From Rhodothermia bacterium (GTDB lineage Bacteria > Bacteroidota > Rhodothermia > Balneolales > Balneolaceae), in contig JAUICM010000006.1 of the NCBI GenBank assembly GCA_030427885.1, positions 1 through 64,000 of the forward strand: DNA of 64,000 nucleotides, written 5' to 3'. Of the stretch, positions 1 through 64,000 are shown piece by piece. The notes under the pieces are model-generated. The model searched no databases. It saw only the letters and a program-made list of their open reading frames with translations, and had not been told where the DNA came from. Made by a program: the position numbers and the translations under genes. Numbering within the stretch: position 1 is the first letter of the stretch; the number at the start of each line of letters is the position of its first letter.

Positions 1-2
1 TG

Positions 3-770
3 ATGTTCCGTGATAATACCGGTGGGGAAATATACAACTCCATCTTTGGCCAACATCATGGCTACGCTCTTACCGTTGAGGAATCAACCAAAGAGACAGA
101 TAGTAAAACCCGTTTAGCTGAAGGTGACCTGATGATCCAGAACAACCTGTGGTTTGATATTGCAGCCGGAACGGATGCTGCGGCATTAGGAAACAATGTG
201 GATTATGTGGTTGACTACCTCAGCGATGCTGCTAACGCGAATGTGATCGCTGATCCTATACTGAATGCAGTAAGTCGTATAGATGGAGATAAAGGACTAG
301 ATCCTCGTCCAAACCTGAGCAGCCCTGCATACACAATGACTCTGAAAGACATGTCGGGAGACAGCTGGTTCTATGAGGCTGATTACGCTGGTGCTTTTGG
401 TACAAGCCTTTGGATAGCAGGCTGGACGGCTCTTGCAGAAAACGGATATCTGGGAACCGGTGGCGTGATTAACCCGATCGAAGAAGAAGTGGTTGAAACT
501 CCGACTCAGATCGTTCTTGATCAAAACTATCCAAACCCATTCAACCCGAGCACCAGGATCTCATTCAGTCTGCCTTCTTCTCAGAAAGTAAGTCTGAAAG
601 TATTTGATATGCTCGGCCGTGAAGTGGCAACGATTGTGAACAATGAAACTATCTCCGCAGGAACTCAGACTTTCAACTTTGATGCGTCTGGTCTTTCAAG
701 TGGAGTGTATATCTATCGTTTGGTGGGTAATAATGTAGCTCTTACCCGCAAAATGACCCTGATCAAGTAA
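3..770 (+). CDS. T9SS-sorted secreted protein, 5' truncated
   Basis: This is the C-terminal 255 residues of an exported protein. The frame is open to the left edge, so the real start lies outside the window and the first ATG (position 3) is probably internal. The last 85 or so residues form a type A T9SS sorting domain: NYPNPFNPSTR near residue 175, then VFDMLGREVATI, GVYIYRL and a final LTRKMTLIK. This domain directs passage through the type IX secretion channel and attachment or release at the cell surface. The part before it (residues 1-165) has no domain I recognise. A strong intrinsic terminator follows at 829-860. The sorting domain is certain; the function of the rest is unknown. Confidence 0.8.
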   Translation: MFRDNTGGEIYNSIFGQHHGYALTVEESTKETDSKTRLAEGDLMIQNNLWFDIAAGTDAAALGNNVDYVVDYLSDAANANVIADPILNAVSRIDGDKGLDPRPNLSSPAYTMTLKDMSGDSWFYEADYAGAFGTSLWIAGWTALAENGYLGTGGVINPIEEEVVETPTQIVLDQNYPNPFNPSTRISFSLPSSQKVSLKVFDMLGREVATIVNNETISAGTQTFNFDASGLSSGVYIYRLVGNNVALTRKMTLIK

Positions 771-828
771 GGGTTTCTACTCAAGAAAGAAACGTCTCAC
801 TTAGTTGTGAGGTGTGCTGATCACAAGG

Positions 829-860
829 GGGTTTCGAGGAATCGAAACCCTCTTTTTTTA
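829..860 (+). terminator. Intrinsic terminator after the T9SS gene
   Basis: A perfect 9-bp stem (GGGTTTCGA at 829-837 with TCGAAACCC at 842-850, loop GGAA) is followed at once by TCTTTTTTTA. It ends the transcript of the upstream T9SS gene. It also argues against starting the next gene at the ATG at 814, because that reading frame would run through the hairpin. Confidence 0.9.
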
Positions 861-924
861 TAGTGCTTTTTGGAACCGTTATTCATTTCTTTGGGTTCAG
901 GCAGTTGAATTAAATAATAGCATT

Positions 925-1359
925 TTGATATTCGTAACCCGAAAAGCACATTTTAATGCCGCGCACCGGCTTCATAATCCGAAGAAGTCGGAGGAATGGA
1001 ACAGAGAAACCTTTGGTAAATGCAATTACCCAAACTGGCATGGTCATAACTATGTGATCGAAGTCACTGTTGCAGGAGAGGCAGACCCCGATACCGGTTT
1101 TGTGATCGATCTGGGAAAGCTGAAAGGTATTATCCGCGAAAAGATAACTGAGCCATGTGACCACAGGAACCTGAATCTTGACGTCCCTTTTATGGAAGGA
1201 ATTATGCCTACAACAGAAAACCTGGCAAAGGCTTTTTATAAAGAACTGAAGGAAGAAGTTGAAGCTATTGCATATGATGACAGTGTACTCTACTCCGTAA
1301 AGGTATTTGAGACCGAGAGAAATATCGCGGAGTACTGTCCGTATAGAATGAAAGAATAA
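925..1359 (+). CDS. 6-pyruvoyltetrahydropterin synthase family (PTPS/QueD)
   Basis: About 144 residues, the usual size for the PTPS/QueD family, which acts on 7,8-dihydroneopterin triphosphate in pterin or queuosine synthesis. Zinc ligands are visible in HFNAAHRL and WHGHNY, and the catalytic cysteine lies in FGKCNYPNWHGH. The Cys-x5-His-Gly-His spacing is the one associated with true PTPS (PTPS-II); queuosine QueD typically has Cys-x3-His-Gly-His. A pterin product is therefore somewhat more likely than preQ0, but this is inference. I place the start at TTG 925, giving MIFVTRKAHFNAAH. The longer ATG frame from 814 crosses the terminator at 829-860 and adds residues foreign to the family. Confidence 0.85.
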   Translation: MIFVTRKAHFNAAHRLHNPKKSEEWNRETFGKCNYPNWHGHNYVIEVTVAGEADPDTGFVIDLGKLKGIIREKITEPCDHRNLNLDVPFMEGIMPTTENLAKAFYKELKEEVEAIAYDDSVLYSVKVFETERNIAEYCPYRMKE

Positions 1360-1362
1360 AAA

Positions 1363-1806
1363 TTATAAGTTAATCTTTTTCATTCTTGAGAATGGGTATC
1401 CTCCACAGCCTGTCCTAGGAGCTGCACGATCTGGGGACGAAACGGCACGAGCTGAATCTGCAGATGGGGCGTCATACACACTCATACAAAAACCCCATTC
1501 GAAAGGAGCCACATCTTTAAACTGAATCCAGTCGATGCGGGTATAAAGGAGAGGATCATAGGGATTCAGTGAATCATTCTGCCCGATGAAATACTGCTCT
1601 TCCAAATTCCATTCTGCAATATGGAGTATAGTATGTTCTTCCATTGTAAATAAACTGTCATTGATGACATACCTGATTCCGTAATCGTCTTCAAACTGGC
1701 CAGTCATAAATTCAGGAACCAATCCATCTTTTGGCAGTTCAGTTTTTGTTTGGGAAATGCAGTTAAGAAATAAGAGCAGAATAAAAGGGAGTACAAACGA
1801 TCTCAT
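1363..1806 (-). CDS. Small secreted or lipoprotein, unknown function
   Basis: About 147 residues beginning MRSFVLPFILLLFLNC, a short hydrophobic export signal ending in a cysteine that could be lipidated, although FLNC is not an ideal lipobox. No family is recognised. The body is acidic and aromatic, and a Cys pair (FCMSVYD and TGCGGYP) near the C-terminus could form a disulphide. The start at 1806 is preferred over the open frame to 1839 because it gives a clean signal and begins 11 bases after the stop of the upstream lipoprotein gene. The two genes read as an operon. Confidence 0.6.
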   Translation of the reverse strand: MRSFVLPFILLLFLNCISQTKTELPKDGLVPEFMTGQFEDDYGIRYVINDSLFTMEEHTILHIAEWNLEEQYFIGQNDSLNPYDPLLYTRIDWIQFKDVAPFEWGFCMSVYDAPSADSARAVSSPDRAAPRTGCGGYPFSRMKKINL

Positions 1807-1817
1807 AGGGCCTAATT

Positions 1818-3098
1818 TCAGTAGCGCACCGGCCGCCACTCAACGCTGGTTATCGGCGAAGAAGAATCTGTGATTTTTGTAAGATTCTCCCCATCAAGAT
1901 CAATAGTGTAAATGCTCTCAGTGTTATTGGTTGTATCAATTGCGGTAAAAACGATGTTTGTGTTTCCGGGTAACCACGAAACATTGGTTTCAAGAAGAGA
2001 GTTATCTGTTATTTGAGTTTCTTCTCTTCCAGCCGGATTACTTATATATATCTCCGTTGTTCCGTTATCTTCTTTGAGATAGCTTATAAATTGAGAATTA
2101 TCAGAAATTCGAACTGATTTATAGTTTACACCTGCCACACTATCCTGTATAATTTCTTGTACAAACTCATATACTCCTAATAAAGCGATATTTGAAATAT
2201 AATCCTGGCTATCGAGGTTTACGTCTGGATTTCCATGTTGAGTGATTAGATAGGCACCATCCGGTGACCAATCTCTGATTTCGAATTTATTTGAACTGAA
2301 CTGATTCAAATAACGAGTCGAGTAATTCTCAGAAGTGAGATCGACCCAGTATATTCCGTCACTTCTTAAATCAGTTTCCGAAGAGTTATGAATCAATGTG
2401 TATTTGTTGTAGGCAACATAACGACCGCTGGGTGATAAATATATATTGTCAATCCATTCATCATTTATGGTTTGATTAGTGTATACCACTTTTTTATCGG
2501 TTCCATCAGCATACATAGTAACGATCTGGAACGATGCGCCCGGAACATCATCCTGAATGGCCATAATCCTTTCCCCATCAGGAAACCACTGAGCTCCGAA
2601 ATAATTTCCCAAAAGGCGTTCTTCTCCTGTGTTGGAGTCTTTCAGGTAAAGTGAATCCGATGCGACAAACAGAAGATCGGCTTCCTGATAAAAAGCATCA
2701 GCAGGTTGCCAGGGACTCTGGACTACTTTAACACGAATCTTTACAGTTTCTGATACCGGACGTCGGTACGACTGAAAAAGGCGAACAGTGTGAAGATATT
2801 CTCCGGTATCGGCTGGAGCCCGCCATATAAGATAATTCTGTGGGGAAATTACATTCCTGTATTCACCATCAGGCTGTTGAATAAACCAGGACATAAAGCT
2901 ATCAGCGGACAATCTAGGTGCAGTTGTTTCTAATACCGTTACATAGTTAGAGGCTACAACACTATCAGTTGCTTCAATTTCAAATTCAATATTAGTACCG
3001 AATCCCGTGTAGGGGTCTTCCTGACAAGCATTAAAAACCAATAAAATGATGAATAGTCCTAAAAAAAAATAAGTATGTAGTCGCATTAATTTTCCCAT
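1818..3098 (-). CDS. TolB-like beta-propeller lipoprotein
   Basis: A 426-residue lipoprotein. The signal MRLHTYFFLGLFIILL ends in the lipobox FNAC, so the mature protein is expected to be membrane-anchored in the periplasm. Residues 140-420 contain repeated PD40/WD40-like blades with the typical W-PDG or W-PG signatures: AQWFPDGERIM, LSPSGRYVAYN, DWSPDGAYL, SWLPGNTNIVF and EWRPVRY. TolB-type propellers usually mediate protein-protein contacts. No catalytic motif was seen. Met1 (3098) and Met5 (3086) are both possible starts. It is followed closely by another small envelope protein gene. Confidence 0.75.
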   Translation of the reverse strand: MGKLMRLHTYFFLGLFIILLVFNACQEDPYTGFGTNIEFEIEATDSVVASNYVTVLETTAPRLSADSFMSWFIQQPDGEYRNVISPQNYLIWRAPADTGEYLHTVRLFQSYRRPVSETVKIRVKVVQSPWQPADAFYQEADLLFVASDSLYLKDSNTGEERLLGNYFGAQWFPDGERIMAIQDDVPGASFQIVTMYADGTDKKVVYTNQTINDEWIDNIYLSPSGRYVAYNKYTLIHNSSETDLRSDGIYWVDLTSENYSTRYLNQFSSNKFEIRDWSPDGAYLITQHGNPDVNLDSQDYISNIALLGVYEFVQEIIQDSVAGVNYKSVRISDNSQFISYLKEDNGTTEIYISNPAGREETQITDNSLLETNVSWLPGNTNIVFTAIDTTNNTESIYTIDLDGENLTKITDSSSPITSVEWRPVRY

Positions 3099-3158
3099 AT
3101 GTGGGTTCTAACGCCGGAAGTTGGAAATTATTAGCAGTAGTTCAAAACATAGGGTGAA

Positions 3159-3189
3159 AATAAAAAATCCCTGCACTTAAAAGTGCAGG
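3159..3189 (-). terminator. Minus-strand intrinsic terminator upstream of the lipoprotein gene
   Basis: A 9-bp stem (3170-3178 with 3181-3189, AAGTGCAGG reading out of the right arm) closes on a very tight AA step, so the real loop must open a pair. On the minus strand it is followed by ATTTTTTATTTT. It therefore works only for leftward transcripts, about 60 bases before the start of the 1818-3098 gene. Something must be transcribed leftwards into it. Confidence 0.65.
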
Positions 3190-3310
3190 ACTATATAAGA
3201 AGGTTTACAATATCTATATGGCAGATATTGAGGAGTTAAAGGGGCTAGTATTTTGCTCTGTAGAATACAGATAAAGTCCTCCTTATTGGGATAAGTCAGG
3301 CTATGACACA
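3159..3310 (-). ncRNA. Candidate small RNA or leader/attenuator
   Basis: There is no ORF in the 288-base gap 3099-3386, yet a leftward terminator lies in it (3159-3189). The stretch before the terminator has internal pairing: CAATATCT/AGATATTG around 3207-3230, GTATT/AATAC around 3248-3268, and AGGACT (3187-3192) with AGTCCT (3275-3280). A TTGACG lies on the minus strand near 3318. This fits either a free-standing RNA of 100-130 nt or a regulated leader of the lipoprotein operon. No known RNA family was recognised, and the boundaries are guesses. Confidence 0.25.
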
Positions 3311-3341
3311 GGTGGAGCGTCAAGTAACTTTTCCAATGAAA

Positions 3342-3349
3342 TAATTTTG
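3342..3349 (+). promoter_or_regulatory. Candidate -7 element for the cupin gene
   Basis: TAATTTTG matches the Bacteroidota -7 consensus TAnnTTTG exactly and lies 37 bases before the ATG at 3387. A good TTG at -33 is not present, so only half of the promoter is supported. Confidence 0.4.
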
Positions 3350-3386
3350 TTAGATTTCAATCTACTAATAAGAAAACAATACAAAA

Positions 3387-3854
3387 ATGAAAAAAGCTCT
3401 TCACTCAGTATTTATCACTCTATTAATGCTTCTGTCTGGATGGATCGGATGGTCAGCAAACGAGTACCAACGCGATATTGATTCTCAGGTGATCACAGAT
3501 TCTGAAGCTGAGACATTACACGAAAATTGGGGAGACCTCATCATTTATACTCCCGAAGATGGCACAGAGACCTTCAGTATGACTAATGCTTTAACGGCTG
3601 TGGCCGTGATAAAATCCGGAATGGAAATACATCCTCCACACCAGCATACAGCTGAGGAATTTATGTACGTGGTGGAAGGTAACGGAACCTGGAGTGTGAA
3701 CGGAGAAGAATTTCCCGCAAAGGCAGGAGATATGATGTATGCAAAACCATGGGACTGGCACGGTATAACCAACACAGGAGATAAACCATTGAAATTCTTT
3801 GTGGTTAAATGGGATGGTAAGGGCGTTAAAGTTCCAGCTCAGGGAAAAAGATAA
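3387..3854 (+). CDS. Exported single-domain cupin protein
   Basis: A 155-residue protein with an N-terminal hydrophobic segment (residues 5-24) that acts as signal or anchor. A cupin_2 barrel spans about residues 65-145. The two cupin motifs are visible: HPPHQHTAEEFMYVVEG carries the metal-binding His/His/Glu and WHGITNTGDKP carries the later His. Such proteins bind a metal and act as small-ligand sensors, isomerases or dioxygenases; the substrate cannot be read from sequence. The next gene starts 76 bases downstream, so it may be cotranscribed with the large nuclease. Confidence 0.8.
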   Translation: MKKALHSVFITLLMLLSGWIGWSANEYQRDIDSQVITDSEAETLHENWGDLIIYTPEDGTETFSMTNALTAVAVIKSGMEIHPPHQHTAEEFMYVVEGNGTWSVNGEEFPAKAGDMMYAKPWDWHGITNTGDKPLKFFVVKWDGKGVKVPAQGKR

Positions 3855-3930
3855 AACACTTTATGTTCGGGTAACATTAAGTGGTTATCTTTACGCTCTA
3901 TTTAAAATATTTATTTCAGTTTGTTTATTT

Positions 3931-6900
3931 ATGAGACTTAGAAGTTTTGCTCTCGCATTCGTATTTCTTTTCGTTAGTTATTCTGCTCCTCTATTAGCAC
4001 AAAGTTGCCCCGCACAGGGGGAAGTTATATTTCCTGGGATTTCAGGTCAGCAGCTATTGGATTCTCTGGTTACGAAGTATAAACCTACTAAGTACAAATC
4101 GTACAATGTTGCCCGGGATATCTTGTACTCAAAGATCGATAATGTAAACGGGTATGTGTATGGAATTTACACGGGATACAAAGCTGCAATCCCTCAAGAT
4201 TCTGCAACGGCCCGGGCGAACGCAAATACGGTAAGTATTAATGCAGAGCATACATGGCCCCAAAGTATGGGAGCAACCGATGGTACTCAGGCACATTCTG
4301 ACATGAATCATTTACGTCCGTCATATACAGTTGCAAATAGTGCCCGTGGAAATGCACCTTTTGCAGAGATTCCGGATAACGAGACAAATACCTGGTACCT
4401 TAATTCGAGCTCAGTATCAACCCCAATTCCTGATTCACTGGATAAGTACAGTGAAAAAAGAAACAGTCCGGAAGCCTGGGAGCCCCGGGAAGCCTATAAA
4501 GGAGATGTAGCAAGGGGGATGTTTTATTTCTATACGATGTATAAAGGTCAGGCTGATGCTGCAGACCCCGATTTTTTCGATACTCAAAAAGAGTATTTAA
4601 GAATATGGAATTCTATTGATTCGGTATCATCGGCAGAGCACGATCGTACTTGTGCTATCGCACCATATCAGGATGGTAAAGTGAATCCATTTGTGGTTGA
4701 TCCAACTCTGGTTGATCGTGCTTTTTTTGATGGTGTTTCTGCCCATACAAATGTTCAGTTTAAAGCTTCAGGAAACAGCGTTTCTGAAACCCCCGGTATT
4801 TTGATGGTCAATGTTGAGGTTTCTTTGATAAACCCTAACCCGGATACAGCAACAACCGTTGGGCTTAGCATTACGGGAGGAACAGCTACTCCGGATGTAG
4901 ATTTTGATGCTTTTACTACACAAACTATAACATTTGATCCGGGTAGTACACAAGCTCCTATTTTTCAATTTCAGATTTATGATGATGATGAGGAAGAATC
5001 ATCTGAGACAATAATTCTATCCCTTCAAAATATTTCAGGACCGGCAAATGCCCAGATCGGAGCAATGGACACTTATACTATTACCATTGAGGATGATGAC
5101 GGAGTTGGCCCGGTGGAGACTTCTAATAGTTCTGCCTGGATCAATGAGTTTCATTATGACAATGTGAGTACAGATGCTAATGAATTTGTAGAAATAGCGG
5201 CTCACACAGGACTTAAAGATATGAGTACCCTGACTCTTACATTGTATAACGGAAGTGGCGGGTCATCTTACGGTTCATATTCGGGAAGTGATTTTATACT
5301 GGGCGGAAGTTCAGGAGATGTCAACTTTTATTATCTGGAGATCCCTGGTATTCAAAATGGTGCTCCTGATGGGATGAGTTTGGATATTGATGGCAATTTG
5401 GTACAGTTTCTATCTTACGAAGGTGCTTTTACAGCCAGTGGTGGTCCGGCTAATGGAGTACTCAGTACGAATATAGGAGTAGAGGAAACGGGTTCTACAG
5501 AAGCAACTCATTCTTTATCTCTGATTGGTTCAGGGAAAGAATACGAAGATTTTACCTGGGCAGTAACTACTAGCTCATCAAAAGGAAGTGTGAATGATGG
5601 CCAAACTATTGAATTTTCGCCTACCTCAACTGAGCCTTCTATTTATGTTTTAGTTGATGGTGTTGCAGCTGACAGTGGTGCGATTATAGATTTTGGAGGT
5701 GTATTGGTAGATAACTCTTCTTCAAAAACCATCACTATTACAAATATCGGTGATACCACATTAGCTATAGCCGATATATCTAATTCGAATATCAGTTTCA
5801 CTGGTTCTGCTCTATCTGATGATTCCTTAAGTTTTAACGAGTCCGCTGAGATCACGCTAACCTTTTCGCCAATTGCATCAGGTGACGTTTCAGATACAAT
5901 AACTATTGAAAGCAATGCTTCTAACGTACCCGTATTTAAACTCATGCTTAAGGGAAAAGGTATTCAGGATGGTGAAATCATCCCTATTTCTGAGGCCAGA
6001 GGGCTTGCTCAGGGCACCAGAGTCACTATCTCTGGTATTGTTACTGTGGCAGAGGATTTTCGTGGGCCAATGTACTTTCAGGATGCTACCGGAGGCATTG
6101 CCTGGTATAACGACGCAATGCGAGACGCTAACAATAATTTCCTTTTGGATGTACAGCGCGGAGACTCCATTGTAATCAGCGGTGAACTGGGAAATTATAA
6201 TGATCTGATACAGATTGTGGGCAATGATCCTGAATATAGTTTTTATGATGATCCCGCCACAAAGATCATCCCGGAGCCTATTACGATGACTCAAATGAAT
6301 TCTGGTAATTATGAGGGGCAATTAGTTTCAGTTCAGGTTCAATTTGCAGATCCCGGGGCTTTACAAGGGAACACCAATTATGATATTTCCGATGATACCG
6401 GAACGGGACAGTTGAGGGTAAGTGCCTTTACAGATATCGTTGGTTCTATTGCACCTGATGATGAAACTACTATTGTTGGAGTAGTAGGTGTTTATAAGGG
6501 AGATTACCAGTTACTTCCCCGTGATCTGAAAGATATCGGAGCAGAAGAGATTGTTATTCCGGGAGCTGACACACCAAAAGCTGAAACTTTTGATATTGTA
6601 ACCTGGAATCTGAGATGGTTTGGCGATCCTAACCAAAATCCAGCCGATGATGACTTGCAATTGCAGAATGTGAAAACAGTAATTGACAGTATCGGAGCCG
6701 ATGTTTATGCACTTCAGGAAGTAGCGAACACAACTAAGTTCAGCGAACTCTTGAATACACTTTCTGGGTATGGAGGCTTTGTAGCAGGCTCACCTTACAA
6801 TGGGACTCAGAAAACAGCCTTCCTCTTCCGAAGAGAGACAATTGACTCAGTGAGTTCCGCGGTAATTTCAGATGGTTTTACCAAAAGTAAATGGGCGAAC

Positions 6901-7680
6901 GGCCGATATCCACTGGAATTCAAAATTATTGCCAATCTGGAAGGTTTTGAATCAAGGGAGTTCTATCTGTATGACATACATCTAAAAGCGACCTTTGATT
7001 CTCCGGATAGTGATTATGATCAAAGACAGGTTTCTTCCCAGGAATTTAAAGCCTATCTGGATACAAACCGTGATCGGGATAATGTGATTGTATTGGGTGA
7101 TTACAATGATGAGATGGGAACTTCAGTTGTTTCCGGAAAAGATTCTCCATTTAAGAATTTTGTGGATGATATGGAATACAGCGTGGTTACTAAAAACCTG
7201 GAGGACAAAGGATTTTCTTCTCATTCTGGTGGGGCATTCTTTGACCATATCACCTTTACTTCTGAGCTGGAAGACGAATATTTCCAGGGAACTGAAAACG
7301 TTCAGAATACTTCCTATGTAAGCAGTTATTTGAGTACAACCTCTGATCACTACCCAATTCTGGTGCGTTTCAAATTCCCACTTCTTACAAGTAATGAATT
7401 CGAAGCAGAGCTACCTACTGACCTAAGTCTTTCACAAAACTACCCGAATCCCTTCAACCCATCAACAATGATCAGTTACCAATTACCGGTAAGTGGTGAG
7501 GTTTCACTTAAAATCTTTGATATGCTGGGTCGGGAAGTGGCTACTCTTGTTAACGGAAGGCAAAGTGCTGGTAAGCAGGAAGTGAGATTTGATGCTGCCG
7601 GACTTTCCAGTGGTATTTATTTATATCGCCTGAATGCCGGTGGAGAAGTCTTAACCAGGAAGATGCTACTCGTTAAATAG
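3931..7680 (+). CDS. Secreted dual nuclease: endonuclease I + EEP domain, T9SS-sorted
   Basis: A 1249-residue multidomain protein starting at ATG 3931 (MRLRSFALAFVFLFVSYSA, signal to about residue 24). The open frame back to 3799 overlaps the cupin gene and lacks a signal. Domains in order: endonuclease I/NucM-like (25-270; EHTWPQS at 106-112, DMNHLRP at 124-130), Calx-beta (about 275-390), lamin-tail-like (about 400-545), an ASPM/HYDIN-type Ig-like segment (about 570-675), an OB-fold nucleic-acid-binding segment (about 685-830), an endonuclease/exonuclease/phosphatase domain (about 885-1150; TWNLRWFG, ALQEV, DIHLKAT, LGDYND, SDHYPI), and a T9SS sorting domain (about 1166-1249; NYPNPFNPST to LTRKML). 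Both nuclease centres look intact. Likely role: breakdown of extracellular DNA/RNA for phosphate, nucleosides or biofilm remodelling. Confidence 0.9.
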   Translation: MRLRSFALAFVFLFVSYSAPLLAQSCPAQGEVIFPGISGQQLLDSLVTKYKPTKYKSYNVARDILYSKIDNVNGYVYGIYTGYKAAIPQDSATARANANTVSINAEHTWPQSMGATDGTQAHSDMNHLRPSYTVANSARGNAPFAEIPDNETNTWYLNSSSVSTPIPDSLDKYSEKRNSPEAWEPREAYKGDVARGMFYFYTMYKGQADAADPDFFDTQKEYLRIWNSIDSVSSAEHDRTCAIAPYQDGKVNPFVVDPTLVDRAFFDGVSAHTNVQFKASGNSVSETPGILMVNVEVSLINPNPDTATTVGLSITGGTATPDVDFDAFTTQTITFDPGSTQAPIFQFQIYDDDEEESSETIILSLQNISGPANAQIGAMDTYTITIEDDDGVGPVETSNSSAWINEFHYDNVSTDANEFVEIAAHTGLKDMSTLTLTLYNGSGGSSYGSYSGSDFILGGSSGDVNFYYLEIPGIQNGAPDGMSLDIDGNLVQFLSYEGAFTASGGPANGVLSTNIGVEETGSTEATHSLSLIGSGKEYEDFTWAVTTSSSKGSVNDGQTIEFSPTSTEPSIYVLVDGVAADSGAIIDFGGVLVDNSSSKTITITNIGDTTLAIADISNSNISFTGSALSDDSLSFNESAEITLTFSPIASGDVSDTITIESNASNVPVFKLMLKGKGIQDGEIIPISEARGLAQGTRVTISGIVTVAEDFRGPMYFQDATGGIAWYNDAMRDANNNFLLDVQRGDSIVISGELGNYNDLIQIVGNDPEYSFYDDPATKIIPEPITMTQMNSGNYEGQLVSVQVQFADPGALQGNTNYDISDDTGTGQLRVSAFTDIVGSIAPDDETTIVGVVGVYKGDYQLLPRDLKDIGAEEIVIPGADTPKAETFDIVTWNLRWFGDPNQNPADDDLQLQNVKTVIDSIGADVYALQEVANTTKFSELLNTLSGYGGFVAGSPYNGTQKTAFLFRRETIDSVSSAVISDGFTKSKWANGRYPLEFKIIANLEGFESREFYLYDIHLKATFDSPDSDYDQRQVSSQEFKAYLDTNRDRDNVIVLGDYNDEMGTSVVSGKDSPFKNFVDDMEYSVVTKNLEDKGFSSHSGGAFFDHITFTSELEDEYFQGTENVQNTSYVSSYLSTTSDHYPILVRFKFPLLTSNEFEAELPTDLSLSQNYPNPFNPSTMISYQLPVSGEVSLKIFDMLGREVATLVNGRQSAGKQEVRFDAAGLSSGIYLYRLNAGGEVLTRKMLLVK

Positions 7681-7688
7681 AAAGGGGA

Positions 7689-7733
7689 TAGTTGAAAGTT
7701 GAGTTGTTAGACACAAAGCTCAACTTTCAACTA
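7689..7733. repeat. 15-bp perfect inverted repeat
   Basis: TAGTTGAAAGTTGAG (7689-7703) pairs with CTCAACTTTCAACTA (7719-7733) across a 15-base loop. CTCAACTTTC occurs again at 7740-7749. There is no clear T-run, so this may be a weak terminator after the nuclease gene or a small palindromic element of a dispersed family. The gap 7681-7790 holds nothing else that I can name. Confidence 0.7.
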
Positions 7734-7790
7734 ACATTTCTCAACTTTCTTTGAAAAACCCTTATCTTTTACGGTAATAATTTATCGTCC

Positions 7791-9509
7791 GTGAAAATCC
7801 GTTTAGAACAAATAAACCCAACCATTGGTGATCTCTCAGGAAACAGAGACCTGATCCTTGACGCTTTAGAAAAAGCAGAGAAAGATGGAATAGACCTGCT
7901 GTTGCTACCTGAATTGGTGGTCTGCGGATATCCTCCCATGGATTTGGTGGAACGAAAGGTATTTCGTGAGCTGTGTTACCAGGTGAACCGTGAGATCATA
8001 TCAGAGACTAAGAACACGGCTATCATCTTTGGGTCTGTAACCGAAAACCTATCCGGAATTGGAAGGCCTTGTTATAACAGTGCGATAATAGCTCAGCATG
8101 GAGAAGAAATAACAAGAGTCCACAAGACATTGCTTCCAACCTACGACGTATTTGATGATCTAAGATATTTTGAGCCGGGTACAGAATTTGAGCCGGTAAT
8201 GATAAATGGGATTCCCCTTGGTGTTACTATTTGTGAGGATATCTGGTTCAACGATAATGAGATTCAATACCATACCTACTCCACAAATCCGGCAGAGGAA
8301 CTTGCTAAAGCGGGTGCCAGGGCAATAATCAATATATCGGCATCACCATTCACAAAGAGAAAACCTGTAAGCCGCGTTGGAATGCTTCAAAAGCATGCAA
8401 GAGAATTAAATCTTCCTCTGTTTTATGTGAATCAGGTTGGAGCGAATACTGAACTAATATTTGATGGTGATTCTCTGGCCCTGGATTCGAAAGGTTATAT
8501 CGTAACCCGGGACAAGCGTTTCGAGTCTACATATGTAGATGTAGAATACAATTCTGAGGAACAGACGCTGGAAGCGGGTACTTATGCAGATTGTGAAAGG
8601 GATACCCCTGACCAAACCGAGACTATGTTCAAAGCATTGGTACTGGGAGTCAGAGATTATCTGAGGAAATCGAAACTTGGAAATAAGGTGATCCTGGGCT
8701 TGAGTGGAGGAATTGATTCAGCGTTGGTTTGCTGTGTAGCAGCAGAGGCGGTAGGTGCTGAAAATGTAATGGCAGTGACGATGCCTTCACAGTTTTCGAG
8801 TAAAGGAAGTGTGAGTGATTCAGAAAAACTGGCTGTGAATCTTGGTGTGGTTTTAAAAGAGATCGCCATCAAACCAGTATTTGATGCATATCAGCAGCAA
8901 CTGAAGCCCGTATTTGAAGGAACTGAGTTTAATGTGGCAGAAGAAAATCTCCAGAGCAGAACACGCGGTGATTTGTTGATGGCTATTTCCAATAAATTCG
9001 GGCATATGTTGCTTAATACCGGAAATAAGTCTGAAACAGCAGTTGGATATTGTACACTATATGGCGATATGGCTGGCGGTCTGGGAGTGATCTCAGACCT
9101 TTATAAGACTGAAGTATATGAGATGTGCCGTTGGCTGAATGAAAGTTATTATGGGAAAGAAGTGATACCGGACACTATTTTGACCAAGGAGCCCAGTGCG
9201 GAATTACGTCCGGATCAAAAAGATTCAGATTCTTTGCCAGAATACGGAACATTAGATGATGTTTTGAAATACTATTTGGAAGATCAGTTATCAAGAGAGG
9301 AAATCATTTGCAAAGGCTACGAAGCAGAAACAATAGACCGGATACTTCGTCTTGTTGACCGAAGTGAACACAAGCGATATCAATCTGCACCGGGCCTTAA
9401 GTTGTCGGCTAAAGCATTTGGAGTTGGAAGAAGATGGCCAATCGTTCAGCAGTGGACCGGACAGGAAGAAAAACTGCTTACGAGGATAAAAACAGATTTT
9501 AAGCGCTAA
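7791..9509 (+). CDS. nadE: Glutamine-dependent NAD+ synthetase
   Basis: 572 residues, GTG start at 7791. It makes NAD+ from deamido-NAD+, ATP and glutamine. Residues 1-260 are a nitrilase-type glutaminase with the Glu-Lys-Cys triad: LLLPELVVCGYPP, VHKTLLPTYDVFDDLRYFEPG and GVTICEDIWF. Residues 280-560 are the synthetase domain with the PP-loop GLSGGIDSALV and TGNKSETAVGYCTLYGD. Length and architecture match the two-domain NadE. A kynureninase-like gene (32786) and tryptophan dioxygenase (56953) also lie in this window, but they are far away and not operonic with it. Confidence 0.95.
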   Translation: MKIRLEQINPTIGDLSGNRDLILDALEKAEKDGIDLLLLPELVVCGYPPMDLVERKVFRELCYQVNREIISETKNTAIIFGSVTENLSGIGRPCYNSAIIAQHGEEITRVHKTLLPTYDVFDDLRYFEPGTEFEPVMINGIPLGVTICEDIWFNDNEIQYHTYSTNPAEELAKAGARAIINISASPFTKRKPVSRVGMLQKHARELNLPLFYVNQVGANTELIFDGDSLALDSKGYIVTRDKRFESTYVDVEYNSEEQTLEAGTYADCERDTPDQTETMFKALVLGVRDYLRKSKLGNKVILGLSGGIDSALVCCVAAEAVGAENVMAVTMPSQFSSKGSVSDSEKLAVNLGVVLKEIAIKPVFDAYQQQLKPVFEGTEFNVAEENLQSRTRGDLLMAISNKFGHMLLNTGNKSETAVGYCTLYGDMAGGLGVISDLYKTEVYEMCRWLNESYYGKEVIPDTILTKEPSAELRPDQKDSDSLPEYGTLDDVLKYYLEDQLSREEIICKGYEAETIDRILRLVDRSEHKRYQSAPGLKLSAKAFGVGRRWPIVQQWTGQEEKLLTRIKTDFKR

Positions 9510-9608
9510 TTACCAGAGTTTTTCGTTAGCGAATAGTTTAGGTGGTTCGTTTCCTTATTTAGACTGATAATTCTTACATTAATCTAAATTTTTAATCTAC
9601 AGAAATTC

Positions 9609-11603
9609 ATGATCAAGAAGTTACTATGTACCGGTTTTGCTTTGTGTGTAGTGGGCACTGGCTTAGTGAAAGCACAAGATTCAACTGCAATTGAAGGAAA
9701 AGAGGTTCCTCTCCGACTTTTGCCGTATACGAGTCCTATGCAGGGAGTTGAGAGAGAAGGTGAAACCCAGAGGCAGTCGGCTTTTACTGAATTGGATAGT
9801 TTTCAAAAGGATATTATCAGCAGGATCACAGATATTTACAGACTGCACATACTAGCTTTAGAAGCACAGGTAAATGATGATCCAATTCAGGCTGAGACAC
9901 ATATTAATGATGCCATTGCAGCATCACAGGATCTCCTGGATGATTACCCGGAGATCAGAAGTGACCGCAGATTCCAGGAATTATCCAGAGCAATTGTTGG
10001 CGAGTATCGTAATTTCTATGGGATCACTGATTCAGAAAATGAACCTGAAGGAGAAGTGTTTTCAATACAACAGGATTTCCTGGAAGATGAAACCCTCATA
10101 TCGGAAGATTTTGTATTTCCAAACGATGCCACCATTCAGAAAACAACTGTACCTCTGATACAAAATTCACAGGTTAACAGACATTTGGTTTATTACACCC
10201 TACGCCGACCCGAGGTAATGGAAAAGTGGAGAGAGCGGGCCGAGATATATAAACCAATGATGGAAAAGATATTCAAAGAAGAAGGGATGCCTGAAGAATT
10301 GGTATACTTGTCCTTCATTGAAAGTGGGATTAATCCTACAGCAAGAAGCTGGGCCTCAGCAGTAGGTATGTGGCAGTTTATTGCTGCAACGGCACGTGTT
10401 TATGGTTTAGAAATCAATTGGTGGGTGGATGAGAGAAGAGATCCTGAAAAGGCGACCAGAGCCGCTGCCCGTCACCTGAAAGACCTTCATAATATCTGGG
10501 GAGATTGGCATCTGGCTATGGCAAATTACAATATCAGCCCAAGAGGATTGAACCGGGCTATCAGTCGTGCTGGTGGTGTGAAAGATTATTGGGCTGCATA
10601 TTCGTATCTGCCAAGAGAAACCAGGGGATATGTACCGGGTTTTATAGCAACCACCATGATAAATATGAATCCGGAAGAATTCGGATTCAGTAAATCATAT
10701 GGTCAGGAGCCTTATTCCTACGATCTGGTTGAAGTAGATCCACTTATGCCTCTGGATGAAATGGCGAAAGTGATTGGAATATCTACCGATGAACTGAAAG
10801 GTTATAATCCTGAGCTTTTGAGATGGGCCACACCCCCGGGTAACAAGTATCAGCTAAAGATACCGAAAGGTAAAAAGGATGAATTTATCGCCGGATATAA
10901 AGATATCCCGAAAGAGTCTACTAATCAGAGTATCACCATGCACACTGTACGAAGTGGCGAATCCATCGGTCTGATCGCAAGAAAATACGGAACTACCGTA
11001 AGTGGCATCTATGCAAGTAATGAGAATTTGTCGAATGTGATCTATCCGGGTCAGATTTTAGTGGTACCTCTTCCGGAAGGCAGCAGAAGTGAGCTTTCAG
11101 CAAGCCGGCCTTCTAATCAGCGTAGCGGAACCACTACCTCCAGAAGCAGTTCCAGCTCAAGTTCAAACGTGAGTATCCCTGCTAACTCAACTAAATTGAC
11201 CTACAAAGTTAAAACAGGTGACACCATAGGGCATATTGCGGAATGGTATGATGTAAGGGCCTGGAATATCCGTACGTGGAATGGTACAGGAAATACGATC
11301 AGGGTTGGGCAGAATCTGACGGTATATGTTCCTAATTCAAGAAAAGAACATTACGAGCAGGTGAACACACTTTCTTTCCGTGAGAAACAGGATATAGAGT
11401 CCCGGCAGCGAAGAGGAGAGAATATCTTTATCGCTTCCGCTACCAGTACAAATAGTAATGGTAATGTTACCTACACCGTGAAAAGAAATGATACTTTGAG
11501 TGAGATAGCTGAGTCTTTCGGTGTTTCAACTTCACAGATCAGAAGACTGAATAATATGTCCGGCTCGCAGATATACGTAGGTCAGGTCCTCAAAATTAAA
11601 TAA
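9609..11603 (+). CDS. MltD-like lytic transglycosylase with three LysM repeats
   Basis: 664 residues with a signal peptide (1-23, ending VKAQ). A transglycosylase SLT domain spans about 205-330; the catalytic Glu is in SFIESGINPTARS, and the family motifs AVGMWQFI and MANYN are present. Three LysM peptidoglycan-binding repeats follow: HTVRSGESIGLIARKYG (about 440), YKVKTGDTIGHIAEWYD (about 535) and YTVKRNDTLSEIAESFG (about 620). A Ser-rich linker separates the first and second. It cleaves the glycan backbone in the periplasm to give 1,6-anhydro ends. The S41 protease gene starts 4 bases after its stop, which suggests cotranscription and joint envelope turnover. Confidence 0.93.
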   Translation: MIKKLLCTGFALCVVGTGLVKAQDSTAIEGKEVPLRLLPYTSPMQGVEREGETQRQSAFTELDSFQKDIISRITDIYRLHILALEAQVNDDPIQAETHINDAIAASQDLLDDYPEIRSDRRFQELSRAIVGEYRNFYGITDSENEPEGEVFSIQQDFLEDETLISEDFVFPNDATIQKTTVPLIQNSQVNRHLVYYTLRRPEVMEKWRERAEIYKPMMEKIFKEEGMPEELVYLSFIESGINPTARSWASAVGMWQFIAATARVYGLEINWWVDERRDPEKATRAAARHLKDLHNIWGDWHLAMANYNISPRGLNRAISRAGGVKDYWAAYSYLPRETRGYVPGFIATTMINMNPEEFGFSKSYGQEPYSYDLVEVDPLMPLDEMAKVIGISTDELKGYNPELLRWATPPGNKYQLKIPKGKKDEFIAGYKDIPKESTNQSITMHTVRSGESIGLIARKYGTTVSGIYASNENLSNVIYPGQILVVPLPEGSRSELSASRPSNQRSGTTTSRSSSSSSSNVSIPANSTKLTYKVKTGDTIGHIAEWYDVRAWNIRTWNGTGNTIRVGQNLTVYVPNSRKEHYEQVNTLSFREKQDIESRQRRGENIFIASATSTNSNGNVTYTVKRNDTLSEIAESFGVSTSQIRRLNNMSGSQIYVGQVLKIK

Positions 11604-11607
11604 GCCT

Positions 11608-13251
11608 ATGAAGATCAGATCAGGTAAAGTATGGATAATTACTGCCGTAGCGGGTATTGCACTTAGTACACTCGCATTTCAGCAAACCGATATTTATTTC
11701 CTGATCAAGAAGAACTTTACCATTTTTAGCGAAACCTACGAAGACATAGCTCTCGAATATGTGGATGAGGTTGACCCGGAGTTATTGATGCGCAATGGAA
11801 TGGAAGCCATGCTCGAGACTCTGGATCCATACACTGTTTTCTATAACGAATCTCAGAATGAACAGGCCGAGATCTTTTCCCGAAGTAATTATGCCGGGAT
11901 AGGTATAGACGCTGGGTTCAGAGATGGTGAGGTAGTGGTTGTAGCACCTACCGAAGGCGGACCAGCAGAACAAAAGGGGATCAGAGCTGGTGATGTCATC
12001 TTAGCTATTGACGGTGTATCGACAACCGGACTACAGCCCGAGGAAGTTCAAAATCTGACGATGGGTGAGGCGGGTTCTGAGGTAACCATTACTATTCAGA
12101 GATATGGTATCGATCAACCCATCGATTTTGAAGTTACAAGAGCCAGGATCGAAACCAAAAATGTAACCTATACCGATCATGTTGGAGATAATGATGAATT
12201 TGGATATATCAGGCTCGCTCAGTTTGGAATGAATTCAGCGGCTGAGATACGTGCAGCACTAGAAGAACTAAATAAAGAAAGTAAGCTTGAAGGACTTGTT
12301 CTTGATCTGAGAGGAAACCCTGGTGGTATTCTTCAGGAGGCTGTATCTATTATTGATAAGTTTATTGAACCTGGAATTACTGTTGTTGAAACCCGTGGGC
12401 GTATCACTGAATACAACGAAAGCTATGAGACCAGAGAGCCGGTTATGTTCGATAAACCCATTGTGGTTCTTATGAATGGCGGTAGTGCCAGTGCATCAGA
12501 GGTGGTTGCCGGAGCATTACAGGATCTCGATCGGGCTGTTATACTAGGGGAACGCAGTTTTGGGAAAGGTCTGGTTCAGATCGTAAAGCCGCTTCCATAC
12601 AATACTTCACTGAAGATCACGATTTCAAGATATTATACTCCAAGTGGGAGAAGTATACAGTCAGTTGCTTATACCCATCAATCCAGAAATGCTTCTGTTT
12701 CCAGGGAAGAAACAGCAAACAGAGTATTTGAAACCCGAAATGGACGTCCCGTTAAAGAGGGAAGAGGGATAGAACCAGATATTGAATCTGAGACTCATGA
12801 CCCCAGTATTCTGGAAGTAGCTTTGTATCAGGATGGAGGATATTTTGACTTTGCCACCAAATATGAGTCGGAACATGATACTTTTGAGGCTTCGGAACTT
12901 CCCGATGAAATTTATAATGAATTTGTTGATTTTCTGAGTAGTTCAGAGTTTGAGTTTAAGACAGATTCTGAGTATTTGCTGGACGATCTGAGAGCAAAAT
13001 ATAAAGGTGATGAAGATATAGATACTCATCTTGATGCGGTTAAGGAGATCATTCAGCGTGAGAAAAAAGATCTCCTGAAAGAAAGTGAAGAAGTTATCAG
13101 GAAGACCCTTTACCTGGAATTGATTTCCAGATATAAAGGGCAAAAGATACGATCTGAACAGTCTTTGAAGTTTGATCAGCAATTAAAAGAAGCAACGGAC
13201 CTGCTTTCTGATAAGGCACTCGTAGATCGGTTATTGAGTGGACAAAACTAA
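11608..13251 (+). CDS. S41 C-terminal processing protease with PDZ domain
   Basis: 547 residues, Ctp/Prc type. An N-terminal hydrophobic segment (1-24) anchors or exports it. A PDZ domain spans about 85-175 (AGIGIDAGFRDGEVVVV, IRAGDVILAIDG). The peptidase core is about 190-360: GLVLDLRGNPGG, then NGGSASASEVVAGAL with the catalytic Ser, and ERSFGKGLVQ with the general-base Lys. The 190-residue helical, charged C-terminal extension is normal for the larger Prc-like members. Probable role: tail-specific proteolysis of periplasmic proteins, possibly regulating the neighbouring transglycosylase, as Prc does for hydrolases in E. coli. Confidence 0.92.
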   Translation: MKIRSGKVWIITAVAGIALSTLAFQQTDIYFLIKKNFTIFSETYEDIALEYVDEVDPELLMRNGMEAMLETLDPYTVFYNESQNEQAEIFSRSNYAGIGIDAGFRDGEVVVVAPTEGGPAEQKGIRAGDVILAIDGVSTTGLQPEEVQNLTMGEAGSEVTITIQRYGIDQPIDFEVTRARIETKNVTYTDHVGDNDEFGYIRLAQFGMNSAAEIRAALEELNKESKLEGLVLDLRGNPGGILQEAVSIIDKFIEPGITVVETRGRITEYNESYETREPVMFDKPIVVLMNGGSASASEVVAGALQDLDRAVILGERSFGKGLVQIVKPLPYNTSLKITISRYYTPSGRSIQSVAYTHQSRNASVSREETANRVFETRNGRPVKEGRGIEPDIESETHDPSILEVALYQDGGYFDFATKYESEHDTFEASELPDEIYNEFVDFLSSSEFEFKTDSEYLLDDLRAKYKGDEDIDTHLDAVKEIIQREKKDLLKESEEVIRKTLYLELISRYKGQKIRSEQSLKFDQQLKEATDLLSDKALVDRLLSGQN

Positions 13252-13254
13252 CTA

Positions 13255-14106
13255 ATGCTCCCAAAAGCAGACCTCCATATTCATACACGATGTTCGGATG
13301 GCAGGTTGACTCCTGTTGAGGCGGTTGAGCTGGCCCACCATAAAAAACTCTCTGCCCTTTCAGTTACTGACCACGACACCTTCGAAGCATATTTCCAGGC
13401 CATTGATAAGGCGGAAGAGCTTGGAATAGAGTTGATCCCAGGGGTTGAGATAACCAGTTTATTCAGAGATCGGGAGTGCCATATTCTGGCTTATTACTTT
13501 GATGTGGAGACAAAATTCTTTGCAGAATTCCTGTCTTCGCAACGTGTTGCAAGGCGTGAAAGGATCAAAGGAATCATTAAAACTCTCAATAAAGCAGGTC
13601 TTGAAGTAGATTATGACGAGGTTCGAGCTGAGGCAAACGGAGCAAATATCGGCCGGCCTCATGTGGCAAAAGTGCTTATCAGTAAAGGGTATGCCAGAAA
13701 TACGCACGATGCTTTTATACGATATCTGAGTACTGAAAGACTTGGTGACATTGAGAATACTTATCCCGATTTTAAAGAGGTCATTGATATCATCAAAAGT
13801 ATCGGTGGAGCAAGCATACTTGCCCATCCTGGAAGGATGTATTCTTCCCAGGAGATCAACGAATTTGTTAAGTGTGGCATTGATGGCTTGGAGTGCATTC
13901 ATCCAAGCCATAGTTGGGAAATGCAAAAAAAGTATACTGAGTTTACGGAGCAGAACAAGCTTTTGCTAACCGGAGGTAGTGATTATCATGGCGGTAAGGA
14001 ACAGGCATATACCCATGTGGGTGTTGTTAGTGTAGCTATGAAACACTGCACAAAGATGAAGCGGATGACAGATCAAAGAAAACAAATTGTAGACCTAAAG
14101 AAATAA
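13255..14106 (+). CDS. PHP-domain metal-dependent phosphoesterase
   Basis: 283 residues, the size of the YciV/RNase AM-type PHP phosphoesterases. All four PHP motif regions are seen: ADLHIHTRCSDG, VTDHDTFEAY, GVEITS/CHILAYYF, and ILAHPGRM with TGGSDYHGG. These bind a trinuclear metal centre. Known relatives hydrolyse 3',5'-nucleoside bisphosphates or trim 5' ends of RNA; which applies here cannot be told. It starts 3 bases after the S41 protease stop and is followed 1 base later by ribH, so it sits in an operon. Confidence 0.88.
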   Translation: MLPKADLHIHTRCSDGRLTPVEAVELAHHKKLSALSVTDHDTFEAYFQAIDKAEELGIELIPGVEITSLFRDRECHILAYYFDVETKFFAEFLSSQRVARRERIKGIIKTLNKAGLEVDYDEVRAEANGANIGRPHVAKVLISKGYARNTHDAFIRYLSTERLGDIENTYPDFKEVIDIIKSIGGASILAHPGRMYSSQEINEFVKCGIDGLECIHPSHSWEMQKKYTEFTEQNKLLLTGGSDYHGGKEQAYTHVGVVSVAMKHCTKMKRMTDQRKQIVDLKK

Positions 14107-14107
14107 T

Positions 14108-14578
14108 ATGAGTGTACAGATCATAGAAGCTGGTACCAGACCGGGAAAAGCAAAGATCGGGATCGTGGTATCCAGATGGAATTCAGCGATAACAGAAAAA
14201 ATGCTTAATGGAGCTCTTAAAGCATTGAACGGAAATGGGATCGCCGACGAAAATATTATTGTAGCGAGATGCCCGGGATCGTATGAGATCCCGTTAACTG
14301 CTCAGTATTTAATCACAGATAAAGAAGTTGATGGGGTTATTGCTCTCGGAGTTGTAATAAGAGGAGGTACTCCGCACTTTGAATATGTATGTGATGCAGT
14401 GAACAGAGGGGTGATGGAACTCAATTTAAAGTACCAGAAACCAGTCGCTTTCGGGGTGTTAACAACTGATGATGTGAAGCAGGCATTAGAAAGAGCAGGC
14501 GAAAAAGGGAATAAAGGAGGGGAAGCTGCGTTAGCTTTACTCGAAATGATAGATCTCGGAATAAAACTGAAAGCGTGA
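14108..14578 (+). CDS. ribH: 6,7-dimethyl-8-ribityllumazine synthase
   Basis: 156 residues, typical for RibH, which condenses the ribitylaminouracil with dihydroxybutanone phosphate in the penultimate step of riboflavin synthesis. Family motifs are visible: VSRWNSAITEKML, CPGSYEIPLTA, GVIALGVVIRGGTPHFEYVC and FGVLTTDDVKQALERAG. The His in the HFEY segment is the expected catalytic residue. It is separated from its usual rib partners and lies at the end of a protease-PHP-ribH run. A promoter for the next unit follows at 14593. Confidence 0.95.
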   Translation: MSVQIIEAGTRPGKAKIGIVVSRWNSAITEKMLNGALKALNGNGIADENIIVARCPGSYEIPLTAQYLITDKEVDGVIALGVVIRGGTPHFEYVCDAVNRGVMELNLKYQKPVAFGVLTTDDVKQALERAGEKGNKGGEAALALLEMIDLGIKLKA

Positions 14579-14592
14579 ATCGATAGTTTAGC

Positions 14593-14623
14593 TTGATAAA
14601 AGCTGCTTAAAGCTCTAATTTTG
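14593..14623 (+). promoter_or_regulatory. Bacteroidota-type promoter of uppS-bamA
   Basis: TTG at 14593-14595, a 20-base spacer, then TAATTTTG at 14616-14623. This is an exact match to TTG-N19/21-TAnnTTTG. Transcription would begin near 14630, about 24 bases before the TTG start of uppS. Confidence 0.7.
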
Positions 14624-14653
14624 GGGGCTTGAAAACCAGCTGCATATACTGAC

Positions 14654-15472
14654 TTGAAAGAGCTTACAATAACAAATAAAACTCAGACCCCAGAGGACAA
14701 GAAATGCCAGGAACTCCTGAAAGATACAGGAGAGATACCTGAGCACATAGCCATCATTATGGATGGTAATGGAAGATGGGCAAAAAGCCGTGGTAGCATA
14801 CGTTTGCACGGGCACAAAGCAGGGGTTGATTCTGTAAGAGATATCACAGAAGCCTGCGCACAGCTTGGAGTTAAATATTTGACGCTCTATGCTTTTTCAA
14901 CCGAAAACTGGGGCCGGCCTTCTGCTGAAGTAAGTGGTTTGATGAGGATCCTGGTTTCTTCTCTGAGAAAAGAAGCCGATAAACTACATAAGAATAACAT
15001 TCAGCTGGTAACCATTGGTCAAACCAGCCGTTTTCCTACAGACTGTCAGCAGGAACTTAAAGAGGCAATTGAATTAACTCAGGACAATACCCGGATGCAG
15101 TTATGTCTGGCATTGAGTTATTCCGGAAGGTGGGATATCACTGAAGCAGTTAAGAAAATAGCCGTTCACGTGAAAGAAGGAAGGTTAGATCCTTCCCTTA
15201 TTAACGACCAGATGATCAGTGACCATCTGTCCACTGCAAATATCCCAGATCCTGATCTGATTATTCGTACAAGCGGAGAATACAGGATCAGTAACTTTCT
15301 TTTATGGCAGTTGGCATATTCAGAACTTTATATTACCGAAAAATACTGGCCCGACTTCCGGCGCAATCAGCTTTATGAAGCAATTACCTCTTATCAGAAG
15401 CGCGACAGAAGATTTGGAAAAATTGCAATATCAAAAGACGAAAACGGTAGCACGTCTCGTTTAGTGAAATAA
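14654..15472 (+). CDS. uppS: Undecaprenyl diphosphate synthase
   Basis: 272 residues, TTG start at 14654. The cis-isoprenyl transferase chain-elongates farnesyl-PP to the C55 carrier for peptidoglycan and other glycans. Family signatures: HIAIIMDGNGRWAKSRG (catalytic Asp and substrate loop), LTLYAFSTENWGRP, LCLALSYSGRWDI and, near the end, LIIRTSGEYRISNFLLWQ. A slightly extended N-terminus (about 30 residues) precedes the core. It sits directly before bamA, a common arrangement in this phylum, and has its own promoter. Confidence 0.95.
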   Translation: MKELTITNKTQTPEDKKCQELLKDTGEIPEHIAIIMDGNGRWAKSRGSIRLHGHKAGVDSVRDITEACAQLGVKYLTLYAFSTENWGRPSAEVSGLMRILVSSLRKEADKLHKNNIQLVTIGQTSRFPTDCQQELKEAIELTQDNTRMQLCLALSYSGRWDITEAVKKIAVHVKEGRLDPSLINDQMISDHLSTANIPDPDLIIRTSGEYRISNFLLWQLAYSELYITEKYWPDFRRNQLYEAITSYQKRDRRFGKIAISKDENGSTSRLVK

Positions 15473-15485
15473 TAAAAATCTATAA

Positions 15486-17960
15486 TTGGCAATAGTTAGC
15501 GTGTCCACATTCATCAGAAGAACTTTTCTAGCACTACTTTTACTTACCGGTTTCAATGTCATAACAAATACTGCGGTAGCTCAGGATTTCGAATTGACCG
15601 ACCCAACGCTTAATCCCCCAAAGCAATATACTGTTCTTGGATTAACTGTTGAGGGAAATGAATTTACACGCGAGCAGTACATTAAGAGTGCAAGTTCTCT
15701 TACCGAAGGATCTAAAATTGTATATCCGGGGACGGATATTTCTGACGCTATTACCCGTTTATATAATGTGGGACTTTTCTCAGATGTTCAGGTTTTCATA
15801 ACAGAGAAAACAGAAACAGGTATCCGCCTCCTGATCAGGGTTACTGAACAGCCAAGATTAATGGAATACAAGATTGAAGGCGTTAAGCGCTCAGAACGAC
15901 GTGATCTGAAAAAATTGATAACACTTATGCCTCAATCGGCTATTACCACAGCTAATATTGAGCAAACCAAAGCGGTAATTCTCCGTTTTTTCCGTGGGAA
16001 AGGATTATGGGGCACAACGGTTACTCACAGAACTGAACCCACTGATGAACTCGAAAACCGCGAAAACCTGATCTTTGAAGTAGACAAAGGAAAGAGAATT
16101 GAGGTTAAGGATATTGTATTTCCTGGAGGGGATTCGTTTTCAAAACGTAAGCTGACCAAACAAATGAAGCCACTTAAGAAAGATGCGTGGTGGAAGATAT
16201 TTGGTAAGAAAGTGTTCAAGAAAGAAGATTTTGAAGAAGGGAAAGATAAGCTTCTGACTTTTTACCGCGACCGGGGATTCATGGATGTTCGGATCGTGTC
16301 CGACTCTGTATGGGTGTACGACTGGAAAGGAGATAAGAAAGGCGTAAAGGTTCAGGTTAAAATAGAAGAAGGGCCACAATACAAAGTTCGGAATGTTACC
16401 TGGGAAGGAAATACAGTTTATACGGATGAACAGCTTACAGAAGCCCTTGGTTTTGAAAAAGGGGATGTTTTCAACCAATCGAAATATGATCAGAATACCT
16501 CAATAAATAAGGACAATACTGATATACAAAGTCTGTACCAGAATATTGGGTATTTGTTCTTTACTCCAATCCCGAGTTTTACGAAGGTAGCGGAAGATTC
16601 GATCGATATACACTTTGAACTATATGAAGACGAGGTTGCGACAATAAAGAATGTGGGATTCAGTGGAAACACCCAGACCCACGACGATGTAGTTCGAAGA
16701 ACTCTAAGAACTATTCCTGGAAACACTTATAGCCGTGCTGCGATCATTCGCTCGATCCGTGAATTAAGTACGCTGGGATATTTTGATCCTCAGAATATTA
16801 CTCCGGATCTTCAACCTAATCAAACAGACAAAACGGTAGATGTCAATTATGTGCTGGATGAGTCTGCTTCAACCAGTAATTTTGAGTTTTCTGGTGGATA
16901 TGGTGGACGTGCCATTGGTGCGATCATTTCGGCGCGTTTGAATTTTAATAATTTCTCCCTTAAACGAGCCGTTGAAGGTGACTTCAACCCGTTCCCGGCA
17001 GGAGATGGCCAGAACCTTTCCTTAGGTGTTCAGGTTACAGGAACGGGGTATCAAAGCTATAGTTTTGGATTCGTAGAACCATGGTTAAGAGGTAGACCAA
17101 CATCATTAGGGGTCAATGTTTCTTATAACTTTATCAAATACAGGGGCTATGATGAACGTAATAAATTATTCTCTGCCAGTGTTTCTATTGGTAAAAGACT
17201 GAAATGGCCGGACGATTATTTTAAGACCACTTCTGTACTGGGGTATCAGTTATATGATGTAGCAGGTTCTACTTCATTTCTTGCAGAAGGTACATCAAGC
17301 CTGATCTCTTTCCGGCAGATCCTGGAGAGGAACTCACTTGATAACCTGATCTCACCAAATTATGGATCAAAGATATCTGTTTCTGGCGAGGTTGCACCAC
17401 CGATTCCTGGTTTCTCTGAGTTTTATAAGATCAAAACTGATTTCCAGTACCATGTTCCAATTGTGGGTAAGCTTGTTCTTACCAGTATCGTGAATTATGG
17501 ATTTATCGGATATTTCACCAACGATCGCCAAAGTAATTTCCAGCGTTTCCTTGTTGGGGGTACCCAGCTTCAGCAGCGCCAGAGTTTCCTCTATGATAAT
17601 ATTGATCTGAGAGGTTATCCGGGAGGTCTTCAGCAAAGTATTGCACCGGTCGTTAATGGTCAGCAGGTAGGTGGTAGGTTGTATTCAAAATATTCGATCG
17701 AGCTAAGATACCCAGCAGTTAGTTCTGACCAATTACAGGTAATTCCTTATCTTTTCTACGATGGGGGTAACGCCTATTTAAATTTTGAGCAGTTTGATCC
17801 GTTCAATGTAAAAAGAGCCATCGGTTTTGGTGGTCGTTTATTCCTTCCGGTATTGGGACTTGTTGACCTGAGTTATGGTTACAGACTTGACGGTATTGAA
17901 GGAACAAATGTACAACCGGGACGTTGGGAATTCCTCTTCAATATTGGAGCACCTTTCTGA
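15486..17960 (+). CDS. bamA: Outer-membrane protein assembly factor BamA
   Basis: 824 residues with a signal peptide (to about residue 33, TAVAQ). Five POTRA domains occupy about 45-440 and a 16-strand Omp85 barrel fills the rest, ending in an aromatic C-terminal strand (WEFLFNIGAPF). It folds and inserts beta-barrel proteins into the outer membrane. The start could be TTG 15486 or GTG 15501; both give a signal. Its stop TGA shares its A with the ATG of the first Skp gene (17960), so the genes are translationally coupled. Confidence 0.95.
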   Translation: MAIVSVSTFIRRTFLALLLLTGFNVITNTAVAQDFELTDPTLNPPKQYTVLGLTVEGNEFTREQYIKSASSLTEGSKIVYPGTDISDAITRLYNVGLFSDVQVFITEKTETGIRLLIRVTEQPRLMEYKIEGVKRSERRDLKKLITLMPQSAITTANIEQTKAVILRFFRGKGLWGTTVTHRTEPTDELENRENLIFEVDKGKRIEVKDIVFPGGDSFSKRKLTKQMKPLKKDAWWKIFGKKVFKKEDFEEGKDKLLTFYRDRGFMDVRIVSDSVWVYDWKGDKKGVKVQVKIEEGPQYKVRNVTWEGNTVYTDEQLTEALGFEKGDVFNQSKYDQNTSINKDNTDIQSLYQNIGYLFFTPIPSFTKVAEDSIDIHFELYEDEVATIKNVGFSGNTQTHDDVVRRTLRTIPGNTYSRAAIIRSIRELSTLGYFDPQNITPDLQPNQTDKTVDVNYVLDESASTSNFEFSGGYGGRAIGAIISARLNFNNFSLKRAVEGDFNPFPAGDGQNLSLGVQVTGTGYQSYSFGFVEPWLRGRPTSLGVNVSYNFIKYRGYDERNKLFSASVSIGKRLKWPDDYFKTTSVLGYQLYDVAGSTSFLAEGTSSLISFRQILERNSLDNLISPNYGSKISVSGEVAPPIPGFSEFYKIKTDFQYHVPIVGKLVLTSIVNYGFIGYFTNDRQSNFQRFLVGGTQLQQRQSFLYDNIDLRGYPGGLQQSIAPVVNGQQVGGRLYSKYSIELRYPAVSSDQLQVIPYLFYDGGNAYLNFEQFDPFNVKRAIGFGGRLFLPVLGLVDLSYGYRLDGIEGTNVQPGRWEFLFNIGAPF

Positions 17961-18490
17961 TGAGAACAATCTTAAAAATATCATTATTACTTGTATTCGC
18001 AGTATTTGCTGTTCAGGCGAGTGCTCAGGACCAGAAAATAGGATATTTTGATTCTGAATATATTCTGGCACAGATTCCAGAATATGAAGGGATCGCTCAA
18101 AGACTCCAGTTGTTAAGTGATAACTGGAATCAGGAAATTGAGGATATGAATGAAGAGATCGCGGCACTTGAGGAAGACTATGCTGCAAAAGAGATCCTTT
18201 ATACTGAAGAAATTCGATCACAGAAACGGCAGGAGATTCAGCAAAAGAAAAAAAACAGGGATGCTTTTCTGAATCAAAAATTTGGGCCGGAAGGGGAATA
18301 CTTCGATAACCAGAATAAGTTGTTGGAGCCTATTCAAAGGCAAGTGTTTACAGCCGTTCGTGCTGTTGCCCAAAGGTTGGAGTATGATTTCGTATTCGAC
18401 CGTTCAGGCGATATCTATATGGTATACGCAAGAGGCGAATGGAATATGAATGATGCCATTCTTTTGGAACTTGGTATTGAAGTCGAATAA
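17960..18490 (+). CDS. Skp/OmpH family periplasmic chaperone, copy 1
   Basis: 176 residues starting at ATG 17960 (MRTILKISLLLVFAVFAV), overlapping the bamA stop by one base. A signal peptide is followed by KIGYFDSEYILAQIPEYEG, the conserved OmpH first strand. A long charged coiled coil (about 50-120) and a closing beta region with YDFVFDRSGD follow. Skp trimers hold unfolded outer-membrane proteins in their helical arms on the way to BamA. It is the most divergent of the three tandem copies. Confidence 0.9.
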   Translation: MRTILKISLLLVFAVFAVQASAQDQKIGYFDSEYILAQIPEYEGIAQRLQLLSDNWNQEIEDMNEEIAALEEDYAAKEILYTEEIRSQKRQEIQQKKKNRDAFLNQKFGPEGEYFDNQNKLLEPIQRQVFTAVRAVAQRLEYDFVFDRSGDIYMVYARGEWNMNDAILLELGIEVE

Positions 18491-18537
18491 GTAATTAAGT
18501 CAAATAAGCGGTACTTTTAATCGCAAAATCAAATCAT

Positions 18538-19071
18538 ATGAAGAAATACATTACAACATTAGTATTTAGTGTAATACTTGCAGTGACTGCTTCGGCCCAG
18601 ATCAAAATTGGGTACATGAATCCGAATCAGGTGTTAGCACAGCTTGAGGAAGTTTCAGCTATTGAAACACAAATCAATGATCTAGCCGCTCAGCGTGATG
18701 AAATGCTGGCAAAGAAGGCTACACAGTTACAACAGGATTACCTGGCTTATGAGGAAGGAAAGTCAGTTATGGCCGCTGCAGCTAGAGAGCAGAAAGAACA
18801 GGAGCTGATCGACAGAGATAGTCAGTTGCAGGAAGAGCAGCAAACGTACATAAACGAGATCAGACAGAAAAGAGCTCAACTCTTACAACCTGTTATGGAG
18901 CGTCTTGATAATGCCATACAGGCAATAGCTAAAGAACAGGGACTAGATCTGGTTTTGAACGAAGGCACTACATATGGTGATGCGATCGTTTTCTACACTA
19001 GTGACGAGAAATTAAATATAACGGCTCAGGTACTTGAGCGGGTAAAAGCAAAAAATACGCAGAGTAATTAA
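18538..19071 (+). CDS. Skp/OmpH family periplasmic chaperone, copy 2
   Basis: 177 residues: signal peptide (to ASAQ, about residue 20), IKIGYMNPNQVLAQLEEV, an Ala/Gln/Glu-rich coiled coil (about 40-115), then GLDLVLNEGTTYGDAIVFY. The last part aligns with the same region of copy 3 (YVLNTTTSTGDLIILY), so copies 2 and 3 are the closest pair. It is 47 bases after copy 1 and 9 bases before copy 3, and is part of the bamA operon. Confidence 0.92.
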   Translation: MKKYITTLVFSVILAVTASAQIKIGYMNPNQVLAQLEEVSAIETQINDLAAQRDEMLAKKATQLQQDYLAYEEGKSVMAAAAREQKEQELIDRDSQLQEEQQTYINEIRQKRAQLLQPVMERLDNAIQAIAKEQGLDLVLNEGTTYGDAIVFYTSDEKLNITAQVLERVKAKNTQSN

Positions 19072-19080
19072 TAAACACTT

Positions 19081-19644
19081 ATGACACGAAACATGATACG
19101 ACGAACCACATTTTTAGCAGCTGCTTTATTCTTAATTACCGGATTGAGTTCGGGACTAAAAGCACAATCTGCAGATGTTACTATCGGATATGTGAATCCA
19201 CAGGCTGTTTTGGCTAATATGCCAGAGATGAAGGCTGTACAGCAACGTATTCAAAACTTTACTGCACGGAAGCAACAAGAGCTTACCGATAAGGAACAGA
19301 AGTTCCAGGCTGAAGTTGCAGCTTATCAACAGAAAGTTGGAGTGATCTCTGCGGATGCTAAAACAAAAGAAGAAGAAAGGTTAGCAGGTCTTCAACAGGA
19401 ATTAGTAGCTGCTCAGCAAAAAGCAGAATCAGATGTTCAACAAAGAAGATCTGAACTATTAGGACCTCTTTACGAGCAGATCGGTAATGCAATCAATGAA
19501 GTAGCTAGTGAAATGAAGCTTACTTATGTATTGAATACAACTACCAGCACCGGTGATCTTATAATTTTGTATGCGTCAGATGATTACCAGGAAAAATATG
19601 ACATCACTCAGAAAGTGATGGAAAAGCTGGGAATGTTTAACTAG
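19081..19644 (+). CDS. Skp/OmpH family periplasmic chaperone, copy 3
   Basis: 187 residues: signal peptide (to about residue 29, GLKAQ), TIGYVNPQAVLANMPEM, a Gln/Lys/Glu-rich coiled coil (about 55-135), then LTYVLNTTTSTGDLIILYASDD. It is the last gene of the uppS-bamA-skp-skp-skp unit and is followed by a strong terminator. Met1 (19081) and Met5 (19093) are both usable starts. Confidence 0.92.
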   Translation: MTRNMIRRTTFLAAALFLITGLSSGLKAQSADVTIGYVNPQAVLANMPEMKAVQQRIQNFTARKQQELTDKEQKFQAEVAAYQQKVGVISADAKTKEEERLAGLQQELVAAQQKAESDVQQRRSELLGPLYEQIGNAINEVASEMKLTYVLNTTTSTGDLIILYASDDYQEKYDITQKVMEKLGMFN

Positions 19645-19666
19645 AAAACATTTTCCAAAGATATTA

Positions 19667-19700
19667 AAGCCCGGCTCAGTTTATGATCCGGGCTTTTTTA
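19667..19700. terminator. Intrinsic terminator between bamA/skp unit and VWA gene
   Basis: AAGCCCGG (19667-19674) pairs with CCGGGCTT (19688-19695), with a 13-base loop and then TTTTTTA on the plus strand. On the minus strand a shorter TTTAAT follows, so it may also help end the convergent VWA gene, whose stop is at 19698. Confidence 0.9.
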
Positions 19701-20810
19701 TTTCACATTTCGTTGTCGGTTTCTGATATAATCTTCAAAGATATATCCCCCAAGATCATCAAGAGAAGCGAAGTACGCTTTCCCTTTATTAGCTTCTGTC
19801 ATCTCCCGCACAAAACTTTGCAGATAGGGATCACTGGCAATCATAAAAGTGGTAATGGTGATCTTATCTCGCCGGCATTTAACAGCTTCATCAAGAACCT
19901 TATTTACGATCTTTCGGTCGAGGCCGAAGCTGTTCTTATAGAGTTTTCCATTTTCGAACATGCAGGATGGTTTTCCATCAGTGATCATAAAGATCTGTTT
20001 ATTAGCGAATTTTTTCCGCTGTAAAATATGTCGTGCAACCTCAAGACCCTGTTTGGTGTTGGTATGAAAAGGGCCCACTTTCAGGTAAGGAAGATCATCC
20101 ACAGAGATCTGCCAGGCTTCATTTCCAAAGGCAACAATATCCAGTGAGTCTTTGGCATATTTGTTCATGATCAGTTCTGAAAGAGCCATTGCTACTTTTT
20201 TAGCTGGGGTTATCCGATCTTCGCCGTAAAGTATCATTGAGTGGCTCAGGTCGATCAGAAGCACAGTAGCTACAGAGGTATAATGATCAGTCTCATATAC
20301 CTCAAGGTCGTCTTCCTGAAGTTCAAACGAATCTAGTGAACTGTGATGCAGCATATTGAGCATGGTACTAACACTATCGATCTGGCCAATATCACTATTT
20401 CTACTCCAGCGACGTGTTTCAGGCTGTCGTTCCAACCCTTTTCCGGTATGTTGAGTTTTATGATCCCCGGCAGCGCCTTTTTCGAGATTTTTGAAGATCT
20501 CTTCCAGAGATCGTTCTCTGAGGCTGCGTTCGGTTTTACGTGTTATTCTCAGTTGGTTCTGATCCTGATCCTGTTCCAGATATCCTTTGTCTTTAAGATC
20601 CTGGATGAAATCACCTAGCGAATAGCCATCTTCAAACTGATCGGTGATATTATACTCTTTATCGAGCTCGGTAAGCCATTGCAATGCCTGACTAACATCA
20701 CCGCTTGAAATAGTAATGAGTTGCTGAAATAAGTCCCAAAGTGTGTTAAATGGATCCTGATTCTTTTTGGAGTTGAATCGTTCGTCCCATTCAAAATAAC
20801 GGAATTTCAT
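19698..20810 (-). CDS. von Willebrand factor A domain protein
   Basis: 370 residues, no signal peptide, probably cytoplasmic. The N-terminal half (1-170) is helical and charged without a recognised domain. The VWA fold spans about 180-345 with a MIDAS motif close to consensus (LLIDLSHSM, the DxSxS signature) followed by MITDGKP. VWA proteins of this type often pair with a MoxR-type AAA+ ATPase, but none is adjacent here. Convergent with the bamA unit and divergent from rnhB across 100 bases. Role unknown. Confidence 0.8.
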   Translation of the reverse strand: MKFRYFEWDERFNSKKNQDPFNTLWDLFQQLITISSGDVSQALQWLTELDKEYNITDQFEDGYSLGDFIQDLKDKGYLEQDQDQNQLRITRKTERSLRERSLEEIFKNLEKGAAGDHKTQHTGKGLERQPETRRWSRNSDIGQIDSVSTMLNMLHHSSLDSFELQEDDLEVYETDHYTSVATVLLIDLSHSMILYGEDRITPAKKVAMALSELIMNKYAKDSLDIVAFGNEAWQISVDDLPYLKVGPFHTNTKQGLEVARHILQRKKFANKQIFMITDGKPSCMFENGKLYKNSFGLDRKIVNKVLDEAVKCRRDKITITTFMIASDPYLQSFVREMTEANKGKAYFASLDDLGGYIFEDYIRNRQRNVK

Positions 20811-20910
20811 AGATATCTGTGTTTGTAATCAGAATAGAACTTTTAGGGAAACAGTTCCATAAAAATCGAAAGTAACTGGTATATTTACATTTTTAAATTC
20901 AGGCGGTATT

Positions 20911-21534
20911 GTGAGCAGAACAGAAATAGAGGAAATGTTGTGGAAAGAAGGCTTCAAAAGAGTGATCGGGCTCGATGAGGTAGGAAGGGGTTGTCTGGCC
21001 GGACCGGTAGTTGCCGCAGGTGTTATATTTGAGCCCGGTGTAGTGATAGAAGGGGTTAGAGACAGTAAAAAAATACCCGAAGCAGAGAGAGTAGAACTTG
21101 CTGAGGTGATCAGGGAAAAAGCATTATTCTGGACCATTAAGGAAGGCAGTATTCAGGAGATCGATGAATTGAATATCCTTTGGGCTTCGCTGGCTACGAT
21201 GCAGAAATGTGTGGATGAACCTGCCGCGGAACCTGATTATTTGCTTGTTGACGGTAACAGATATCTTGCTTCACTGATCCCATATACGTGTGTGATCAAA
21301 GGAGATGATAAGTCGATGAGTATTGGTGCGGCATCAATACTGGCTAAGGTATATCGTGATAACTTAATGAAGGAATTGGGAGAGGAATATCCAGAATTTG
21401 GGTGGGACACTAATGTTGGTTACCCAACATCTCACCATAAAGCAGCTTTACTCGAACATGGATATACTTCCCATCACAGAATGAGTTTTAAACTGGGTAC
21501 AAAGAAGAGATACAAAAAAGGTGCTGGTACCTAA
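20911..21534 (+). CDS. rnhB: Ribonuclease HII
   Basis: 207 residues, GTG start at 20911. It removes RNA from RNA-DNA hybrids, including single misincorporated ribonucleotides. Motifs: VIGLDEVGRGCLAGPVVAAG (with catalytic Asp/Glu), DYLLVDGNRY, KGDDKSMSIGAASILAKV and GYPTSHHKAALLEHG. The stop overlaps the stop of the convergent rodA by four bases. TATATTTA at about 20879 resembles a -7 element but lacks a clear -33. Confidence 0.93.
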   Translation: MSRTEIEEMLWKEGFKRVIGLDEVGRGCLAGPVVAAGVIFEPGVVIEGVRDSKKIPEAERVELAEVIREKALFWTIKEGSIQEIDELNILWASLATMQKCVDEPAAEPDYLLVDGNRYLASLIPYTCVIKGDDKSMSIGAASILAKVYRDNLMKELGEEYPEFGWDTNVGYPTSHHKAALLEHGYTSHHRMSFKLGTKKRYKKGAGT

Positions 21535-22781
21535 CGATAGATACTGAATTCCCTTTTATGGAAATCCATATTCAGGCAGATGGCCAGCATCAGGGTATTG
21601 GTAAGGAAAGCAGAACCCCCATAGCTTATAAATGGAAGTGGGATACCAATCACAGGAAGCAGAGCGGTAGCACTACCCACATTAATAAAGAAATGGATAA
21701 AGAACACAGCTGCCACACTTACGGTAACCAGCTGGGCAAAGGGATGTTTGTGATTCCCGGCAGAACTCAGTAATCGGGTCAATAGTATAATAAAGCCAAC
21801 TATGACTAAGACGGCGCCAATAAAGCCGAACTCTTCGCCTATCACACAATACACAAAATCAGTATACGACTCAGGAAGAAACCGTAATTGTGTTTGAGTT
21901 CCTTCCAGAAATCCTTTGCCCATTAAGCCACCTGATCCAATAGCGGTTTTGGCCTGTATCACATTCCATCCTGCACCAGTGGGGTCGTAAGCCGGGTTCG
22001 TAAAAGCCGTAATACGTGCAATTTGGTGAGGTTTTAATATCTCGGTAAGGGCAAGCTGTACCCCGATCACGGTGAGAATTCCGGTAACAAGTGAGGTAAC
22101 AGTAAGCCAGGCTCTTCGCTGAATAAAGAAGATGAGAGCAGTCATAATAACTGCTGCCGCTAATCCAAACTGCCAGTTCAATACCGTTAAATAAAGAATT
22201 AAAGCAGGTGATATGATAAAGAGCGAGACTCCGTACGGCAAACCCGACCAGAATAACATTACGGGGATCAAAGCCAGGAAGATGATAGCAGTACCGAAGT
22301 CGTTTTGCAGGATAACAAGCGTAGTAGGAAGAAGGATGATACATACGCTAAAGAAAGCATATCGTATATTCTCAACAGAGATATTTCTGCGACTGGTCAA
22401 ATAATTTGCTACTGCCAGAATCGTAGCGATTTTCATGAACTCACTGCTTTGTCCTCCAAATGGGCCGATACCAAACCAGCTTCTGGCACCATTTATTTCT
22501 TTTCCAAAGAAAAGAGTAAGTACCATTAAAACAATTCCAATAGCATATAAAGGATAGGAGAGCTGTAAAAAAGTGCGGGGAGATGTGAACTGAACTCCTA
22601 TCATGATCAGAATGGCCAAAACCACAAAACCAAGTTGCTTATAGAAATTAGCCTGTATATAGGTGGGGAGAAATTGCGACACTGGTCCCTGAGTGGCACT
22701 GTAGATCGCGATAAGTCCCATTACAGTTAACATCAGCCATGAAAAAAGAATAGGCCAGTTAAAATCTCTTGGGTTTTGCAT
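21531..22781 (-). CDS. rodA: Peptidoglycan polymerase RodA
   Basis: 416 residues with about ten membrane segments, SEDS family. It polymerises lipid II during lateral wall growth, paired with the transpeptidase PBP2 encoded just upstream. Signatures: NGARSWFGIG, SEFMKIATILAVANYL, LQNDFGTAIIF, a periplasmic loop region with GSGGLMGKGFLEGTQT, LPESYTDFVYCVIGEEFGF, and PLPFISYGGSA near the end. Its ATG overlaps the mrdA stop by one base. Last gene of the mreBCD-mrdA-rodA unit. Confidence 0.95.
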   Translation of the reverse strand: MQNPRDFNWPILFSWLMLTVMGLIAIYSATQGPVSQFLPTYIQANFYKQLGFVVLAILIMIGVQFTSPRTFLQLSYPLYAIGIVLMVLTLFFGKEINGARSWFGIGPFGGQSSEFMKIATILAVANYLTSRRNISVENIRYAFFSVCIILLPTTLVILQNDFGTAIIFLALIPVMLFWSGLPYGVSLFIISPALILYLTVLNWQFGLAAAVIMTALIFFIQRRAWLTVTSLVTGILTVIGVQLALTEILKPHQIARITAFTNPAYDPTGAGWNVIQAKTAIGSGGLMGKGFLEGTQTQLRFLPESYTDFVYCVIGEEFGFIGAVLVIVGFIILLTRLLSSAGNHKHPFAQLVTVSVAAVFFIHFFINVGSATALLPVIGIPLPFISYGGSAFLTNTLMLAICLNMDFHKREFSIYR

Positions 22782-24616
22782 CAGTCAGTCCCCCTGGAAT
22801 TATCTTCACTTGGTTCCCAGCTCATTACATGACGATAAACCCATTGTCTCTGAACTTCTCCGGTCAGGTACTTTTCCATGATCATAGCAGCAACAGGAGC
22901 TGCAGAAGAAGATGCCCATCCTGCATTTTCAATAAATACCGTAACCACAATCTCGGGATCATCAAAAGGAGCAAAAGAGGTGAACCAACCATGACTATAG
23001 CCATGCGGATTCTGAGCGGTCCCTGTCTTTCCTGCTATATCGATCAGGTTATTCTTGACGTATCCGCGGCCACTGCCTTCCTGGACTGCCCGCCGCATAC
23101 CATTTTTAATGATGTAGAGATATTCAGGTTTAACCCATTCGATCTTTTCGAAACTTGTGGGTTGAAAGTGTACTGAACCATCACTGGTTTGAACAGAATT
23201 TACTAAATGAGGGGTGATACGGTAACCACCATTAGCAATACTACTGGTCATCTGTGCCACCTGAAGGGGAGAAACAGAAATGACACCCTGACCAATACCC
23301 AGATTTATAAGATCACCTAATCCCCATCTTCTTTTACCAAAGTAACGATCCATAAATGCACTATCGGGTATGATACCCTGATTGGCACTTGGCAGATCAA
23401 TATCGCTGGGAACACCAAGTCCGAAATCTTTTACCAGTTTACTCCATCTATCGAAATCTCCCTGGGTGGCAACTCTATCCATTAGAGAGTAAAAGTAAGT
23501 ATTACTTGAATGAGCAATAGCTGATTCCAGATCATAATCTCCAAGTGGTGCGATATCACGGTATAATCTACCTCTCCGATATCCACCACTATTATGGACA
23601 ATTGTTTCCGGGGTGATCAAACCCAGATGTAATCCAATTATACCCATTAAAGGTTTGAATGTAGATCCGGGTGGTTGCCGGCTGGATATAGCTCTGTTGT
23701 AAAGTGGTCGTGTTGAATCCGTATTGATATCAACCCAATAATCGCGGTCAAGGCGCCCGGCCAGGCGGTTTACATCATATTCAGGGCTGCTGACCAGAGC
23801 TAAGATTTCTCCATTCTTTGGGTTCATAACCACAACTCCGCCACTTTTCCCTTTCATAAGCTTTTCAACAAATGCCTGAAGCTCAGAATCGATAGTGGTG
23901 ATGATATTATTTCCCTGTGTAGGATTTTGACCGGATCGCTCTCCATCATATAACTCCAGAGATTGACCGTATGCGTTTACCTTATGGAATTCTATCCCGA
24001 GTTTCCCACGAAGAGTGTCATCATAGATAAGTTCGAGACCGCTTTTCCCGATCTTGTCACCTAAGCGAATTTCTGGTGATGATTCGTAGTCATCCCGATC
24101 CGCTTCACGCAGATAACCCAAAATATGGGAAGCCGACATTTCAGTAGGATAATGTCTCTTACTTTCAGTCTGTTGGCCAATGCCGGGTAATTGCCAGATA
24201 TTTTCCTGAATTCGTGAGAAAGTCTCGAAATCAACATCTGTGAGGAGGGGGGATGTTCGGTACCATGAATAGCGCTGGGCTTCATCTACCCGTTCTCGTA
24301 TAAGGCTGTCAGGCATATCAAGAAGATCTGCCAATAATGGTATTTTCTCACGGTCGAAGTTAGTAGGTGTAACTGTGATGGAGAAGATAGGCTCATTATC
24401 TACGATCAATACTCCATTCCGGTCATAAATGAGACCTCTGGACGGTGTGACGAATTCCTGACGTATCGAGTTTTCTTCACCAAGGCTTGCATAAGTTTCG
24501 TACTGAACAATCTGCAAATAAAATACCCGTCCAAGTACTACAAGGCATAATCCTACCATGATCACCTGAAGTGAACGGATAGAAGTACGGGTTCTATTCC
24601 CCTGACTTTTATACAT
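22781..24616 (-). CDS. mrdA: Penicillin-binding protein 2 (transpeptidase)
   Basis: 611 residues: one N-terminal membrane helix (about 15-35), a dimerisation/pedestal domain, and a transpeptidase domain from about 260. Active-site motifs are complete: SSRQPPGSTFKPLMG (SxxK serine), SHSSNTYFY (SxN) and AGKTGTAQNP (KTG). It cross-links peptidoglycan in the elongasome with RodA. It lies 4 bases after mreD and overlaps rodA. Confidence 0.95.
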   Translation of the reverse strand: MYKSQGNRTRTSIRSLQVIMVGLCLVVLGRVFYLQIVQYETYASLGEENSIRQEFVTPSRGLIYDRNGVLIVDNEPIFSITVTPTNFDREKIPLLADLLDMPDSLIRERVDEAQRYSWYRTSPLLTDVDFETFSRIQENIWQLPGIGQQTESKRHYPTEMSASHILGYLREADRDDYESSPEIRLGDKIGKSGLELIYDDTLRGKLGIEFHKVNAYGQSLELYDGERSGQNPTQGNNIITTIDSELQAFVEKLMKGKSGGVVVMNPKNGEILALVSSPEYDVNRLAGRLDRDYWVDINTDSTRPLYNRAISSRQPPGSTFKPLMGIIGLHLGLITPETIVHNSGGYRRGRLYRDIAPLGDYDLESAIAHSSNTYFYSLMDRVATQGDFDRWSKLVKDFGLGVPSDIDLPSANQGIIPDSAFMDRYFGKRRWGLGDLINLGIGQGVISVSPLQVAQMTSSIANGGYRITPHLVNSVQTSDGSVHFQPTSFEKIEWVKPEYLYIIKNGMRRAVQEGSGRGYVKNNLIDIAGKTGTAQNPHGYSHGWFTSFAPFDDPEIVVTVFIENAGWASSSAAPVAAMIMEKYLTGEVQRQWVYRHVMSWEPSEDNSRGTD

Positions 24617-24620
24617 GAGG

Positions 24621-25091
24621 TTACTTAACTCTTAATACAAATATTAAAGCACCCAGAACCGCGGTATAAATAGCATTGCCAAATACTAATACCAGCATAG
24701 AATAATTGGATGCATATACATCAAAGAAAACACTTAATCCTACTAAGATCAGATTATGAACTAACGCAGATCCCAGTATCACTAAAAAGATCTGCCAAAG
24801 CAGTAGCTGGTTTTCGGATCGTCTCTTTACAAAATTGAACGTTAGAAATACGAAAAGAGTCTTTGAAAACATGAAAAGACCCCAGAAATCAAAAAAAGCA
24901 TCCTGAATTAATCCCAGAGTGGCTGCAATTAAAAGAAGTCGTGTGCGATCATATTTTGACGCAAGCCAAAGCAAATAGAAAATAAGAGGATCAGCCATGG
25001 TACCAAACACCGTTAGATGTTGAAAAAAGAGTACCTGCGCAATTACAAATACAATACCAATTCCGATATCTTTTAGAATTTGTGTGATCAT
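24621..25091 (-). CDS. mreD: Rod-shape-determining protein MreD
   Basis: 156 residues, almost entirely hydrophobic with about five membrane segments. Sequence conservation in MreD is low; the call rests on size, topology (start MITQILKDIGIGIVFVIAQ) and position between mreC and mrdA. Its ATG overlaps the mreC stop by four bases (25088-25091). Confidence 0.88.
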   Translation of the reverse strand: MITQILKDIGIGIVFVIAQVLFFQHLTVFGTMADPLIFYLLWLASKYDRTRLLLIAATLGLIQDAFFDFWGLFMFSKTLFVFLTFNFVKRRSENQLLLWQIFLVILGSALVHNLILVGLSVFFDVYASNYSMLVLVFGNAIYTAVLGALIFVLRVK

Positions 25092-25939
25092 CTGAATAAC
25101 TCGTTATATCCCTTTCTCAGATTTTGAACAGAAGTATCAGCCTGAAACTTGACAACAAAGCCTTCAGCCACTTCAGAAAGTGAAGTAAAGGGCATTATAA
25201 AAATGCGTTGAGTGTCTTTTCCCTGTTGAGCTTCTGTTCTTATCACTTTTCCAATTGGAATACCACCTGGAAATTCGTTTCCAAAACCAGAGGTCTCGAC
25301 TACATAACCGGTATCAACAGGAACGGTTTTTGGCACATAATCCATAACAAGTTCAGACATATTATCGCCGGCCCAACTTATTATTCCGGTAGATCTGGTT
25401 TCCTGTACCCTTGCACTAACTCGAAACTGGTTGTTGAAATAGGGCATTATTTGAGAATACCCTCGGCTTGTAAGGATCACTTTTCCTACAAGTCCATCCG
25501 ATGTTACAACAGGCATTCCCTCACGTACACCATCTTTAAACCCGGCATCGATCGTAAATGAATTATTCATGCTATTCATACCGGTAAGCTGCTTGGTCAC
25601 GAAATTTACGGGAGTGAGTTCAATATCACTTGTATCCCGGAAGCCCAGCATTTCTCTCAATTCCCGGTTTTCCTGTTCTATTGAACGCAGACGACTGAGT
25701 TCGTCCTGCAGAAGAATATTTTGCCGTTGCAGGTAGGTGTTGGTACTTAAGGCCTGTCGGTAAACACGAATATTTGAAAGAGGTTCTTCAAGAAGACTGA
25801 CAAAAGTAATAGAAAGTTGGCGGACGTTATTGAGTCCACCCTGATGACGGCTTATAGCGATAGAGAGCGCACAAACGAGCAGAAGGGCAGTGACTATGTA
25901 ATCAGCAGCATTTTCAACTTTAAAAACTCGAAATCGCAT
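25088..25939 (-). CDS. mreC: Rod-shape-determining protein MreC
   Basis: 283 residues: short cytoplasmic tail, one membrane helix (about 12-32), a coiled coil (about 65-95, LQRQNILLQDELSRLRSIEQ) and the beta-rich MreC domain (about 115-270; IDAGFKDGVREGMPVV, LVGKVILTSRGYSQIMPY). It links cytoplasmic MreB filaments to periplasmic PBP2. It begins 15 bases after the mreB stop. Confidence 0.95.
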   Translation of the reverse strand: MRFRVFKVENAADYIVTALLLVCALSIAISRHQGGLNNVRQLSITFVSLLEEPLSNIRVYRQALSTNTYLQRQNILLQDELSRLRSIEQENRELREMLGFRDTSDIELTPVNFVTKQLTGMNSMNNSFTIDAGFKDGVREGMPVVTSDGLVGKVILTSRGYSQIMPYFNNQFRVSARVQETRSTGIISWAGDNMSELVMDYVPKTVPVDTGYVVETSGFGNEFPGGIPIGKVIRTEAQQGKDTQRIFIMPFTSLSEVAEGFVVKFQADTSVQNLRKGYNELFR

Positions 25940-25954
25940 TCAAACCTGTTCCAG

Positions 25955-27019
25955 TTAGGATATTACCGGGCGATAGTATTCAAGATTTTCAAGAATAGCG
26001 CCTGTTCCACGAACTACAGCAGTAAGCGGATCTTCAGCAATATGTACAGGAAGATCGGTAGTTTCCATGATCAATTTATCCAGGTTCTTCAACAAGGCGC
26101 CACCACCTGTTAACATGATTCCTCTGTCGAGAATATCGGCAGAAAGCTCAGGTGGAGTTTGCTCCAGAGATTTTGTGATCGATTCCACAATAGTATTGAC
26201 CGATTCAGCCATAGCTTCACGGGCATCCTTGGAAGTGATATGTCTTGTTCTTGGAACTCCATTCACAAGGTCACGGCCTTTGGTGATCATCTCGAGTTCT
26301 TCATCAAGAGGAGCGGCAGAACCGATCTCACATTTGATCTTTTCAGCTGTTCGTTCACCAATAAGAAGATTATGGTTACGACGGAAGTAATTGATGATAT
26401 CGTCATTCAATTCATCACCACCTAAGCGTACAGACTGTGCATAAACAACACCGGAAAGAGCGATGACAGCGATCTCAGTGGTTCCACCTCCGATATCAAC
26501 GATCATGTTACCTACTGGTTCATGAACGTTCAATCCAATACCAATAGCAGCAGCCATAGGTTCATCAACCAAATACACTTCTTTAGCACCAGCGTGTTCA
26601 GCACTGTCACGCACGGCTCTGCGTTCTACTTCAGTGATCCCGCTCGGCACGCAGATAACCATCTGGCGGGTAGAAGAATACCATTTTACTTTTACCTTTT
26701 TGATCATCCCGCGGATCATCTGTTCGGCAACTTCAAAATCAGCGATCACACCATCACGAAGTGGACGGACCGTACGAATTTTACGGTGAGTTTTCTCGTG
26801 CATCAATCGGGCTTCGTGCCCGGTTGCTACAGGAATATCCTGTTGATTGAGCGCAACAATAGATGGTTCGTTTAATACAATGCCCTCGCCACGGGAGTAA
26901 ATGAGAGTGTTTGCCGTTCCCAGATCCATTGCGATATCAGTGTATAGAAAATCGAATAATCCCTTTTTCGGCTGCTTTTTGGAGGATTCTGGGGAAGGAA
27001 TTCCAAACCTGTCTGTCAT
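25955..27019 (-). CDS. mreB: Actin-like cell-shape protein MreB
   Basis: 354 residues. Actin-fold ATPase motifs: MDLGTANTLIYSRGEGIVLN (phosphate 1), VDIGGGTTEIAVI (phosphate 2), and MLTGGGALLKNLD (adenosine). About 15 extra residues (SSKKQPKKGLFDFLYT) precede the core; the FDFLYT segment could serve as a membrane-binding helix. It guides lateral peptidoglycan synthesis and heads the mreBCD-mrdA-rodA unit. Confidence 0.96.
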   Translation of the reverse strand: MTDRFGIPSPESSKKQPKKGLFDFLYTDIAMDLGTANTLIYSRGEGIVLNEPSIVALNQQDIPVATGHEARLMHEKTHRKIRTVRPLRDGVIADFEVAEQMIRGMIKKVKVKWYSSTRQMVICVPSGITEVERRAVRDSAEHAGAKEVYLVDEPMAAAIGIGLNVHEPVGNMIVDIGGGTTEIAVIALSGVVYAQSVRLGGDELNDDIINYFRRNHNLLIGERTAEKIKCEIGSAAPLDEELEMITKGRDLVNGVPRTRHITSKDAREAMAESVNTIVESITKSLEQTPPELSADILDRGIMLTGGGALLKNLDKLIMETTDLPVHIAEDPLTAVVRGTGAILENLEYYRPVIS

Positions 27020-27091
27020 TTTTCGGTATTAATGGTTGATGTTAGTGCTGAATTAAATTTGGATTGAAAATACAATATAGATACTCTATTT

Positions 27092-27116
27092 GCGAATGCA
27101 TTCGCCCATAAATATA
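27092..27116 (-). promoter_or_regulatory. Candidate mreB promoter with palindrome
   Basis: On the minus strand TATATTTA (27109-27116) is one base off TAnnTTTG. A few bases downstream, about where transcription would begin, is the perfect 14-bp palindrome GCGAATGCATTCGC (27092-27105). The palindrome is a fact of sequence; its use as an operator is inference. The gap between purH and mreB (27020-27126) holds nothing else. Confidence 0.35.
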
Positions 27117-27126
27117 AAGTCTCTGA

Positions 27127-28701
27127 TCAGTGTTTGAAATGACGTTTTCCGGTAAAGATCATGGTCATTCCGAATTCATTTGCTTTAGCGATCACTTCTT
27201 CATCTCTGATACTGCCTCCGGGCTGAATTACTGCAGTAGCTCCGGCTTGTGCAGCAGCTTCAACGCCATCAGAAAACGGGAAGAAAGCGTCAGACGCGAT
27301 AGCAGATCCTTCAAGATCGAGGCCTTCTTTCTTTGCCTTTGCTACAGCTATTTCAGAAGAATCAACACGACTGGTTTGTCCGGAACCAATACCTAATGTC
27401 CGGCCATCTTTTGCATATACGATCGCGTTTGATTTCACATGCCGCACAACTTTCCAGGCGAACACCAGATCAGCAAGTTCTTTATCACTGGGTTTCCTAT
27501 CCGTTACCACCTTAAACTCATTCTGGTCAGAAGGTTCCAGATCAGCATCTTGTTTTAGTAATCCTCCAAAAATAGATCGGAATGTACTCTGATTTTCTGA
27601 ATTCACATGCTTTTTGATCCTGATCAGGCGCCTGTTTTTCTTTTGCTCGAGAAGTTCCAGAGATTCTTCTGCGTAAGATGGGGCAATGATGATCTCAGTG
27701 AATATTTTATCAATGGACTGTGCCGTCTCAAGATCCAGTTCCCGGTTTACTACTACAATGCCTCCAAAGGGAGATACAGTATCGGTGCTGAATGCTTTCT
27801 CATACGCTTCATTTAAACTCTTTCCGGTACCAACACCACAAGGAATGGTGTGCTTGATGATCACACAAGTTGGCTCAGCACCTTCAAAATCTGAAATGAT
27901 ATTCAATGCTGAATCCACATCCAGATAGTTATTGTAGCTTAGTTGCTTTCCGTGGAAGCAATCAATGATTTCCTGCTGATTTCCGTAAACAGCTGCATTC
28001 TGGTGAGGATTTTCGCCATATCGCAATTCCTGCGAAAGCGGTAAAGAGGCATTGAACTGTGAAGCAGGTTCCTGATCAACAATAGAGTAAAAGTAATTAG
28101 CAATAGCAGAGTCATAATCAGCCGTATGCGCGAAGGCGTCTTTTGCCAACGTCTTTCTGGTATTGAAACTAATTCCTTCTCCGCCTCCGATCTCTTCAAT
28201 AAATGATACATATTGATCCGGAGAAGTGAGGACGCAAACATGTGCAAAATTCTTAGCTGAGGCCCTGATCATGGTTGGCCCTCCGATGTCAATAAACTCC
28301 GTTGCAGTGGCAGGAGTTATATCTGGCGAAGAAACTTTTTCTTTAAATGGATATAAGTTAACAACCACGAGCTCAATCGGTTCTATACCCAATTTTTTTA
28401 ACTCCTCGTTATCAGGTTCGTAGCTGGTTCGCGCAAGAATGCCGCCATGTACATTGGGGTGAAGTGTTTTTACCCGTCCATCCAGACATTCTGGGAACCC
28501 GGTTATTTCAGAGGCGTCTTTTACAGGTATGCCTGCATCAGCGATTACCTTAGCAGTACCACCCGTTGATATGATCTCAACACCAGCCTTATCAAGAGCT
28601 AAGGCCAGTTCCGTCAAACCTGATTTATCTGACACTGAAAGCAAAGCTCGTTTAATTTTAAGTGGGGTTTCCGGGAGATAAGAGAGAGGTTTTAACGCCA
28701 T
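27127..28701 (-). CDS. purH: Bifunctional AICAR formyltransferase/IMP cyclohydrolase
   Basis: 524 residues from ATG 28701 (MALKPLSYLPETPLKIKRAL). It catalyses the last two steps of IMP synthesis. The N-terminal MGS-like cyclohydrolase domain (about 10-200) shows KSGLTELALALDKAGVEIIS and VKTLHPNVHGGILA. The C-terminal AICAR transformylase shows LRYGENPHQNA, IIKHTIPCGVG, DTVSPFGGIVVVN and VWK/KSNAIVYAKDG. The open frame back to 28734 overlaps purN; 28701 begins 1 base after the purN stop. Confidence 0.95.
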   Translation of the reverse strand: MALKPLSYLPETPLKIKRALLSVSDKSGLTELALALDKAGVEIISTGGTAKVIADAGIPVKDASEITGFPECLDGRVKTLHPNVHGGILARTSYEPDNEELKKLGIEPIELVVVNLYPFKEKVSSPDITPATATEFIDIGGPTMIRASAKNFAHVCVLTSPDQYVSFIEEIGGGEGISFNTRKTLAKDAFAHTADYDSAIANYFYSIVDQEPASQFNASLPLSQELRYGENPHQNAAVYGNQQEIIDCFHGKQLSYNNYLDVDSALNIISDFEGAEPTCVIIKHTIPCGVGTGKSLNEAYEKAFSTDTVSPFGGIVVVNRELDLETAQSIDKIFTEIIIAPSYAEESLELLEQKKNRRLIRIKKHVNSENQSTFRSIFGGLLKQDADLEPSDQNEFKVVTDRKPSDKELADLVFAWKVVRHVKSNAIVYAKDGRTLGIGSGQTSRVDSSEIAVAKAKKEGLDLEGSAIASDAFFPFSDGVEAAAQAGATAVIQPGGSIRDEEVIAKANEFGMTMIFTGKRHFKH

Positions 28702-28702
28702 G

Positions 28703-29293
28703 TTAATTTGTGAGTGTGTTGATGTAGTTAGCAATTATTTTCGGATAGAGTGCATGTTCCTGTTCCAGAACTCTTGCTGCAAGGTCTTCAGGAGTGTCAT
28801 TTGGCAAAACAGATACTTTCTGCTGAGCCAGGATTGGGCCTTTATCATATTCTTCGGATACGATGTGTATGGTACATCCGGATTCAGCGTCCCCTGCTTC
28901 GATCACTGCTTTATGTACATTTAACCCATAAAAACCTTTACCTCCATATTTGGGTAGGAGAGAGGGATGTATATTGAGGATCTTTCCCTCAAATTCGGTG
29001 ATCACTGATTCAGGGATCTTCCTAAGGTACCCCGCAAGAATAATGAGATCAGCATTCCAGGATGTTAGCTGTGTAAGCAATACCGTTTCGTAATCGGAAT
29101 AGCGATCAAAATCGATATCTGAGAGCACACGAACCGGGATGTCATGAGCTTCGGCTTTTGTAATAGCTCCGATATGATACTTGTTGGCGATAAGTCCGGT
29201 AATGCGGGCGTTTAACTTCCCATCCGAAACCGCATCAATAATAGATTGAAAATTTGAGCCTGATCCCGAGGCAAAAACAACAAGATTCTTCAA
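28703..29293 (-). CDS. purN: Phosphoribosylglycinamide formyltransferase
   Basis: 196 residues from a TTG start (29291-29293; an in-frame stop lies upstream and there is no usable ATG). Formylates GAR with 10-formyl-THF in purine synthesis. Motifs: VFASGSGSNFQSII (substrate loop), LAGYLRKIPESVI and LNIHPSLLPKYGGKGFYGLNVH (catalytic Asn/His), and IHIVSEEYDKGPILAQ (catalytic Asp region). It overlaps nothing and is coupled to purH by a 1-base gap. A promoter -7 element is seen at 29332-29339. Confidence 0.93.
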   Translation of the reverse strand: MKNLVVFASGSGSNFQSIIDAVSDGKLNARITGLIANKYHIGAITKAEAHDIPVRVLSDIDFDRYSDYETVLLTQLTSWNADLIILAGYLRKIPESVITEFEGKILNIHPSLLPKYGGKGFYGLNVHKAVIEAGDAESGCTIHIVSEEYDKGPILAQQKVSVLPNDTPEDLAARVLEQEHALYPKIIANYINTLTN

Positions 29294-29331
29294 ATGAACT
29301 GATAGTAATTAGACTTTGCGGACATGCGCGC

Positions 29332-29339
29332 CAAAGATA
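29332..29339 (-). promoter_or_regulatory. -7 element for purN-purH
   Basis: On the minus strand TATCTTTG matches TAnnTTTG exactly, 39 bases before the purN start. The expected TTG at -33 is not clear (TTTAAAAG lies there). The gap 29294-29377 between purN and the AI-2E transporter gene holds only this. Confidence 0.45.
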
Positions 29340-29377
29340 CTAAAACTTTTAAAGTAAGGGGAGAGAAAAACTCCGGT

Positions 29378-30466
29378 TCATCCCGGTGGAGGAGGTTGGG
29401 GAATATTACCCAGCCGGAATACCTGATAATTGTTAAAGCTCCAGGTGATCTGTGCAATGGTGATCTTTGTAACTGTAGCAATTGGTATGGCAACGAGCAT
29501 TCCAAGGATACCTGCTGTTTCGGCTCCGATAAGGATGATGAATAAAATTGCAACCGGATGCATATCCGCAGAACGTGAGAACAGGATCGGTTGAAAGACC
29601 AGATTGTCCAGCATCTGAACAACAAAGATGGCGATCATACAAACCAGCACCAGAGAGAAATTTCCGGTCTCAATAATGGATACGATAATAGAAAGAATGT
29701 ATCCGATAATAGGTCCGAAATAGGGAATGGTATTAGCTATACCAACAGAAATACCTACCGAAAGAGAGTTATCGAGTCCGGCAATACTCAGAGTTGCCCA
29801 TGAAGAAAAAGCTACCAGAAAACTCTGCAGAAGCACGCTTCGGAAGTAAAGGCCCAGTCTCTTTTCGATCTTATCGATAAGAGTAAGAATAGTTTCGAAA
29901 TACTTGTTAGGTACTAATCTCAATAAATCACGACGGATCTTACTGCCATCTTTAAGGAAAAAGAACGCTGCAAAAGGAACGACTAAAAAGGCTGAAAATA
30001 TATTGGTAAATACACCAACGGCATCGCTAAGAACGGTAGAAAGTTTACTCAGATCAAAAAATTCGGCTACAACATTTCCAACATTATCCTGAATAAAACC
30101 ATCCGGAATAAAACTGTACTCAGCTGAGAGCTTGGTTTCAATCTGTCCGGCTATGGTCTCAATATTTTTGATATTAAGATTGTTGGTAAGCTCCAGCATT
30201 TCCGAAACAAACAGGGGAAGTACATTAGTGGAGACATACACGATGAACAGGATAACAGCTGAAAGGGTGAGCGTTATTCCTAATGTTCGGTTAACTCCCA
30301 TCCTCTGAAGCCGGTTCACAAATGGATCCAGGACGTAGCTAACGATCATCGCCAGTAAAAGGTAAGCTACCAGAATACTGTAATTGTAAAGGATGATGCC
30401 TACAATAGTAACTGCAGCAGCACCGATCACAAATCGTACTATCCGTTCAAGTGTTAAATTTCTCAT
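29378..30466 (-). CDS. AI-2E family (PerM-like) transporter
   Basis: 362 residues with about seven to eight membrane segments, typical of the PerM/TqsA family. N-terminal IGAAAVTIVGIILYNYS and YVLDPFVNRLQRMGVNR, and a C-terminal GISVGIANTIPYFGPIIG followed by DNLVFQPILFS are family signatures. Members have been linked to autoinducer export, sodium/proton exchange or permease functions, so the substrate is open. The ATG overlaps the recX stop (ATGA), so it is translated with recA-recX. Confidence 0.88.
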   Translation of the reverse strand: MRNLTLERIVRFVIGAAAVTIVGIILYNYSILVAYLLLAMIVSYVLDPFVNRLQRMGVNRTLGITLTLSAVILFIVYVSTNVLPLFVSEMLELTNNLNIKNIETIAGQIETKLSAEYSFIPDGFIQDNVGNVVAEFFDLSKLSTVLSDAVGVFTNIFSAFLVVPFAAFFFLKDGSKIRRDLLRLVPNKYFETILTLIDKIEKRLGLYFRSVLLQSFLVAFSSWATLSIAGLDNSLSVGISVGIANTIPYFGPIIGYILSIIVSIIETGNFSLVLVCMIAIFVVQMLDNLVFQPILFSRSADMHPVAILFIILIGAETAGILGMLVAIPIATVTKITIAQITWSFNNYQVFRLGNIPQPPPPG

Positions 30467-31182
30467 GATTCAATAAGCTCCATCAGTGATGATATGCTTT
30501 TCATAATGATGGTCGAATCGTAGCCTTTTCTTAACAAAAAGTCGAATACTTTCTTTTTTCTTTTATGCGGATCAGCCCGGAGAAATTTCTTCCTGTTTTT
30601 TTCAACCAAATGCCTGATAGTTTCTAATACTTCACGGTCATCGAGTTCTGAGAGGGCTTTTGATATATCCGATTCAGTGATTCCTTTTTTGAGGAGTTCA
30701 ATTCTGATCTTATTAATCCCCCATTTGTTGAACTCAAATTTATCATGTACAAACTTGCGGGCAAAAGCACTGTTATTGATATAGCCCTTTTCCTCAAGCT
30801 CATCAAGTATGGTTTCTATTTCCTGAGCAGGGTAATCTTTCCTGAGTGCTTTTGTCTTTAATTCTGAGCGGGCATGATCCCGTCTGCTCAAAAGTCCTAT
30901 CAGATATTCACGGATTCTCCAGGAATCTTCTGATCGTATAAGTTCGTCTAACAACAAAGGCGTTATTAAAACGCCTTTGGTCAGATTGAATTTTGTAAGA
31001 GTAGAATCAGAGACCCCAACCAGAAATTTATCTTCAACAAATACTGAATACCGATACTTATTCTTTTTCTGAACACTGATACCGGAAACAGGAAGAGGAA
31101 GTAGTTGAGCTACCTCCTCATTATATCTCCGTTTGGAATCAGGCTTCTGCAACGGCTGCTTCTTTTTTCTCTTTCTTATCAT
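30463..31182 (-). CDS. recX: RecA regulator RecX
   Basis: 239 residues. Three-helix tandem repeats of the RecX family occupy about 80-235: [39 protein letters not shown] and a C-terminal [19 protein letters not shown]. RecX limits or promotes removal of RecA filaments. The frame overlaps the 3' end of recA by 44 bases if the first ATG is used; a later start is possible, since the basic N-terminal 30 residues are not part of the repeats. Gene order recA-recX is the classical one. Confidence 0.88.
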
Positions 31183-32194
31183 CCGTTGCCTCTTCCTGAG
31201 GTACGATTCCTCTTAACCGGTCCCGAACAATGGCTTCGATCTTATCGCAAAGTTTAGGATCCTCTTCAAGAAACTGCATAGCAGCATCGGCTCCCTGGCC
31301 AATAGGTTCGCCTTCATATCTGAACCAGCTACCTCGTTTTTGAATGATGTCATAATCAACGGCAAGATCCAGTACTTCCGAAATGCGGGATACTCCTTTT
31401 CCATACATGATATTGAATTCAACCACTTTAAAAGGAGGAGCTACTTTGTTCTTTGCTACTTTTACTTTTGTTCTGTTGCCAATGACTTCGTCACCTTTCT
31501 TGAGTGATCCGATACGTCGTATATCAAGCCGAACGGAAGAGTAGAATTTGAGCGCACGTCCACCGGTAGTGGTTTCCGGGTTTCCAAACATAACACCGAT
31601 CTTTTCACGAACCTGGTTGATAAAGATGCAGGATGTAGAGGTTTTACTCACAATGCCGGTGATCTTTCTGAGAGCCTGTGACATCAGCCTTGCCTGAAGC
31701 CCCATATGTGAATCACCCATTTCCCCTTCAAGCTCTGCACGGGGTACCAGTGCAGCCACCGAATCTACTACAATAACATCCAATGCTCCTGACCGAATCA
31801 GTGTTTCGGTGATCTCAAGAGCCTGCTCACCACTATCAGGCTGCGACACTAAAAGTTCTTCCGTGTTAATACCTAGAGCCCTTGCATACCGCGGGTCGAA
31901 GGCGTGCTCTGCATCTATAAAAGCAGCATAGCCACCATTTTTTTGGGCCTGTGCGATCACCTGCAGTGCCAGCGTTGTTTTACCACTGGCTTCAGGTCCG
32001 TAGATCTCAGTAATCCTTCCTCTTGGCACTCCCTGCACCCCTAATGCATAATCAACCATGATAGAACCAGTAGAAATTACGTCTACATCCTGGTGAGCAT
32101 CATCACCGAGTTTCATGATAGTTCCTTTACCGTGCTGCTTTTCGATTTGTCCAACAGCAATGTCGAGTGCTTTTAATTTATTATTGTCAGCCAT
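31139..32194 (-). CDS. recA: Recombinase RecA
   Basis: 351 residues, full length. Walker [10 protein letters not shown], Walker [11 protein letters not shown], loop L1 [19 protein letters not shown], loop L2 [19 protein letters not shown]-dependent strand exchange and SOS coprotease. The C-terminus is Lys/Glu/Ala-rich ([12 protein letters not shown]). It heads a recA-recX-AI-2E transporter unit; a promoter and a candidate operator lie upstream (32243-32280). Confidence 0.97.
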
Positions 32195-32242
32195 AATAGT
32201 TTCCGTTATTTAATTTCATTTCCAGCAAGTTAAGCAGGAAGG

Positions 32243-32280
32243 GTGTCAGATGATGTCACACATATAACGTCTCAAATATA
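32243..32280 (-). promoter_or_regulatory. recA promoter with candidate operator
   Basis: On the minus strand TATATTTG (32273-32280) is an exact TAnnTTTG element. Transcription would begin near 32266. Overlapping the first transcribed bases is an imperfect 19-bp palindrome with GTGT/ACAC ends (32243-32261). Its place suggests repression, for example by LexA, but LexA specificity in this phylum is unknown to me. The rest of the 161-base gap 32195-32355 shows nothing. Confidence 0.45.
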
Positions 32281-32355
32281 TGTTCAATTTATGTAAAGCG
32301 AAAAATTTATTTTCGGAATTACAGGAACCAAATTCTAAATACCAGGGAAGTGAGC

Positions 32356-32712
32356 TTAAGAACCTTTATTGATAATAGAAGAAAAAGTTTTAATTAATTC
32401 TTCTGATTCTTTCATGAGTTCCTGTCGCTTTAGCTCAAGGTTTTTATTTCCGTGGAGATGTATCAACTTAAGCCAGTAAAGACTTTCTTTAGCTTCTTTG
32501 TGGCAGATCTTTAATCTCCGGTAGAAGTCTTTTTTGCTAAACCCTTCGTTTGCTTCAATATAATTTGCCCCAACTGAACCCGAAGAACGGGTTAATTGTT
32601 TAAGGTCTGCAAAATTGCAGAGGTCTCTTGGAGAATCTCTTACGAAAATCCTAATTGAAGAAGCGAAGTCAAAAGTTCGATCACCCAGGTTGAATTTTGT
32701 ATCGCCAGCCAT
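32356..32712 (-). CDS. Four-helix bundle protein (23S rRNA intervening-sequence type)
   Basis: 118 residues from ATG 32712. The pattern FADLKQLTRSSGSVGANYIEANE followed by a C-terminal helix is characteristic of the S23/IVP four-helix bundle family, first found in intervening sequences of 23S rRNA genes and also related to the Avd protein of diversity-generating retroelements. Here there is no rRNA and no reverse transcriptase nearby, so it is a solitary member of unknown role. The open frame back to 32814 runs through a short AT-rich repeat and the end of the kynureninase-like gene, so I do not use it. Confidence 0.8.
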   Translation of the reverse strand: MAGDTKFNLGDRTFDFASSIRIFVRDSPRDLCNFADLKQLTRSSGSVGANYIEANEGFSKKDFYRRLKICHKEAKESLYWLKLIHLHGNKNLELKRQELMKESEELIKTFSSIINKGS

Positions 32713-32718
32713 TGGTAT

Positions 32719-32741
32719 TTGGAATTTGGTTCTTGGAATTT
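32719..32741. repeat. Two TTGGAATTT direct repeats
   Basis: TTGGAATTT occurs at 32719-32727 and 32733-32741, period 14, with a related GGTATTT just before. It lies immediately upstream of the four-helix bundle gene and may be the remains of a short mobile or slippage-prone repeat block. Confidence 0.5.
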
Positions 32742-32785
32742 TCTTACATGTGCTATGTATGTATGACCAGTCTGAACCTGATTCC

Positions 32786-33973
32786 TTACAATTTTTTTCT
32801 GATCGAGGTCTCAAGCTCGTCTATTACCTGTTCGATCTGGGATTCTGTAGTGTAGGGTGCGGGACCTAATCGGAGGATGTTATTTCTGGCGTCAGTATAG
32901 ATTCCACGCTGAAGAAGATCAGCTTTGATTGCTCTGGCATGCGGGGATGTCAAAGACAGGAATCCGCCGTTTTTTGAGATTGGTTCCGTATGTGTAACCC
33001 GTATAAGTTCGGGATCTAGGTCTTTCTCCTGGAATAAAGAACGTAAGAGTCCAACCTGATTTTCATATTGATTCCTGAGTAGTGATGGAGTTAATCCCTG
33101 TTGCTCAAAAAAGTCTACGACCTTAGCGGCCCGGAACTGAGAGGAGGGATCGTAAGTTGCTGTTGCAAAACGCTGATCCGAATCATCATAATGAACCGGG
33201 GCATCTGTTCTGGGGTGTTCAAGAGTGCTGAACGAAGCGAACCATCCGGTTATAACAGGGCGGAGTTCACAGTTTTTAGGGAATCTCAGAAAGCAATTTC
33301 CTTCACCCCATTGCAGGTATTTGTAACCTCCAATCAAGAGATAGCAATCTTCGAGGCTTTCCTCTCTGATAGACAAAGGAACTACATTGGTGCCATGATA
33401 ATCATCAATTAAGACAGGGATACCCATCATTCGGGCCGCCGAAGCAATTTCAGGCAGGAAGTCATTCAGCAGGCTTGTTTCGAAATACACCCGGGACAGC
33501 ATCACAATCGAAGTATTGATATCCATTTCTTCAATGAAACGTTCACCGAAAGAGTCATCAGGATGTACAGGCACTCGAACCACCTCAATGCCTTCTTCTT
33601 CCAAACGATGAAGCTGACGGTACATCGAATGAAATTCACCATCCGTAGTTATGATCTTCGGTTTAGATTTAAGATCAAGGCTGCTCAGCAGGCTAACTAT
33701 CAGGATATGAGTGTTTTGTTCCCGACAATACAATCCATCCGGATCGTCATAATAGCTACGAAGATAATTACGGAGCTTTTCAGTCTTTTCAAATGCAACC
33801 GACCATTTCTCATCTACTTTATTAGCACAGGTATAGAAATATTCATACTGACCATCCAGAGCTACATCCGGCCAGGCCTGATGAGAGTGTCCCGTAAACA
33901 ATAACCGGTTAGATACATCGAAATGAGAGTAGTGAGGGATAAGTCTGTGCGCAAGCTGGTCGATTTCTGACAT
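32786..33973 (-). CDS. Kynureninase-like PLP enzyme
   Basis: 395 residues, fold-type I class V aminotransferase family. The PLP lysine is in GGYKYLQWGEGNCFL, the aldimine Asp is in LIDDYHGTN, and the end (RNNILRLGPAPYTTESQIEQVID) is like kynureninase, which cleaves kynurenine to anthranilate and alanine. A tryptophan 2,3-dioxygenase lies 23 kb away in the same window, which supports this call. A cysteine desulfurase-like or other class V activity remains possible. It is transcribed away from the TonB receptor operon, across a 294-base intergenic region. Confidence 0.65.
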   Translation of the reverse strand: MSEIDQLAHRLIPHYSHFDVSNRLLFTGHSHQAWPDVALDGQYEYFYTCANKVDEKWSVAFEKTEKLRNYLRSYYDDPDGLYCREQNTHILIVSLLSSLDLKSKPKIITTDGEFHSMYRQLHRLEEEGIEVVRVPVHPDDSFGERFIEEMDINTSIVMLSRVYFETSLLNDFLPEIASAARMMGIPVLIDDYHGTNVVPLSIREESLEDCYLLIGGYKYLQWGEGNCFLRFPKNCELRPVITGWFASFSTLEHPRTDAPVHYDDSDQRFATATYDPSSQFRAAKVVDFFEQQGLTPSLLRNQYENQVGLLRSLFQEKDLDPELIRVTHTEPISKNGGFLSLTSPHARAIKADLLQRGIYTDARNNILRLGPAPYTTESQIEQVIDELETSIRKKL

Positions 33974-34039
33974 GGAGTGAATAAGATTTTAGGCTGAACT
34001 TAGCTGAAATTGGAAAAGAAATCATTCTGAATTCTTCAA

Positions 34040-34057
34040 GCAGGTATATCGGGTATA
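34040..34057 (+). promoter_or_regulatory. Candidate operator, site 1 (TonB receptor operon)
   Basis: GCAGGTATATCGGGTATA: GGTATA twice with 9-bp period. It shares 14 fixed positions with sites upstream of the GntR-LacI regulator and nagB-PIG-L, in the same orientation relative to the gene. It lies 211 bases before the receptor start, farther than the other two sites. Confidence 0.6.
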
Positions 34058-34220
34058 GCGGAGATCAGAAATAAATTCATAGAAAATTCAAAATCTGTTA
34101 CCCAATGTTTTCTAGTGGTTTGAGGTTGCGAGACTAGTAGTGGTTAAGCTTATTTACAGAATTTGAACAAAAAAATATTGCATATAAAAAGTATACCTAG
34201 CATATTGGGCATGTGCTTTG

Positions 34221-34230
34221 GAAGCGCTTC
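34221..34230. promoter_or_regulatory. GAAGCGCTTC palindrome
   Basis: A 10-bp perfect palindrome flanked by TGCT (34214-34217) and AGCA (34236-34239), 38 bases before the receptor ATG. LacI/GalR-family operators often have a central CG of this kind. No LacI-type HTH gene is in the window (the regulator at 55712 has a GntR HTH), so the partner is unknown. Confidence 0.3.
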
Positions 34231-34267
34231 GTTTGAGCAAAAAAGCATATTGCAGATAAGGACAACA

Positions 34268-37144
34268 ATGAAAGCCACGCTTTTAATGGTGTGGAAAAGA
34301 AGAGAAAACGACTTGAGTAAAGGTAAGCAGATTGCAAAGCTGATACTGCTATTTATAGCGATTTCAGGATTTTTTACAAGTATTGGAAAGGCACAGACCA
34401 CTGGATCTTTAAAAGGACAGGTAACCGATTCAGGAACTTCGGAACCGGTGTTTGGTGTGAACATTTTTATCACAGAATTAGGTAGGGGGGCTGCTACTGA
34501 TCTTGATGGGAATTACTCAGTAGAAAACGTACCTGCAGGAACATACGAGGTCCGGTTTTCATACTTAGGATATGTAACTCAAAATATCCCTGTTGTGATT
34601 ACTGCCGGAGAAACCGTTGATGTAAATGTATCCCTTTCACCAGATCTTATAGAAGGAGAAGAAATAACGGTGCTTGCCCAGGCGGCAGGTCAGGTCGCGG
34701 CGATCAAGCAACAGATGGAATCCAATACCATTGTAAATGTTGTATCAAAGGAGAAATTAGCAGAACTGCCAGATAATAATGCAGCTGAATCGGTGGGAAG
34801 ATTGCCGGGTGTTTCCGTTCAAAGAAATGCTGGTGAAGCTTCTAAAGTGGTTGTTCGCGGGCTTTCACCAAAATTCAATTCAATTACTGTGAATGGGATC
34901 AAAATCCCGGGTTCTGATCCAGCTGATCGTTCAGTAGATCTGAGTCTGGTGCCGTCAGAAGTGTTGGATGGTATAGAGGTTTTTAAGGCCCTTACGCCTG
35001 ATAAAGATGCAGATGCCGTGGGTGGTACGGTAAATCTATTGGTTAAAAAAGCTCCGATCGGATTGAACGGAAGTACGAGCTTTGAATATGGATATAATGA
35101 TCTGAGACAGGAGCTGGGTCAGTATAAAGGGAGTTTGAACCTGAGTAACCGATTCCTTGATGATAAACTTGGTGTATTGGTTACGGGTAGTTTTCAGAAG
35201 GCAAATCGTTCTTCTGAGCAGTTGGATAATAACCTTCTTTTTAACCGGGCTGATTCAACATTGAGAACGGAAAACCTGAATTTAGCCGATACCAGAGAAA
35301 CCCGAAAAAGATACGGGGCAAGCATATCATTAGATTATGACCTGGACAATACAGATCTGTTTCTTTCTAGCTTTATGGGAAGAACCGACCGGGATGAGTT
35401 GAGACTCAGAAAAAGATACAGAGTTGGAAATACCAGGGTTGAGTATGATCTCAGAGATCGTGAAAGAACGGAGATTTTATATACTAATTCGCTTCGTGGA
35501 GTTCATAGTAAGGACATTTTTAAAGTAGACTGGCAGCTGGCACATTCCTATAGTCTTGGAAAGCAGCCTTATGGCAATTATGCCAGATTTCAGGAGCTTG
35601 GCGCATTTAAAAATGGTTTGATTGACTATCAGGGGCCTGAAGTAATCCCCGGATTTGCCAGAAATGATCTGAATGCTACCTGGTTTCAGTATGGTACTTT
35701 CAATACCTCGAGATCTACGAACAGAGACCTTACTGCAGAGTTAAATGCTCAGATAGATTATGAAATAGCCAATATCAACGGCTTTATAAAGTTTGGCGGG
35801 AAGTATAAAGACAAGAAACGCATATATGACGTTGACGAGCTAAGAACAGATTATAATGTAGTGAGCGAGATCGGACAGGCTAATCCGGATCTCTTTGATC
35901 TATACAACAGTACACACATCGCCATCAGTAATTTTATTGATCCGGATTATGACAATCCTGATTTCCTGGATGGAGATTATGAAATGACTGTCGGCCTTGA
36001 TCAGCAGGGGCTGGCTGATTTTTATGAAACCTACAGCAGCCGATACGAACTCAACAGAACTATTGATCTGAGTGATTATACAGCAGGTGAGACGGTATCT
36101 GCGGGTTATGTAATGGCCGAAATGAATTTTGGGCCTAAAGTGACGCTCATACCTGGATTCCGATACGAGTACACAGAGAATTTTTATGAAGGCAAATTCG
36201 GTAAGCCAACAGGCAATCTCGGTCAATCAGGTACAATTATTGACACAACCGGTGGACAGAATTATGGCGAGTTATTACCTCAGGTACATTTGAAAGTTAA
36301 TATTATTGAAGGGGTAGATCTGAGATTGGCGTATACCGAAAGCCTGTCTCGCCCGGATTATTATAACCTGGTTCCGTTCGAGCAAGTGAATGATGCTGAG
36401 CAGGTCCTGGCGAGAGGTAATCCTAACCTGAAGCATACAAAAGCCAGTAACTATGATGTGTTTCTTTCTTTTTACAAAAGCAGCCTGGGCTATTTCTCGG
36501 TGGGTGCGTTTTACAAGGAGCTCGATGACATCGACTATATAAGGGTGACACGACTCACTGAAGGTGAATATGCCAACTATGAGTTAACATCTCCGGTTAA
36601 CAGTGATGAGATCACAACGGTTAAAGGGGTTGAGTTTGACCTGCAAACGGATTTCAGATTTTTGCCAAAACCACTGAATGGGTTGATCCTTTCAGCTAAT
36701 CTGGCCTTTATTAATTCGGAGACTTTTTTCCCTTACTTCAAAATCGGACCGAGAGATCCAAACCCACCATTTCGCCCAACTATAGTGGACACTGTACGCG
36801 CCGGGAAGCTACCGGGCCAGCCTGATGTTACTGCAGCAGTGACCATAGGATATGAGATAGGATTGTTTTCTGCCAGATTATCACTCTCGCATCAACAGGA
36901 AATTCTTCAGCAGATATCAACCCAGTCAATTACCGACCAGCTTTCAGATGGCTTCAACTTCTGGGATTTCAGATTGAACCAGTCTTTCAGAAAAATACCG
37001 GGCTTCACCTTTTTTGTGAACATCAACAACCTGACCAGTGAAAGCGAACGCTCAACTATGGGATCAGGAACAGGTGAGTCGCGACTGACACAAGTAAACA
37101 ATTTTGGAATGAATGCCAGTACAGGCTTCAGATATAAATTTTAA
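34268..37144 (+). CDS. TonB-dependent receptor with carboxypeptidase-like N-domain
   Basis: 958 residues from ATG 34268 (preceded by AAGGACAACA). An N-terminal signal (RENDLSKGKQIAKLILLF, to about residue 43) is followed by a CarboxypepD_reg-like domain (about 46-130; GSLKGQVTDSG, GNYSVENVPAGTYEV), the plug (about 140-260; ELPDNNAAESVGRLPGVSVQ, KALTPDKDADAVGGTV) and a 22-strand barrel ending FGMNASTGFRYKF. The plug signature is that of the Xanthomonas/Caulobacter-type (TIGR01782) receptors rather than SusC proper. It imports glycan fragments across the outer membrane using TonB energy. No SusD partner follows. First gene of the utilisation operon; the 105 bases upstream in frame are not used. 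Confidence 0.92.
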   Translation: MKATLLMVWKRRENDLSKGKQIAKLILLFIAISGFFTSIGKAQTTGSLKGQVTDSGTSEPVFGVNIFITELGRGAATDLDGNYSVENVPAGTYEVRFSYLGYVTQNIPVVITAGETVDVNVSLSPDLIEGEEITVLAQAAGQVAAIKQQMESNTIVNVVSKEKLAELPDNNAAESVGRLPGVSVQRNAGEASKVVVRGLSPKFNSITVNGIKIPGSDPADRSVDLSLVPSEVLDGIEVFKALTPDKDADAVGGTVNLLVKKAPIGLNGSTSFEYGYNDLRQELGQYKGSLNLSNRFLDDKLGVLVTGSFQKANRSSEQLDNNLLFNRADSTLRTENLNLADTRETRKRYGASISLDYDLDNTDLFLSSFMGRTDRDELRLRKRYRVGNTRVEYDLRDRERTEILYTNSLRGVHSKDIFKVDWQLAHSYSLGKQPYGNYARFQELGAFKNGLIDYQGPEVIPGFARNDLNATWFQYGTFNTSRSTNRDLTAELNAQIDYEIANINGFIKFGGKYKDKKRIYDVDELRTDYNVVSEIGQANPDLFDLYNSTHIAISNFIDPDYDNPDFLDGDYEMTVGLDQQGLADFYETYSSRYELNRTIDLSDYTAGETVSAGYVMAEMNFGPKVTLIPGFRYEYTENFYEGKFGKPTGNLGQSGTIIDTTGGQNYGELLPQVHLKVNIIEGVDLRLAYTESLSRPDYYNLVPFEQVNDAEQVLARGNPNLKHTKASNYDVFLSFYKSSLGYFSVGAFYKELDDIDYIRVTRLTEGEYANYELTSPVNSDEITTVKGVEFDLQTDFRFLPKPLNGLILSANLAFINSETFFPYFKIGPRDPNPPFRPTIVDTVRAGKLPGQPDVTAAVTIGYEIGLFSARLSLSHQQEILQQISTQSITDQLSDGFNFWDFRLNQSFRKIPGFTFFVNINNLTSESERSTMGSGTGESRLTQVNNFGMNASTGFRYKF

Positions 37145-37200
37145 CCAGGCAACAGGCACCGCCTTTTGCAAAAAAAACAATCAATAAATAGGAGACAACA

Positions 37201-38748
37201 ATGCGAATTGTTACTAAAACCAGCCTTCTCAGGTTTGCATGTTCTTTCAGTTTTGCGTTAATGCTGGCAGTATTTGCCGGAAATAGCGCATTTGCTCAAA
37301 GAACAGTAAATGTAAGTCCTGGAGTAGGTACACTTAACACTGCTATCGATAGTGATACAACCGAAACCGGCGCACGGGTAGACTCTAATACTGTTTATGT
37401 ACTTGAAAGAGATGGTACCTACCTTCTCGAAGGAAGTATTGAGCACAGAGGATACCATCTAAGTATTGTAGCTGAAGAAGGGGAAGGAGCTCGTCCGAAG
37501 CTGATTCCTGCTGTACCAGATGGGGGAGAATCGGGGCGTCCATTCCGACCAAGAGGCGATCTGACCATTAAAGGTCTGTATGTAACTGGTCAGGATGAAC
37601 TGGGTGGTTTAACAACACGCATGTTCCGTATCAGTGAAAATGATGTTACCATCAGAATCGACGATAGCCACCTTGATAAAGATGGCCAAACTGCTTTCAG
37701 GAATGATGGTACTGGCGTACGTCTGTTTCTGACTAACTCAATTGTCAGCAATATGGGTATAACCAGCAGCCCGGATAACGGTAGAGTTCTTGACGATCGT
37801 GGTAACCAAATGGATACGGTTTATTTTGAGAATAACACATTCTACAATATCACAGCTCAGATCATTCGTGATGCTGGTGGGTTGATCAATTATGCGTACT
37901 ACAATCAGAATACTGCATACAATGTTGGAAAAGGTACTGCTGTAGAGTTTGGACCTGTTGTTGAAGGTGTTTTTGAAAATAACATCATTATTAACGGTGC
38001 TGCATATGGTTATCCTGATAACGAAGAAGTAGCATACATCTTAGATGTTGATCCAATGACTGAGGAAGAAACCGATTCTCTTGGAGCCCAGAGTGTATCG
38101 ATCAGTAATAACAACATTTTTACTGCTTCAGAGGTCACAGATGCCTATCCTGATACAGTGAATGCCGCAATGCTATTTACAGAAACCGCAGAAGCATTTA
38201 TCGAAGCTCAGGGTTCTGCTTCAACTAACATCAGTGAAGACATCACTTTCGAAAGTGCTCCCGGTCTTCCAACAACTGTAGTTACTGAATTTTATGCAGG
38301 TTCTGCAGGTAATACTGAGTTCGATACAGCAAATGAGCCATTCGACTTCAGCTATGCTGATACTTTTACTTCATATTCTGCCGGTACCCGGGGGCAGGCT
38401 GTTGGATCTCTTAACTGGTTCCCTGGTATGACTGTTTCAGTTGAAGAGGACCTGTTCTCTGATAATCCTGACGGATTTAAGATCAATGGAAACTATCCAA
38501 ACCCGTTCAACCCATCTACTAACATCTCAATCAGTCTTCCACAGGCTGCAGATGTATCAGTTGATATTTTCAACATGATCGGGCAAAAAGTATTAAGTAT
38601 TCCTGCTCAGCGTCTGGCTGCCGGTACTAACCAGTCGCTTAGAGTTGAAGCTGGAAACCTGACTTCCGGAATGTATATATACCGTGTTACAGCTGTTTCA
38701 GGCGCCAACACCATGGTTAACTCCGGACGTATGACTTTAATAAAGTAA
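37201..38748 (+). CDS. T9SS-sorted beta-helix-like surface protein
   Basis: 515 residues: signal peptide (to about residue 33, NSAFAQ), a repetitive beta-rich body (about 34-410) with parallel beta-helix character (LTIKGLYVTGQ, TIRIDDSHLDKDG, LFLTNSIVSNMG, DTVYFENNTFYNI), and a T9SS sorting domain (about 425-515; NYPNPFNPSTNISI to MTLIK). The body resembles DUF4957/DUF5123 proteins of polysaccharide loci and the fold of chondroitinase B-type lyases, but I see no catalytic residues that decide it. It sits directly after the TonB receptor, where SusD would be in Bacteroidetes loci, so it may be a surface glycan-binding protein or a lyase. Good ribosome site GGAGACAACA before the ATG. Confidence 0.75.
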   Translation: MRIVTKTSLLRFACSFSFALMLAVFAGNSAFAQRTVNVSPGVGTLNTAIDSDTTETGARVDSNTVYVLERDGTYLLEGSIEHRGYHLSIVAEEGEGARPKLIPAVPDGGESGRPFRPRGDLTIKGLYVTGQDELGGLTTRMFRISENDVTIRIDDSHLDKDGQTAFRNDGTGVRLFLTNSIVSNMGITSSPDNGRVLDDRGNQMDTVYFENNTFYNITAQIIRDAGGLINYAYYNQNTAYNVGKGTAVEFGPVVEGVFENNIIINGAAYGYPDNEEVAYILDVDPMTEEETDSLGAQSVSISNNNIFTASEVTDAYPDTVNAAMLFTETAEAFIEAQGSASTNISEDITFESAPGLPTTVVTEFYAGSAGNTEFDTANEPFDFSYADTFTSYSAGTRGQAVGSLNWFPGMTVSVEEDLFSDNPDGFKINGNYPNPFNPSTNISISLPQAADVSVDIFNMIGQKVLSIPAQRLAAGTNQSLRVEAGNLTSGMYIYRVTAVSGANTMVNSGRMTLIK

Positions 38749-38770
38749 GGTTTATAGTTCTTATGAGTCG

Positions 38771-38811
38771 CTGGGAGGTCTGTGAAAGGGCCTTCCAGAC
38801 TTTAATTTATT
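38771..38811 (+). terminator. Hairpin between the beta-helix and lipoprotein genes
   Basis: CTGGGAGG (38771-38778) can pair with CCTTCCAG (38791-38798) with one G-U pair, followed by ACTTTAATTTATT. The U-tract is broken, so it is likely a partial terminator or an mRNA-stabilising end that would favour the first two genes over the rest of the operon. Confidence 0.4.
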
Positions 38812-38858
38812 ACTCACTCAATACTCAGATCACGTTAAAATTGTGATCAATAATACTC

Positions 38859-41405
38859 ATGATCGGTAGAAGCTTAATCATCTTAACCCTTTTTGTTTCT
38901 TCTTTGGCGTGTAGCTCAAACTCTCCGCAGAAGATCAGCTTTACAAACCAGCCATATTTCTTTGACGCAGGAGGTGCAAATTCATCGCTGAAAAGTGAAA
39001 CTTACCCCCTGACCCCGAAACTGAAGTACTCAGAAGAATTTGGGTATGGATTTACCAATACAAAGGCTGAAGGGTTCTACCATGAAGACACAGAACGTTC
39101 AAGAGACGATTTTTTAATAGATGGCATTATAAGCGGGGATATAACTTTCAAGGCAGATATCCCGGAAGGAGACTGGTGGTTAACCATATGGTTTGAACTT
39201 GGCATGGAGGATTCAAGCACTACACGACTCTATATCAATGGAGAGAATTTGACTCCGGCGCTCCAAACCTTCACCCCTGAAGCAGAAGGAAGAGAAGTAA
39301 TAGACCAAACCTATCGGTTGGTTCAAAGAAAATTTCGTGCATCCGAAACGGGTTTTAATTTCAGAATGGAAGGAGTTGAGGATGACGTCCGACTATTAGG
39401 CTTTAGCCTGATCCCTGACCCGGAAGCAAGTGATGATGAAAGAGCCGTTGCATTAACAAAAGAAATCAGAAAGGCAGGGAAGTTCAATAGTACAGATAAA
39501 CTTGAGCCTTTGATTGCAAAGCTTGATCGTTTAAAAAATGAGCCCGGGATGCAGAATTTTTCAGCATTCTGGAAGCTACAGCTTCAGATCGTTAAAGAAG
39601 GAGAGAAATTCTTCAATTACAGGGGATGGAGTCACAGAACTGAAGAAACCGGTATGGGACTTTTCGATCATATTCATCAGGGTATTCTGATGTACGATGG
39701 TATGCTCACTTCTACTGAAGCTGAAAAAAATCTGATGTATGAGAGAGCCTTATGGTACAATGCGAGATTATTGTACTGGCTATGGCTTGAAGGTGGATCT
39801 TACCGTGAAAGGGAAGCCGCTTTTACATACATGAGGAAAATGAAGCAATTATATCCGGATGATGAACTGGTGAGGATGTATAATGGAGAAAAGATCGATA
39901 CCAAAGATCGTTTCGATGACATCAAGAAGCCAGCCAATGCTCCAGAATGGGCCTTTGCTGAGTGGGAAGTATCCAACAGACTGAAAGAGGTTGTTGATTG
40001 GTGGGTGCTTGAACAACAGAATGAAAATGGCGAGTTCGGTGGTAAATTCGGTGATGATGTGGAAATACTTCGGTTTTGGTCGCCACTGATCCTTTCAGGT
40101 GATTCAGTTACTTATCAGGGTTGGAAGAAACTGGCAGACGGAGTGTGGAACAGTTCAAAAGTGAAAGACGGATATGCCAAGAAACCAAGTGATGTTGAGC
40201 ATTCTTCAGAATTCATCTCTGATACCGCACCATTGATGGTTTTATATAATGATTCAGAAGAATATGAGCATCGTTTGTCTTATTCAGCTGATTATTTTAT
40301 GAATTTATGGACGGGCTTCAATGAAAACGGGCATCGTTTCTTTAAGTCATCCTGGTTCAGCTCCAGTGAAATAGAAATGGAGCCACCGAAAAACAGAGAT
40401 GTACCTTACACTACCCGTGCAGCAAAAGCCGTTCGATATTATGCCTGGAAGTCAAAGGATCCATCAACCTTAAAAGCCCTTGAAGAGTGGGCAGATGGAT
40501 GGCTTGCAGTAAGCCAAAAAACTGATAAAGGAAAACCCAAAGGTATAATTCCGGCTTCGGTTGCTTTCCCTTCGGAGAACTTCAATGGCGATGAGGAAAC
40601 CTGGTATATCGCCAACATGTTTTGGGATTATTTTGATTGGGATGGTGGCGCTTCAATTCTGGATCAGTTGCTGTTTACCTGGACCATAACCGGAAATGAT
40701 AAGTACCTGACACCGTTCTACCAGCACCTGGAACTGGTTTCCAAATATGATAAAGAATTGTCGAAACCAGAGAATCCATTCAAAGAAGGATCGGAAGGCT
40801 GGGCTGCGTATATACTTGGTAACAGTGGGAATTTCTGGAATGTTTCTGGCACTTGGAGGCTGCTTTCCGGTGACACAAAATATGATAAACTTATCATTGA
40901 GCACGGTACTCCCTTTATCAAATACAGGCTTACCGGAAATGAAGACTATTTGGTGGAAGGTATCCAACCTTTTCTGGAAACCATCCGCTATAACGTTCCA
41001 ATGATCTCGACTGAAGCCATTCATACCGATCGTGTTCATATTGGTCCCGACAGAGCCCGCGAGATCGGTATCCTGCAGGGCATGATCACAGGCTATGGAA
41101 TCGGAGAAAGTTCGTCACCCTACATTGCAGTTAGCTGGGAAAAGGCAAGCAGAGATCTGACCTATCTGGTTACAGGAAGTGATTCAACAAGCCTGGATGT
41201 AGATATCTATTCCTTTTCAAATAAAGAAGAATCAGTGACCATGAGATTATGGCAGTTGAAGTCTGGACTCTACAGCCTTAAACAAACTCAAAATGGAAAT
41301 GAAGAGATCCGCGCTATTGATGTGATCAAGGCAGGGGATCGTTTTGAGCTAAAAATACCTTCAAAAGAACCTGTTTCGATACAAATCGAACGAGTGGGCA
41401 ACTAA
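38859..41405 (+). CDS. Unclassified glycan-locus lipoprotein, helical-toroid-like
   Basis: 848 residues with lipobox SSLAC at about residue 18. Residues 25-185 look like a malectin or galactose-binding beta domain (YFFDAGGANSS, GDWWLTIWFELG, LYINGENL, FNFRMEG). From about 200 to 760 the chain is helical and very Trp/Tyr/Asp-rich (WAFAEWEVSNRLKEVVDWWV, FSAFWKLQLQIV, FWDYFDWDGGASILDQLLF), as in (alpha/alpha) toroid lyases and hydrolases. A C-terminal beta sandwich (about 765-848) follows. I cannot assign it to a known GH or PL family. By position and layout it is the best candidate for the polymer-attacking surface enzyme. It is upstream of the Nramp-like gene by 13 bases. Confidence 0.7.
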   Translation: MIGRSLIILTLFVSSLACSSNSPQKISFTNQPYFFDAGGANSSLKSETYPLTPKLKYSEEFGYGFTNTKAEGFYHEDTERSRDDFLIDGIISGDITFKADIPEGDWWLTIWFELGMEDSSTTRLYINGENLTPALQTFTPEAEGREVIDQTYRLVQRKFRASETGFNFRMEGVEDDVRLLGFSLIPDPEASDDERAVALTKEIRKAGKFNSTDKLEPLIAKLDRLKNEPGMQNFSAFWKLQLQIVKEGEKFFNYRGWSHRTEETGMGLFDHIHQGILMYDGMLTSTEAEKNLMYERALWYNARLLYWLWLEGGSYREREAAFTYMRKMKQLYPDDELVRMYNGEKIDTKDRFDDIKKPANAPEWAFAEWEVSNRLKEVVDWWVLEQQNENGEFGGKFGDDVEILRFWSPLILSGDSVTYQGWKKLADGVWNSSKVKDGYAKKPSDVEHSSEFISDTAPLMVLYNDSEEYEHRLSYSADYFMNLWTGFNENGHRFFKSSWFSSSEIEMEPPKNRDVPYTTRAAKAVRYYAWKSKDPSTLKALEEWADGWLAVSQKTDKGKPKGIIPASVAFPSENFNGDEETWYIANMFWDYFDWDGGASILDQLLFTWTITGNDKYLTPFYQHLELVSKYDKELSKPENPFKEGSEGWAAYILGNSGNFWNVSGTWRLLSGDTKYDKLIIEHGTPFIKYRLTGNEDYLVEGIQPFLETIRYNVPMISTEAIHTDRVHIGPDRAREIGILQGMITGYGIGESSSPYIAVSWEKASRDLTYLVTGSDSTSLDVDIYSFSNKEESVTMRLWQLKSGLYSLKQTQNGNEEIRAIDVIKAGDRFELKIPSKEPVSIQIERVGN

Positions 41406-41418
41406 ACCGGATAGTATA

Positions 41419-42669
41419 GTGACAGTAAAGAAAGAATCATTTTTCCAGAAATTTAAATTACTCATCCTTTCACTTGGACCGGGTTTATTCATTATCGGAT
41501 ATAACATCGGTACCGGAAGTGTTACCTCAATGGCATCAACCGGTGCTGAATACGGTATGATGTTAACCTGGCCTTTACTGCTTTCATGTGTGTTTACATA
41601 CATCCTGATCGTAGTATTTGGGAAGTACACTTTGGTAACGGGTGACACGGTGATTCACAGTTATAAGAAGCATTTTGGTAAACCAGCCGGTCTGTTTGTA
41701 TTGATCGCGCTTATTTTCACAGAAGCTGTAGGAAGCGTGGGTGTAATGGCTATCGTTACTCAGGTTACACAAGAGTGGACAAGGCCACTGACAGCTTCAG
41801 GCAGCGGAATTGATCCGATCTATTCTACATTGGGATTCGGAGCCATATTGTATGCCCTTCTTTGGAATGGGAAGCAGAATTTTTTCGAAAAGGTTTTAGC
41901 TGTATTTGTGGGAATAATGGGATTCAGTTTTCTGCTTACAATGATCATGGTCATACCTGATCCGGGTCAGGTTCTTGCCGGTGTGGTTTCAGGTGTGCCA
42001 AACGAATCAGGCGCTTTTTTGCTGGTAGCCAGTATGGTTGGAACCACAATGGGTGCAGTGATCTATGTAGTCAGGTCTGTTCTTATCAAAGGTAAAGGTT
42101 GGGGAATGAATCAGTTACATCTCGAAAAAAGGGATGCTAAAGTATCAGCCATAGTGATGTTTGTCTTAAGTATCTCGGTGATGGCAGCGGCTGCCGGGAC
42201 CCTGTATCCGCAAGGGATCAAAGTAGATAACGCCATTGATATGGTGAAGCTATTGGAGCCATTTGCCGGCAAATTTGCTCTTTCTATTTTTGTGGGAGGT
42301 ATTCTTGCTGCAGGACTTTCATCTCTTTTCCCGCACATTATGTTAGCTCCGATGCTGATCTCAGATTACAGAGGGGTGAACCCGGATTATCAATCTACTA
42401 CTAACAGGCTGATCTCACTTGGAATCATCCTGTTAAGTTTGCTTGTACCAATTTTAGGAGGCCGTCCTGTTTTTATAATGATCCTTTCCCAGGCATTTAT
42501 TGCCACGGTAACCCCGGTTGTGATCGTACTTATGCTAATACTGATGAACCGCAAAGAGGTGGTTGGTGAGCATACATTATCCCGTAAGCAGAATATGATG
42601 GTGGGCACAACACTCGTCTTTTCAGCTGTGATGGCGGTTTTCGGAATGATGGGCATTTTTGGAATTTAG
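41419..42669 (+). CDS. Nramp-fold transporter without the metal-binding residues
   Basis: 416 residues, GTG start at 41419, about eleven membrane segments. The first segment reads LGPGLFIIGYNIGTGSV, which aligns with the Nramp segment GPG...DPGN, but the Asp and Asn that bind metal are Gly and Ser. In the sixth segment GTTMGAVIYVVRS stands where Nramps have the MPH motif. The core ligands Asp, Asn and Met are therefore missing. It is Nramp-related by fold, not a probable divalent-metal importer. Between a surface lipoprotein and beta-glucuronidase it may carry an oligosaccharide, sugar acid or other locus product across the inner membrane. Confidence 0.75.
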   Translation: MTVKKESFFQKFKLLILSLGPGLFIIGYNIGTGSVTSMASTGAEYGMMLTWPLLLSCVFTYILIVVFGKYTLVTGDTVIHSYKKHFGKPAGLFVLIALIFTEAVGSVGVMAIVTQVTQEWTRPLTASGSGIDPIYSTLGFGAILYALLWNGKQNFFEKVLAVFVGIMGFSFLLTMIMVIPDPGQVLAGVVSGVPNESGAFLLVASMVGTTMGAVIYVVRSVLIKGKGWGMNQLHLEKRDAKVSAIVMFVLSISVMAAAAGTLYPQGIKVDNAIDMVKLLEPFAGKFALSIFVGGILAAGLSSLFPHIMLAPMLISDYRGVNPDYQSTTNRLISLGIILLSLLVPILGGRPVFIMILSQAFIATVTPVVIVLMLILMNRKEVVGEHTLSRKQNMMVGTTLVFSAVMAVFGMMGIFGI

Positions 42670-42701
42670 AAATTGAAACAAAGAATATTTAGAACGGATT
42701 A

Positions 42702-44546
42702 ATGCTATATCCTCAACAAAACAACTTTAGGACCTTGTTCGACCTTGGAGGTTACTGGAACATCAAGGCCGATCCTAATGGAAACGGAACACAGGAGAAA
42801 TGGTTCTCCACAAAACTGGAGGGCGATGTACACACGATCGCGATCCCGGGTTCCTGGAATGAGCAACTTGAAGAACAGGGATTTAAAAATTACATAGGTA
42901 AAGCCTGGCACGAAACCACATTCAAAATTCCGGGGGCCGTTCAGAAATCGAATAAGATATGGCTCCGGGTAGGAGCAGCTGATCATAAAGCCACTGTTTG
43001 GCTGAACGGTATTTTTATCGGAGAACATGAAGGGGGATATATGCCCTTTGAGCTGGATCTGACTAATGCACTTAATCCTGCCGGAGAGGAGAATCATCTG
43101 TCCATCTGTGTGGACAGCGCATTAAGTATGCATACCATTCCTCAGGATGTAGACCCGGAATCGGACATGTACAATACGCCGGCGTATGAAAGACGTCATT
43201 TATTTCCTGCAACAAGATTTGATTTTTTCCCTTATGGAGGATTAACCCGGTCGGTGCAACTGGCTGCTATTCCATCTGAGCGTATTTCTGATATAACGGT
43301 TCATTCTGCTTTGAACGGATCTGTAAAAGTTGAAACCGTTTGTGAGGGTGGAGACTCTGTCAAAGTTCAGATTCTGGACGCAGAGGGAAATGAGATCGCC
43401 AGGGATTCGGGTAAAGATAATGTTGATCTGAAGCTTGAGGATGTTCATCCATGGTGTCCGGCTTCTCCATACCTGTATTCTGCAAGAGTTTCGCTGATAT
43501 CAAATGGGGAAGTTGTTGATCAGTTTGATCAGGAATTTGGTATCCGGGAAGTGAGGGTTGATGGCGGAAAGATCTATCTGAACAATGAAGAATTGTTTAT
43601 GAGTGGATTCGGGAAGCACGAAGAATTTCCGATCGTTGGCCGAGGGCAATTTCGTCCGGCTTATGTTCGCGATCATGAACTAATGCGATGGATCGGCGCC
43701 AATTCTTACAGAACCAGTCATTATCCCTATGATGAGGAGATGATGCGGTTGGCTGATAAAATGGGATTTCTGATCATTGATGAAGTTCCGGCTGTAAGTC
43801 TGGGTTTCTGGTCAGATAAGTTTGACGATCTGGCACCCTTATTCGAAAACCATAAGAAAGCGATCGAGGAATTGGTAGTTCGTGATAAAAATCACCCAAG
43901 CGTGATCTCATGGTCTATTACCAACGAGCCAAATCTGTGGGCTGAAGAGCAATATCAGAACGAAGCCAGCTCGAGATACTTCAAAGAACTTTATGAGTTT
44001 ACCAAAGGACTGGATAGTACCAGACCAGTGATGTCGATCTCAATGGCGATGTACAAAGAAGATGATTGTCTGATCGAACATTGTGATATCATTGGTATAA
44101 ACCGCTACTATGGATGGTATACCAAGCCAACCGATTTGGAACAAGCAGGCAAGGACCTGGCACGAGAACTGGATGCCACATTCGCAAAATATGGCAAGCC
44201 GATCATGATCACCGAATTTGGAGCGGATACTGTGGAAGGTCTTCACTCCACAACAGCTCAGATGTTTACGGAAGAATTTCAAATAGCTTTTACGTTCAAA
44301 TATCTGGAAGTAATGGAAGCCCGTGATTTTGTGGTAGGAGCTCATGTCTGGAATTTTGCTGACTTCCTGACTCCACAGCATTTCAGAAGAGTGGTTTTGA
44401 ATAAGAAAGGGGTGTTTACCAGAGACCGGTATCCAAAAGGAGTAGCCTTCAAACTCAGGGATCATTGGAACTCATTAGGTAAGATCAATGGTTCACACCG
44501 CCCAAAACCACCAAAACCAGGATTTCTGGTTTCAGATATCAAATAA
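42702..44546 (+). CDS. Beta-glucuronidase (GH2)
   Basis: 614 residues, no signal peptide, so cytoplasmic. Three-domain GH2: jelly-roll (about 10-185), Ig-like (about 190-280) and TIM barrel (about 285-600). The acid/base Glu is in SWSITNEPN (about 409) and the nucleophile in MITEFGAD (about 505). The glucuronidase-specific NxK motif is present in NKKGVFTRDR (about 566), which reads the carboxylate of glucuronic acid, and NRYYGWY is also as in UidA. Length and residue spacing closely match E. coli UidA. It releases beta-linked glucuronate from imported oligosaccharides. Confidence 0.9.
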   Translation: MLYPQQNNFRTLFDLGGYWNIKADPNGNGTQEKWFSTKLEGDVHTIAIPGSWNEQLEEQGFKNYIGKAWHETTFKIPGAVQKSNKIWLRVGAADHKATVWLNGIFIGEHEGGYMPFELDLTNALNPAGEENHLSICVDSALSMHTIPQDVDPESDMYNTPAYERRHLFPATRFDFFPYGGLTRSVQLAAIPSERISDITVHSALNGSVKVETVCEGGDSVKVQILDAEGNEIARDSGKDNVDLKLEDVHPWCPASPYLYSARVSLISNGEVVDQFDQEFGIREVRVDGGKIYLNNEELFMSGFGKHEEFPIVGRGQFRPAYVRDHELMRWIGANSYRTSHYPYDEEMMRLADKMGFLIIDEVPAVSLGFWSDKFDDLAPLFENHKKAIEELVVRDKNHPSVISWSITNEPNLWAEEQYQNEASSRYFKELYEFTKGLDSTRPVMSISMAMYKEDDCLIEHCDIIGINRYYGWYTKPTDLEQAGKDLARELDATFAKYGKPIMITEFGADTVEGLHSTTAQMFTEEFQIAFTFKYLEVMEARDFVVGAHVWNFADFLTPQHFRRVVLNKKGVFTRDRYPKGVAFKLRDHWNSLGKINGSHRPKPPKPGFLVSDIK

Positions 44547-44564
44547 GATTTTAAAAGAAAAATA

Positions 44565-45362
44565 ATGAGTTCAGATCGCTTAAAGATATGGCATGTTGGG
44601 AACTGGTGTATTCACATTGGCCAAACCTATGTGGAATCTCCCTTTGAAGCACCAAGTAAAGATGTGGAAGTACTTAACTATGCCAAACCCCTTATCGATG
44701 CACTGCGAAAGATCCCGACATCAGAGGTTATAACACAACCTTCCTGGGAAATGTACAGAATGTCGCCAAAGGAATTTGATGAGAGACTTGAGTGGGCAGA
44801 TGTGATCATTTTCGCTGACGTGGAAACGAAATGTCTGATGCTTCACCCTGATTTCTTCAACCGCGCCAAATGGGAAGAAGGCTATGTTACTTTTCCGGAT
44901 CGATTTGATCTGCTTCGCGAATGGGTGGAAAAAGGAGGTCATTTCCATATGAACGGAGGATGGCTGAGCTTTTCCGGAGAACTTGGAAAAGGGGGATGGG
45001 GACGTTCCCGTTTCAAGCATGTATTGCCGGTAGATTGCCTTCAGCATGATGATCTGATCGAGTCAACTTCGAGCTATGTAGTGCGCTGCAATGATCCTGA
45101 GCACAAATCAGTGAAAGGAGTTGACTGGGATACAGTTCCACCGATCCTTGGATTTAATGAAACGAAGATCAAACCGGGAGCTAAGGCCATTGTTGAGATC
45201 GAGAATATGGGAGAATGGCATCCTTTGTTAGCAGAACACAATTTTGGAAAAGGTCGTGTTACTTGCTGGATGACAGGAGCTAGTCCGCATTGGGGCATCA
45301 ATTTCATGAAATGGGAACAGTACCAGCAGTTCTGGACACAACTCTTTAGCCCCGAAGCATGA
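44565..45362 (+). CDS. GATase1-like (DUF1355-type) protein
   Basis: 265 residues, cytoplasmic. The centre, GGHFHMNGGWLSFSGELGKG followed by VLPVDCLQHDD, matches the putative glutamine amidotransferase family once called DUF1355. The position of the nucleophile Cys in true amidotransferases holds Asn/Gly (HMNGGWL), so glutaminase activity is doubtful. The C-terminal EHNFGKGRVTCWMTGASPHWG is also family-typical. Members occur in sugar catabolic operons, but their role is not established. The last four bases overlap the start of the next gene. Confidence 0.7.
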   Translation: MSSDRLKIWHVGNWCIHIGQTYVESPFEAPSKDVEVLNYAKPLIDALRKIPTSEVITQPSWEMYRMSPKEFDERLEWADVIIFADVETKCLMLHPDFFNRAKWEEGYVTFPDRFDLLREWVEKGGHFHMNGGWLSFSGELGKGGWGRSRFKHVLPVDCLQHDDLIESTSSYVVRCNDPEHKSVKGVDWDTVPPILGFNETKIKPGAKAIVEIENMGEWHPLLAEHNFGKGRVTCWMTGASPHWGINFMKWEQYQQFWTQLFSPEA

Positions 45363-46852
45363 ATTTTCACCTGATCGACTGGATCATACTGGTAGTATAT
45401 CTGGCCTCAACAGTATATGTGGGGCTGTGGGTTAAGAAGTATGTTCATAACCTTACCGGATATATTGTTGCAGGAAGAAAGATCAAAGTATCGCTGGGTA
45501 TTGCCACATTTACTGCAACAGAATTGGGTACGGTTACTTTTGTGTACTTCGGCGAGTTGGGTTATGTGACGGGATTCGCCTGTTTTATTATCGGGATACT
45601 GGCGTTCATTGCCTACACAACCGTAGGCAAAACCGGCTTTATCATCGAAAAGCTAAGACAGTATGGTATGATGACAATACCTCAGTTTTATGAGCTCAGG
45701 TTCACTAAAAAAGTAAGGGTTTTAGGCGGATTGATCCTGTTTATAGGAGGGGTTCTGAATATGGGGATCTTCCTCAAATTCGATGGAATATTTCTTAGTG
45801 AGGTAATGGGCTTTGGCCCACAGGCGCTTGGCTTCATAATGACTCTGATGCTTATCGTGGTGATGTCTTATACCATTCTGGGAGGCATGTTCTCCGTGGT
45901 GATCACCGACTTTATTCAATACGTGGTGCTTTCTTTTGCGATGTTGCTGACAACAGTGATCGTTCTTTGGGAAGTGGACCTGACTACTATTTCTGATGCA
46001 GTAATGTCGGGTTATGGTCACGGAGGAGTTAACCCTTTAGAGAATTCACGGTTTGGCTGGAGTTTTATCGTGTGGATATTGGTCACAAACATTGCAGCGG
46101 CCGCATTATGGCAGCCGGGTACTTCAAAAGCACTATCCTCAAAAAGTCCTGAGGTAGCTAAAAAAGTGTTTTGGGTTACAGGGTTAACATTTGCAGGCCG
46201 GGCTATGATCCCGATGTTCTGGGGTGTGGCAGCATATGCATACTTCGGTCCGGGTGAAAGCACCACTGCTGCAATGCCCATGTTACTGGGAGAATTACTT
46301 CCGGTTGGATTGCTTGGATTATTGGTTGCTGGATTGTTGGCTGCATCAATGTCTACCTACAGCTCCTATGTGCTTGCCTGGAGTTCAGTGATCACTCTGG
46401 ACGTGATCAATGTGATAAAACCAGGTGGTTACAGTGAAGACAAACAGATCTTTATTTCCCGCTTCATCTCGGGACTGATCGGTTTGTTCCTGCTGGTATT
46501 CGGACTTTGGTATCAGATTCCTGAGACTGCTTTTCAGTATTTGTTTATTACGGGAACCATGTACACTGCAGGAGCTTTGGGAACGGTTACGGCTGGTTTG
46601 TATTGGAAGAAAGCGAATGCTGTTGGAGCTCATGCTGCATTGATCTTAGGAGCTATAGTACCAGCAGGTTTTCTGATCCTCGAAAAATTTGCAAATAGCT
46701 TACCAGACTGGCTAATGTTTGTAACGGATGTGAACCTGGCCGGATTTATGAGTTTTATAATGGCTGCACTGGGAATGATCGTTGGATCGTTAACAACCCA
46801 GAAAAGAGTCCCCGCTAAAGTAATCAACGAAACGGAGCTTAGTTATGAATGA
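45359..46852 (+). CDS. Sodium/solute symporter, SSS family (1)
   Basis: 497 residues with about thirteen membrane segments (first: LIDWIILVVYLASTVYVGLW). The sodium-site region is SSS-like: NIAAAALWQPGTSKALSSKS and LLVAGLLAASMSTYSSYVLAWSSV, where the Ser/Thr run in the eighth segment coordinates sodium. Substrate unknown; the locus suggests a uronic acid, amino sugar or disaccharide. It overlaps the upstream gene by four bases and the downstream small ORF by eight. Confidence 0.9.
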   Translation: MNFHLIDWIILVVYLASTVYVGLWVKKYVHNLTGYIVAGRKIKVSLGIATFTATELGTVTFVYFGELGYVTGFACFIIGILAFIAYTTVGKTGFIIEKLRQYGMMTIPQFYELRFTKKVRVLGGLILFIGGVLNMGIFLKFDGIFLSEVMGFGPQALGFIMTLMLIVVMSYTILGGMFSVVITDFIQYVVLSFAMLLTTVIVLWEVDLTTISDAVMSGYGHGGVNPLENSRFGWSFIVWILVTNIAAAALWQPGTSKALSSKSPEVAKKVFWVTGLTFAGRAMIPMFWGVAAYAYFGPGESTTAAMPMLLGELLPVGLLGLLVAGLLAASMSTYSSYVLAWSSVITLDVINVIKPGGYSEDKQIFISRFISGLIGLFLLVFGLWYQIPETAFQYLFITGTMYTAGALGTVTAGLYWKKANAVGAHAALILGAIVPAGFLILEKFANSLPDWLMFVTDVNLAGFMSFIMAALGMIVGSLTTQKRVPAKVINETELSYE

Positions 46853-46994
46853 TGGCGTAACGATCTGGATGATCCTGTTTGCAGTTTTTGCACTGATCTT
46901 TTTTGTGATCGCAGGTATTGTTTCCTGGAAAGGAGTAGCTGATATCAAAGAATTAATGGAAGACCCTGAACTGAATCAAAGCAATGATCAATAA
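46845..46994 (+). CDS. 49-residue single-span membrane protein, probable symporter partner
   Basis: ATG 46845 to TAA 46994. One strongly hydrophobic helix (WMILFAVFALIFFVIAGIV, residues 8-26) followed by a short amphipathic, acidic cytoplasmic-like tail (SWKGVADIKELMEDPELNQS). Its start overlaps the symporter stop by eight bases and its end overlaps the next gene by eleven, so it is coupled on both sides and almost certainly translated. Small accessory subunits beside SSS symporters are known in other bacteria. I do not recognise a named family. It is easily missed because of its size. Confidence 0.75.
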   Translation: MNDGVTIWMILFAVFALIFFVIAGIVSWKGVADIKELMEDPELNQSNDQ

Positions 46995-47889
46995 GAGAAT
47001 AACAGCGTGTTATTTGTATCCGATCACCAAGTACGGATATCCCCCGAAAGCAGAAAACACCATCAATTACATTGATGAGTTCAAAGAACTGGGGTTTAGT
47101 TCTATAGAATTGGAGGGAATCAGAGAAGAGCATCTGATGGGCGTATATGAGATTAAAGATCAGGTAGCGGCATACATCAGAGAGCAAAAGATGGAAGTTC
47201 CTTATTTCTGTGTGGTGCTACCGGGGCTTTCGTCACCGGATCAGGAAGTTCGAAATAATAACCTTGAACTGTTCCGGAAAGGATGTGAGATCGCTTTTGA
47301 TCTCGGTTCATCAGGAGTGCTTGATAATGCACCGCTGCCTCCATATGTATTTCCGGAAGATATTCCTGTTGTTCGGCATTATCATGAAGATGTGGTACTA
47401 GCAGCTAAGTTTCCTGATGGCCTTAACTGGAATTCCTATTGGAATGAAATGACGGAGACGTACCGGGAAGCATGTGACATCGCTTCAGAATTTGGCCTTA
47501 GTTACCAGATGCATCCTGCGCTGGGCGTGCTTTCATCCACAACAGATGCGTTCCTGCATTTTCACGATGCCGTTGGCAGAGATAATCTGCGCTTTAATTT
47601 TGATACCGCTAATCAGTATTTCCTTAAAGACAACCTGCAATTGTCACTACGAAGACTTGCTGAACATATCGACTATATACATATATCAGATAATGGTGGA
47701 AAACAGGTAGAACACCTGGCGATTGGAGATGGAATTATACGGTGGGATGATTTTTTTGAAACCATAGATAAGATCGGCTTCAAAGGACAATTTGGAATCG
47801 ATATAGGAGGATCAGAATCTACTGTATCTGATCTCGACCTTGCCTACAGGAATGCAGCACAATTTTTGACCGAAAAGATCAGTAAATGA
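46984..47889 (+). CDS. Sugar phosphate isomerase/epimerase-like TIM barrel
   Basis: 301 residues, AP-endonuclease-2/xylose isomerase-like barrel. Metal-site elements on successive strands are visible: SSIELEGI, SYQMHPALG, NFDTANQYF, YIHISDNG and FGIDIGGSES. Members interconvert keto sugars or epimerise sugar acids. It could process glucuronate or another monomer of the locus, but no substrate motif is decisive. It overlaps its neighbours on both sides. Confidence 0.8.
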   Translation: MINKRITACYLYPITKYGYPPKAENTINYIDEFKELGFSSIELEGIREEHLMGVYEIKDQVAAYIREQKMEVPYFCVVLPGLSSPDQEVRNNNLELFRKGCEIAFDLGSSGVLDNAPLPPYVFPEDIPVVRHYHEDVVLAAKFPDGLNWNSYWNEMTETYREACDIASEFGLSYQMHPALGVLSSTTDAFLHFHDAVGRDNLRFNFDTANQYFLKDNLQLSLRRLAEHIDYIHISDNGGKQVEHLAIGDGIIRWDDFFETIDKIGFKGQFGIDIGGSESTVSDLDLAYRNAAQFLTEKISK

Positions 47890-50459
47890 AGAAGATTATA
47901 CTATTACTATTCATCGCAACAGCGATATTCAGCTTGCAGAGCAGCGTTTCTGCGCAAGGCATTAAGGTTGTTCCAATGCCACAGGAGGTACGGTATGAAG
48001 GGGGAGAGTTTGACCTTAATGCAGACATCTCAATACAACTGTATCTGAATGATAAAGAGGAGGAAGCATTTCTGCTCGGGCAGATTAAAGATGAGTTAGA
48101 TCAGAGTATTGGATCTCAAGATTATTCTTCAGTTGATGATTCCGCTCAGGATATCATTATAGGGATCAAAGGTGGTTCAAGGACATTTAACCGGCTTATT
48201 AGAGAATATGATCTGGAACCCGGAAAGGAACTGGGTGATGAAGGGTACAGACTGCTTGTTAATAAAAAAATGATACTTATTTCAGCCAATGAAACTGAAG
48301 GAGCATTTTATGGAGTTCAGACCTTAAAACAATTGATAAGAACTCAAAGGATCGAAGGTTCAATTCCAGGTCTTAAGTTAAAAGACTGGCCCGATCTTGA
48401 GATCCGTGGAATGATGGATGATATCAGCCGGGGTCCGGTTCCGACAAATGCGTATTTCAAGCAGCAAATAGAGCGCATGGCAGAGCTTAAGATCAATATG
48501 CTTACCTATTACACCCAGGATGTGGTTAAGACAGAGAAGCATCCCGCGTTTGCTCCTCCAGGTGGCGCACTTGATATTGAGGAATGGGCTGAACTGGCCG
48601 ATTACGCCAGAAAATATCATATCGATCTGGTTGGTAATTTTCAGTCGTTCGGACACTTCGACCAGATCCTGAAACATCCTGAGTATGCACATCTCGGTGA
48701 AAACGGAACACTGCTTTCACCCGCATTTGAGGAGAGTTATGAGCTGCTTGAGGACATTTACAAAGAAATGATCCCGGCCTTTCATTCCGATTATTTTCAT
48801 ATCAATTCAGATGAAACCTTTGATCTTGGCTCAGGTGCCTCAAAAGCAATGGTTGACAGTCTTGGACTATACGTGGTGTACGCCAACCACATCAAGCGCA
48901 TTCATAAGATCATTACAGGAATGGGCAAGAAAGTGATGATGTGGGGGGATATTGCGCTGGAACATCCCGAAATGCTGGAGTTACTTCCCAAAGATATAAT
49001 CCTCATTACCTGGGGCTATGATATCATGGAAGATTATGCACCTCGCATCGAACCATTTAAAGAAGCTGGTTTCAAACAGTTGGTATCTACAGGGATACTT
49101 AATTCTTACAGTACTATTCCTGATTTCAATGTTGCCAGAGGTAATATTGGAGGTTTCATGGCAGAAACAAAGAAACAGGGAGTGTGGGGTATGCTAAATA
49201 CGGTATGGGATGACGGGGGCTTTGCGTTGTTCTCAAAGGATTGGTACGGGGTGGCTTATGCAGCAGATCAAAGTTGGAACAGTACTTTTCCCAACGACGA
49301 ATCCTATGACGATCGTTTTAACGCCGCAGTTTATGGGAGTACGAATAACGGACTATCAGAAGCACTTCATACAATCAATGATCTGGCCAAATTGAAGTCT
49401 ACAGAAAAAATGAATGAGGATGTTCTTTGGGATCAGGTTATCCCGGATAAAGGATCGGAGACTTTGATGAATATAAAGGATTGGCCAAAGGTGATGGAAA
49501 TTGCTGATAAAGCAGAGCAAAGCCTGCAACAATATGATCCGCTGATCTATGGAGAGGATGTACAATTTGTTCAGCATACCATTGATCTGTACAAATATCT
49601 GGCGATGAGCCGTACGGCTTTAGTTGAAGCATCATCAAGCTACAAAGAAGCCGTGGCAATGGATCCTGTAAAATACAATTCCAGAAGAGATAAACTGGTA
49701 GCGGCATTCACAAAAGTTGCGAAGGTAACGGAAGCATTGACCGATCTAAAATTCACTAATCAATATCTGTGGACGATGGAAAACAGGGTGTATGCATTAG
49801 ACCGGGTTATTTCAAAATACGATGATCAACTTTCCGCACTCACAGAGGTGAAGGATTCCTTACTCTCAGAAATGTATGCGTTGGATAGAGGGGAAAAACT
49901 GGCCCCGGCATCTGAATTACGCCTTGATATCAATGAATCAGAAGGCTGGTATTTCCAGGGGTGGCTGATGATAGAACCCATCCCATATCCCGCAGGAGCA
50001 GCCGATGCAGGAATTGATCACCTCGAAGACATGGGAGGTATTGGAACAACCTTCCCGAATGTAACTGAGGAGTTTTATTACGATGGCGTTAAGTACAGAT
50101 GGAAAAGAGTAAACACCCCATATTTTGCAAAAGTTGACCTGGGTGAGCTTCATGGCGAAAGTGAGAATGTAGCCATGTATGCATTTGCTCATATCGATAT
50201 ACCTGAAGACAGAACTGTAAGGGCAACAATTGGAAGCAGTGACGGAGCAGAAGTTTTTGTGAATGGGAAATCAGTATTCAAAAACTACACAGAAAGAGAG
50301 TTTGAGCCTGATCAGGATGAATTATTTCTACCCCTGCACAAAGGAAGAAATCATTTGATGATACGCATCACGAATCACACAGGCGACTGGGCTTTCAGTT
50401 TCAGAGTTCCTGATTCAGAAATGAGGAGCTATAAAAACAGATATAAGATCATCGAATAA
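47886..50459 (+). CDS. Beta-N-acetylhexosaminidase-like (GH20), exported
   Basis: 857 residues with signal peptide (to VSAQ, about residue 23). GH20b-like N-domain (about 25-160; VVPMPQEVRYEGG, GYRLLV, GAFYGVQTLKQLI), catalytic barrel (about 165-480; LEIRGMMDDISRGPVP, HINSDETFD with the Asp-Glu pair at about 309-310, VMMWGDIALEHPE, WDDGGF), a helical segment, and a C-terminal beta domain (about 680-857) that may bind glycan. The usual DE pair is kept, but HINSDET differs from the common HIGGDE. It trims terminal N-acetylhexosamine in the periplasm. Good support for an amino sugar in the substrate. Confidence 0.85.
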   Translation: MKKIILLLFIATAIFSLQSSVSAQGIKVVPMPQEVRYEGGEFDLNADISIQLYLNDKEEEAFLLGQIKDELDQSIGSQDYSSVDDSAQDIIIGIKGGSRTFNRLIREYDLEPGKELGDEGYRLLVNKKMILISANETEGAFYGVQTLKQLIRTQRIEGSIPGLKLKDWPDLEIRGMMDDISRGPVPTNAYFKQQIERMAELKINMLTYYTQDVVKTEKHPAFAPPGGALDIEEWAELADYARKYHIDLVGNFQSFGHFDQILKHPEYAHLGENGTLLSPAFEESYELLEDIYKEMIPAFHSDYFHINSDETFDLGSGASKAMVDSLGLYVVYANHIKRIHKIITGMGKKVMMWGDIALEHPEMLELLPKDIILITWGYDIMEDYAPRIEPFKEAGFKQLVSTGILNSYSTIPDFNVARGNIGGFMAETKKQGVWGMLNTVWDDGGFALFSKDWYGVAYAADQSWNSTFPNDESYDDRFNAAVYGSTNNGLSEALHTINDLAKLKSTEKMNEDVLWDQVIPDKGSETLMNIKDWPKVMEIADKAEQSLQQYDPLIYGEDVQFVQHTIDLYKYLAMSRTALVEASSSYKEAVAMDPVKYNSRRDKLVAAFTKVAKVTEALTDLKFTNQYLWTMENRVYALDRVISKYDDQLSALTEVKDSLLSEMYALDRGEKLAPASELRLDINESEGWYFQGWLMIEPIPYPAGAADAGIDHLEDMGGIGTTFPNVTEEFYYDGVKYRWKRVNTPYFAKVDLGELHGESENVAMYAFAHIDIPEDRTVRATIGSSDGAEVFVNGKSVFKNYTEREFEPDQDELFLPLHKGRNHLMIRITNHTGDWAFSFRVPDSEMRSYKNRYKIIE

Positions 50460-50463
50460 TATA

Positions 50464-51225
50464 ATGACCGAAGAAATCCGAAAATTCAAAGCTTGTGAAC
50501 TGTCAGTTGAGGTATATCCTTCCAGATTAAAAATGGGGGAAGCCGCAGCTTCTCATGTTGCTGAACAGTTCAGAAAAGTAGTCTCTCAAAAAGGTGAGGT
50601 GAGGATTATTTTCGCAGCTGCAGTATCACAGCTCGAATTTATTGCTTCATTATTGAAATTCAATGACATCCCCTGGGAGAAGATCGTGGCTTTCCATATG
50701 GATGAATACCACACTCTACCGGCAGATGCACCTCAACGATTCGGAAACTTCCTGAAAAAACATCTGTTCAGTAAAAAGGAATTTGGCAAAGTGCATTACA
50801 TCGCCGATAACATGAATAGTTATGTATCACTTCTGGAAGAGGCTCCAATTGATATTGTAGCTTTGGGAATAGGCGAGAATGGTCACCTGGCTTTTAATGA
50901 TCCTCCTGTAGCTGATTTCAATGATCCAAAGACCATTAAGGAAGTTAAGCTCGATGAAGTTTGTCGCCAGCAGCAGGTGAATGATGGTGAATTCAGATCT
51001 ATTGATCTGGTGCCAGAAACGGCACTTACCATCACGATGCCGGCCATCATGAAAGCTGATTTTCTGTCAGTTGTGGTGCCGGGGCCCGCTAAAGCTGATG
51101 CTGTTAAGAAAACCATCTACGATGAGATATCAACCGAATGTCCATCAACCATTTTACGCATTCATCCGAATGCCAAACTATTTCTGGATGCAGAATCCTC
51201 ACAACTCGCAATGAATAAACAATAA
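50464..51225 (+). CDS. NagB-like sugar-phosphate deaminase/isomerase, divergent
   Basis: 253 residues of the NagB/RpiA/SugP isomerase family. FHMDEYHTL keeps the general-base Asp, and GIGENGHLAFNDPP keeps the His. Compared with E. coli NagB (NDGHIAFNEP) the Asp before Gly-His is Asn and the Glu is Asp. The usual phosphate-loop GVGTIL reads TMPAIM. It is thus a different subfamily from the second NagB in the window (58666-60582) and may act on another hexosamine phosphate or as an isomerase. It starts 4 bases after GH20. Confidence 0.8.
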   Translation: MTEEIRKFKACELSVEVYPSRLKMGEAAASHVAEQFRKVVSQKGEVRIIFAAAVSQLEFIASLLKFNDIPWEKIVAFHMDEYHTLPADAPQRFGNFLKKHLFSKKEFGKVHYIADNMNSYVSLLEEAPIDIVALGIGENGHLAFNDPPVADFNDPKTIKEVKLDEVCRQQQVNDGEFRSIDLVPETALTITMPAIMKADFLSVVVPGPAKADAVKKTIYDEISTECPSTILRIHPNAKLFLDAESSQLAMNKQ

Positions 51226-51229
51226 GAAT

Positions 51230-52057
51230 ATGAGTACAATTGAAGAACGCTTGCAAGAGCCGTACGAATTAACACAAGAGCAGATCGAATATTATCAGGA
51301 GAACGGATTCATTAAACTGAAGCAGGTCCTAGATGAGGAGACTTTGCAATATTTTAACGATGAGATCAGTAAGGTTGTTTTCGAGAAGAATCCATTGCTC
51401 AAAAAACCAATGGAGGAGAGAACTACTTTCGAGAAAGCTTTCATTCAGATCGGAAACCTGTTCAAAACAAATGCGATCATTCAAAAATTAGTGCTGAGCA
51501 AACGCCTTGGCAAAATCGCAGCAGATTTGATGAAAGTTGAGGGTGTTCGTTTATACCACGACCAGGCCTTGTATAAAGAGCCAACCGGGAAAACCAGTAA
51601 TATCACTCCCTGGCACGCCGATCAATATTATTGGCCATTGGATACAGATAATACAGTTACTGCCTGGATCCCACTTCAAAAGACTACTGAGAATATGGGG
51701 CCGCTGGCTTTCAGTACAGGAAGTCAAAAGTATGACTTCGGAAGAAATCTTGAGATCAGTGATGAGAGTGAGGAGCGCATTCAGCAGGCACTTGCTGATG
51801 CAAAGCTCGAATTAGTTGATTCCGGGTTCGATGCGGGTGAGATCAGTTTTCATGGCGGCTGGACCTTCCACCGTGCCGGTGCCAATACCTCTGATAAAGT
51901 CCGGGCGGTTATGACAATCATTTACATGGAGGACGGTACCAAAGTAAGTAACTTTACAAACTCCGCTCATCCAGTTGATCGTGATGCATTTCTCCCGGGA
52001 TTGGAGCCTGGTGATACTGCAATCACAGAAATGAATCCCCTTATCTATAAAAGGTAA
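51230..52057 (+). CDS. Phytanoyl-CoA dioxygenase (PhyH) family oxygenase
   Basis: 275 residues, Fe(II)/2-oxoglutarate double-stranded beta-helix fold. The facial triad is visible: His and Asp in PWHADQYYWPL and the second His in FHGGWTFHRAGANTSDKVR, with the Arg of the same segment placed to bind 2-oxoglutarate. PhyH enzymes hydroxylate many small molecules, including sugars. A member inside a sugar operon probably acts on a substituent (for example an O-methyl or N-acyl group) or a sugar acid. It starts 4 bases after the NagB-like gene. Confidence 0.85.
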   Translation: MSTIEERLQEPYELTQEQIEYYQENGFIKLKQVLDEETLQYFNDEISKVVFEKNPLLKKPMEERTTFEKAFIQIGNLFKTNAIIQKLVLSKRLGKIAADLMKVEGVRLYHDQALYKEPTGKTSNITPWHADQYYWPLDTDNTVTAWIPLQKTTENMGPLAFSTGSQKYDFGRNLEISDESEERIQQALADAKLELVDSGFDAGEISFHGGWTFHRAGANTSDKVRAVMTIIYMEDGTKVSNFTNSAHPVDRDAFLPGLEPGDTAITEMNPLIYKR

Positions 52058-52076
52058 TTCCTGACCAGATTATTCT

Positions 52077-53870
52077 ATGAGAACATTTATCAAGCATTCG
52101 TTCGTATTAATTATAACCGTCACTTTATTCGCGTCCTGTACTTCTTCTTCAGAAGAAAACATGACTCCAAAAGAATTTGCCAAACACGTATCTGATCTTA
52201 TCGTTGATGGAACACAATTCGCTTTTGAGCCAGCCCTTCAGGAATATGAGCAAGACGGTTTATACATGATCAATTTTCCGGACAATGGCTCTGGTGTATA
52301 CTATGCCCGCACAGTCATTGAGACTGAAGGAATCGAAGATCAGGACTTCAGTACTTATTTTGGAATTACCAATCAGGCTGGTAAGATAGAAGTATATCTG
52401 GATGGTGAACTGATCTACACAAAGACGAGCGAAAAAGATGGCCATTTTGATTATGTGGATTATGGTTTATTTGAGTACGAAGCCAAAGTTCCGGTATCAC
52501 TAAGGGATGGAATGCATCAGCTGGCGTTTAAATTTCGTCCGGAAAAAGCCGGGAATAACCGGGTCTATTTCACTTTTGTACGTTCAACTGACGGTTTAAA
52601 GAATACAGCTGTTTCATTAAGATCACCATCGGAAGAAGAAGAACTTCAACACTTTGGGTACTGGTGGATCGGGCCTTTCTCTCATGATGCGGTCGGACCT
52701 GAACTTCTTGCCCCAAGTCTTTCTGCTGATGAATTAATAGCAATGGAGCTTACATCTGCAAATGGCACTATGGTGAGATGGGATATACCTGAACTTCATC
52801 TGGTTAAGGGGTTACCGGGATGGCTAACTTATCAGAACTGGCACTATTCAGGGGGAACGTTCCTCGACGCAATGAATAATGTGGGGAATCACTATGATGG
52901 ACTCGATTACAGCCAGTATATAACAGAACATATGTCTTTCCTGAAATCTCATATTGGGGAAATTGAACAGATGAGAACAGATTACGGATTGATAGAAAGT
53001 CCGTTTGGGCACTACTTTCGGTTTTCATTACTCGATGATATGGGAATGCAGACAGTTCCTTATGTGAACTCTTTGTTAGCAGAAGCACCGGAAGACAGAA
53101 ACAGAAATTCTTTTGAATACCAACTGGCTGAGCGGGTGGCTGATCATATGATGAATGACGCATCGAGATTGCCAGATGGAACATTTGCGAGGTTCACGCC
53201 CGATTCTATGTCAGTGTGGGCAGATGACCTGTTTATGAGCAGTATATTCCTGCTAAAATATTATAAGCTTACCGGCGATCAGAAGTATCTTGATGAAGTA
53301 GCCGAACAGGTGCTGAATTTCGATCGTTATCTGATCGATGAACCATCCGGGCTCTACTGGCATGGATACTTCTCTGGTGAAGGCAAGCATTCCTCCTCAA
53401 AATGGGGGAGAGCTAATGGCTGGACTATTATGGCAAAAGTAGAATTGCTCCTGGCCATGCCAGAAGATCACCCCAAAAGAGCTGAAGTTCTTGAGGCCTT
53501 CAAACGTCACTGCGAAGGATTATTGGAAGTTCAATCGGATGATGGTAGATGGCACCAGGTTTTGGATGACCCAAATTCTTATCTGGAAACGTCAGCAACA
53601 GCTATGTTTGTAAGAGGATTTGCCAGAGGGGCAGTTGAAGGCTGGCTCGATCGGGAAGCGTATGCACCAGCAATTGAAAAAGGCTGGGCATCATTGACCC
53701 GACAGTTTAATGAAGAAGGAAATGTAATCGGTATAGTACGAGGTACACCTATCTTGTTTTCGGACTCCGAATACGATAACTGGGGTACCAGGATAAACGA
53801 TCCGCGGGGATTAGGAGCCTTGCTGTATGCTTCTATTGCCGTGGATCTATACCGTAAAGGAGCACAATAA
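52077..53870 (+). CDS. GH105/GH88-like unsaturated glycuronyl hydrolase, lipoprotein
   Basis: 597 residues with lipobox LFASC at about residue 21. Residues 30-200 form a beta-sandwich extension; 220-590 is an (alpha/alpha)6 barrel of the YteR/unsaturated glucuronyl hydrolase type. MSVWADDLFMSS (about 379) holds the catalytic-region Asp pair, and SKWGRANGWTI (about 441) and GLYWHGYF are family marks. These enzymes hydrate the delta-4,5 uronate left by polysaccharide lyases, which implies that a lyase acts earlier. Its final A is the first base of the next ATG. Confidence 0.88.
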   Translation: MRTFIKHSFVLIITVTLFASCTSSSEENMTPKEFAKHVSDLIVDGTQFAFEPALQEYEQDGLYMINFPDNGSGVYYARTVIETEGIEDQDFSTYFGITNQAGKIEVYLDGELIYTKTSEKDGHFDYVDYGLFEYEAKVPVSLRDGMHQLAFKFRPEKAGNNRVYFTFVRSTDGLKNTAVSLRSPSEEEELQHFGYWWIGPFSHDAVGPELLAPSLSADELIAMELTSANGTMVRWDIPELHLVKGLPGWLTYQNWHYSGGTFLDAMNNVGNHYDGLDYSQYITEHMSFLKSHIGEIEQMRTDYGLIESPFGHYFRFSLLDDMGMQTVPYVNSLLAEAPEDRNRNSFEYQLAERVADHMMNDASRLPDGTFARFTPDSMSVWADDLFMSSIFLLKYYKLTGDQKYLDEVAEQVLNFDRYLIDEPSGLYWHGYFSGEGKHSSSKWGRANGWTIMAKVELLLAMPEDHPKRAEVLEAFKRHCEGLLEVQSDDGRWHQVLDDPNSYLETSATAMFVRGFARGAVEGWLDREAYAPAIEKGWASLTRQFNEEGNVIGIVRGTPILFSDSEYDNWGTRINDPRGLGALLYASIAVDLYRKGAQ

Positions 53871-55609
53871 TGGATATACAGTTTCTTGGAATTCATTTGC
53901 TGGACTGGATCGTATTAGGGATCTATATCGCAATCATCACCGCGATCGGATTGTATTCTGCTAAAGCGGTTAAATCAACCGGAGATTATTTTATGGGTGG
54001 CCGTCGTTTTGGGAAACTCCTGATGATCGCCCAGGCCTTCGGAGCGGGAACACGTGCAGATCAGGCAGTTGCTGTTATCGGAGCTTCTTCTCAGATCGGA
54101 TTGCCAGGTATCTGGTACCAATGGCTGTACCTTTTTTCAACTCCATTCTATTGGCTAATCGCACCGATCTACAGAAGACTACGCTATATAACCATTGGAG
54201 ATTTCTTTGAGCAAAGATATGGAACTGGTATGGGAGCAGCTTATGCCTTCGTCGGGTTGTTGTGGTTTTCAGCAAACATCGGTGTGGTTCTTAAAGGAAC
54301 CGGAGTCACGATCGAAGCGGTATCAGGTGGAACTATTTCAACGGAGATGGCCGTATTCGGGATGGTTGCTTTCTTTGTGTTATATGGCCTTGTTGGCGGA
54401 CTTGTTGCCGCCGCAAGTACTCAGCTTCTGCAAGGTTTTTTTATTGTATTGTTGTCCTTCATGTTGATCCCGTTTGCTTTGAATCAGGCTGGTGGATTGG
54501 ATGCAGTTCACCAAGCATTACCGGATGAATGGTTTAGTCTTGTTGCCAGTGAAGAGGTAACTCTTTTCTTTATTATAATGGCTATTCTGAACGGATTGGT
54601 TGGGGTGGTAGTTCAACCTCACCATATGTCGATCAATGGTTCGGGAAAGACGGAGATCAATTGCCGTACAGGCTGGACCTATGGTAACTTCCTTAAACGA
54701 TTTGTAACGCTTGGTTGGGTATTCAGTGGAATATTCATAGCGGTTGTGTTTCCATCATTAGTAACCGCCGACGGAGCTGCAAGAGAGCAGGCATTTGGCC
54801 TGGCTATCCTGGAATTACTTCCGGTGGGGTTTATTGGATTGATGATAGCTGCGATCGTAGCAGCAGTAGTTGCAGCATGTAATAACTTTATGGTGAATGG
54901 TTCTGCTTTGTTTACCAGGAACTTCTATAAACGATTTTTAAATCAGGGAGCAGATCAGAAACATTATCTTAAAGTTGCCCGCGCTAGTTCAGTTTTTGTG
55001 GTGGCAATAGGAGTGGGAATTGCACTTTATATTCCATCTGTGGTAGAGGGCTTATTCCTGATCTGGAAGATAATGGCATTCCTCGGGATAGCTTTCTGGA
55101 TGGGAATTATATGGAGACGATCAAACCGATATGGGGCGTGGTCTTCAATGATAATTACTGCGATCCTGGCATTTGTAACAGATTCCTATGGCTGGTCGTT
55201 TGAAGAACAGGTGGCACTTTATCTTCCTATAGGCTTTGCAACCATGATCACAGTAAGCTTTTTTACAAAGCCGGAAGATGAAAACAAGTTGAACACATTC
55301 TATTCATTATTAAATACTCCCGTAGGCGAAGAAGATCGACTTGAAAAAGCGGGTATATCGGTATCAGATGAGGATGAGATGGAAGAAACAGATAAAGTAC
55401 CTGTGATCGATCAAAACAGAACTATTCCTTTGTTAGACAACAGTAAAGCACTGGAAAACGGGGAGGGATTATTATTGGTGGATCTGCTTAGCCTGAAGAA
55501 AAGTTTTTCGAGAAAAAAATATCAGGTAGACCTGAAAGGATTTGGTATTTCCTGGGTAATCGTAATTGGCTATCTGGTGCTGGCGTACACTATAAGTCAG
55601 ATCATTTAA
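53870..55609 (+). CDS. Sodium/solute symporter, SSS family (2)
   Basis: 579 residues with about fourteen membrane segments. First segment LDWIVLGIYIAIITAIGLYS, then DYFMGGRRFGKLLMIAQAFGAGT, and GFIGLMIAAIVAAVVAACNNFMVNGSALF in the sodium-binding eighth segment. A charged cytoplasmic loop (about 470-550) precedes a final helix. It is not a close copy of the first symporter in the locus, so the two may carry different products. Start and previous stop share one base (TAATG). Confidence 0.9.
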   Translation: MDIQFLGIHLLDWIVLGIYIAIITAIGLYSAKAVKSTGDYFMGGRRFGKLLMIAQAFGAGTRADQAVAVIGASSQIGLPGIWYQWLYLFSTPFYWLIAPIYRRLRYITIGDFFEQRYGTGMGAAYAFVGLLWFSANIGVVLKGTGVTIEAVSGGTISTEMAVFGMVAFFVLYGLVGGLVAAASTQLLQGFFIVLLSFMLIPFALNQAGGLDAVHQALPDEWFSLVASEEVTLFFIIMAILNGLVGVVVQPHHMSINGSGKTEINCRTGWTYGNFLKRFVTLGWVFSGIFIAVVFPSLVTADGAAREQAFGLAILELLPVGFIGLMIAAIVAAVVAACNNFMVNGSALFTRNFYKRFLNQGADQKHYLKVARASSVFVVAIGVGIALYIPSVVEGLFLIWKIMAFLGIAFWMGIIWRRSNRYGAWSSMIITAILAFVTDSYGWSFEEQVALYLPIGFATMITVSFFTKPEDENKLNTFYSLLNTPVGEEDRLEKAGISVSDEDEMEETDKVPVIDQNRTIPLLDNSKALENGEGLLLVDLLSLKKSFSRKKYQVDLKGFGISWVIVIGYLVLAYTISQII

Positions 55610-55661
55610 CGCGCTAAGAACTTATATATAACCTGTGGTTGGGTGAAATAAGATGAATAAT

Positions 55662-55710
55662 AGAAAGTTGGTTTTCAGAATCTTGTTCTGATCACTGGCT
55701 TTCTGTTTTC
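55662..55710. terminator. Possible bidirectional terminator between symporter and regulator
   Basis: Two nested stems: AGAAAG (55662-55667) with CTTTCT (55699-55704) and TCAGAA (55675-55680) with TTCTGA (55686-55691), followed by GTTTTCG. It lies between the convergent operon end (55609) and regulator end (55712). The U-tract is short, so this is a weak call. Confidence 0.35.
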
Positions 55711-55711
55711 G

Positions 55712-56833
55712 TTAAACCTCTTCTGAAGCCATTGCCCCGCAGGATTCTCTCACAACAAGTTCAGGCTTTAGAATAGTTCTGAATGAAGGGTCTCCACCTT
55801 CAATACGGTCGATAAGTTTATTGATCGCTGCTGCTCCAATTCGTTCAACCGGCTGATGGATCGTAGTAAGAGGAACGTTAGCGTATTTTGATTGCTCAAT
55901 GTCATCAAACCCTACAATTGCGACATCCTCAGGAACACGATATCCCAATTCAAGGATACGGCGGATGAAGCCAAGAGCCGAAAGGTCATTGTATACGAAG
56001 TATGCAGTCGGCTTTTCTTTCATGGTATCAAACTGATCCCCTAATTCGTATCCGGCTTCGAAGCTGCCTGGATGGGTATCAGAACTTAATCTCAAATGGT
56101 AATCATCACGAATATCAATACTGTGAGCCTTCATTGCTTTTTGGAAACCAATATAGCGGGCTGCACCCAGTGAGTTATTTAAAGGGCTGTTGATATAGCC
56201 GATCTGAGTATGACCAAGTTTGATCAGATGTTCGGTACCTAAGTAGGCACCACCTTCATGATCAGCACCTACATAGTATATGTCTTCATCAGCAACGTAA
56301 GAGACCATAACATAGGGGAAATTATCTTCGTGGAGTTTCCGGATGATCTCAGGGGCATGAGGCTCTTTACGAAGGCTCGCAATGATAATCCCTTTAACAC
56401 CCATCTTTTGGAAATTCTTGATCTGGGCTTCTTCCTTCTTTATCTGGCTGGAGCTGTTGGAAAGCAGGATATTATAATTCTTGGAATACGCTGTTTCCTC
56501 TACCATATGTGCGATGAGAGAAAAGAAAGGGTTTTTTAGATCACGTAATACAAGGCCAATAGAATCGTGGCTGGAAAGGTCATTCTTGATTCTTTTTTCT
56601 GCTACAAAAGTTCCTTTTCCTACTCTGCTGAACAAAATACCTTCATCGATCAGAGTAGACAAAGCACTTTTTATAGTGATCAGACTCACATCATATTCTT
56701 TAGCTAATTCTTTATGAGAGTTTAGCTGCTCTCCAACAACTAAAGACCCATTCTCGATCTTTCTTTTGATGTCTTTTATGATCTGTATATAAAGCGGAGT
56801 TGAATCCTGAAAATCTATAGCCATTCTGTGCAT
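55712..56833 (-). CDS. GntR-type HTH fused to LacI-type sugar-binding domain
   Basis: 373 residues. Residues 1-75 are a GntR winged helix (PLYIQIIKDIKRKIENG, SHKELAKEYDVSLITIKSAL, LIDEGILFSRVGKGTFVA). Residues 90-365 are a periplasmic-binding-protein-like effector domain (SIGLVLRDLKNPFFSLIAHM, GVKGIIIASL, AIVGFDDIEQSKYANVPLTT, IGAAAINKLIDRI). This GntR-LacI combination is as in AraR of Bacillus and normally represses sugar genes until the inducer binds. Its own upstream region carries the 9-bp-period operator found before the receptor and nagB. Met1 (56833) or Met4 (56824) may be the start. Confidence 0.9.
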   Translation of the reverse strand: MHRMAIDFQDSTPLYIQIIKDIKRKIENGSLVVGEQLNSHKELAKEYDVSLITIKSALSTLIDEGILFSRVGKGTFVAEKRIKNDLSSHDSIGLVLRDLKNPFFSLIAHMVEETAYSKNYNILLSNSSSQIKKEEAQIKNFQKMGVKGIIIASLRKEPHAPEIIRKLHEDNFPYVMVSYVADEDIYYVGADHEGGAYLGTEHLIKLGHTQIGYINSPLNNSLGAARYIGFQKAMKAHSIDIRDDYHLRLSSDTHPGSFEAGYELGDQFDTMKEKPTAYFVYNDLSALGFIRRILELGYRVPEDVAIVGFDDIEQSKYANVPLTTIHQPVERIGAAAINKLIDRIEGGDPSFRTILKPELVVRESCGAMASEEV

Positions 56834-56849
56834 TTACATCGTTACAATC

Positions 56850-56876
56850 TATACCTAATATACCTAATAAACCTGC
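56850..56876 (-). promoter_or_regulatory. Candidate operator, site 2 (regulator gene)
   Basis: In the sense of the gene: GCAGGTTTATTAGGTATA (56859-56876), then a third copy of the unit, TTAGGTATA (56850-56858). Three GGTWTA units in register at 9 bp. It ends 17 bases before the regulator ATG, fitting autoregulation. A separate inverted repeat, TTAAACA-GTTT-TGTTTAA, lies at 56890-56907. Confidence 0.65.
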
Positions 56877-56952
56877 TTATTACTAATTATTAAACAGTTT
56901 TGTTTAAATAAATTATCGGTATAAAACGTGGATATAAGAGGCTTTAGAGATT

Positions 56953-57732
56953 TTAGAATTCAGATCTGATCGCCCAGAGGTCTGGAAATATGGCATGATT
57001 GATCGTTTTCTGGAGATAAGCTACTCCTTCTGATCCTCCTGTTCCTTTTTTACGGCCTATGGTTCTTTCAACCATTTTAACATGCCTGTATCTCCATTCC
57101 TGAAGTCCTTCATCAAAATCTACAAAAAGCTCCGCTAGCAGTGCGATCTCCGGATCATTCTTCATGACCTCAACTAAGGTTTTCTGGATCTTATCTGATG
57201 GGTTGTACAGCAATCCTGTTTCATTTTCCCGTACTGCTTCAGCCGGGTAACCTTTTTTAGTTAGATAGGAAAGGAAACTTTCCCACAGTGTAGCTTCTTC
57301 CATCCGTGCTTTTAATCGGGCAATATGATCCGGTTCATCTTTATGAGCTTCAAGCATCAGCGGAAGCCGAAGGCCACAAAGTATCTCCATTTCTCTGAAC
57401 TGGAGGGATTGAAAACCACTGGACTGACCAAGGAATGACCGGAAGCTATTGAATTCGAGCGGAGTCATTGTTTCAAGGATATCAACCTGTGAAACGAGTG
57501 TTTTCATAATTGTAAGAATACGGCGCAGTGTTTTAACGGAGGTCCAGGTATTACCAGATTTCAGTTCCCTTCTGAGCTTACCGAACTCATGCAAGATCTG
57601 CTTGAACCAAAGTTCATATGTTTGATGAATAATGATGAATAGTACTTCATCATGCTCCGGAGGATCCGATTTCAACTCCTGGAGTTTTATAAGTTCATCA
57701 ATTTTTAAGTAGTTGGTATAAGTAATTTTCAT
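56953..57732 (-). CDS. kynA: Tryptophan 2,3-dioxygenase
   Basis: 259 residues, typical bacterial length. Haem enzyme opening the indole ring of tryptophan to N-formylkynurenine. Signatures: DEVLFIIIHQTYELWFKQIL (distal His), FNSFRSFLGQSSGFQSLQFRE, WRYRHVKMVERTIG (proximal His) and KGTGGSEGVAYLQ. It lies 119 bases upstream of the regulator on the same strand but belongs by function with the kynureninase-like gene at 32786. No formamidase was found in the window. Confidence 0.93.
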   Translation of the reverse strand: MKITYTNYLKIDELIKLQELKSDPPEHDEVLFIIIHQTYELWFKQILHEFGKLRRELKSGNTWTSVKTLRRILTIMKTLVSQVDILETMTPLEFNSFRSFLGQSSGFQSLQFREMEILCGLRLPLMLEAHKDEPDHIARLKARMEEATLWESFLSYLTKKGYPAEAVRENETGLLYNPSDKIQKTLVEVMKNDPEIALLAELFVDFDEGLQEWRYRHVKMVERTIGRKKGTGGSEGVAYLQKTINHAIFPDLWAIRSEF

Positions 57733-57790
57733 AGCTGCTCCTTAGGGGGGTGAATGATAGGCAGAAATATGATTATCTTGGAGAAAAAAG

Positions 57791-58669
57791 ATGAGCATAC
57801 TGGTAGCAGACGGCGGAGCTACAAAAACAGCCTGGGTTCTTATATCTGAAGATGAAGAAGATATAGTGATCAAAACCGGAGGGATGAACCCCAGGCTTAA
57901 GATCGATTCTGAAATTGAGTCCGTGATCTTTGATGAACTCATTCCTCAGATAAGTACTAAAGAGATATCGGAGTTATTCTTTTATGGCTCCGGATGCCGC
58001 TACTGGGCTGACGCAGAACGAATGAGATTTTTACTGTCTGAGGCTTTTAGATCTACGGATATCAAGATCCTTACAGATATTCAGGGAGCGGGAAGAGCAG
58101 TATTTGGCGAAGATGAAGGTATTGTAGTAATATCCGGAACGGGTTCAAGTTCCGGTTTAATGCGAGGTGGCTGGCTTGTTGATATAATGAGCTCAAAAGC
58201 ATATCCGGAAGGAGATTATGGAAGTGGATGCCATATTGGGTCGCTGATTTTGCGGGATTATTTTACCAATCAATGTCCCTCAGAGATCAAAGAACTACTG
58301 GATAAAGAGAGGAAACTTAATTTTGATGAATTATTTCTTCAGTTTCAGGATCAGGTTAAGTCCAAACAGATCGCCGCAAAAGCAATGAGAGATATAGCTT
58401 CATCAGAGATTATTGATCCCGAATCCATCTCTTATGTTGAGCAACTGGCCGCTACGAGTGTCCGGATGTTGCTGAACCTTATGCTGAATCATTTTGGCGA
58501 ATCTGCTCTCAGATCACACCCGATAAAGCTTATTGGTTCTACTGCTGTTCATTTTGAACCTGTTTTCCAAAAGGTTTTCAGTTCTGCAAATCTGGAGATT
58601 GTCTCAATCGAACAAAGCCCGGTTAAGGGCCTTATCAGATTCCACAGATACCGAATGAAGAACTTTTAG
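57791..58669 (+). CDS. N-acetylglucosamine kinase-like (BadF/BadG family)
   Basis: 292 residues, actin-like ATPase fold. Phosphate-1 VADGGATKTAWVL, phosphate-2 VVISGTGSSSGLMRGGW, and YGSGCHIGSL. Bacteroidota members of this size are N-acetylglucosamine kinases. It would phosphorylate GlcNAc released by the GH20 enzyme. It is divergent from kynA (58-base gap) and its end overlaps the 3' end of the convergent nagB fusion by 4 bases. Confidence 0.82.
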   Translation: MSILVADGGATKTAWVLISEDEEDIVIKTGGMNPRLKIDSEIESVIFDELIPQISTKEISELFFYGSGCRYWADAERMRFLLSEAFRSTDIKILTDIQGAGRAVFGEDEGIVVISGTGSSSGLMRGGWLVDIMSSKAYPEGDYGSGCHIGSLILRDYFTNQCPSEIKELLDKERKLNFDELFLQFQDQVKSKQIAAKAMRDIASSEIIDPESISYVEQLAATSVRMLLNLMLNHFGESALRSHPIKLIGSTAVHFEPVFQKVFSSANLEIVSIEQSPVKGLIRFHRYRMKNF

Positions 58670-60582
58670 AATTTCCAGCGCACAAAAGCTTCCATAGCCT
58701 CGTATTCCGCCAGACCCAGCTCATCATAAAGTTGTGCCGTTTGCTGGTTTCTTTGTTCAGCTCTTTGCCAGAATTCACGTTTGTCGGTGCCGGGGAAGAG
58801 GGGACGATCTTTTTGTGACTGGTGCTTGAAGATCGCGCTTCTTTTTCGGTCTCTTTCTGCCGGACTGAGAGGAACCGCCATCTCAATTTCATCGATTCCC
58901 CATTCCTGCCAGGCTCCGCGATATAGCCACACCCAGCAATCCGACATCCAGGGTTCATTCTTTAGTTCATTAACAGCTGAAAAAATAGCACTCAGACAAA
59001 CCCGGTGTGTTCCATGAGGATCGGAGAGGTCACCAGCTGCGTAGATCTGATGTGGTTTTATCTTTTCAATAAGTTCTTTCACCAATCGCACATCTTCCGG
59101 GCCAATAGGTTTTTTCCGGATCTTTCCCGTTTCGTAAAAAGGAAGGTCCATGAAATGCATGTATTCGTCGGGAATACCAACAAACCTGCAAGCTGCTTTT
59201 GCCTCACCGCGGCGGATAAGTCCTTTGATCTTTTTGATCTGTTCTGAATCAACTTCGCCGGATTCTTTATTCCTGATAAAAGATCTGGCTTCATCAAATA
59301 CCCTGATAGCCTCATCATCTTTTATTCCGAATGCATCACTATAATCGGTTACAAAATCAGCGAAACGCAGTGCTTCTTCATCGAATACAGCAATATTACC
59401 GGAAGTTTGATAAGCTACATGAACCTCATGCCCCTGATCGGCTAAACGAATGAAGGTTCCGCCCATGGAAATGACATCGTCATCTGGGTGTGGACTGAAG
59501 ATAAGTACTCTTTTCGGGAATGGTTCTTTACGCTCAGGCCGTGTTGTGTCATCTGCATTAGGTTTTCCACCGGGCCATCCCGTAATGGTATGCTGGATCT
59601 CATTAAACACACGAATGTTAATGGAATAGGAAGTACCAAAATCTGAAAGGATATCATTCATTCCATGCTCACTGTAATCCTGATCAGTAAGTTTCAGAAT
59701 AGGTTTCTTCATTTTCAGACTCAGCCAAACGACTGCTTTTCGGATGAGCTCATCAGTCCATTCGATGGGTCCTATCAACCATGGAGTTTTTATCCTGGTT
59801 AATTCTGCAGATGCAGGGGCATCTAATATGATCTCGGAATTTTCATGTTTCTGTAAATAAGTTGCTGGCACATGACTGGTAATGTCTCCTTCTACTGCTT
59901 CTTTGATGATCGGAGCTTTTCCTTCTCCCCAGGCCATGAGTAAAAGTCGTTTTGCCCCAAGAATGGTTCCTACTCCCATGGTGATGGCTCGTCGGGGTAC
60001 ATTTTCAGAACCAAAGAAGCCACTTGCCGCATCCATAATGGTCATATGATCCAGAGCGATCAACCTTGTCTTTGAATCCATGGAAGAGCCGGGTTCATTA
60101 AAACCAATATGTCCTGTTCGTCCAATTCCCAATATCTGAATATCAAGTCCTCCAAGCTCCTCGATCTTTTTTTCGTAATGCTCGCAAAAAGAGATGATCT
60201 GACTTTTACTTAAAGTACCATCCGGGATATGAATATTCTCTTTCGGAATGTTGACGTGATCGAACAGATATTCGTTCATATACTTCACATAACTCTGAAG
60301 TGAGTCAGGTTGCATTGGGTAGTACTCATCCAGATTGAATGTGTACACACTACCGAAATCAAGGCCTTCTTCTTTATGAAGTCGTACCAGTTCATCATAA
60401 ACCTGTGTAGGTGTGGATCCGGTTGCTAGTCCAAGTACGGTATGTGTATCTTGTTCTGTGTTATTTCTTATGGTAGCAGCGATCTCATTCGCAACATATA
60501 CTGAAGCATTTTTAGAATCTTCGAATATGTTGGTTGGTATTTTCTCAAATTGATGATATTCCGCACTTATAACTGGTGACAT
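58666..60582 (-). CDS. nagB: Glucosamine-6-phosphate deaminase fused to PIG-L deacetylase domain
   Basis: 638 residues. Residues 1-260 are NagB: GLATGSTPTQVYDELV, TFNLDEYYPM, LGIGRTGHIGFNEPGSSM and AITMGVGTILGAKRLLLM. After a linker (about 265-365) comes a PIG-L/LmbE-type domain (about 370-590) with the metal site in SPHPDDDVISMGGT and a later DPHGTHR. NagB converts GlcN-6-P to fructose-6-P and ammonia. PIG-L enzymes remove N-acetyl groups from GlcNAc derivatives. Such fusions exist in Bacteroidota. No nagA was seen here, so the second domain may supply the deacetylation (inference). The operator lies 34 bases upstream. Confidence 0.92.
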   Translation of the reverse strand: MSPVISAEYHQFEKIPTNIFEDSKNASVYVANEIAATIRNNTEQDTHTVLGLATGSTPTQVYDELVRLHKEEGLDFGSVYTFNLDEYYPMQPDSLQSYVKYMNEYLFDHVNIPKENIHIPDGTLSKSQIISFCEHYEKKIEELGGLDIQILGIGRTGHIGFNEPGSSMDSKTRLIALDHMTIMDAASGFFGSENVPRRAITMGVGTILGAKRLLLMAWGEGKAPIIKEAVEGDITSHVPATYLQKHENSEIILDAPASAELTRIKTPWLIGPIEWTDELIRKAVVWLSLKMKKPILKLTDQDYSEHGMNDILSDFGTSYSINIRVFNEIQHTITGWPGGKPNADDTTRPERKEPFPKRVLIFSPHPDDDVISMGGTFIRLADQGHEVHVAYQTSGNIAVFDEEALRFADFVTDYSDAFGIKDDEAIRVFDEARSFIRNKESGEVDSEQIKKIKGLIRRGEAKAACRFVGIPDEYMHFMDLPFYETGKIRKKPIGPEDVRLVKELIEKIKPHQIYAAGDLSDPHGTHRVCLSAIFSAVNELKNEPWMSDCWVWLYRGAWQEWGIDEIEMAVPLSPAERDRKRSAIFKHQSQKDRPLFPGTDKREFWQRAEQRNQQTAQLYDELGLAEYEAMEAFVRWKF

Positions 60583-60616
60583 TAACTCTTTTTTTAGAGG
60601 TTGAAAGGAAATTGAA

Positions 60617-60634
60617 TATACCTATTATACCTGC
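60617..60634 (-). promoter_or_regulatory. Candidate operator, site 3 (nagB-PIG-L)
   Basis: In the sense of the gene: GCAGGTATAATAGGTATA. It differs from the regulator site at two positions and from the receptor site at three. A TTTG lies upstream in the same sense (about 60645-60648), so the element probably overlaps the promoter. Confidence 0.65.
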
Positions 60635-60681
60635 ATTATAGAAATTCAAACATAAGCTGATTTTAAAGGATTTGTAAAATA

Positions 60682-61446
60682 ATGATTGATACCCATTCTC
60701 ACATTTATCTGGAGCAATTTGATGAAGACAGACAAGAAGTATTTAACAGGGCTGTGGAGGCTGGTGTTAGTGATATTTTTATGCCTGCAATTGATATGGG
60801 ATCAATCGAACAGATGGAGAAGTTAAGCCATCCTGAGATCAAATTTTATAAAATGGCAGGGCTACATCCATGCGATGTAGAGGAAGTATTACCTTCAGAT
60901 CTTGAAAAGTCATTATCAGAATTTTGCAGCAGGGATGATTTCTTCGGAATAGGAGAAACCGGACTGGATTATTACTGGAGTACCGATCATCTAGCAAATC
61001 AAAAGGAGAGTTTAAGGATACATTGCAAAGTGGCTAAGCTTCTCGCAAAACCTATAATTCTTCATAACAGGGAAAGTACATCAGATCTACTTGAATTGAT
61101 TAGGAAAGAGCAGGATGGGAGTTTAACAGGGATATGGCACTGTTTTAACGGAACAGTGGATGAAGGCAAGAAAGCCATAGATATGGGTTTGCATCTGGGG
61201 ATAGGAGGAGTGGTTACTTTTAAAAACGGAGGTGTTGATAAAACTGTCGCGCAATTGCCTCTGGACAAAATGGTATTGGAAACAGATGCGCCATATTTGT
61301 CGCCAACACCTATGAGAGGGAAACGAAACGAACCTGCATTTATGAAATATACTGCTCAAAAGCTGGCAGAAATCTTTGAGATGGATTTGAGTGAGCTTAT
61401 TTCAACTACAAACAGGAATTCCAAAACGCTATTCAAAATTAATTAA
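60682..61446 (+). CDS. tatD: TatD family metal-dependent hydrolase
   Basis: 254 residues, full length. Metal ligands and motifs: MIDTHSHIYLEQFDEDR (HxH), GIGETGLDYYW, KPIILHNRES, IWHCFNG and LETDAPYLSPTPMRGKRNEP. TatD-like enzymes are 3'-5' DNases or D-aminoacyl-tRNA-type deacylases; the exact substrate is open. It is transcribed away from nagB across a 99-base gap. Confidence 0.93.
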   Translation: MIDTHSHIYLEQFDEDRQEVFNRAVEAGVSDIFMPAIDMGSIEQMEKLSHPEIKFYKMAGLHPCDVEEVLPSDLEKSLSEFCSRDDFFGIGETGLDYYWSTDHLANQKESLRIHCKVAKLLAKPIILHNRESTSDLLELIRKEQDGSLTGIWHCFNGTVDEGKKAIDMGLHLGIGGVVTFKNGGVDKTVAQLPLDKMVLETDAPYLSPTPMRGKRNEPAFMKYTAQKLAEIFEMDLSELISTTNRNSKTLFKIN

Positions 61447-61522
61447 GCTCAATTTTAAATTTACCCTAACCTTATTTCATATTGAACGTAGGCGTACTTT
61501 TTAAACTCACTACAGGTTCGAT

Positions 61523-61831
61523 ATGAAAACAGAAAATTCGATCAACTACATATTTCTGATAGCAGGTCTGGCAACTTTTCTTTTGATCTCCTCATGCGCA
61601 GAGAGCGTAGCTGTTAATATCAATTTTGCCACAGAGAATTATGGATTTTGGAGTGGGCTTCTGCATGGTATCATTCTTCCATTCAGTTTCATAGGAAGTT
61701 TGTTTAATGATGATGTCGCCATTTATGCGATCAATAATACGGGAGGCTGGTACGATTTCGGATTCGTATTTGGAGCATCTATTATCTTTGGCGGTGGCGG
61801 TAAATCAGCTTCAAGAAAAAAAGACTCCTGA
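61523..61831 (+). CDS. Small lipoprotein with hydrophobic body, unknown
   Basis: 102 residues. Signal LIAGLATFLLISSC with a lipobox-like end, then two hydrophobic stretches (LLHGIILPFSFIGSLF and FGFVFGASIIFGGGG) and a Lys/Ser tail. No named family recognised; proteins of this type occur widely as small hypothetical envelope proteins. The stop TGA lies inside the terminator stem at 61824-61845. Confidence 0.65.
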   Translation: MKTENSINYIFLIAGLATFLLISSCAESVAVNINFATENYGFWSGLLHGIILPFSFIGSLFNDDVAIYAINNTGGWYDFGFVFGASIIFGGGGKSASRKKDS

Positions 61832-61848
61832 ACTATTCCAGGAGTTTT
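61816..61848. terminator. Bidirectional terminator overlapping both stop codons
   Basis: ACTCCTG (61824-61830) pairs with CAGGAGT (61839-61845), loop 8 bases. On the minus strand CTTTTTTT follows; on the plus strand TTTT. The plus-gene stop (61829-61831) and minus-gene stop (61833-61835) both lie within the hairpin. Confidence 0.85.
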
Positions 61849-62357
61849 ACCACTGAACCCTCCACTTTGATCGTGGCTTTTGCCGGGGTGAACACATACA
61901 CTGCTGCTGAACCAACGGCAATCATTGCAGGAAGACGCTGAGGTTCAATAATTGTAACGGTGGTACTTACCAGAGTGGCGGTTAAAGCTACCGTTTTTAC
62001 GAACCACAAAAGGCCATTTGTAAATGGCGGGTTATGTACGGATACAGTCAGACCGGTAATGGCATCTCCATCATGTTCTTTGATGATCATATTTAATTGG
62101 TCAGAAAGATCAACCCGGGCATCAAGATCTACGATACCGGAGGTTCCAAGCCGGGAAAAAGTAAATTCAAATGTGTCCAGTACTTCATACTCATCAGCCA
62201 GAACTAATTGATCACCGTAATAAAAATTACTGGTTTGAGACACAGGATATTCCACATTCGGAGCATCAACCAACACCTTTACCCCAACCGTACACCCACT
62301 GAATACAAGCGCAGAAGGCACAAAAGCTGTTATAAAAAGGGAAAGGTATCTATTCAT
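61833..62357 (-). CDS. Lipoprotein of unknown function (1)
   Basis: 174 residues. Signal with lipobox VFSGC at about residue 21. The mature part is beta-rich (ARVDLSDQLNMIIKEHDGDA) and has a hydrophobic stretch near residues 110-160 (TVALTATLVSTTVTII, MIAVGSAAVYVF). No family known to me. It overlaps the upstream lipoprotein gene by eight bases, so the two are coupled and may form a complex. Confidence 0.65.
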   Translation of the reverse strand: MNRYLSLFITAFVPSALVFSGCTVGVKVLVDAPNVEYPVSQTSNFYYGDQLVLADEYEVLDTFEFTFSRLGTSGIVDLDARVDLSDQLNMIIKEHDGDAITGLTVSVHNPPFTNGLLWFVKTVALTATLVSTTVTIIEPQRLPAMIAVGSAAVYVFTPAKATIKVEGSVVKLLE

Positions 62358-62832
62358 TCGTTTGTTCCATTACAGGTTTATATACTATGCCATATTGGGT
62401 AATAGATTCCTTTGAAGTCGAGGCGGTATTGGATTCTTCTCCTGTTAAAGCACTCGCGATCCAGCTTTTAATTAAAGACCCAAAAGTAACCCCGTAGCTT
62501 ACTTCCACAACCAAATATCCATCTGCGATAAAATGATCGGGGTCATCATCGAGAGCTGCAAATACGCTGGAATTGAGATTGTCATCATAATATTCTCCGC
62601 CTTCGAAATAGACAGAAAAATGCCTGGATTCAGAATAAGTGTCTTCTTCTGTTTCTCTTGTAGCATACCAGGATACAATTCCCAGAGTGTCAACGCTCAT
62701 GGATGACAAATGCGGACCCAATTGCACGGGTTGAAATTCCGTTTCAATAGAAAGGGTATGCCAGTTCTTACACCCTGTGATGCTAAGTAAACACAAAGAC
62801 AGGAACACAGAGGTTTGTTTTATAGATACCAT
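62350..62832 (-). CDS. Lipoprotein of unknown function (2)
   Basis: 160 residues. Lipobox SITGC at about residue 20, then a mostly polar, acidic beta-rich domain (VDTLGIVSWYATRETEE, HFSVYFEGGEYYDDN, LVVEVSYGVTFGSLIKSWIAS). No family recognised. First gene of a two-gene unit with the lipoprotein at 61833. Confidence 0.65.
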   Translation of the reverse strand: MVSIKQTSVFLSLCLLSITGCKNWHTLSIETEFQPVQLGPHLSSMSVDTLGIVSWYATRETEEDTYSESRHFSVYFEGGEYYDDNLNSSVFAALDDDPDHFIADGYLVVEVSYGVTFGSLIKSWIASALTGEESNTASTSKESITQYGIVYKPVMEQTNE

Positions 62833-62897
62833 ATTCTCTCGTTAGATTTAACCGGTATTTAGCTAAAAATCAGGTAATATTCTATATGCAGGTAAGT

Positions 62898-64000
62898 CTA
62901 ATTTTTGGATTGTACTCCGAGTAGCCGGATATCGTTCAGGTGCCCGATGAATTCCACATCAACAGACAATGAAGCATATTCGTATCGGTAAGGTCGGTCT
63001 TCTCTGAGTTTGGCGAAAAGTTCCTTTTTATCCTCTCTGCCCATCAGATCCTGTAAAGCGGCATCATATTCTTTGATGGGGTGAAGTCGCAGAAGCATAT
63101 CCTCAAGATCATATTTCAGATGGGCAAGTGACAAATGCTTTGCATCGTAAAGGTGATCCGTGTTTGGTAGTTCCAGATCGAAATGTTTACAAAATTTGGT
63201 CATAACGATCTTACTTGCGTTCAGCTTTGCCTGATGCGAATACCCCGCAATATGAGGGGTTGAAAGAAATGTGTGTTGAGCAAATTCCGGATCAAAATCG
63301 GGCTCCTTGTCCCAGACATCAATGATCAGGTGGTCGATCCTGCCAGCTTGCTGTGCTGCTAGAACTGCCTGTTCATTTATGACCCCACCTCTGGCTGCAT
63401 TTATTATGATATCGAATTTTCTGTTCTTTAATGTTGATTCATCCAGCCAGTACCGGGTTTTGAATTCTCCGGTCTCAGTGTAAGGAACATGGAATGTGAG
63501 AACATCACAGTTGAGGATCTCCTCCAGAGAAGAAGATACGAAATCAGGTTCACGTAGTGCTTTGGGTGGGTCATGAAGTTTATACTTCAGTCCGAAAGTG
63601 TCGAACAATCCGGTTACGGCTGATCCCACCGCTCCGGCACCGATAATTCCATAAGTCAGGTCGCCAATTGGCACCCCTTTTTGTTCTCTGAGTAAAAGCA
63701 GGGCGGTCATCACATATTCTGATACAGCTCTAGCATTACAACCTTTTGCATCGACAAAATTCACCCCGGAATCCTGCATCAGGATTTCATCAACATGGTC
63801 GCTTCCGGAAGACGCAGTTCCGATAAATTTCAGAGAATCGGGAACAGTAAAAGTAGATGGATTGAGTTTTGTGACCGTACGAATGATCATTGCGTGATAA
63901 CCGGATGCATCAGGGATTCCTTCAGCAGGGTTATAATATGTCAGATCCGTGCCTTTTGGCAGAAAATCTACGATCTTATAAATATTCTGATCAGCTAATA
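62898..64000 (-). CDS. pdxB: Erythronate-4-phosphate dehydrogenase, 5' truncated
   Basis: At least 366 residues; the frame is open to the right edge, and the residues before the ATG at 63890 (LTYYNPAEGIPDASGYHAMI) resemble the PdxB N-terminus, so the start lies outside. It oxidises 4-phosphoerythronate in the DXP-dependent pyridoxal phosphate pathway. D-2-hydroxyacid dehydrogenase fold with NAD loop YGIIGAGAVGSAV, catalytic Arg in INAARGGVINEQA, Glu in WDKEPDFD and His in STPHIAGYS. The C-terminal extension (about 110 residues with LRLHPIKEYD) is the dimerisation part that separates PdxB from SerA. Confidence 0.85.
   Translation of the reverse strand, partial: LADQNIYKIVDFLPKGTDLTYYNPAEGIPDASGYHAMIIRTVTKLNPSTFTVPDSLKFIGTASSGSDHVDEILMQDSGVNFVDAKGCNARAVSEYVMTALLLLREQKGVPIGDLTYGIIGAGAVGSAVTGLFDTFGLKYKLHDPPKALREPDFVSSSLEEILNCDVLTFHVPYTETGEFKTRYWLDESTLKNRKFDIIINAARGGVINEQAVLAAQQAGRIDHLIIDVWDKEPDFDPEFAQHTFLSTPHIAGYSHQAKLNASKIVMTKFCKHFDLELPNTDHLYDAKHLSLAHLKYDLEDMLLRLHPIKEYDAALQDLMGREDKKELFAKLREDRPYRYEYASLSVDVEFIGHLNDIRLLGVQSKN

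Follow-up and report, generated by a model that had tools for sequence, protein, structure and literature searches.

Nramp-fold proteins without the usual metal-binding residues are conserved in bacterial sugar operons and may carry monosaccharides

Nramp-related proteins that lack the DPGN and MPH motifs have been described as a paraphyletic assemblage that includes 'G-motif' groups and is uncharacterised except for NRMT and MntG (Ray, Berry and Gaudet 2026, PMC12873925), and Cellier has described an 'orphan' outgroup of the Nramps (PMC10606218). The specificity of most Nramp-related proteins is regarded as unknown and metal transport as likely (PMC13060092). The closest solved structure to the protein studied here is that of EleNRMT, an NRAMP-related Mg2+ transporter (PDB 7QIA). 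In Corynebacterium, growth on the organic solute 5-oxoproline requires the NRAMP-family protein PxpT (PMC13274462), and Mn2+ import has been reported for its homologue YcsG (PMC10448178). The accessible parts of PMC12873925 and PMC10606218 report neither a sugar-operon link nor a substrate for the group that we call IGTGS. In open-licence papers we found no link of any Nramp clade to sugar uptake or to nag or glucuronate operons; for alginate there was one figure legend, in which a gene of the alginolytic systems of Alteromonas sp. 76-1 is drawn as 'Nramp, metal-ion transporter' (PMC6431674, Fig. S3 legend).

We have analysed an Nramp-related gene in a window of 64,000 nucleotides, the whole stretch taken from a contig of a Rhodothermia bacterium (GCA_030427885.1, JAUICM010000006.1). 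The features are collected in Table 1. The open reading frame is intact, starts with GTG and encodes a product of 416 residues. In Pfam, the product scores 177 bits with the Nramp family PF01566 (cut-off 29.8) and covers positions 1-356 of the 357 in the profile. Of the NCBIfam models, it fails MntH (66.7 bits, cut-off 430) and passes 'Nramp family divalent metal transporter' (64.5 bits, cut-off 50), and therefore its automatic label would be metal transport, as the preliminary description had warned. By sequence, its best relative in the PDB is EleNRMT (E 6e-17). An AF2 model built with 58 clade sequences (pLDDT 85.7, pTM 0.86) gave EleNRMT as the top Foldseek match in the PDB with a TM score of 0.84, and all top matches were Nramps (0.78-0.84), including the canonical DraNramp (0.81) and BfraNramp (0.78). 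Two helices of this model are interrupted, TM1 at 30-31 and TM6 at 212, so that the protein belongs to the Nramp superfamily both by its Pfam score and by a LeuT fold with two broken helices. A promoter and terminator scan gave scores not above those of shuffled sequences.

Table 1. Features of the Nramp-related gene and of its surroundings in the window
Feature	Position	Strand	Basis or remark
TonB-dependent receptor, starts the co-directional run	34163..37144	+	Pfam
Secreted protein of 515 aa, has a Por secretion tail, without recognised catalytic family	37201..38748	+	Homologues in about ten related loci
848-aa protein, stops 13 nt upstream of the Nramp gene	38859..41405	+	Homologues in 11-14 related loci
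Nramp-related carrier, IGTGS clade, LeuT/Nramp fold	41419..42669	+	Pfam, AF2/Foldseek, tree
TM1 motif G31-T32-G33-S34, replaces D-P-G-N; break at residues 30-31	41509..41520	+	Alignment, AF2; invariant in 58 proteins
TM3 Glu102, candidate specificity residue; Glu 37/37 in subclades A and B, Gln 8/9 in C	41722..41724	+	Alignment
TM6 G208-T-T-M-G212-A-V-I-Y-V-V-R219, replaces G-A-T-V-M-P-H...H237; break at 212; Arg219 invariant	42040..42075	+	Alignment, AF2
GH2 beta-glucuronidase, 32 nt downstream of the Nramp gene	42702..44546	+	NCBIfam PRK10150.1, 604.8 bits, cut-off 544
GATase1-like protein	44565..45362	+	Pfam PF07090
SSF-family sodium/solute symporter	45359..46852	+	Pfam
AP_endonuc_2 sugar isomerase/epimerase-like enzyme, most regular subclade A neighbour	46984..47889	+	Pfam, neighbour counts
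GH20-like enzyme (hexosaminidase relatives)	47886..50459	+	Pfam, neighbour counts
Divergent NagB-like enzyme (glucosamine-6-phosphate deaminase family)	50464..51225	+	
PhyH-family dioxygenase	51230..52057	+	
GH88 family, unsaturated glucuronyl hydrolase type	52077..53870	+	
Second SSF-family symporter	53870..55609	+	
GntR/LacI-type sugar regulator, divergent, faces the operon	55712..56833	-	

The preliminary description, made from the letters of the sequence, had read the gene as an Nramp-fold transporter in which the TM1 motif DPGN is replaced by GTGS and the TM6 motif MPH is lost, and with them the Asp, Asn and Met that coordinate metals; it named a misaligned motif region as what could overturn this reading. 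Our comparison bears the reading out. In TM1, GYNIGTGSVT of the window protein stands against AYMDPGNFA of DraNramp, and in TM6 GTTMGAVIYVVRS stands against GATVMPHVIYLHS. In a 99-row alignment, D56, P57, G58 and N59 of DraNramp fall without gaps on G31, T32, G33 and S34, and V229, M230, P231 and H232 on M211, G212, A213 and V214. Since the alignment is gap-free and the breaks of the AF2 model lie on the motifs, we consider the register right at both helices. The Met of 'GTTM' (M211) stands one residue before the position of Met230 and is therefore not the metal-coordinating Met, so that M-P-H is wholly replaced. A gapped TM6 pairing that sets VIY against VIY and keeps Met230 as M211 was rejected, because the AF2 break is at G212 and the GTT-anchored alignment runs without gaps across canonical, PxpT-like, NRMT and IGTGS proteins.

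In 58 aligned proteins, with identities down to 37%, there is no variation in GTGS, the TM6 GTT or Arg219, the conservation of the motif in loci L057-L136 being partly by construction, as the genome-contig scan was selected for [IV]GY[NT]IGTGS. With this invariance, the motif change is neither chance nor a sequencing fault. Among 49 clade members, in DraNramp numbering, D56 is Gly and N59 is Ser in all 49; M230 is Gly, Ser, Ala or Thr, H232 is mostly non-polar (Ala, Val, Ile or Pro), and H237 is Arg in 49/49. In TM3, where the register is less certain owing to a one-residue gap, E134 is Gly in 49/49 and D131 is Ala, Ser or Gly. The replacement in TM9 is partial, R352 being replaced and an Arg at 353 mostly kept. 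Where canonical Nramp/SLC11 proteins have DPGN and MPH, the window protein thus has GTGS and GAV, which are invariant or nearly so in its subclade. The NRMT group, though also without DPGN and MPH, keeps Glu134 and, at the D56 position where TM1 is broken, an Asp, in 10/10 proteins each. The loss of ligands is not peculiar to the window protein, as PMC12873925 describes an Nramp-related group that likewise lacks DPGN and MPH. Several positions are specific to the subclades A, B and C: 29 is N, N and T, 102 is E, E and Q, 211-212 is MG, CS and MA, and 354 is M, M and Q, respectively.

The comparison with canonical Nramps, NRMTs and other related clades that had been proposed at the outset was made with a maximum-likelihood tree of 82 proteins, in which all 44 IGTGS proteins formed one clade (support 100/100). 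Canonical Nramps (100), NRMTs (100), the PxpT-like IGPGT proteins (100/98) and smaller groups were separate from it in this tree, which was rooted with canonical Nramps and in which the order of groups depends on the rooting and some groups have very long branches. One scan confirmed at least 591 relatives in the clade. A whole-genome search with the full protein and without motif selection returned 21 places at 38-100% identity, below which the matches fell to roughly 30% identity or lower, and agrees with the motif-selected scan on the picture of the clade. Its members come from Bacteroidota, KSB1, Gemmatimonadota, Neomarinimicrobiota and Proteobacteria. In the window genome (98.7% complete) we found no canonical, NRMT or PxpT-like Nramp; another Nramp-like gene in it (L002, G000:C8:14466-15509) has the TM1 motif VGVSH. 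A plasmid search gave no matches with a subclade C query and one, 38% identical, with the window query (CP054241.1:807178-808412); no gene is annotated there, and the record, which is 834 kb long and deposited as an E. coli plasmid, may be chimeric.

The Nramp gene lies inside a 13-gene co-directional run (34163-55609), which agrees with the sugar-operon placement first given for it. Its gene content suggests that the polysaccharide concerned contains both glucuronate and hexosamine. The 515-aa secreted protein had no match in the PDB and is possibly an undescribed polysaccharide-degrading enzyme. The 848-aa protein had no match in Pfam, NCBIfam or the PDB, and its homologues often lie directly upstream of the Nramp gene in related loci. 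A few kilobases beyond the operon are a NagB/PIG-L-type fusion (58666-60582, minus strand; PRK02122, 1071 bits) and a BadF-family kinase weakly similar to N-acetylglucosamine kinase (57791-58669, plus strand); with these two, amino-sugar genes cluster at this locus. On one side of the operon lies a kynureninase-like gene (32786-33973) and on the other a gene for tryptophan 2,3-dioxygenase (56953-57732), both on the minus strand.

Across the clade, gene context was counted in 49 representatives with less than 75% identity. In subclade A (n=26), a gene for AP_endonuc_2 is adjacent to the Nramp gene in 17/26 and within five genes in 20/26, a GH20-like gene is within five genes in 15/26, and a NagB-like gene in 6/26. 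In subclade B (n=10), nagA adjoins the Nramp gene in 4/10; a NagB-like gene is adjacent in three of these four and within two genes in all of them, and some loci are exact nagA-Nramp-nagB triplets. Both nagA and a NagB-like gene are also present in an outlying locus (L102), and several other outlying loci and subclade B loci have no nag genes nearby. When the NagA assignment was tested with TIGR00221, five of seven proteins were over the cut-off and two just under it. Overall, a NagB homologue lies within five genes in 11 of the 49 representatives, with 1-4 PF01182 genes per genome; this proximity is far above chance (binomial p ~4e-14, shared ancestry ignored). The operon of Arenibacter (L118:2238-12008) has the order LacI, DUF6807, two GFO/IDH, 3-keto-disaccharide hydrolase, NagA, Nramp and NagB, a content that points to an amino-sugar keto-glycoside route; no second recognised transporter lies between LacI and nagB. 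The flavobacterial runs of subclade C contain alginate lyase PL7, GntR, MFS, SDR, PfkB, PFK, KDPG aldolase and Nramp. This subclade, in which a KDG kinase is among the genes beside Nramp, also includes a further locus in which an alginate lyase adjoins it, a scanned neighbour that belongs to the PL6/chondroitinase-B family, and a locus with DGOK and a KDPG-type aldolase (L157).

As a control, we took 70 proteins from the two gene positions on either side of 18 other Nramps, which comprised canonical, NRMT, PxpT-like and further ones; the 25 commonest families of these neighbours include DtxR/MntR-type repressors, FeoA, MgtE_N, CBS, PxpA and housekeeping genes. The same positions at 16 IGTGS loci, some of them related to one another (59 proteins), include GH20, AP_endonuc_2, GH88/GH127-like, AXE1, aldolase, PFK, NagB and NAGidase families among their 25 commonest. 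The sugar-operon setting is thus supported as a conserved property of the clade. That the clade is always found in sugar loci, a point proposed for checking at the outset, holds nearly throughout subclade A, and the setting is weaker in subclade B and in small outlying branches.

Based on these results, we consider that the window protein is probably an inner-membrane secondary carrier of the Nramp/LeuT fold that imports a monosaccharide freed by the surrounding polysaccharide pathway. An organic substrate is favoured in view of the genome context, the loss of ligands and the precedent of PxpT, and the putative role as a carrier of an organic sugar solute is favoured over all other readings combined. 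The support for monosaccharides (amino sugars, uronic acids or keto-deoxy acids) is stronger than that for oligosaccharides. For the subclade of the window protein, the most likely substrate would be a hexosamine or uronate from a glucuronate/hexosamine polysaccharide, and the substrate probably differs by subclade, being of the hexosamine type in B and perhaps A and a uronate or keto-deoxy acid in C. With slightly more reserve, we incline to the view that the IGTGS clade is the first Nramp-fold carrier family dedicated to sugars (hexosamines in A and B, uronates or keto-deoxy acids in C), its members being annotated at present as metal transporters.

The substrate would be held between TM1 and TM6 where these helices are unwound (I30-G31 and around G212), as in other LeuT-fold carriers, and the conserved breaks of this fold should still form the central site. 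The pocket may be lined by GTGS, by Thr209 and Thr210 and by the subclade-specific positions 29, 102 and 211-215, and the invariant Arg219 and the Glu or Gln at 102 could have a role in recognition or gating. Because such a site offers no acidic or thioether ligands but backbone groups, Ser/Thr and a nearby Arg, an organic solute that is uncharged or an anion would fit it better than would a divalent cation. The positions of the break region vary by subclade, the Glu being gone in the alginate type, as expected if substrates differ.

The main rival is metal transport that serves the enzymes of the pathway. Here the protein would be a new type of divalent metal transporter (for Mg2+, Mn2+ or similar), NRMT-like and working through backbone carbonyls, Ser/Thr and water, which supplies cofactors to the isomerases, deacetylases and kinases of sugar operons. 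The characterised members of the family nearly all carry metals, and EleNRMT, the top PDB match by sequence and fold, carries Mg2+ and Mn2+ without DPGN or MPH, so that losing these motifs alone is no proof against metal. AP_endonuc_2 enzymes, the commonest neighbours in subclade A, and NagA are often metal-dependent, and metal supply could explain part of the linkage. It also speaks against sugar uptake that the window operon has two SSF symporters and subclade C operons an MFS protein, an extra sugar carrier being not strictly needed, and that a canonical Nramp is absent from the window genome and YcsG is reported to raise cellular Mn2+ (PMC10448178). However, the IGTGS clade lacks the acidic residues kept by NRMT (Glu134 and the Asp of the TM1 break) and has an invariant TM6 Arg; to judge from the alignment, this combined change would be a stronger argument against metal than the loss of DPGN and MPH. 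Moreover, what the three subclades have in common is sugar pathways rather than one metalloenzyme, and their neighbours are not metal regulators, in contrast to the canonical and NRMT controls. Accordingly, we regard metal transport as unlikely.

We find it improbable that the protein carries a by-product or other small solute instead of a sugar, for instance the acetate released by NagA, the ammonium released by NagB or an amino acid. Amino acids are carried by LeuT-fold relatives, and genes for 5-oxoprolinase adjoin those of the PxpT-like relatives, but the alginate/KDG loci of subclade C yield neither acetate nor ammonium, and one by-product does not cover three settings. The presence of SSF or MFS transporters in some of the operons would also be compatible with an Nramp-derived sugar sensor or a non-transporting membrane component. 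However, the AF2 model retains the transmembrane helices and both breaks and has no extra domain, and Nramp is the sole recognised transporter of the Arenibacter nag operon, which makes such a role very improbable. Sugar uptake is the preferred reading, under which the 'metal transporter' of the databases is probably a mislabelled sugar carrier. If this is true, sugars are also moved by a fold that was believed to serve metal ions almost exclusively, and this would help to explain how Nramps arose from carriers of organic solutes in the APC superfamily. The missing inner-membrane carrier of marine bacterial amino-sugar operons, and perhaps of alginate operons, would be supplied as well, and many genes at present listed as metal transporters would have their annotation corrected.

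In comparison with known systems, canonical Nramp/MntH proteins (DraNramp, BfraNramp) share the fold and the Pfam family with the window protein, in which all of their metal-binding and most of their proton-pathway side chains are replaced, and they have other neighbours. EleNRMT also lacks canonical DPGN and MPH and has GTT in TM6, but it keeps the Asp of the TM1 break and Glu134, has the motifs NDAGG and APW and belongs to its own clade; the window protein has neither motif, and the two clades separate at 100/100. PxpT/YcsG (MntG) shares the Nramp fold, an operon with catabolic genes and the change of the TM1 Asp to Gly (IGPGT in the PxpA-adjacent Bacteroidota group, taken as relatives). However, the PxpT-like group forms its own clade, keeps Pro in both motifs with VVPYN in TM6, has mostly His at position 237 and Glu/Asn in TM3, and neighbours PxpA instead of sugar genes. 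The window protein lacks IGPGT and VVPYN, stands outside that clade and is not beside PxpA, which this genome has on another contig. In many Bacteroidota genomes, a comparison of coordinates places the IGPGT gene beside PxpA; these IGPGT/GTTVVPYN Nramps (L024-L033 and similar) are probably PxpT-type 5-oxoproline carriers. The Nramp of Alteromonas sp. 76-1, likened here by locus and not by sequence, resembles subclade C in its alginate locus, but is labelled a metal-ion transporter in that source. As far as the accessible parts of PMC12873925 and PMC10606218 describe them, the 'G-motif' groups agree with the IGTGS clade in having the Nramp fold without DPGN or MPH, Gly in place of the TM1 Asp and most proton-pathway residues gone; in the IGTGS clade, the loss of the TM3/TM9 proton-pathway residues is only partial in TM9. 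Nramp-related proteins without the metal site and the precedent of PxpT for an organic substrate were thus already known, and what appears new here is the link of a clade to sugars.
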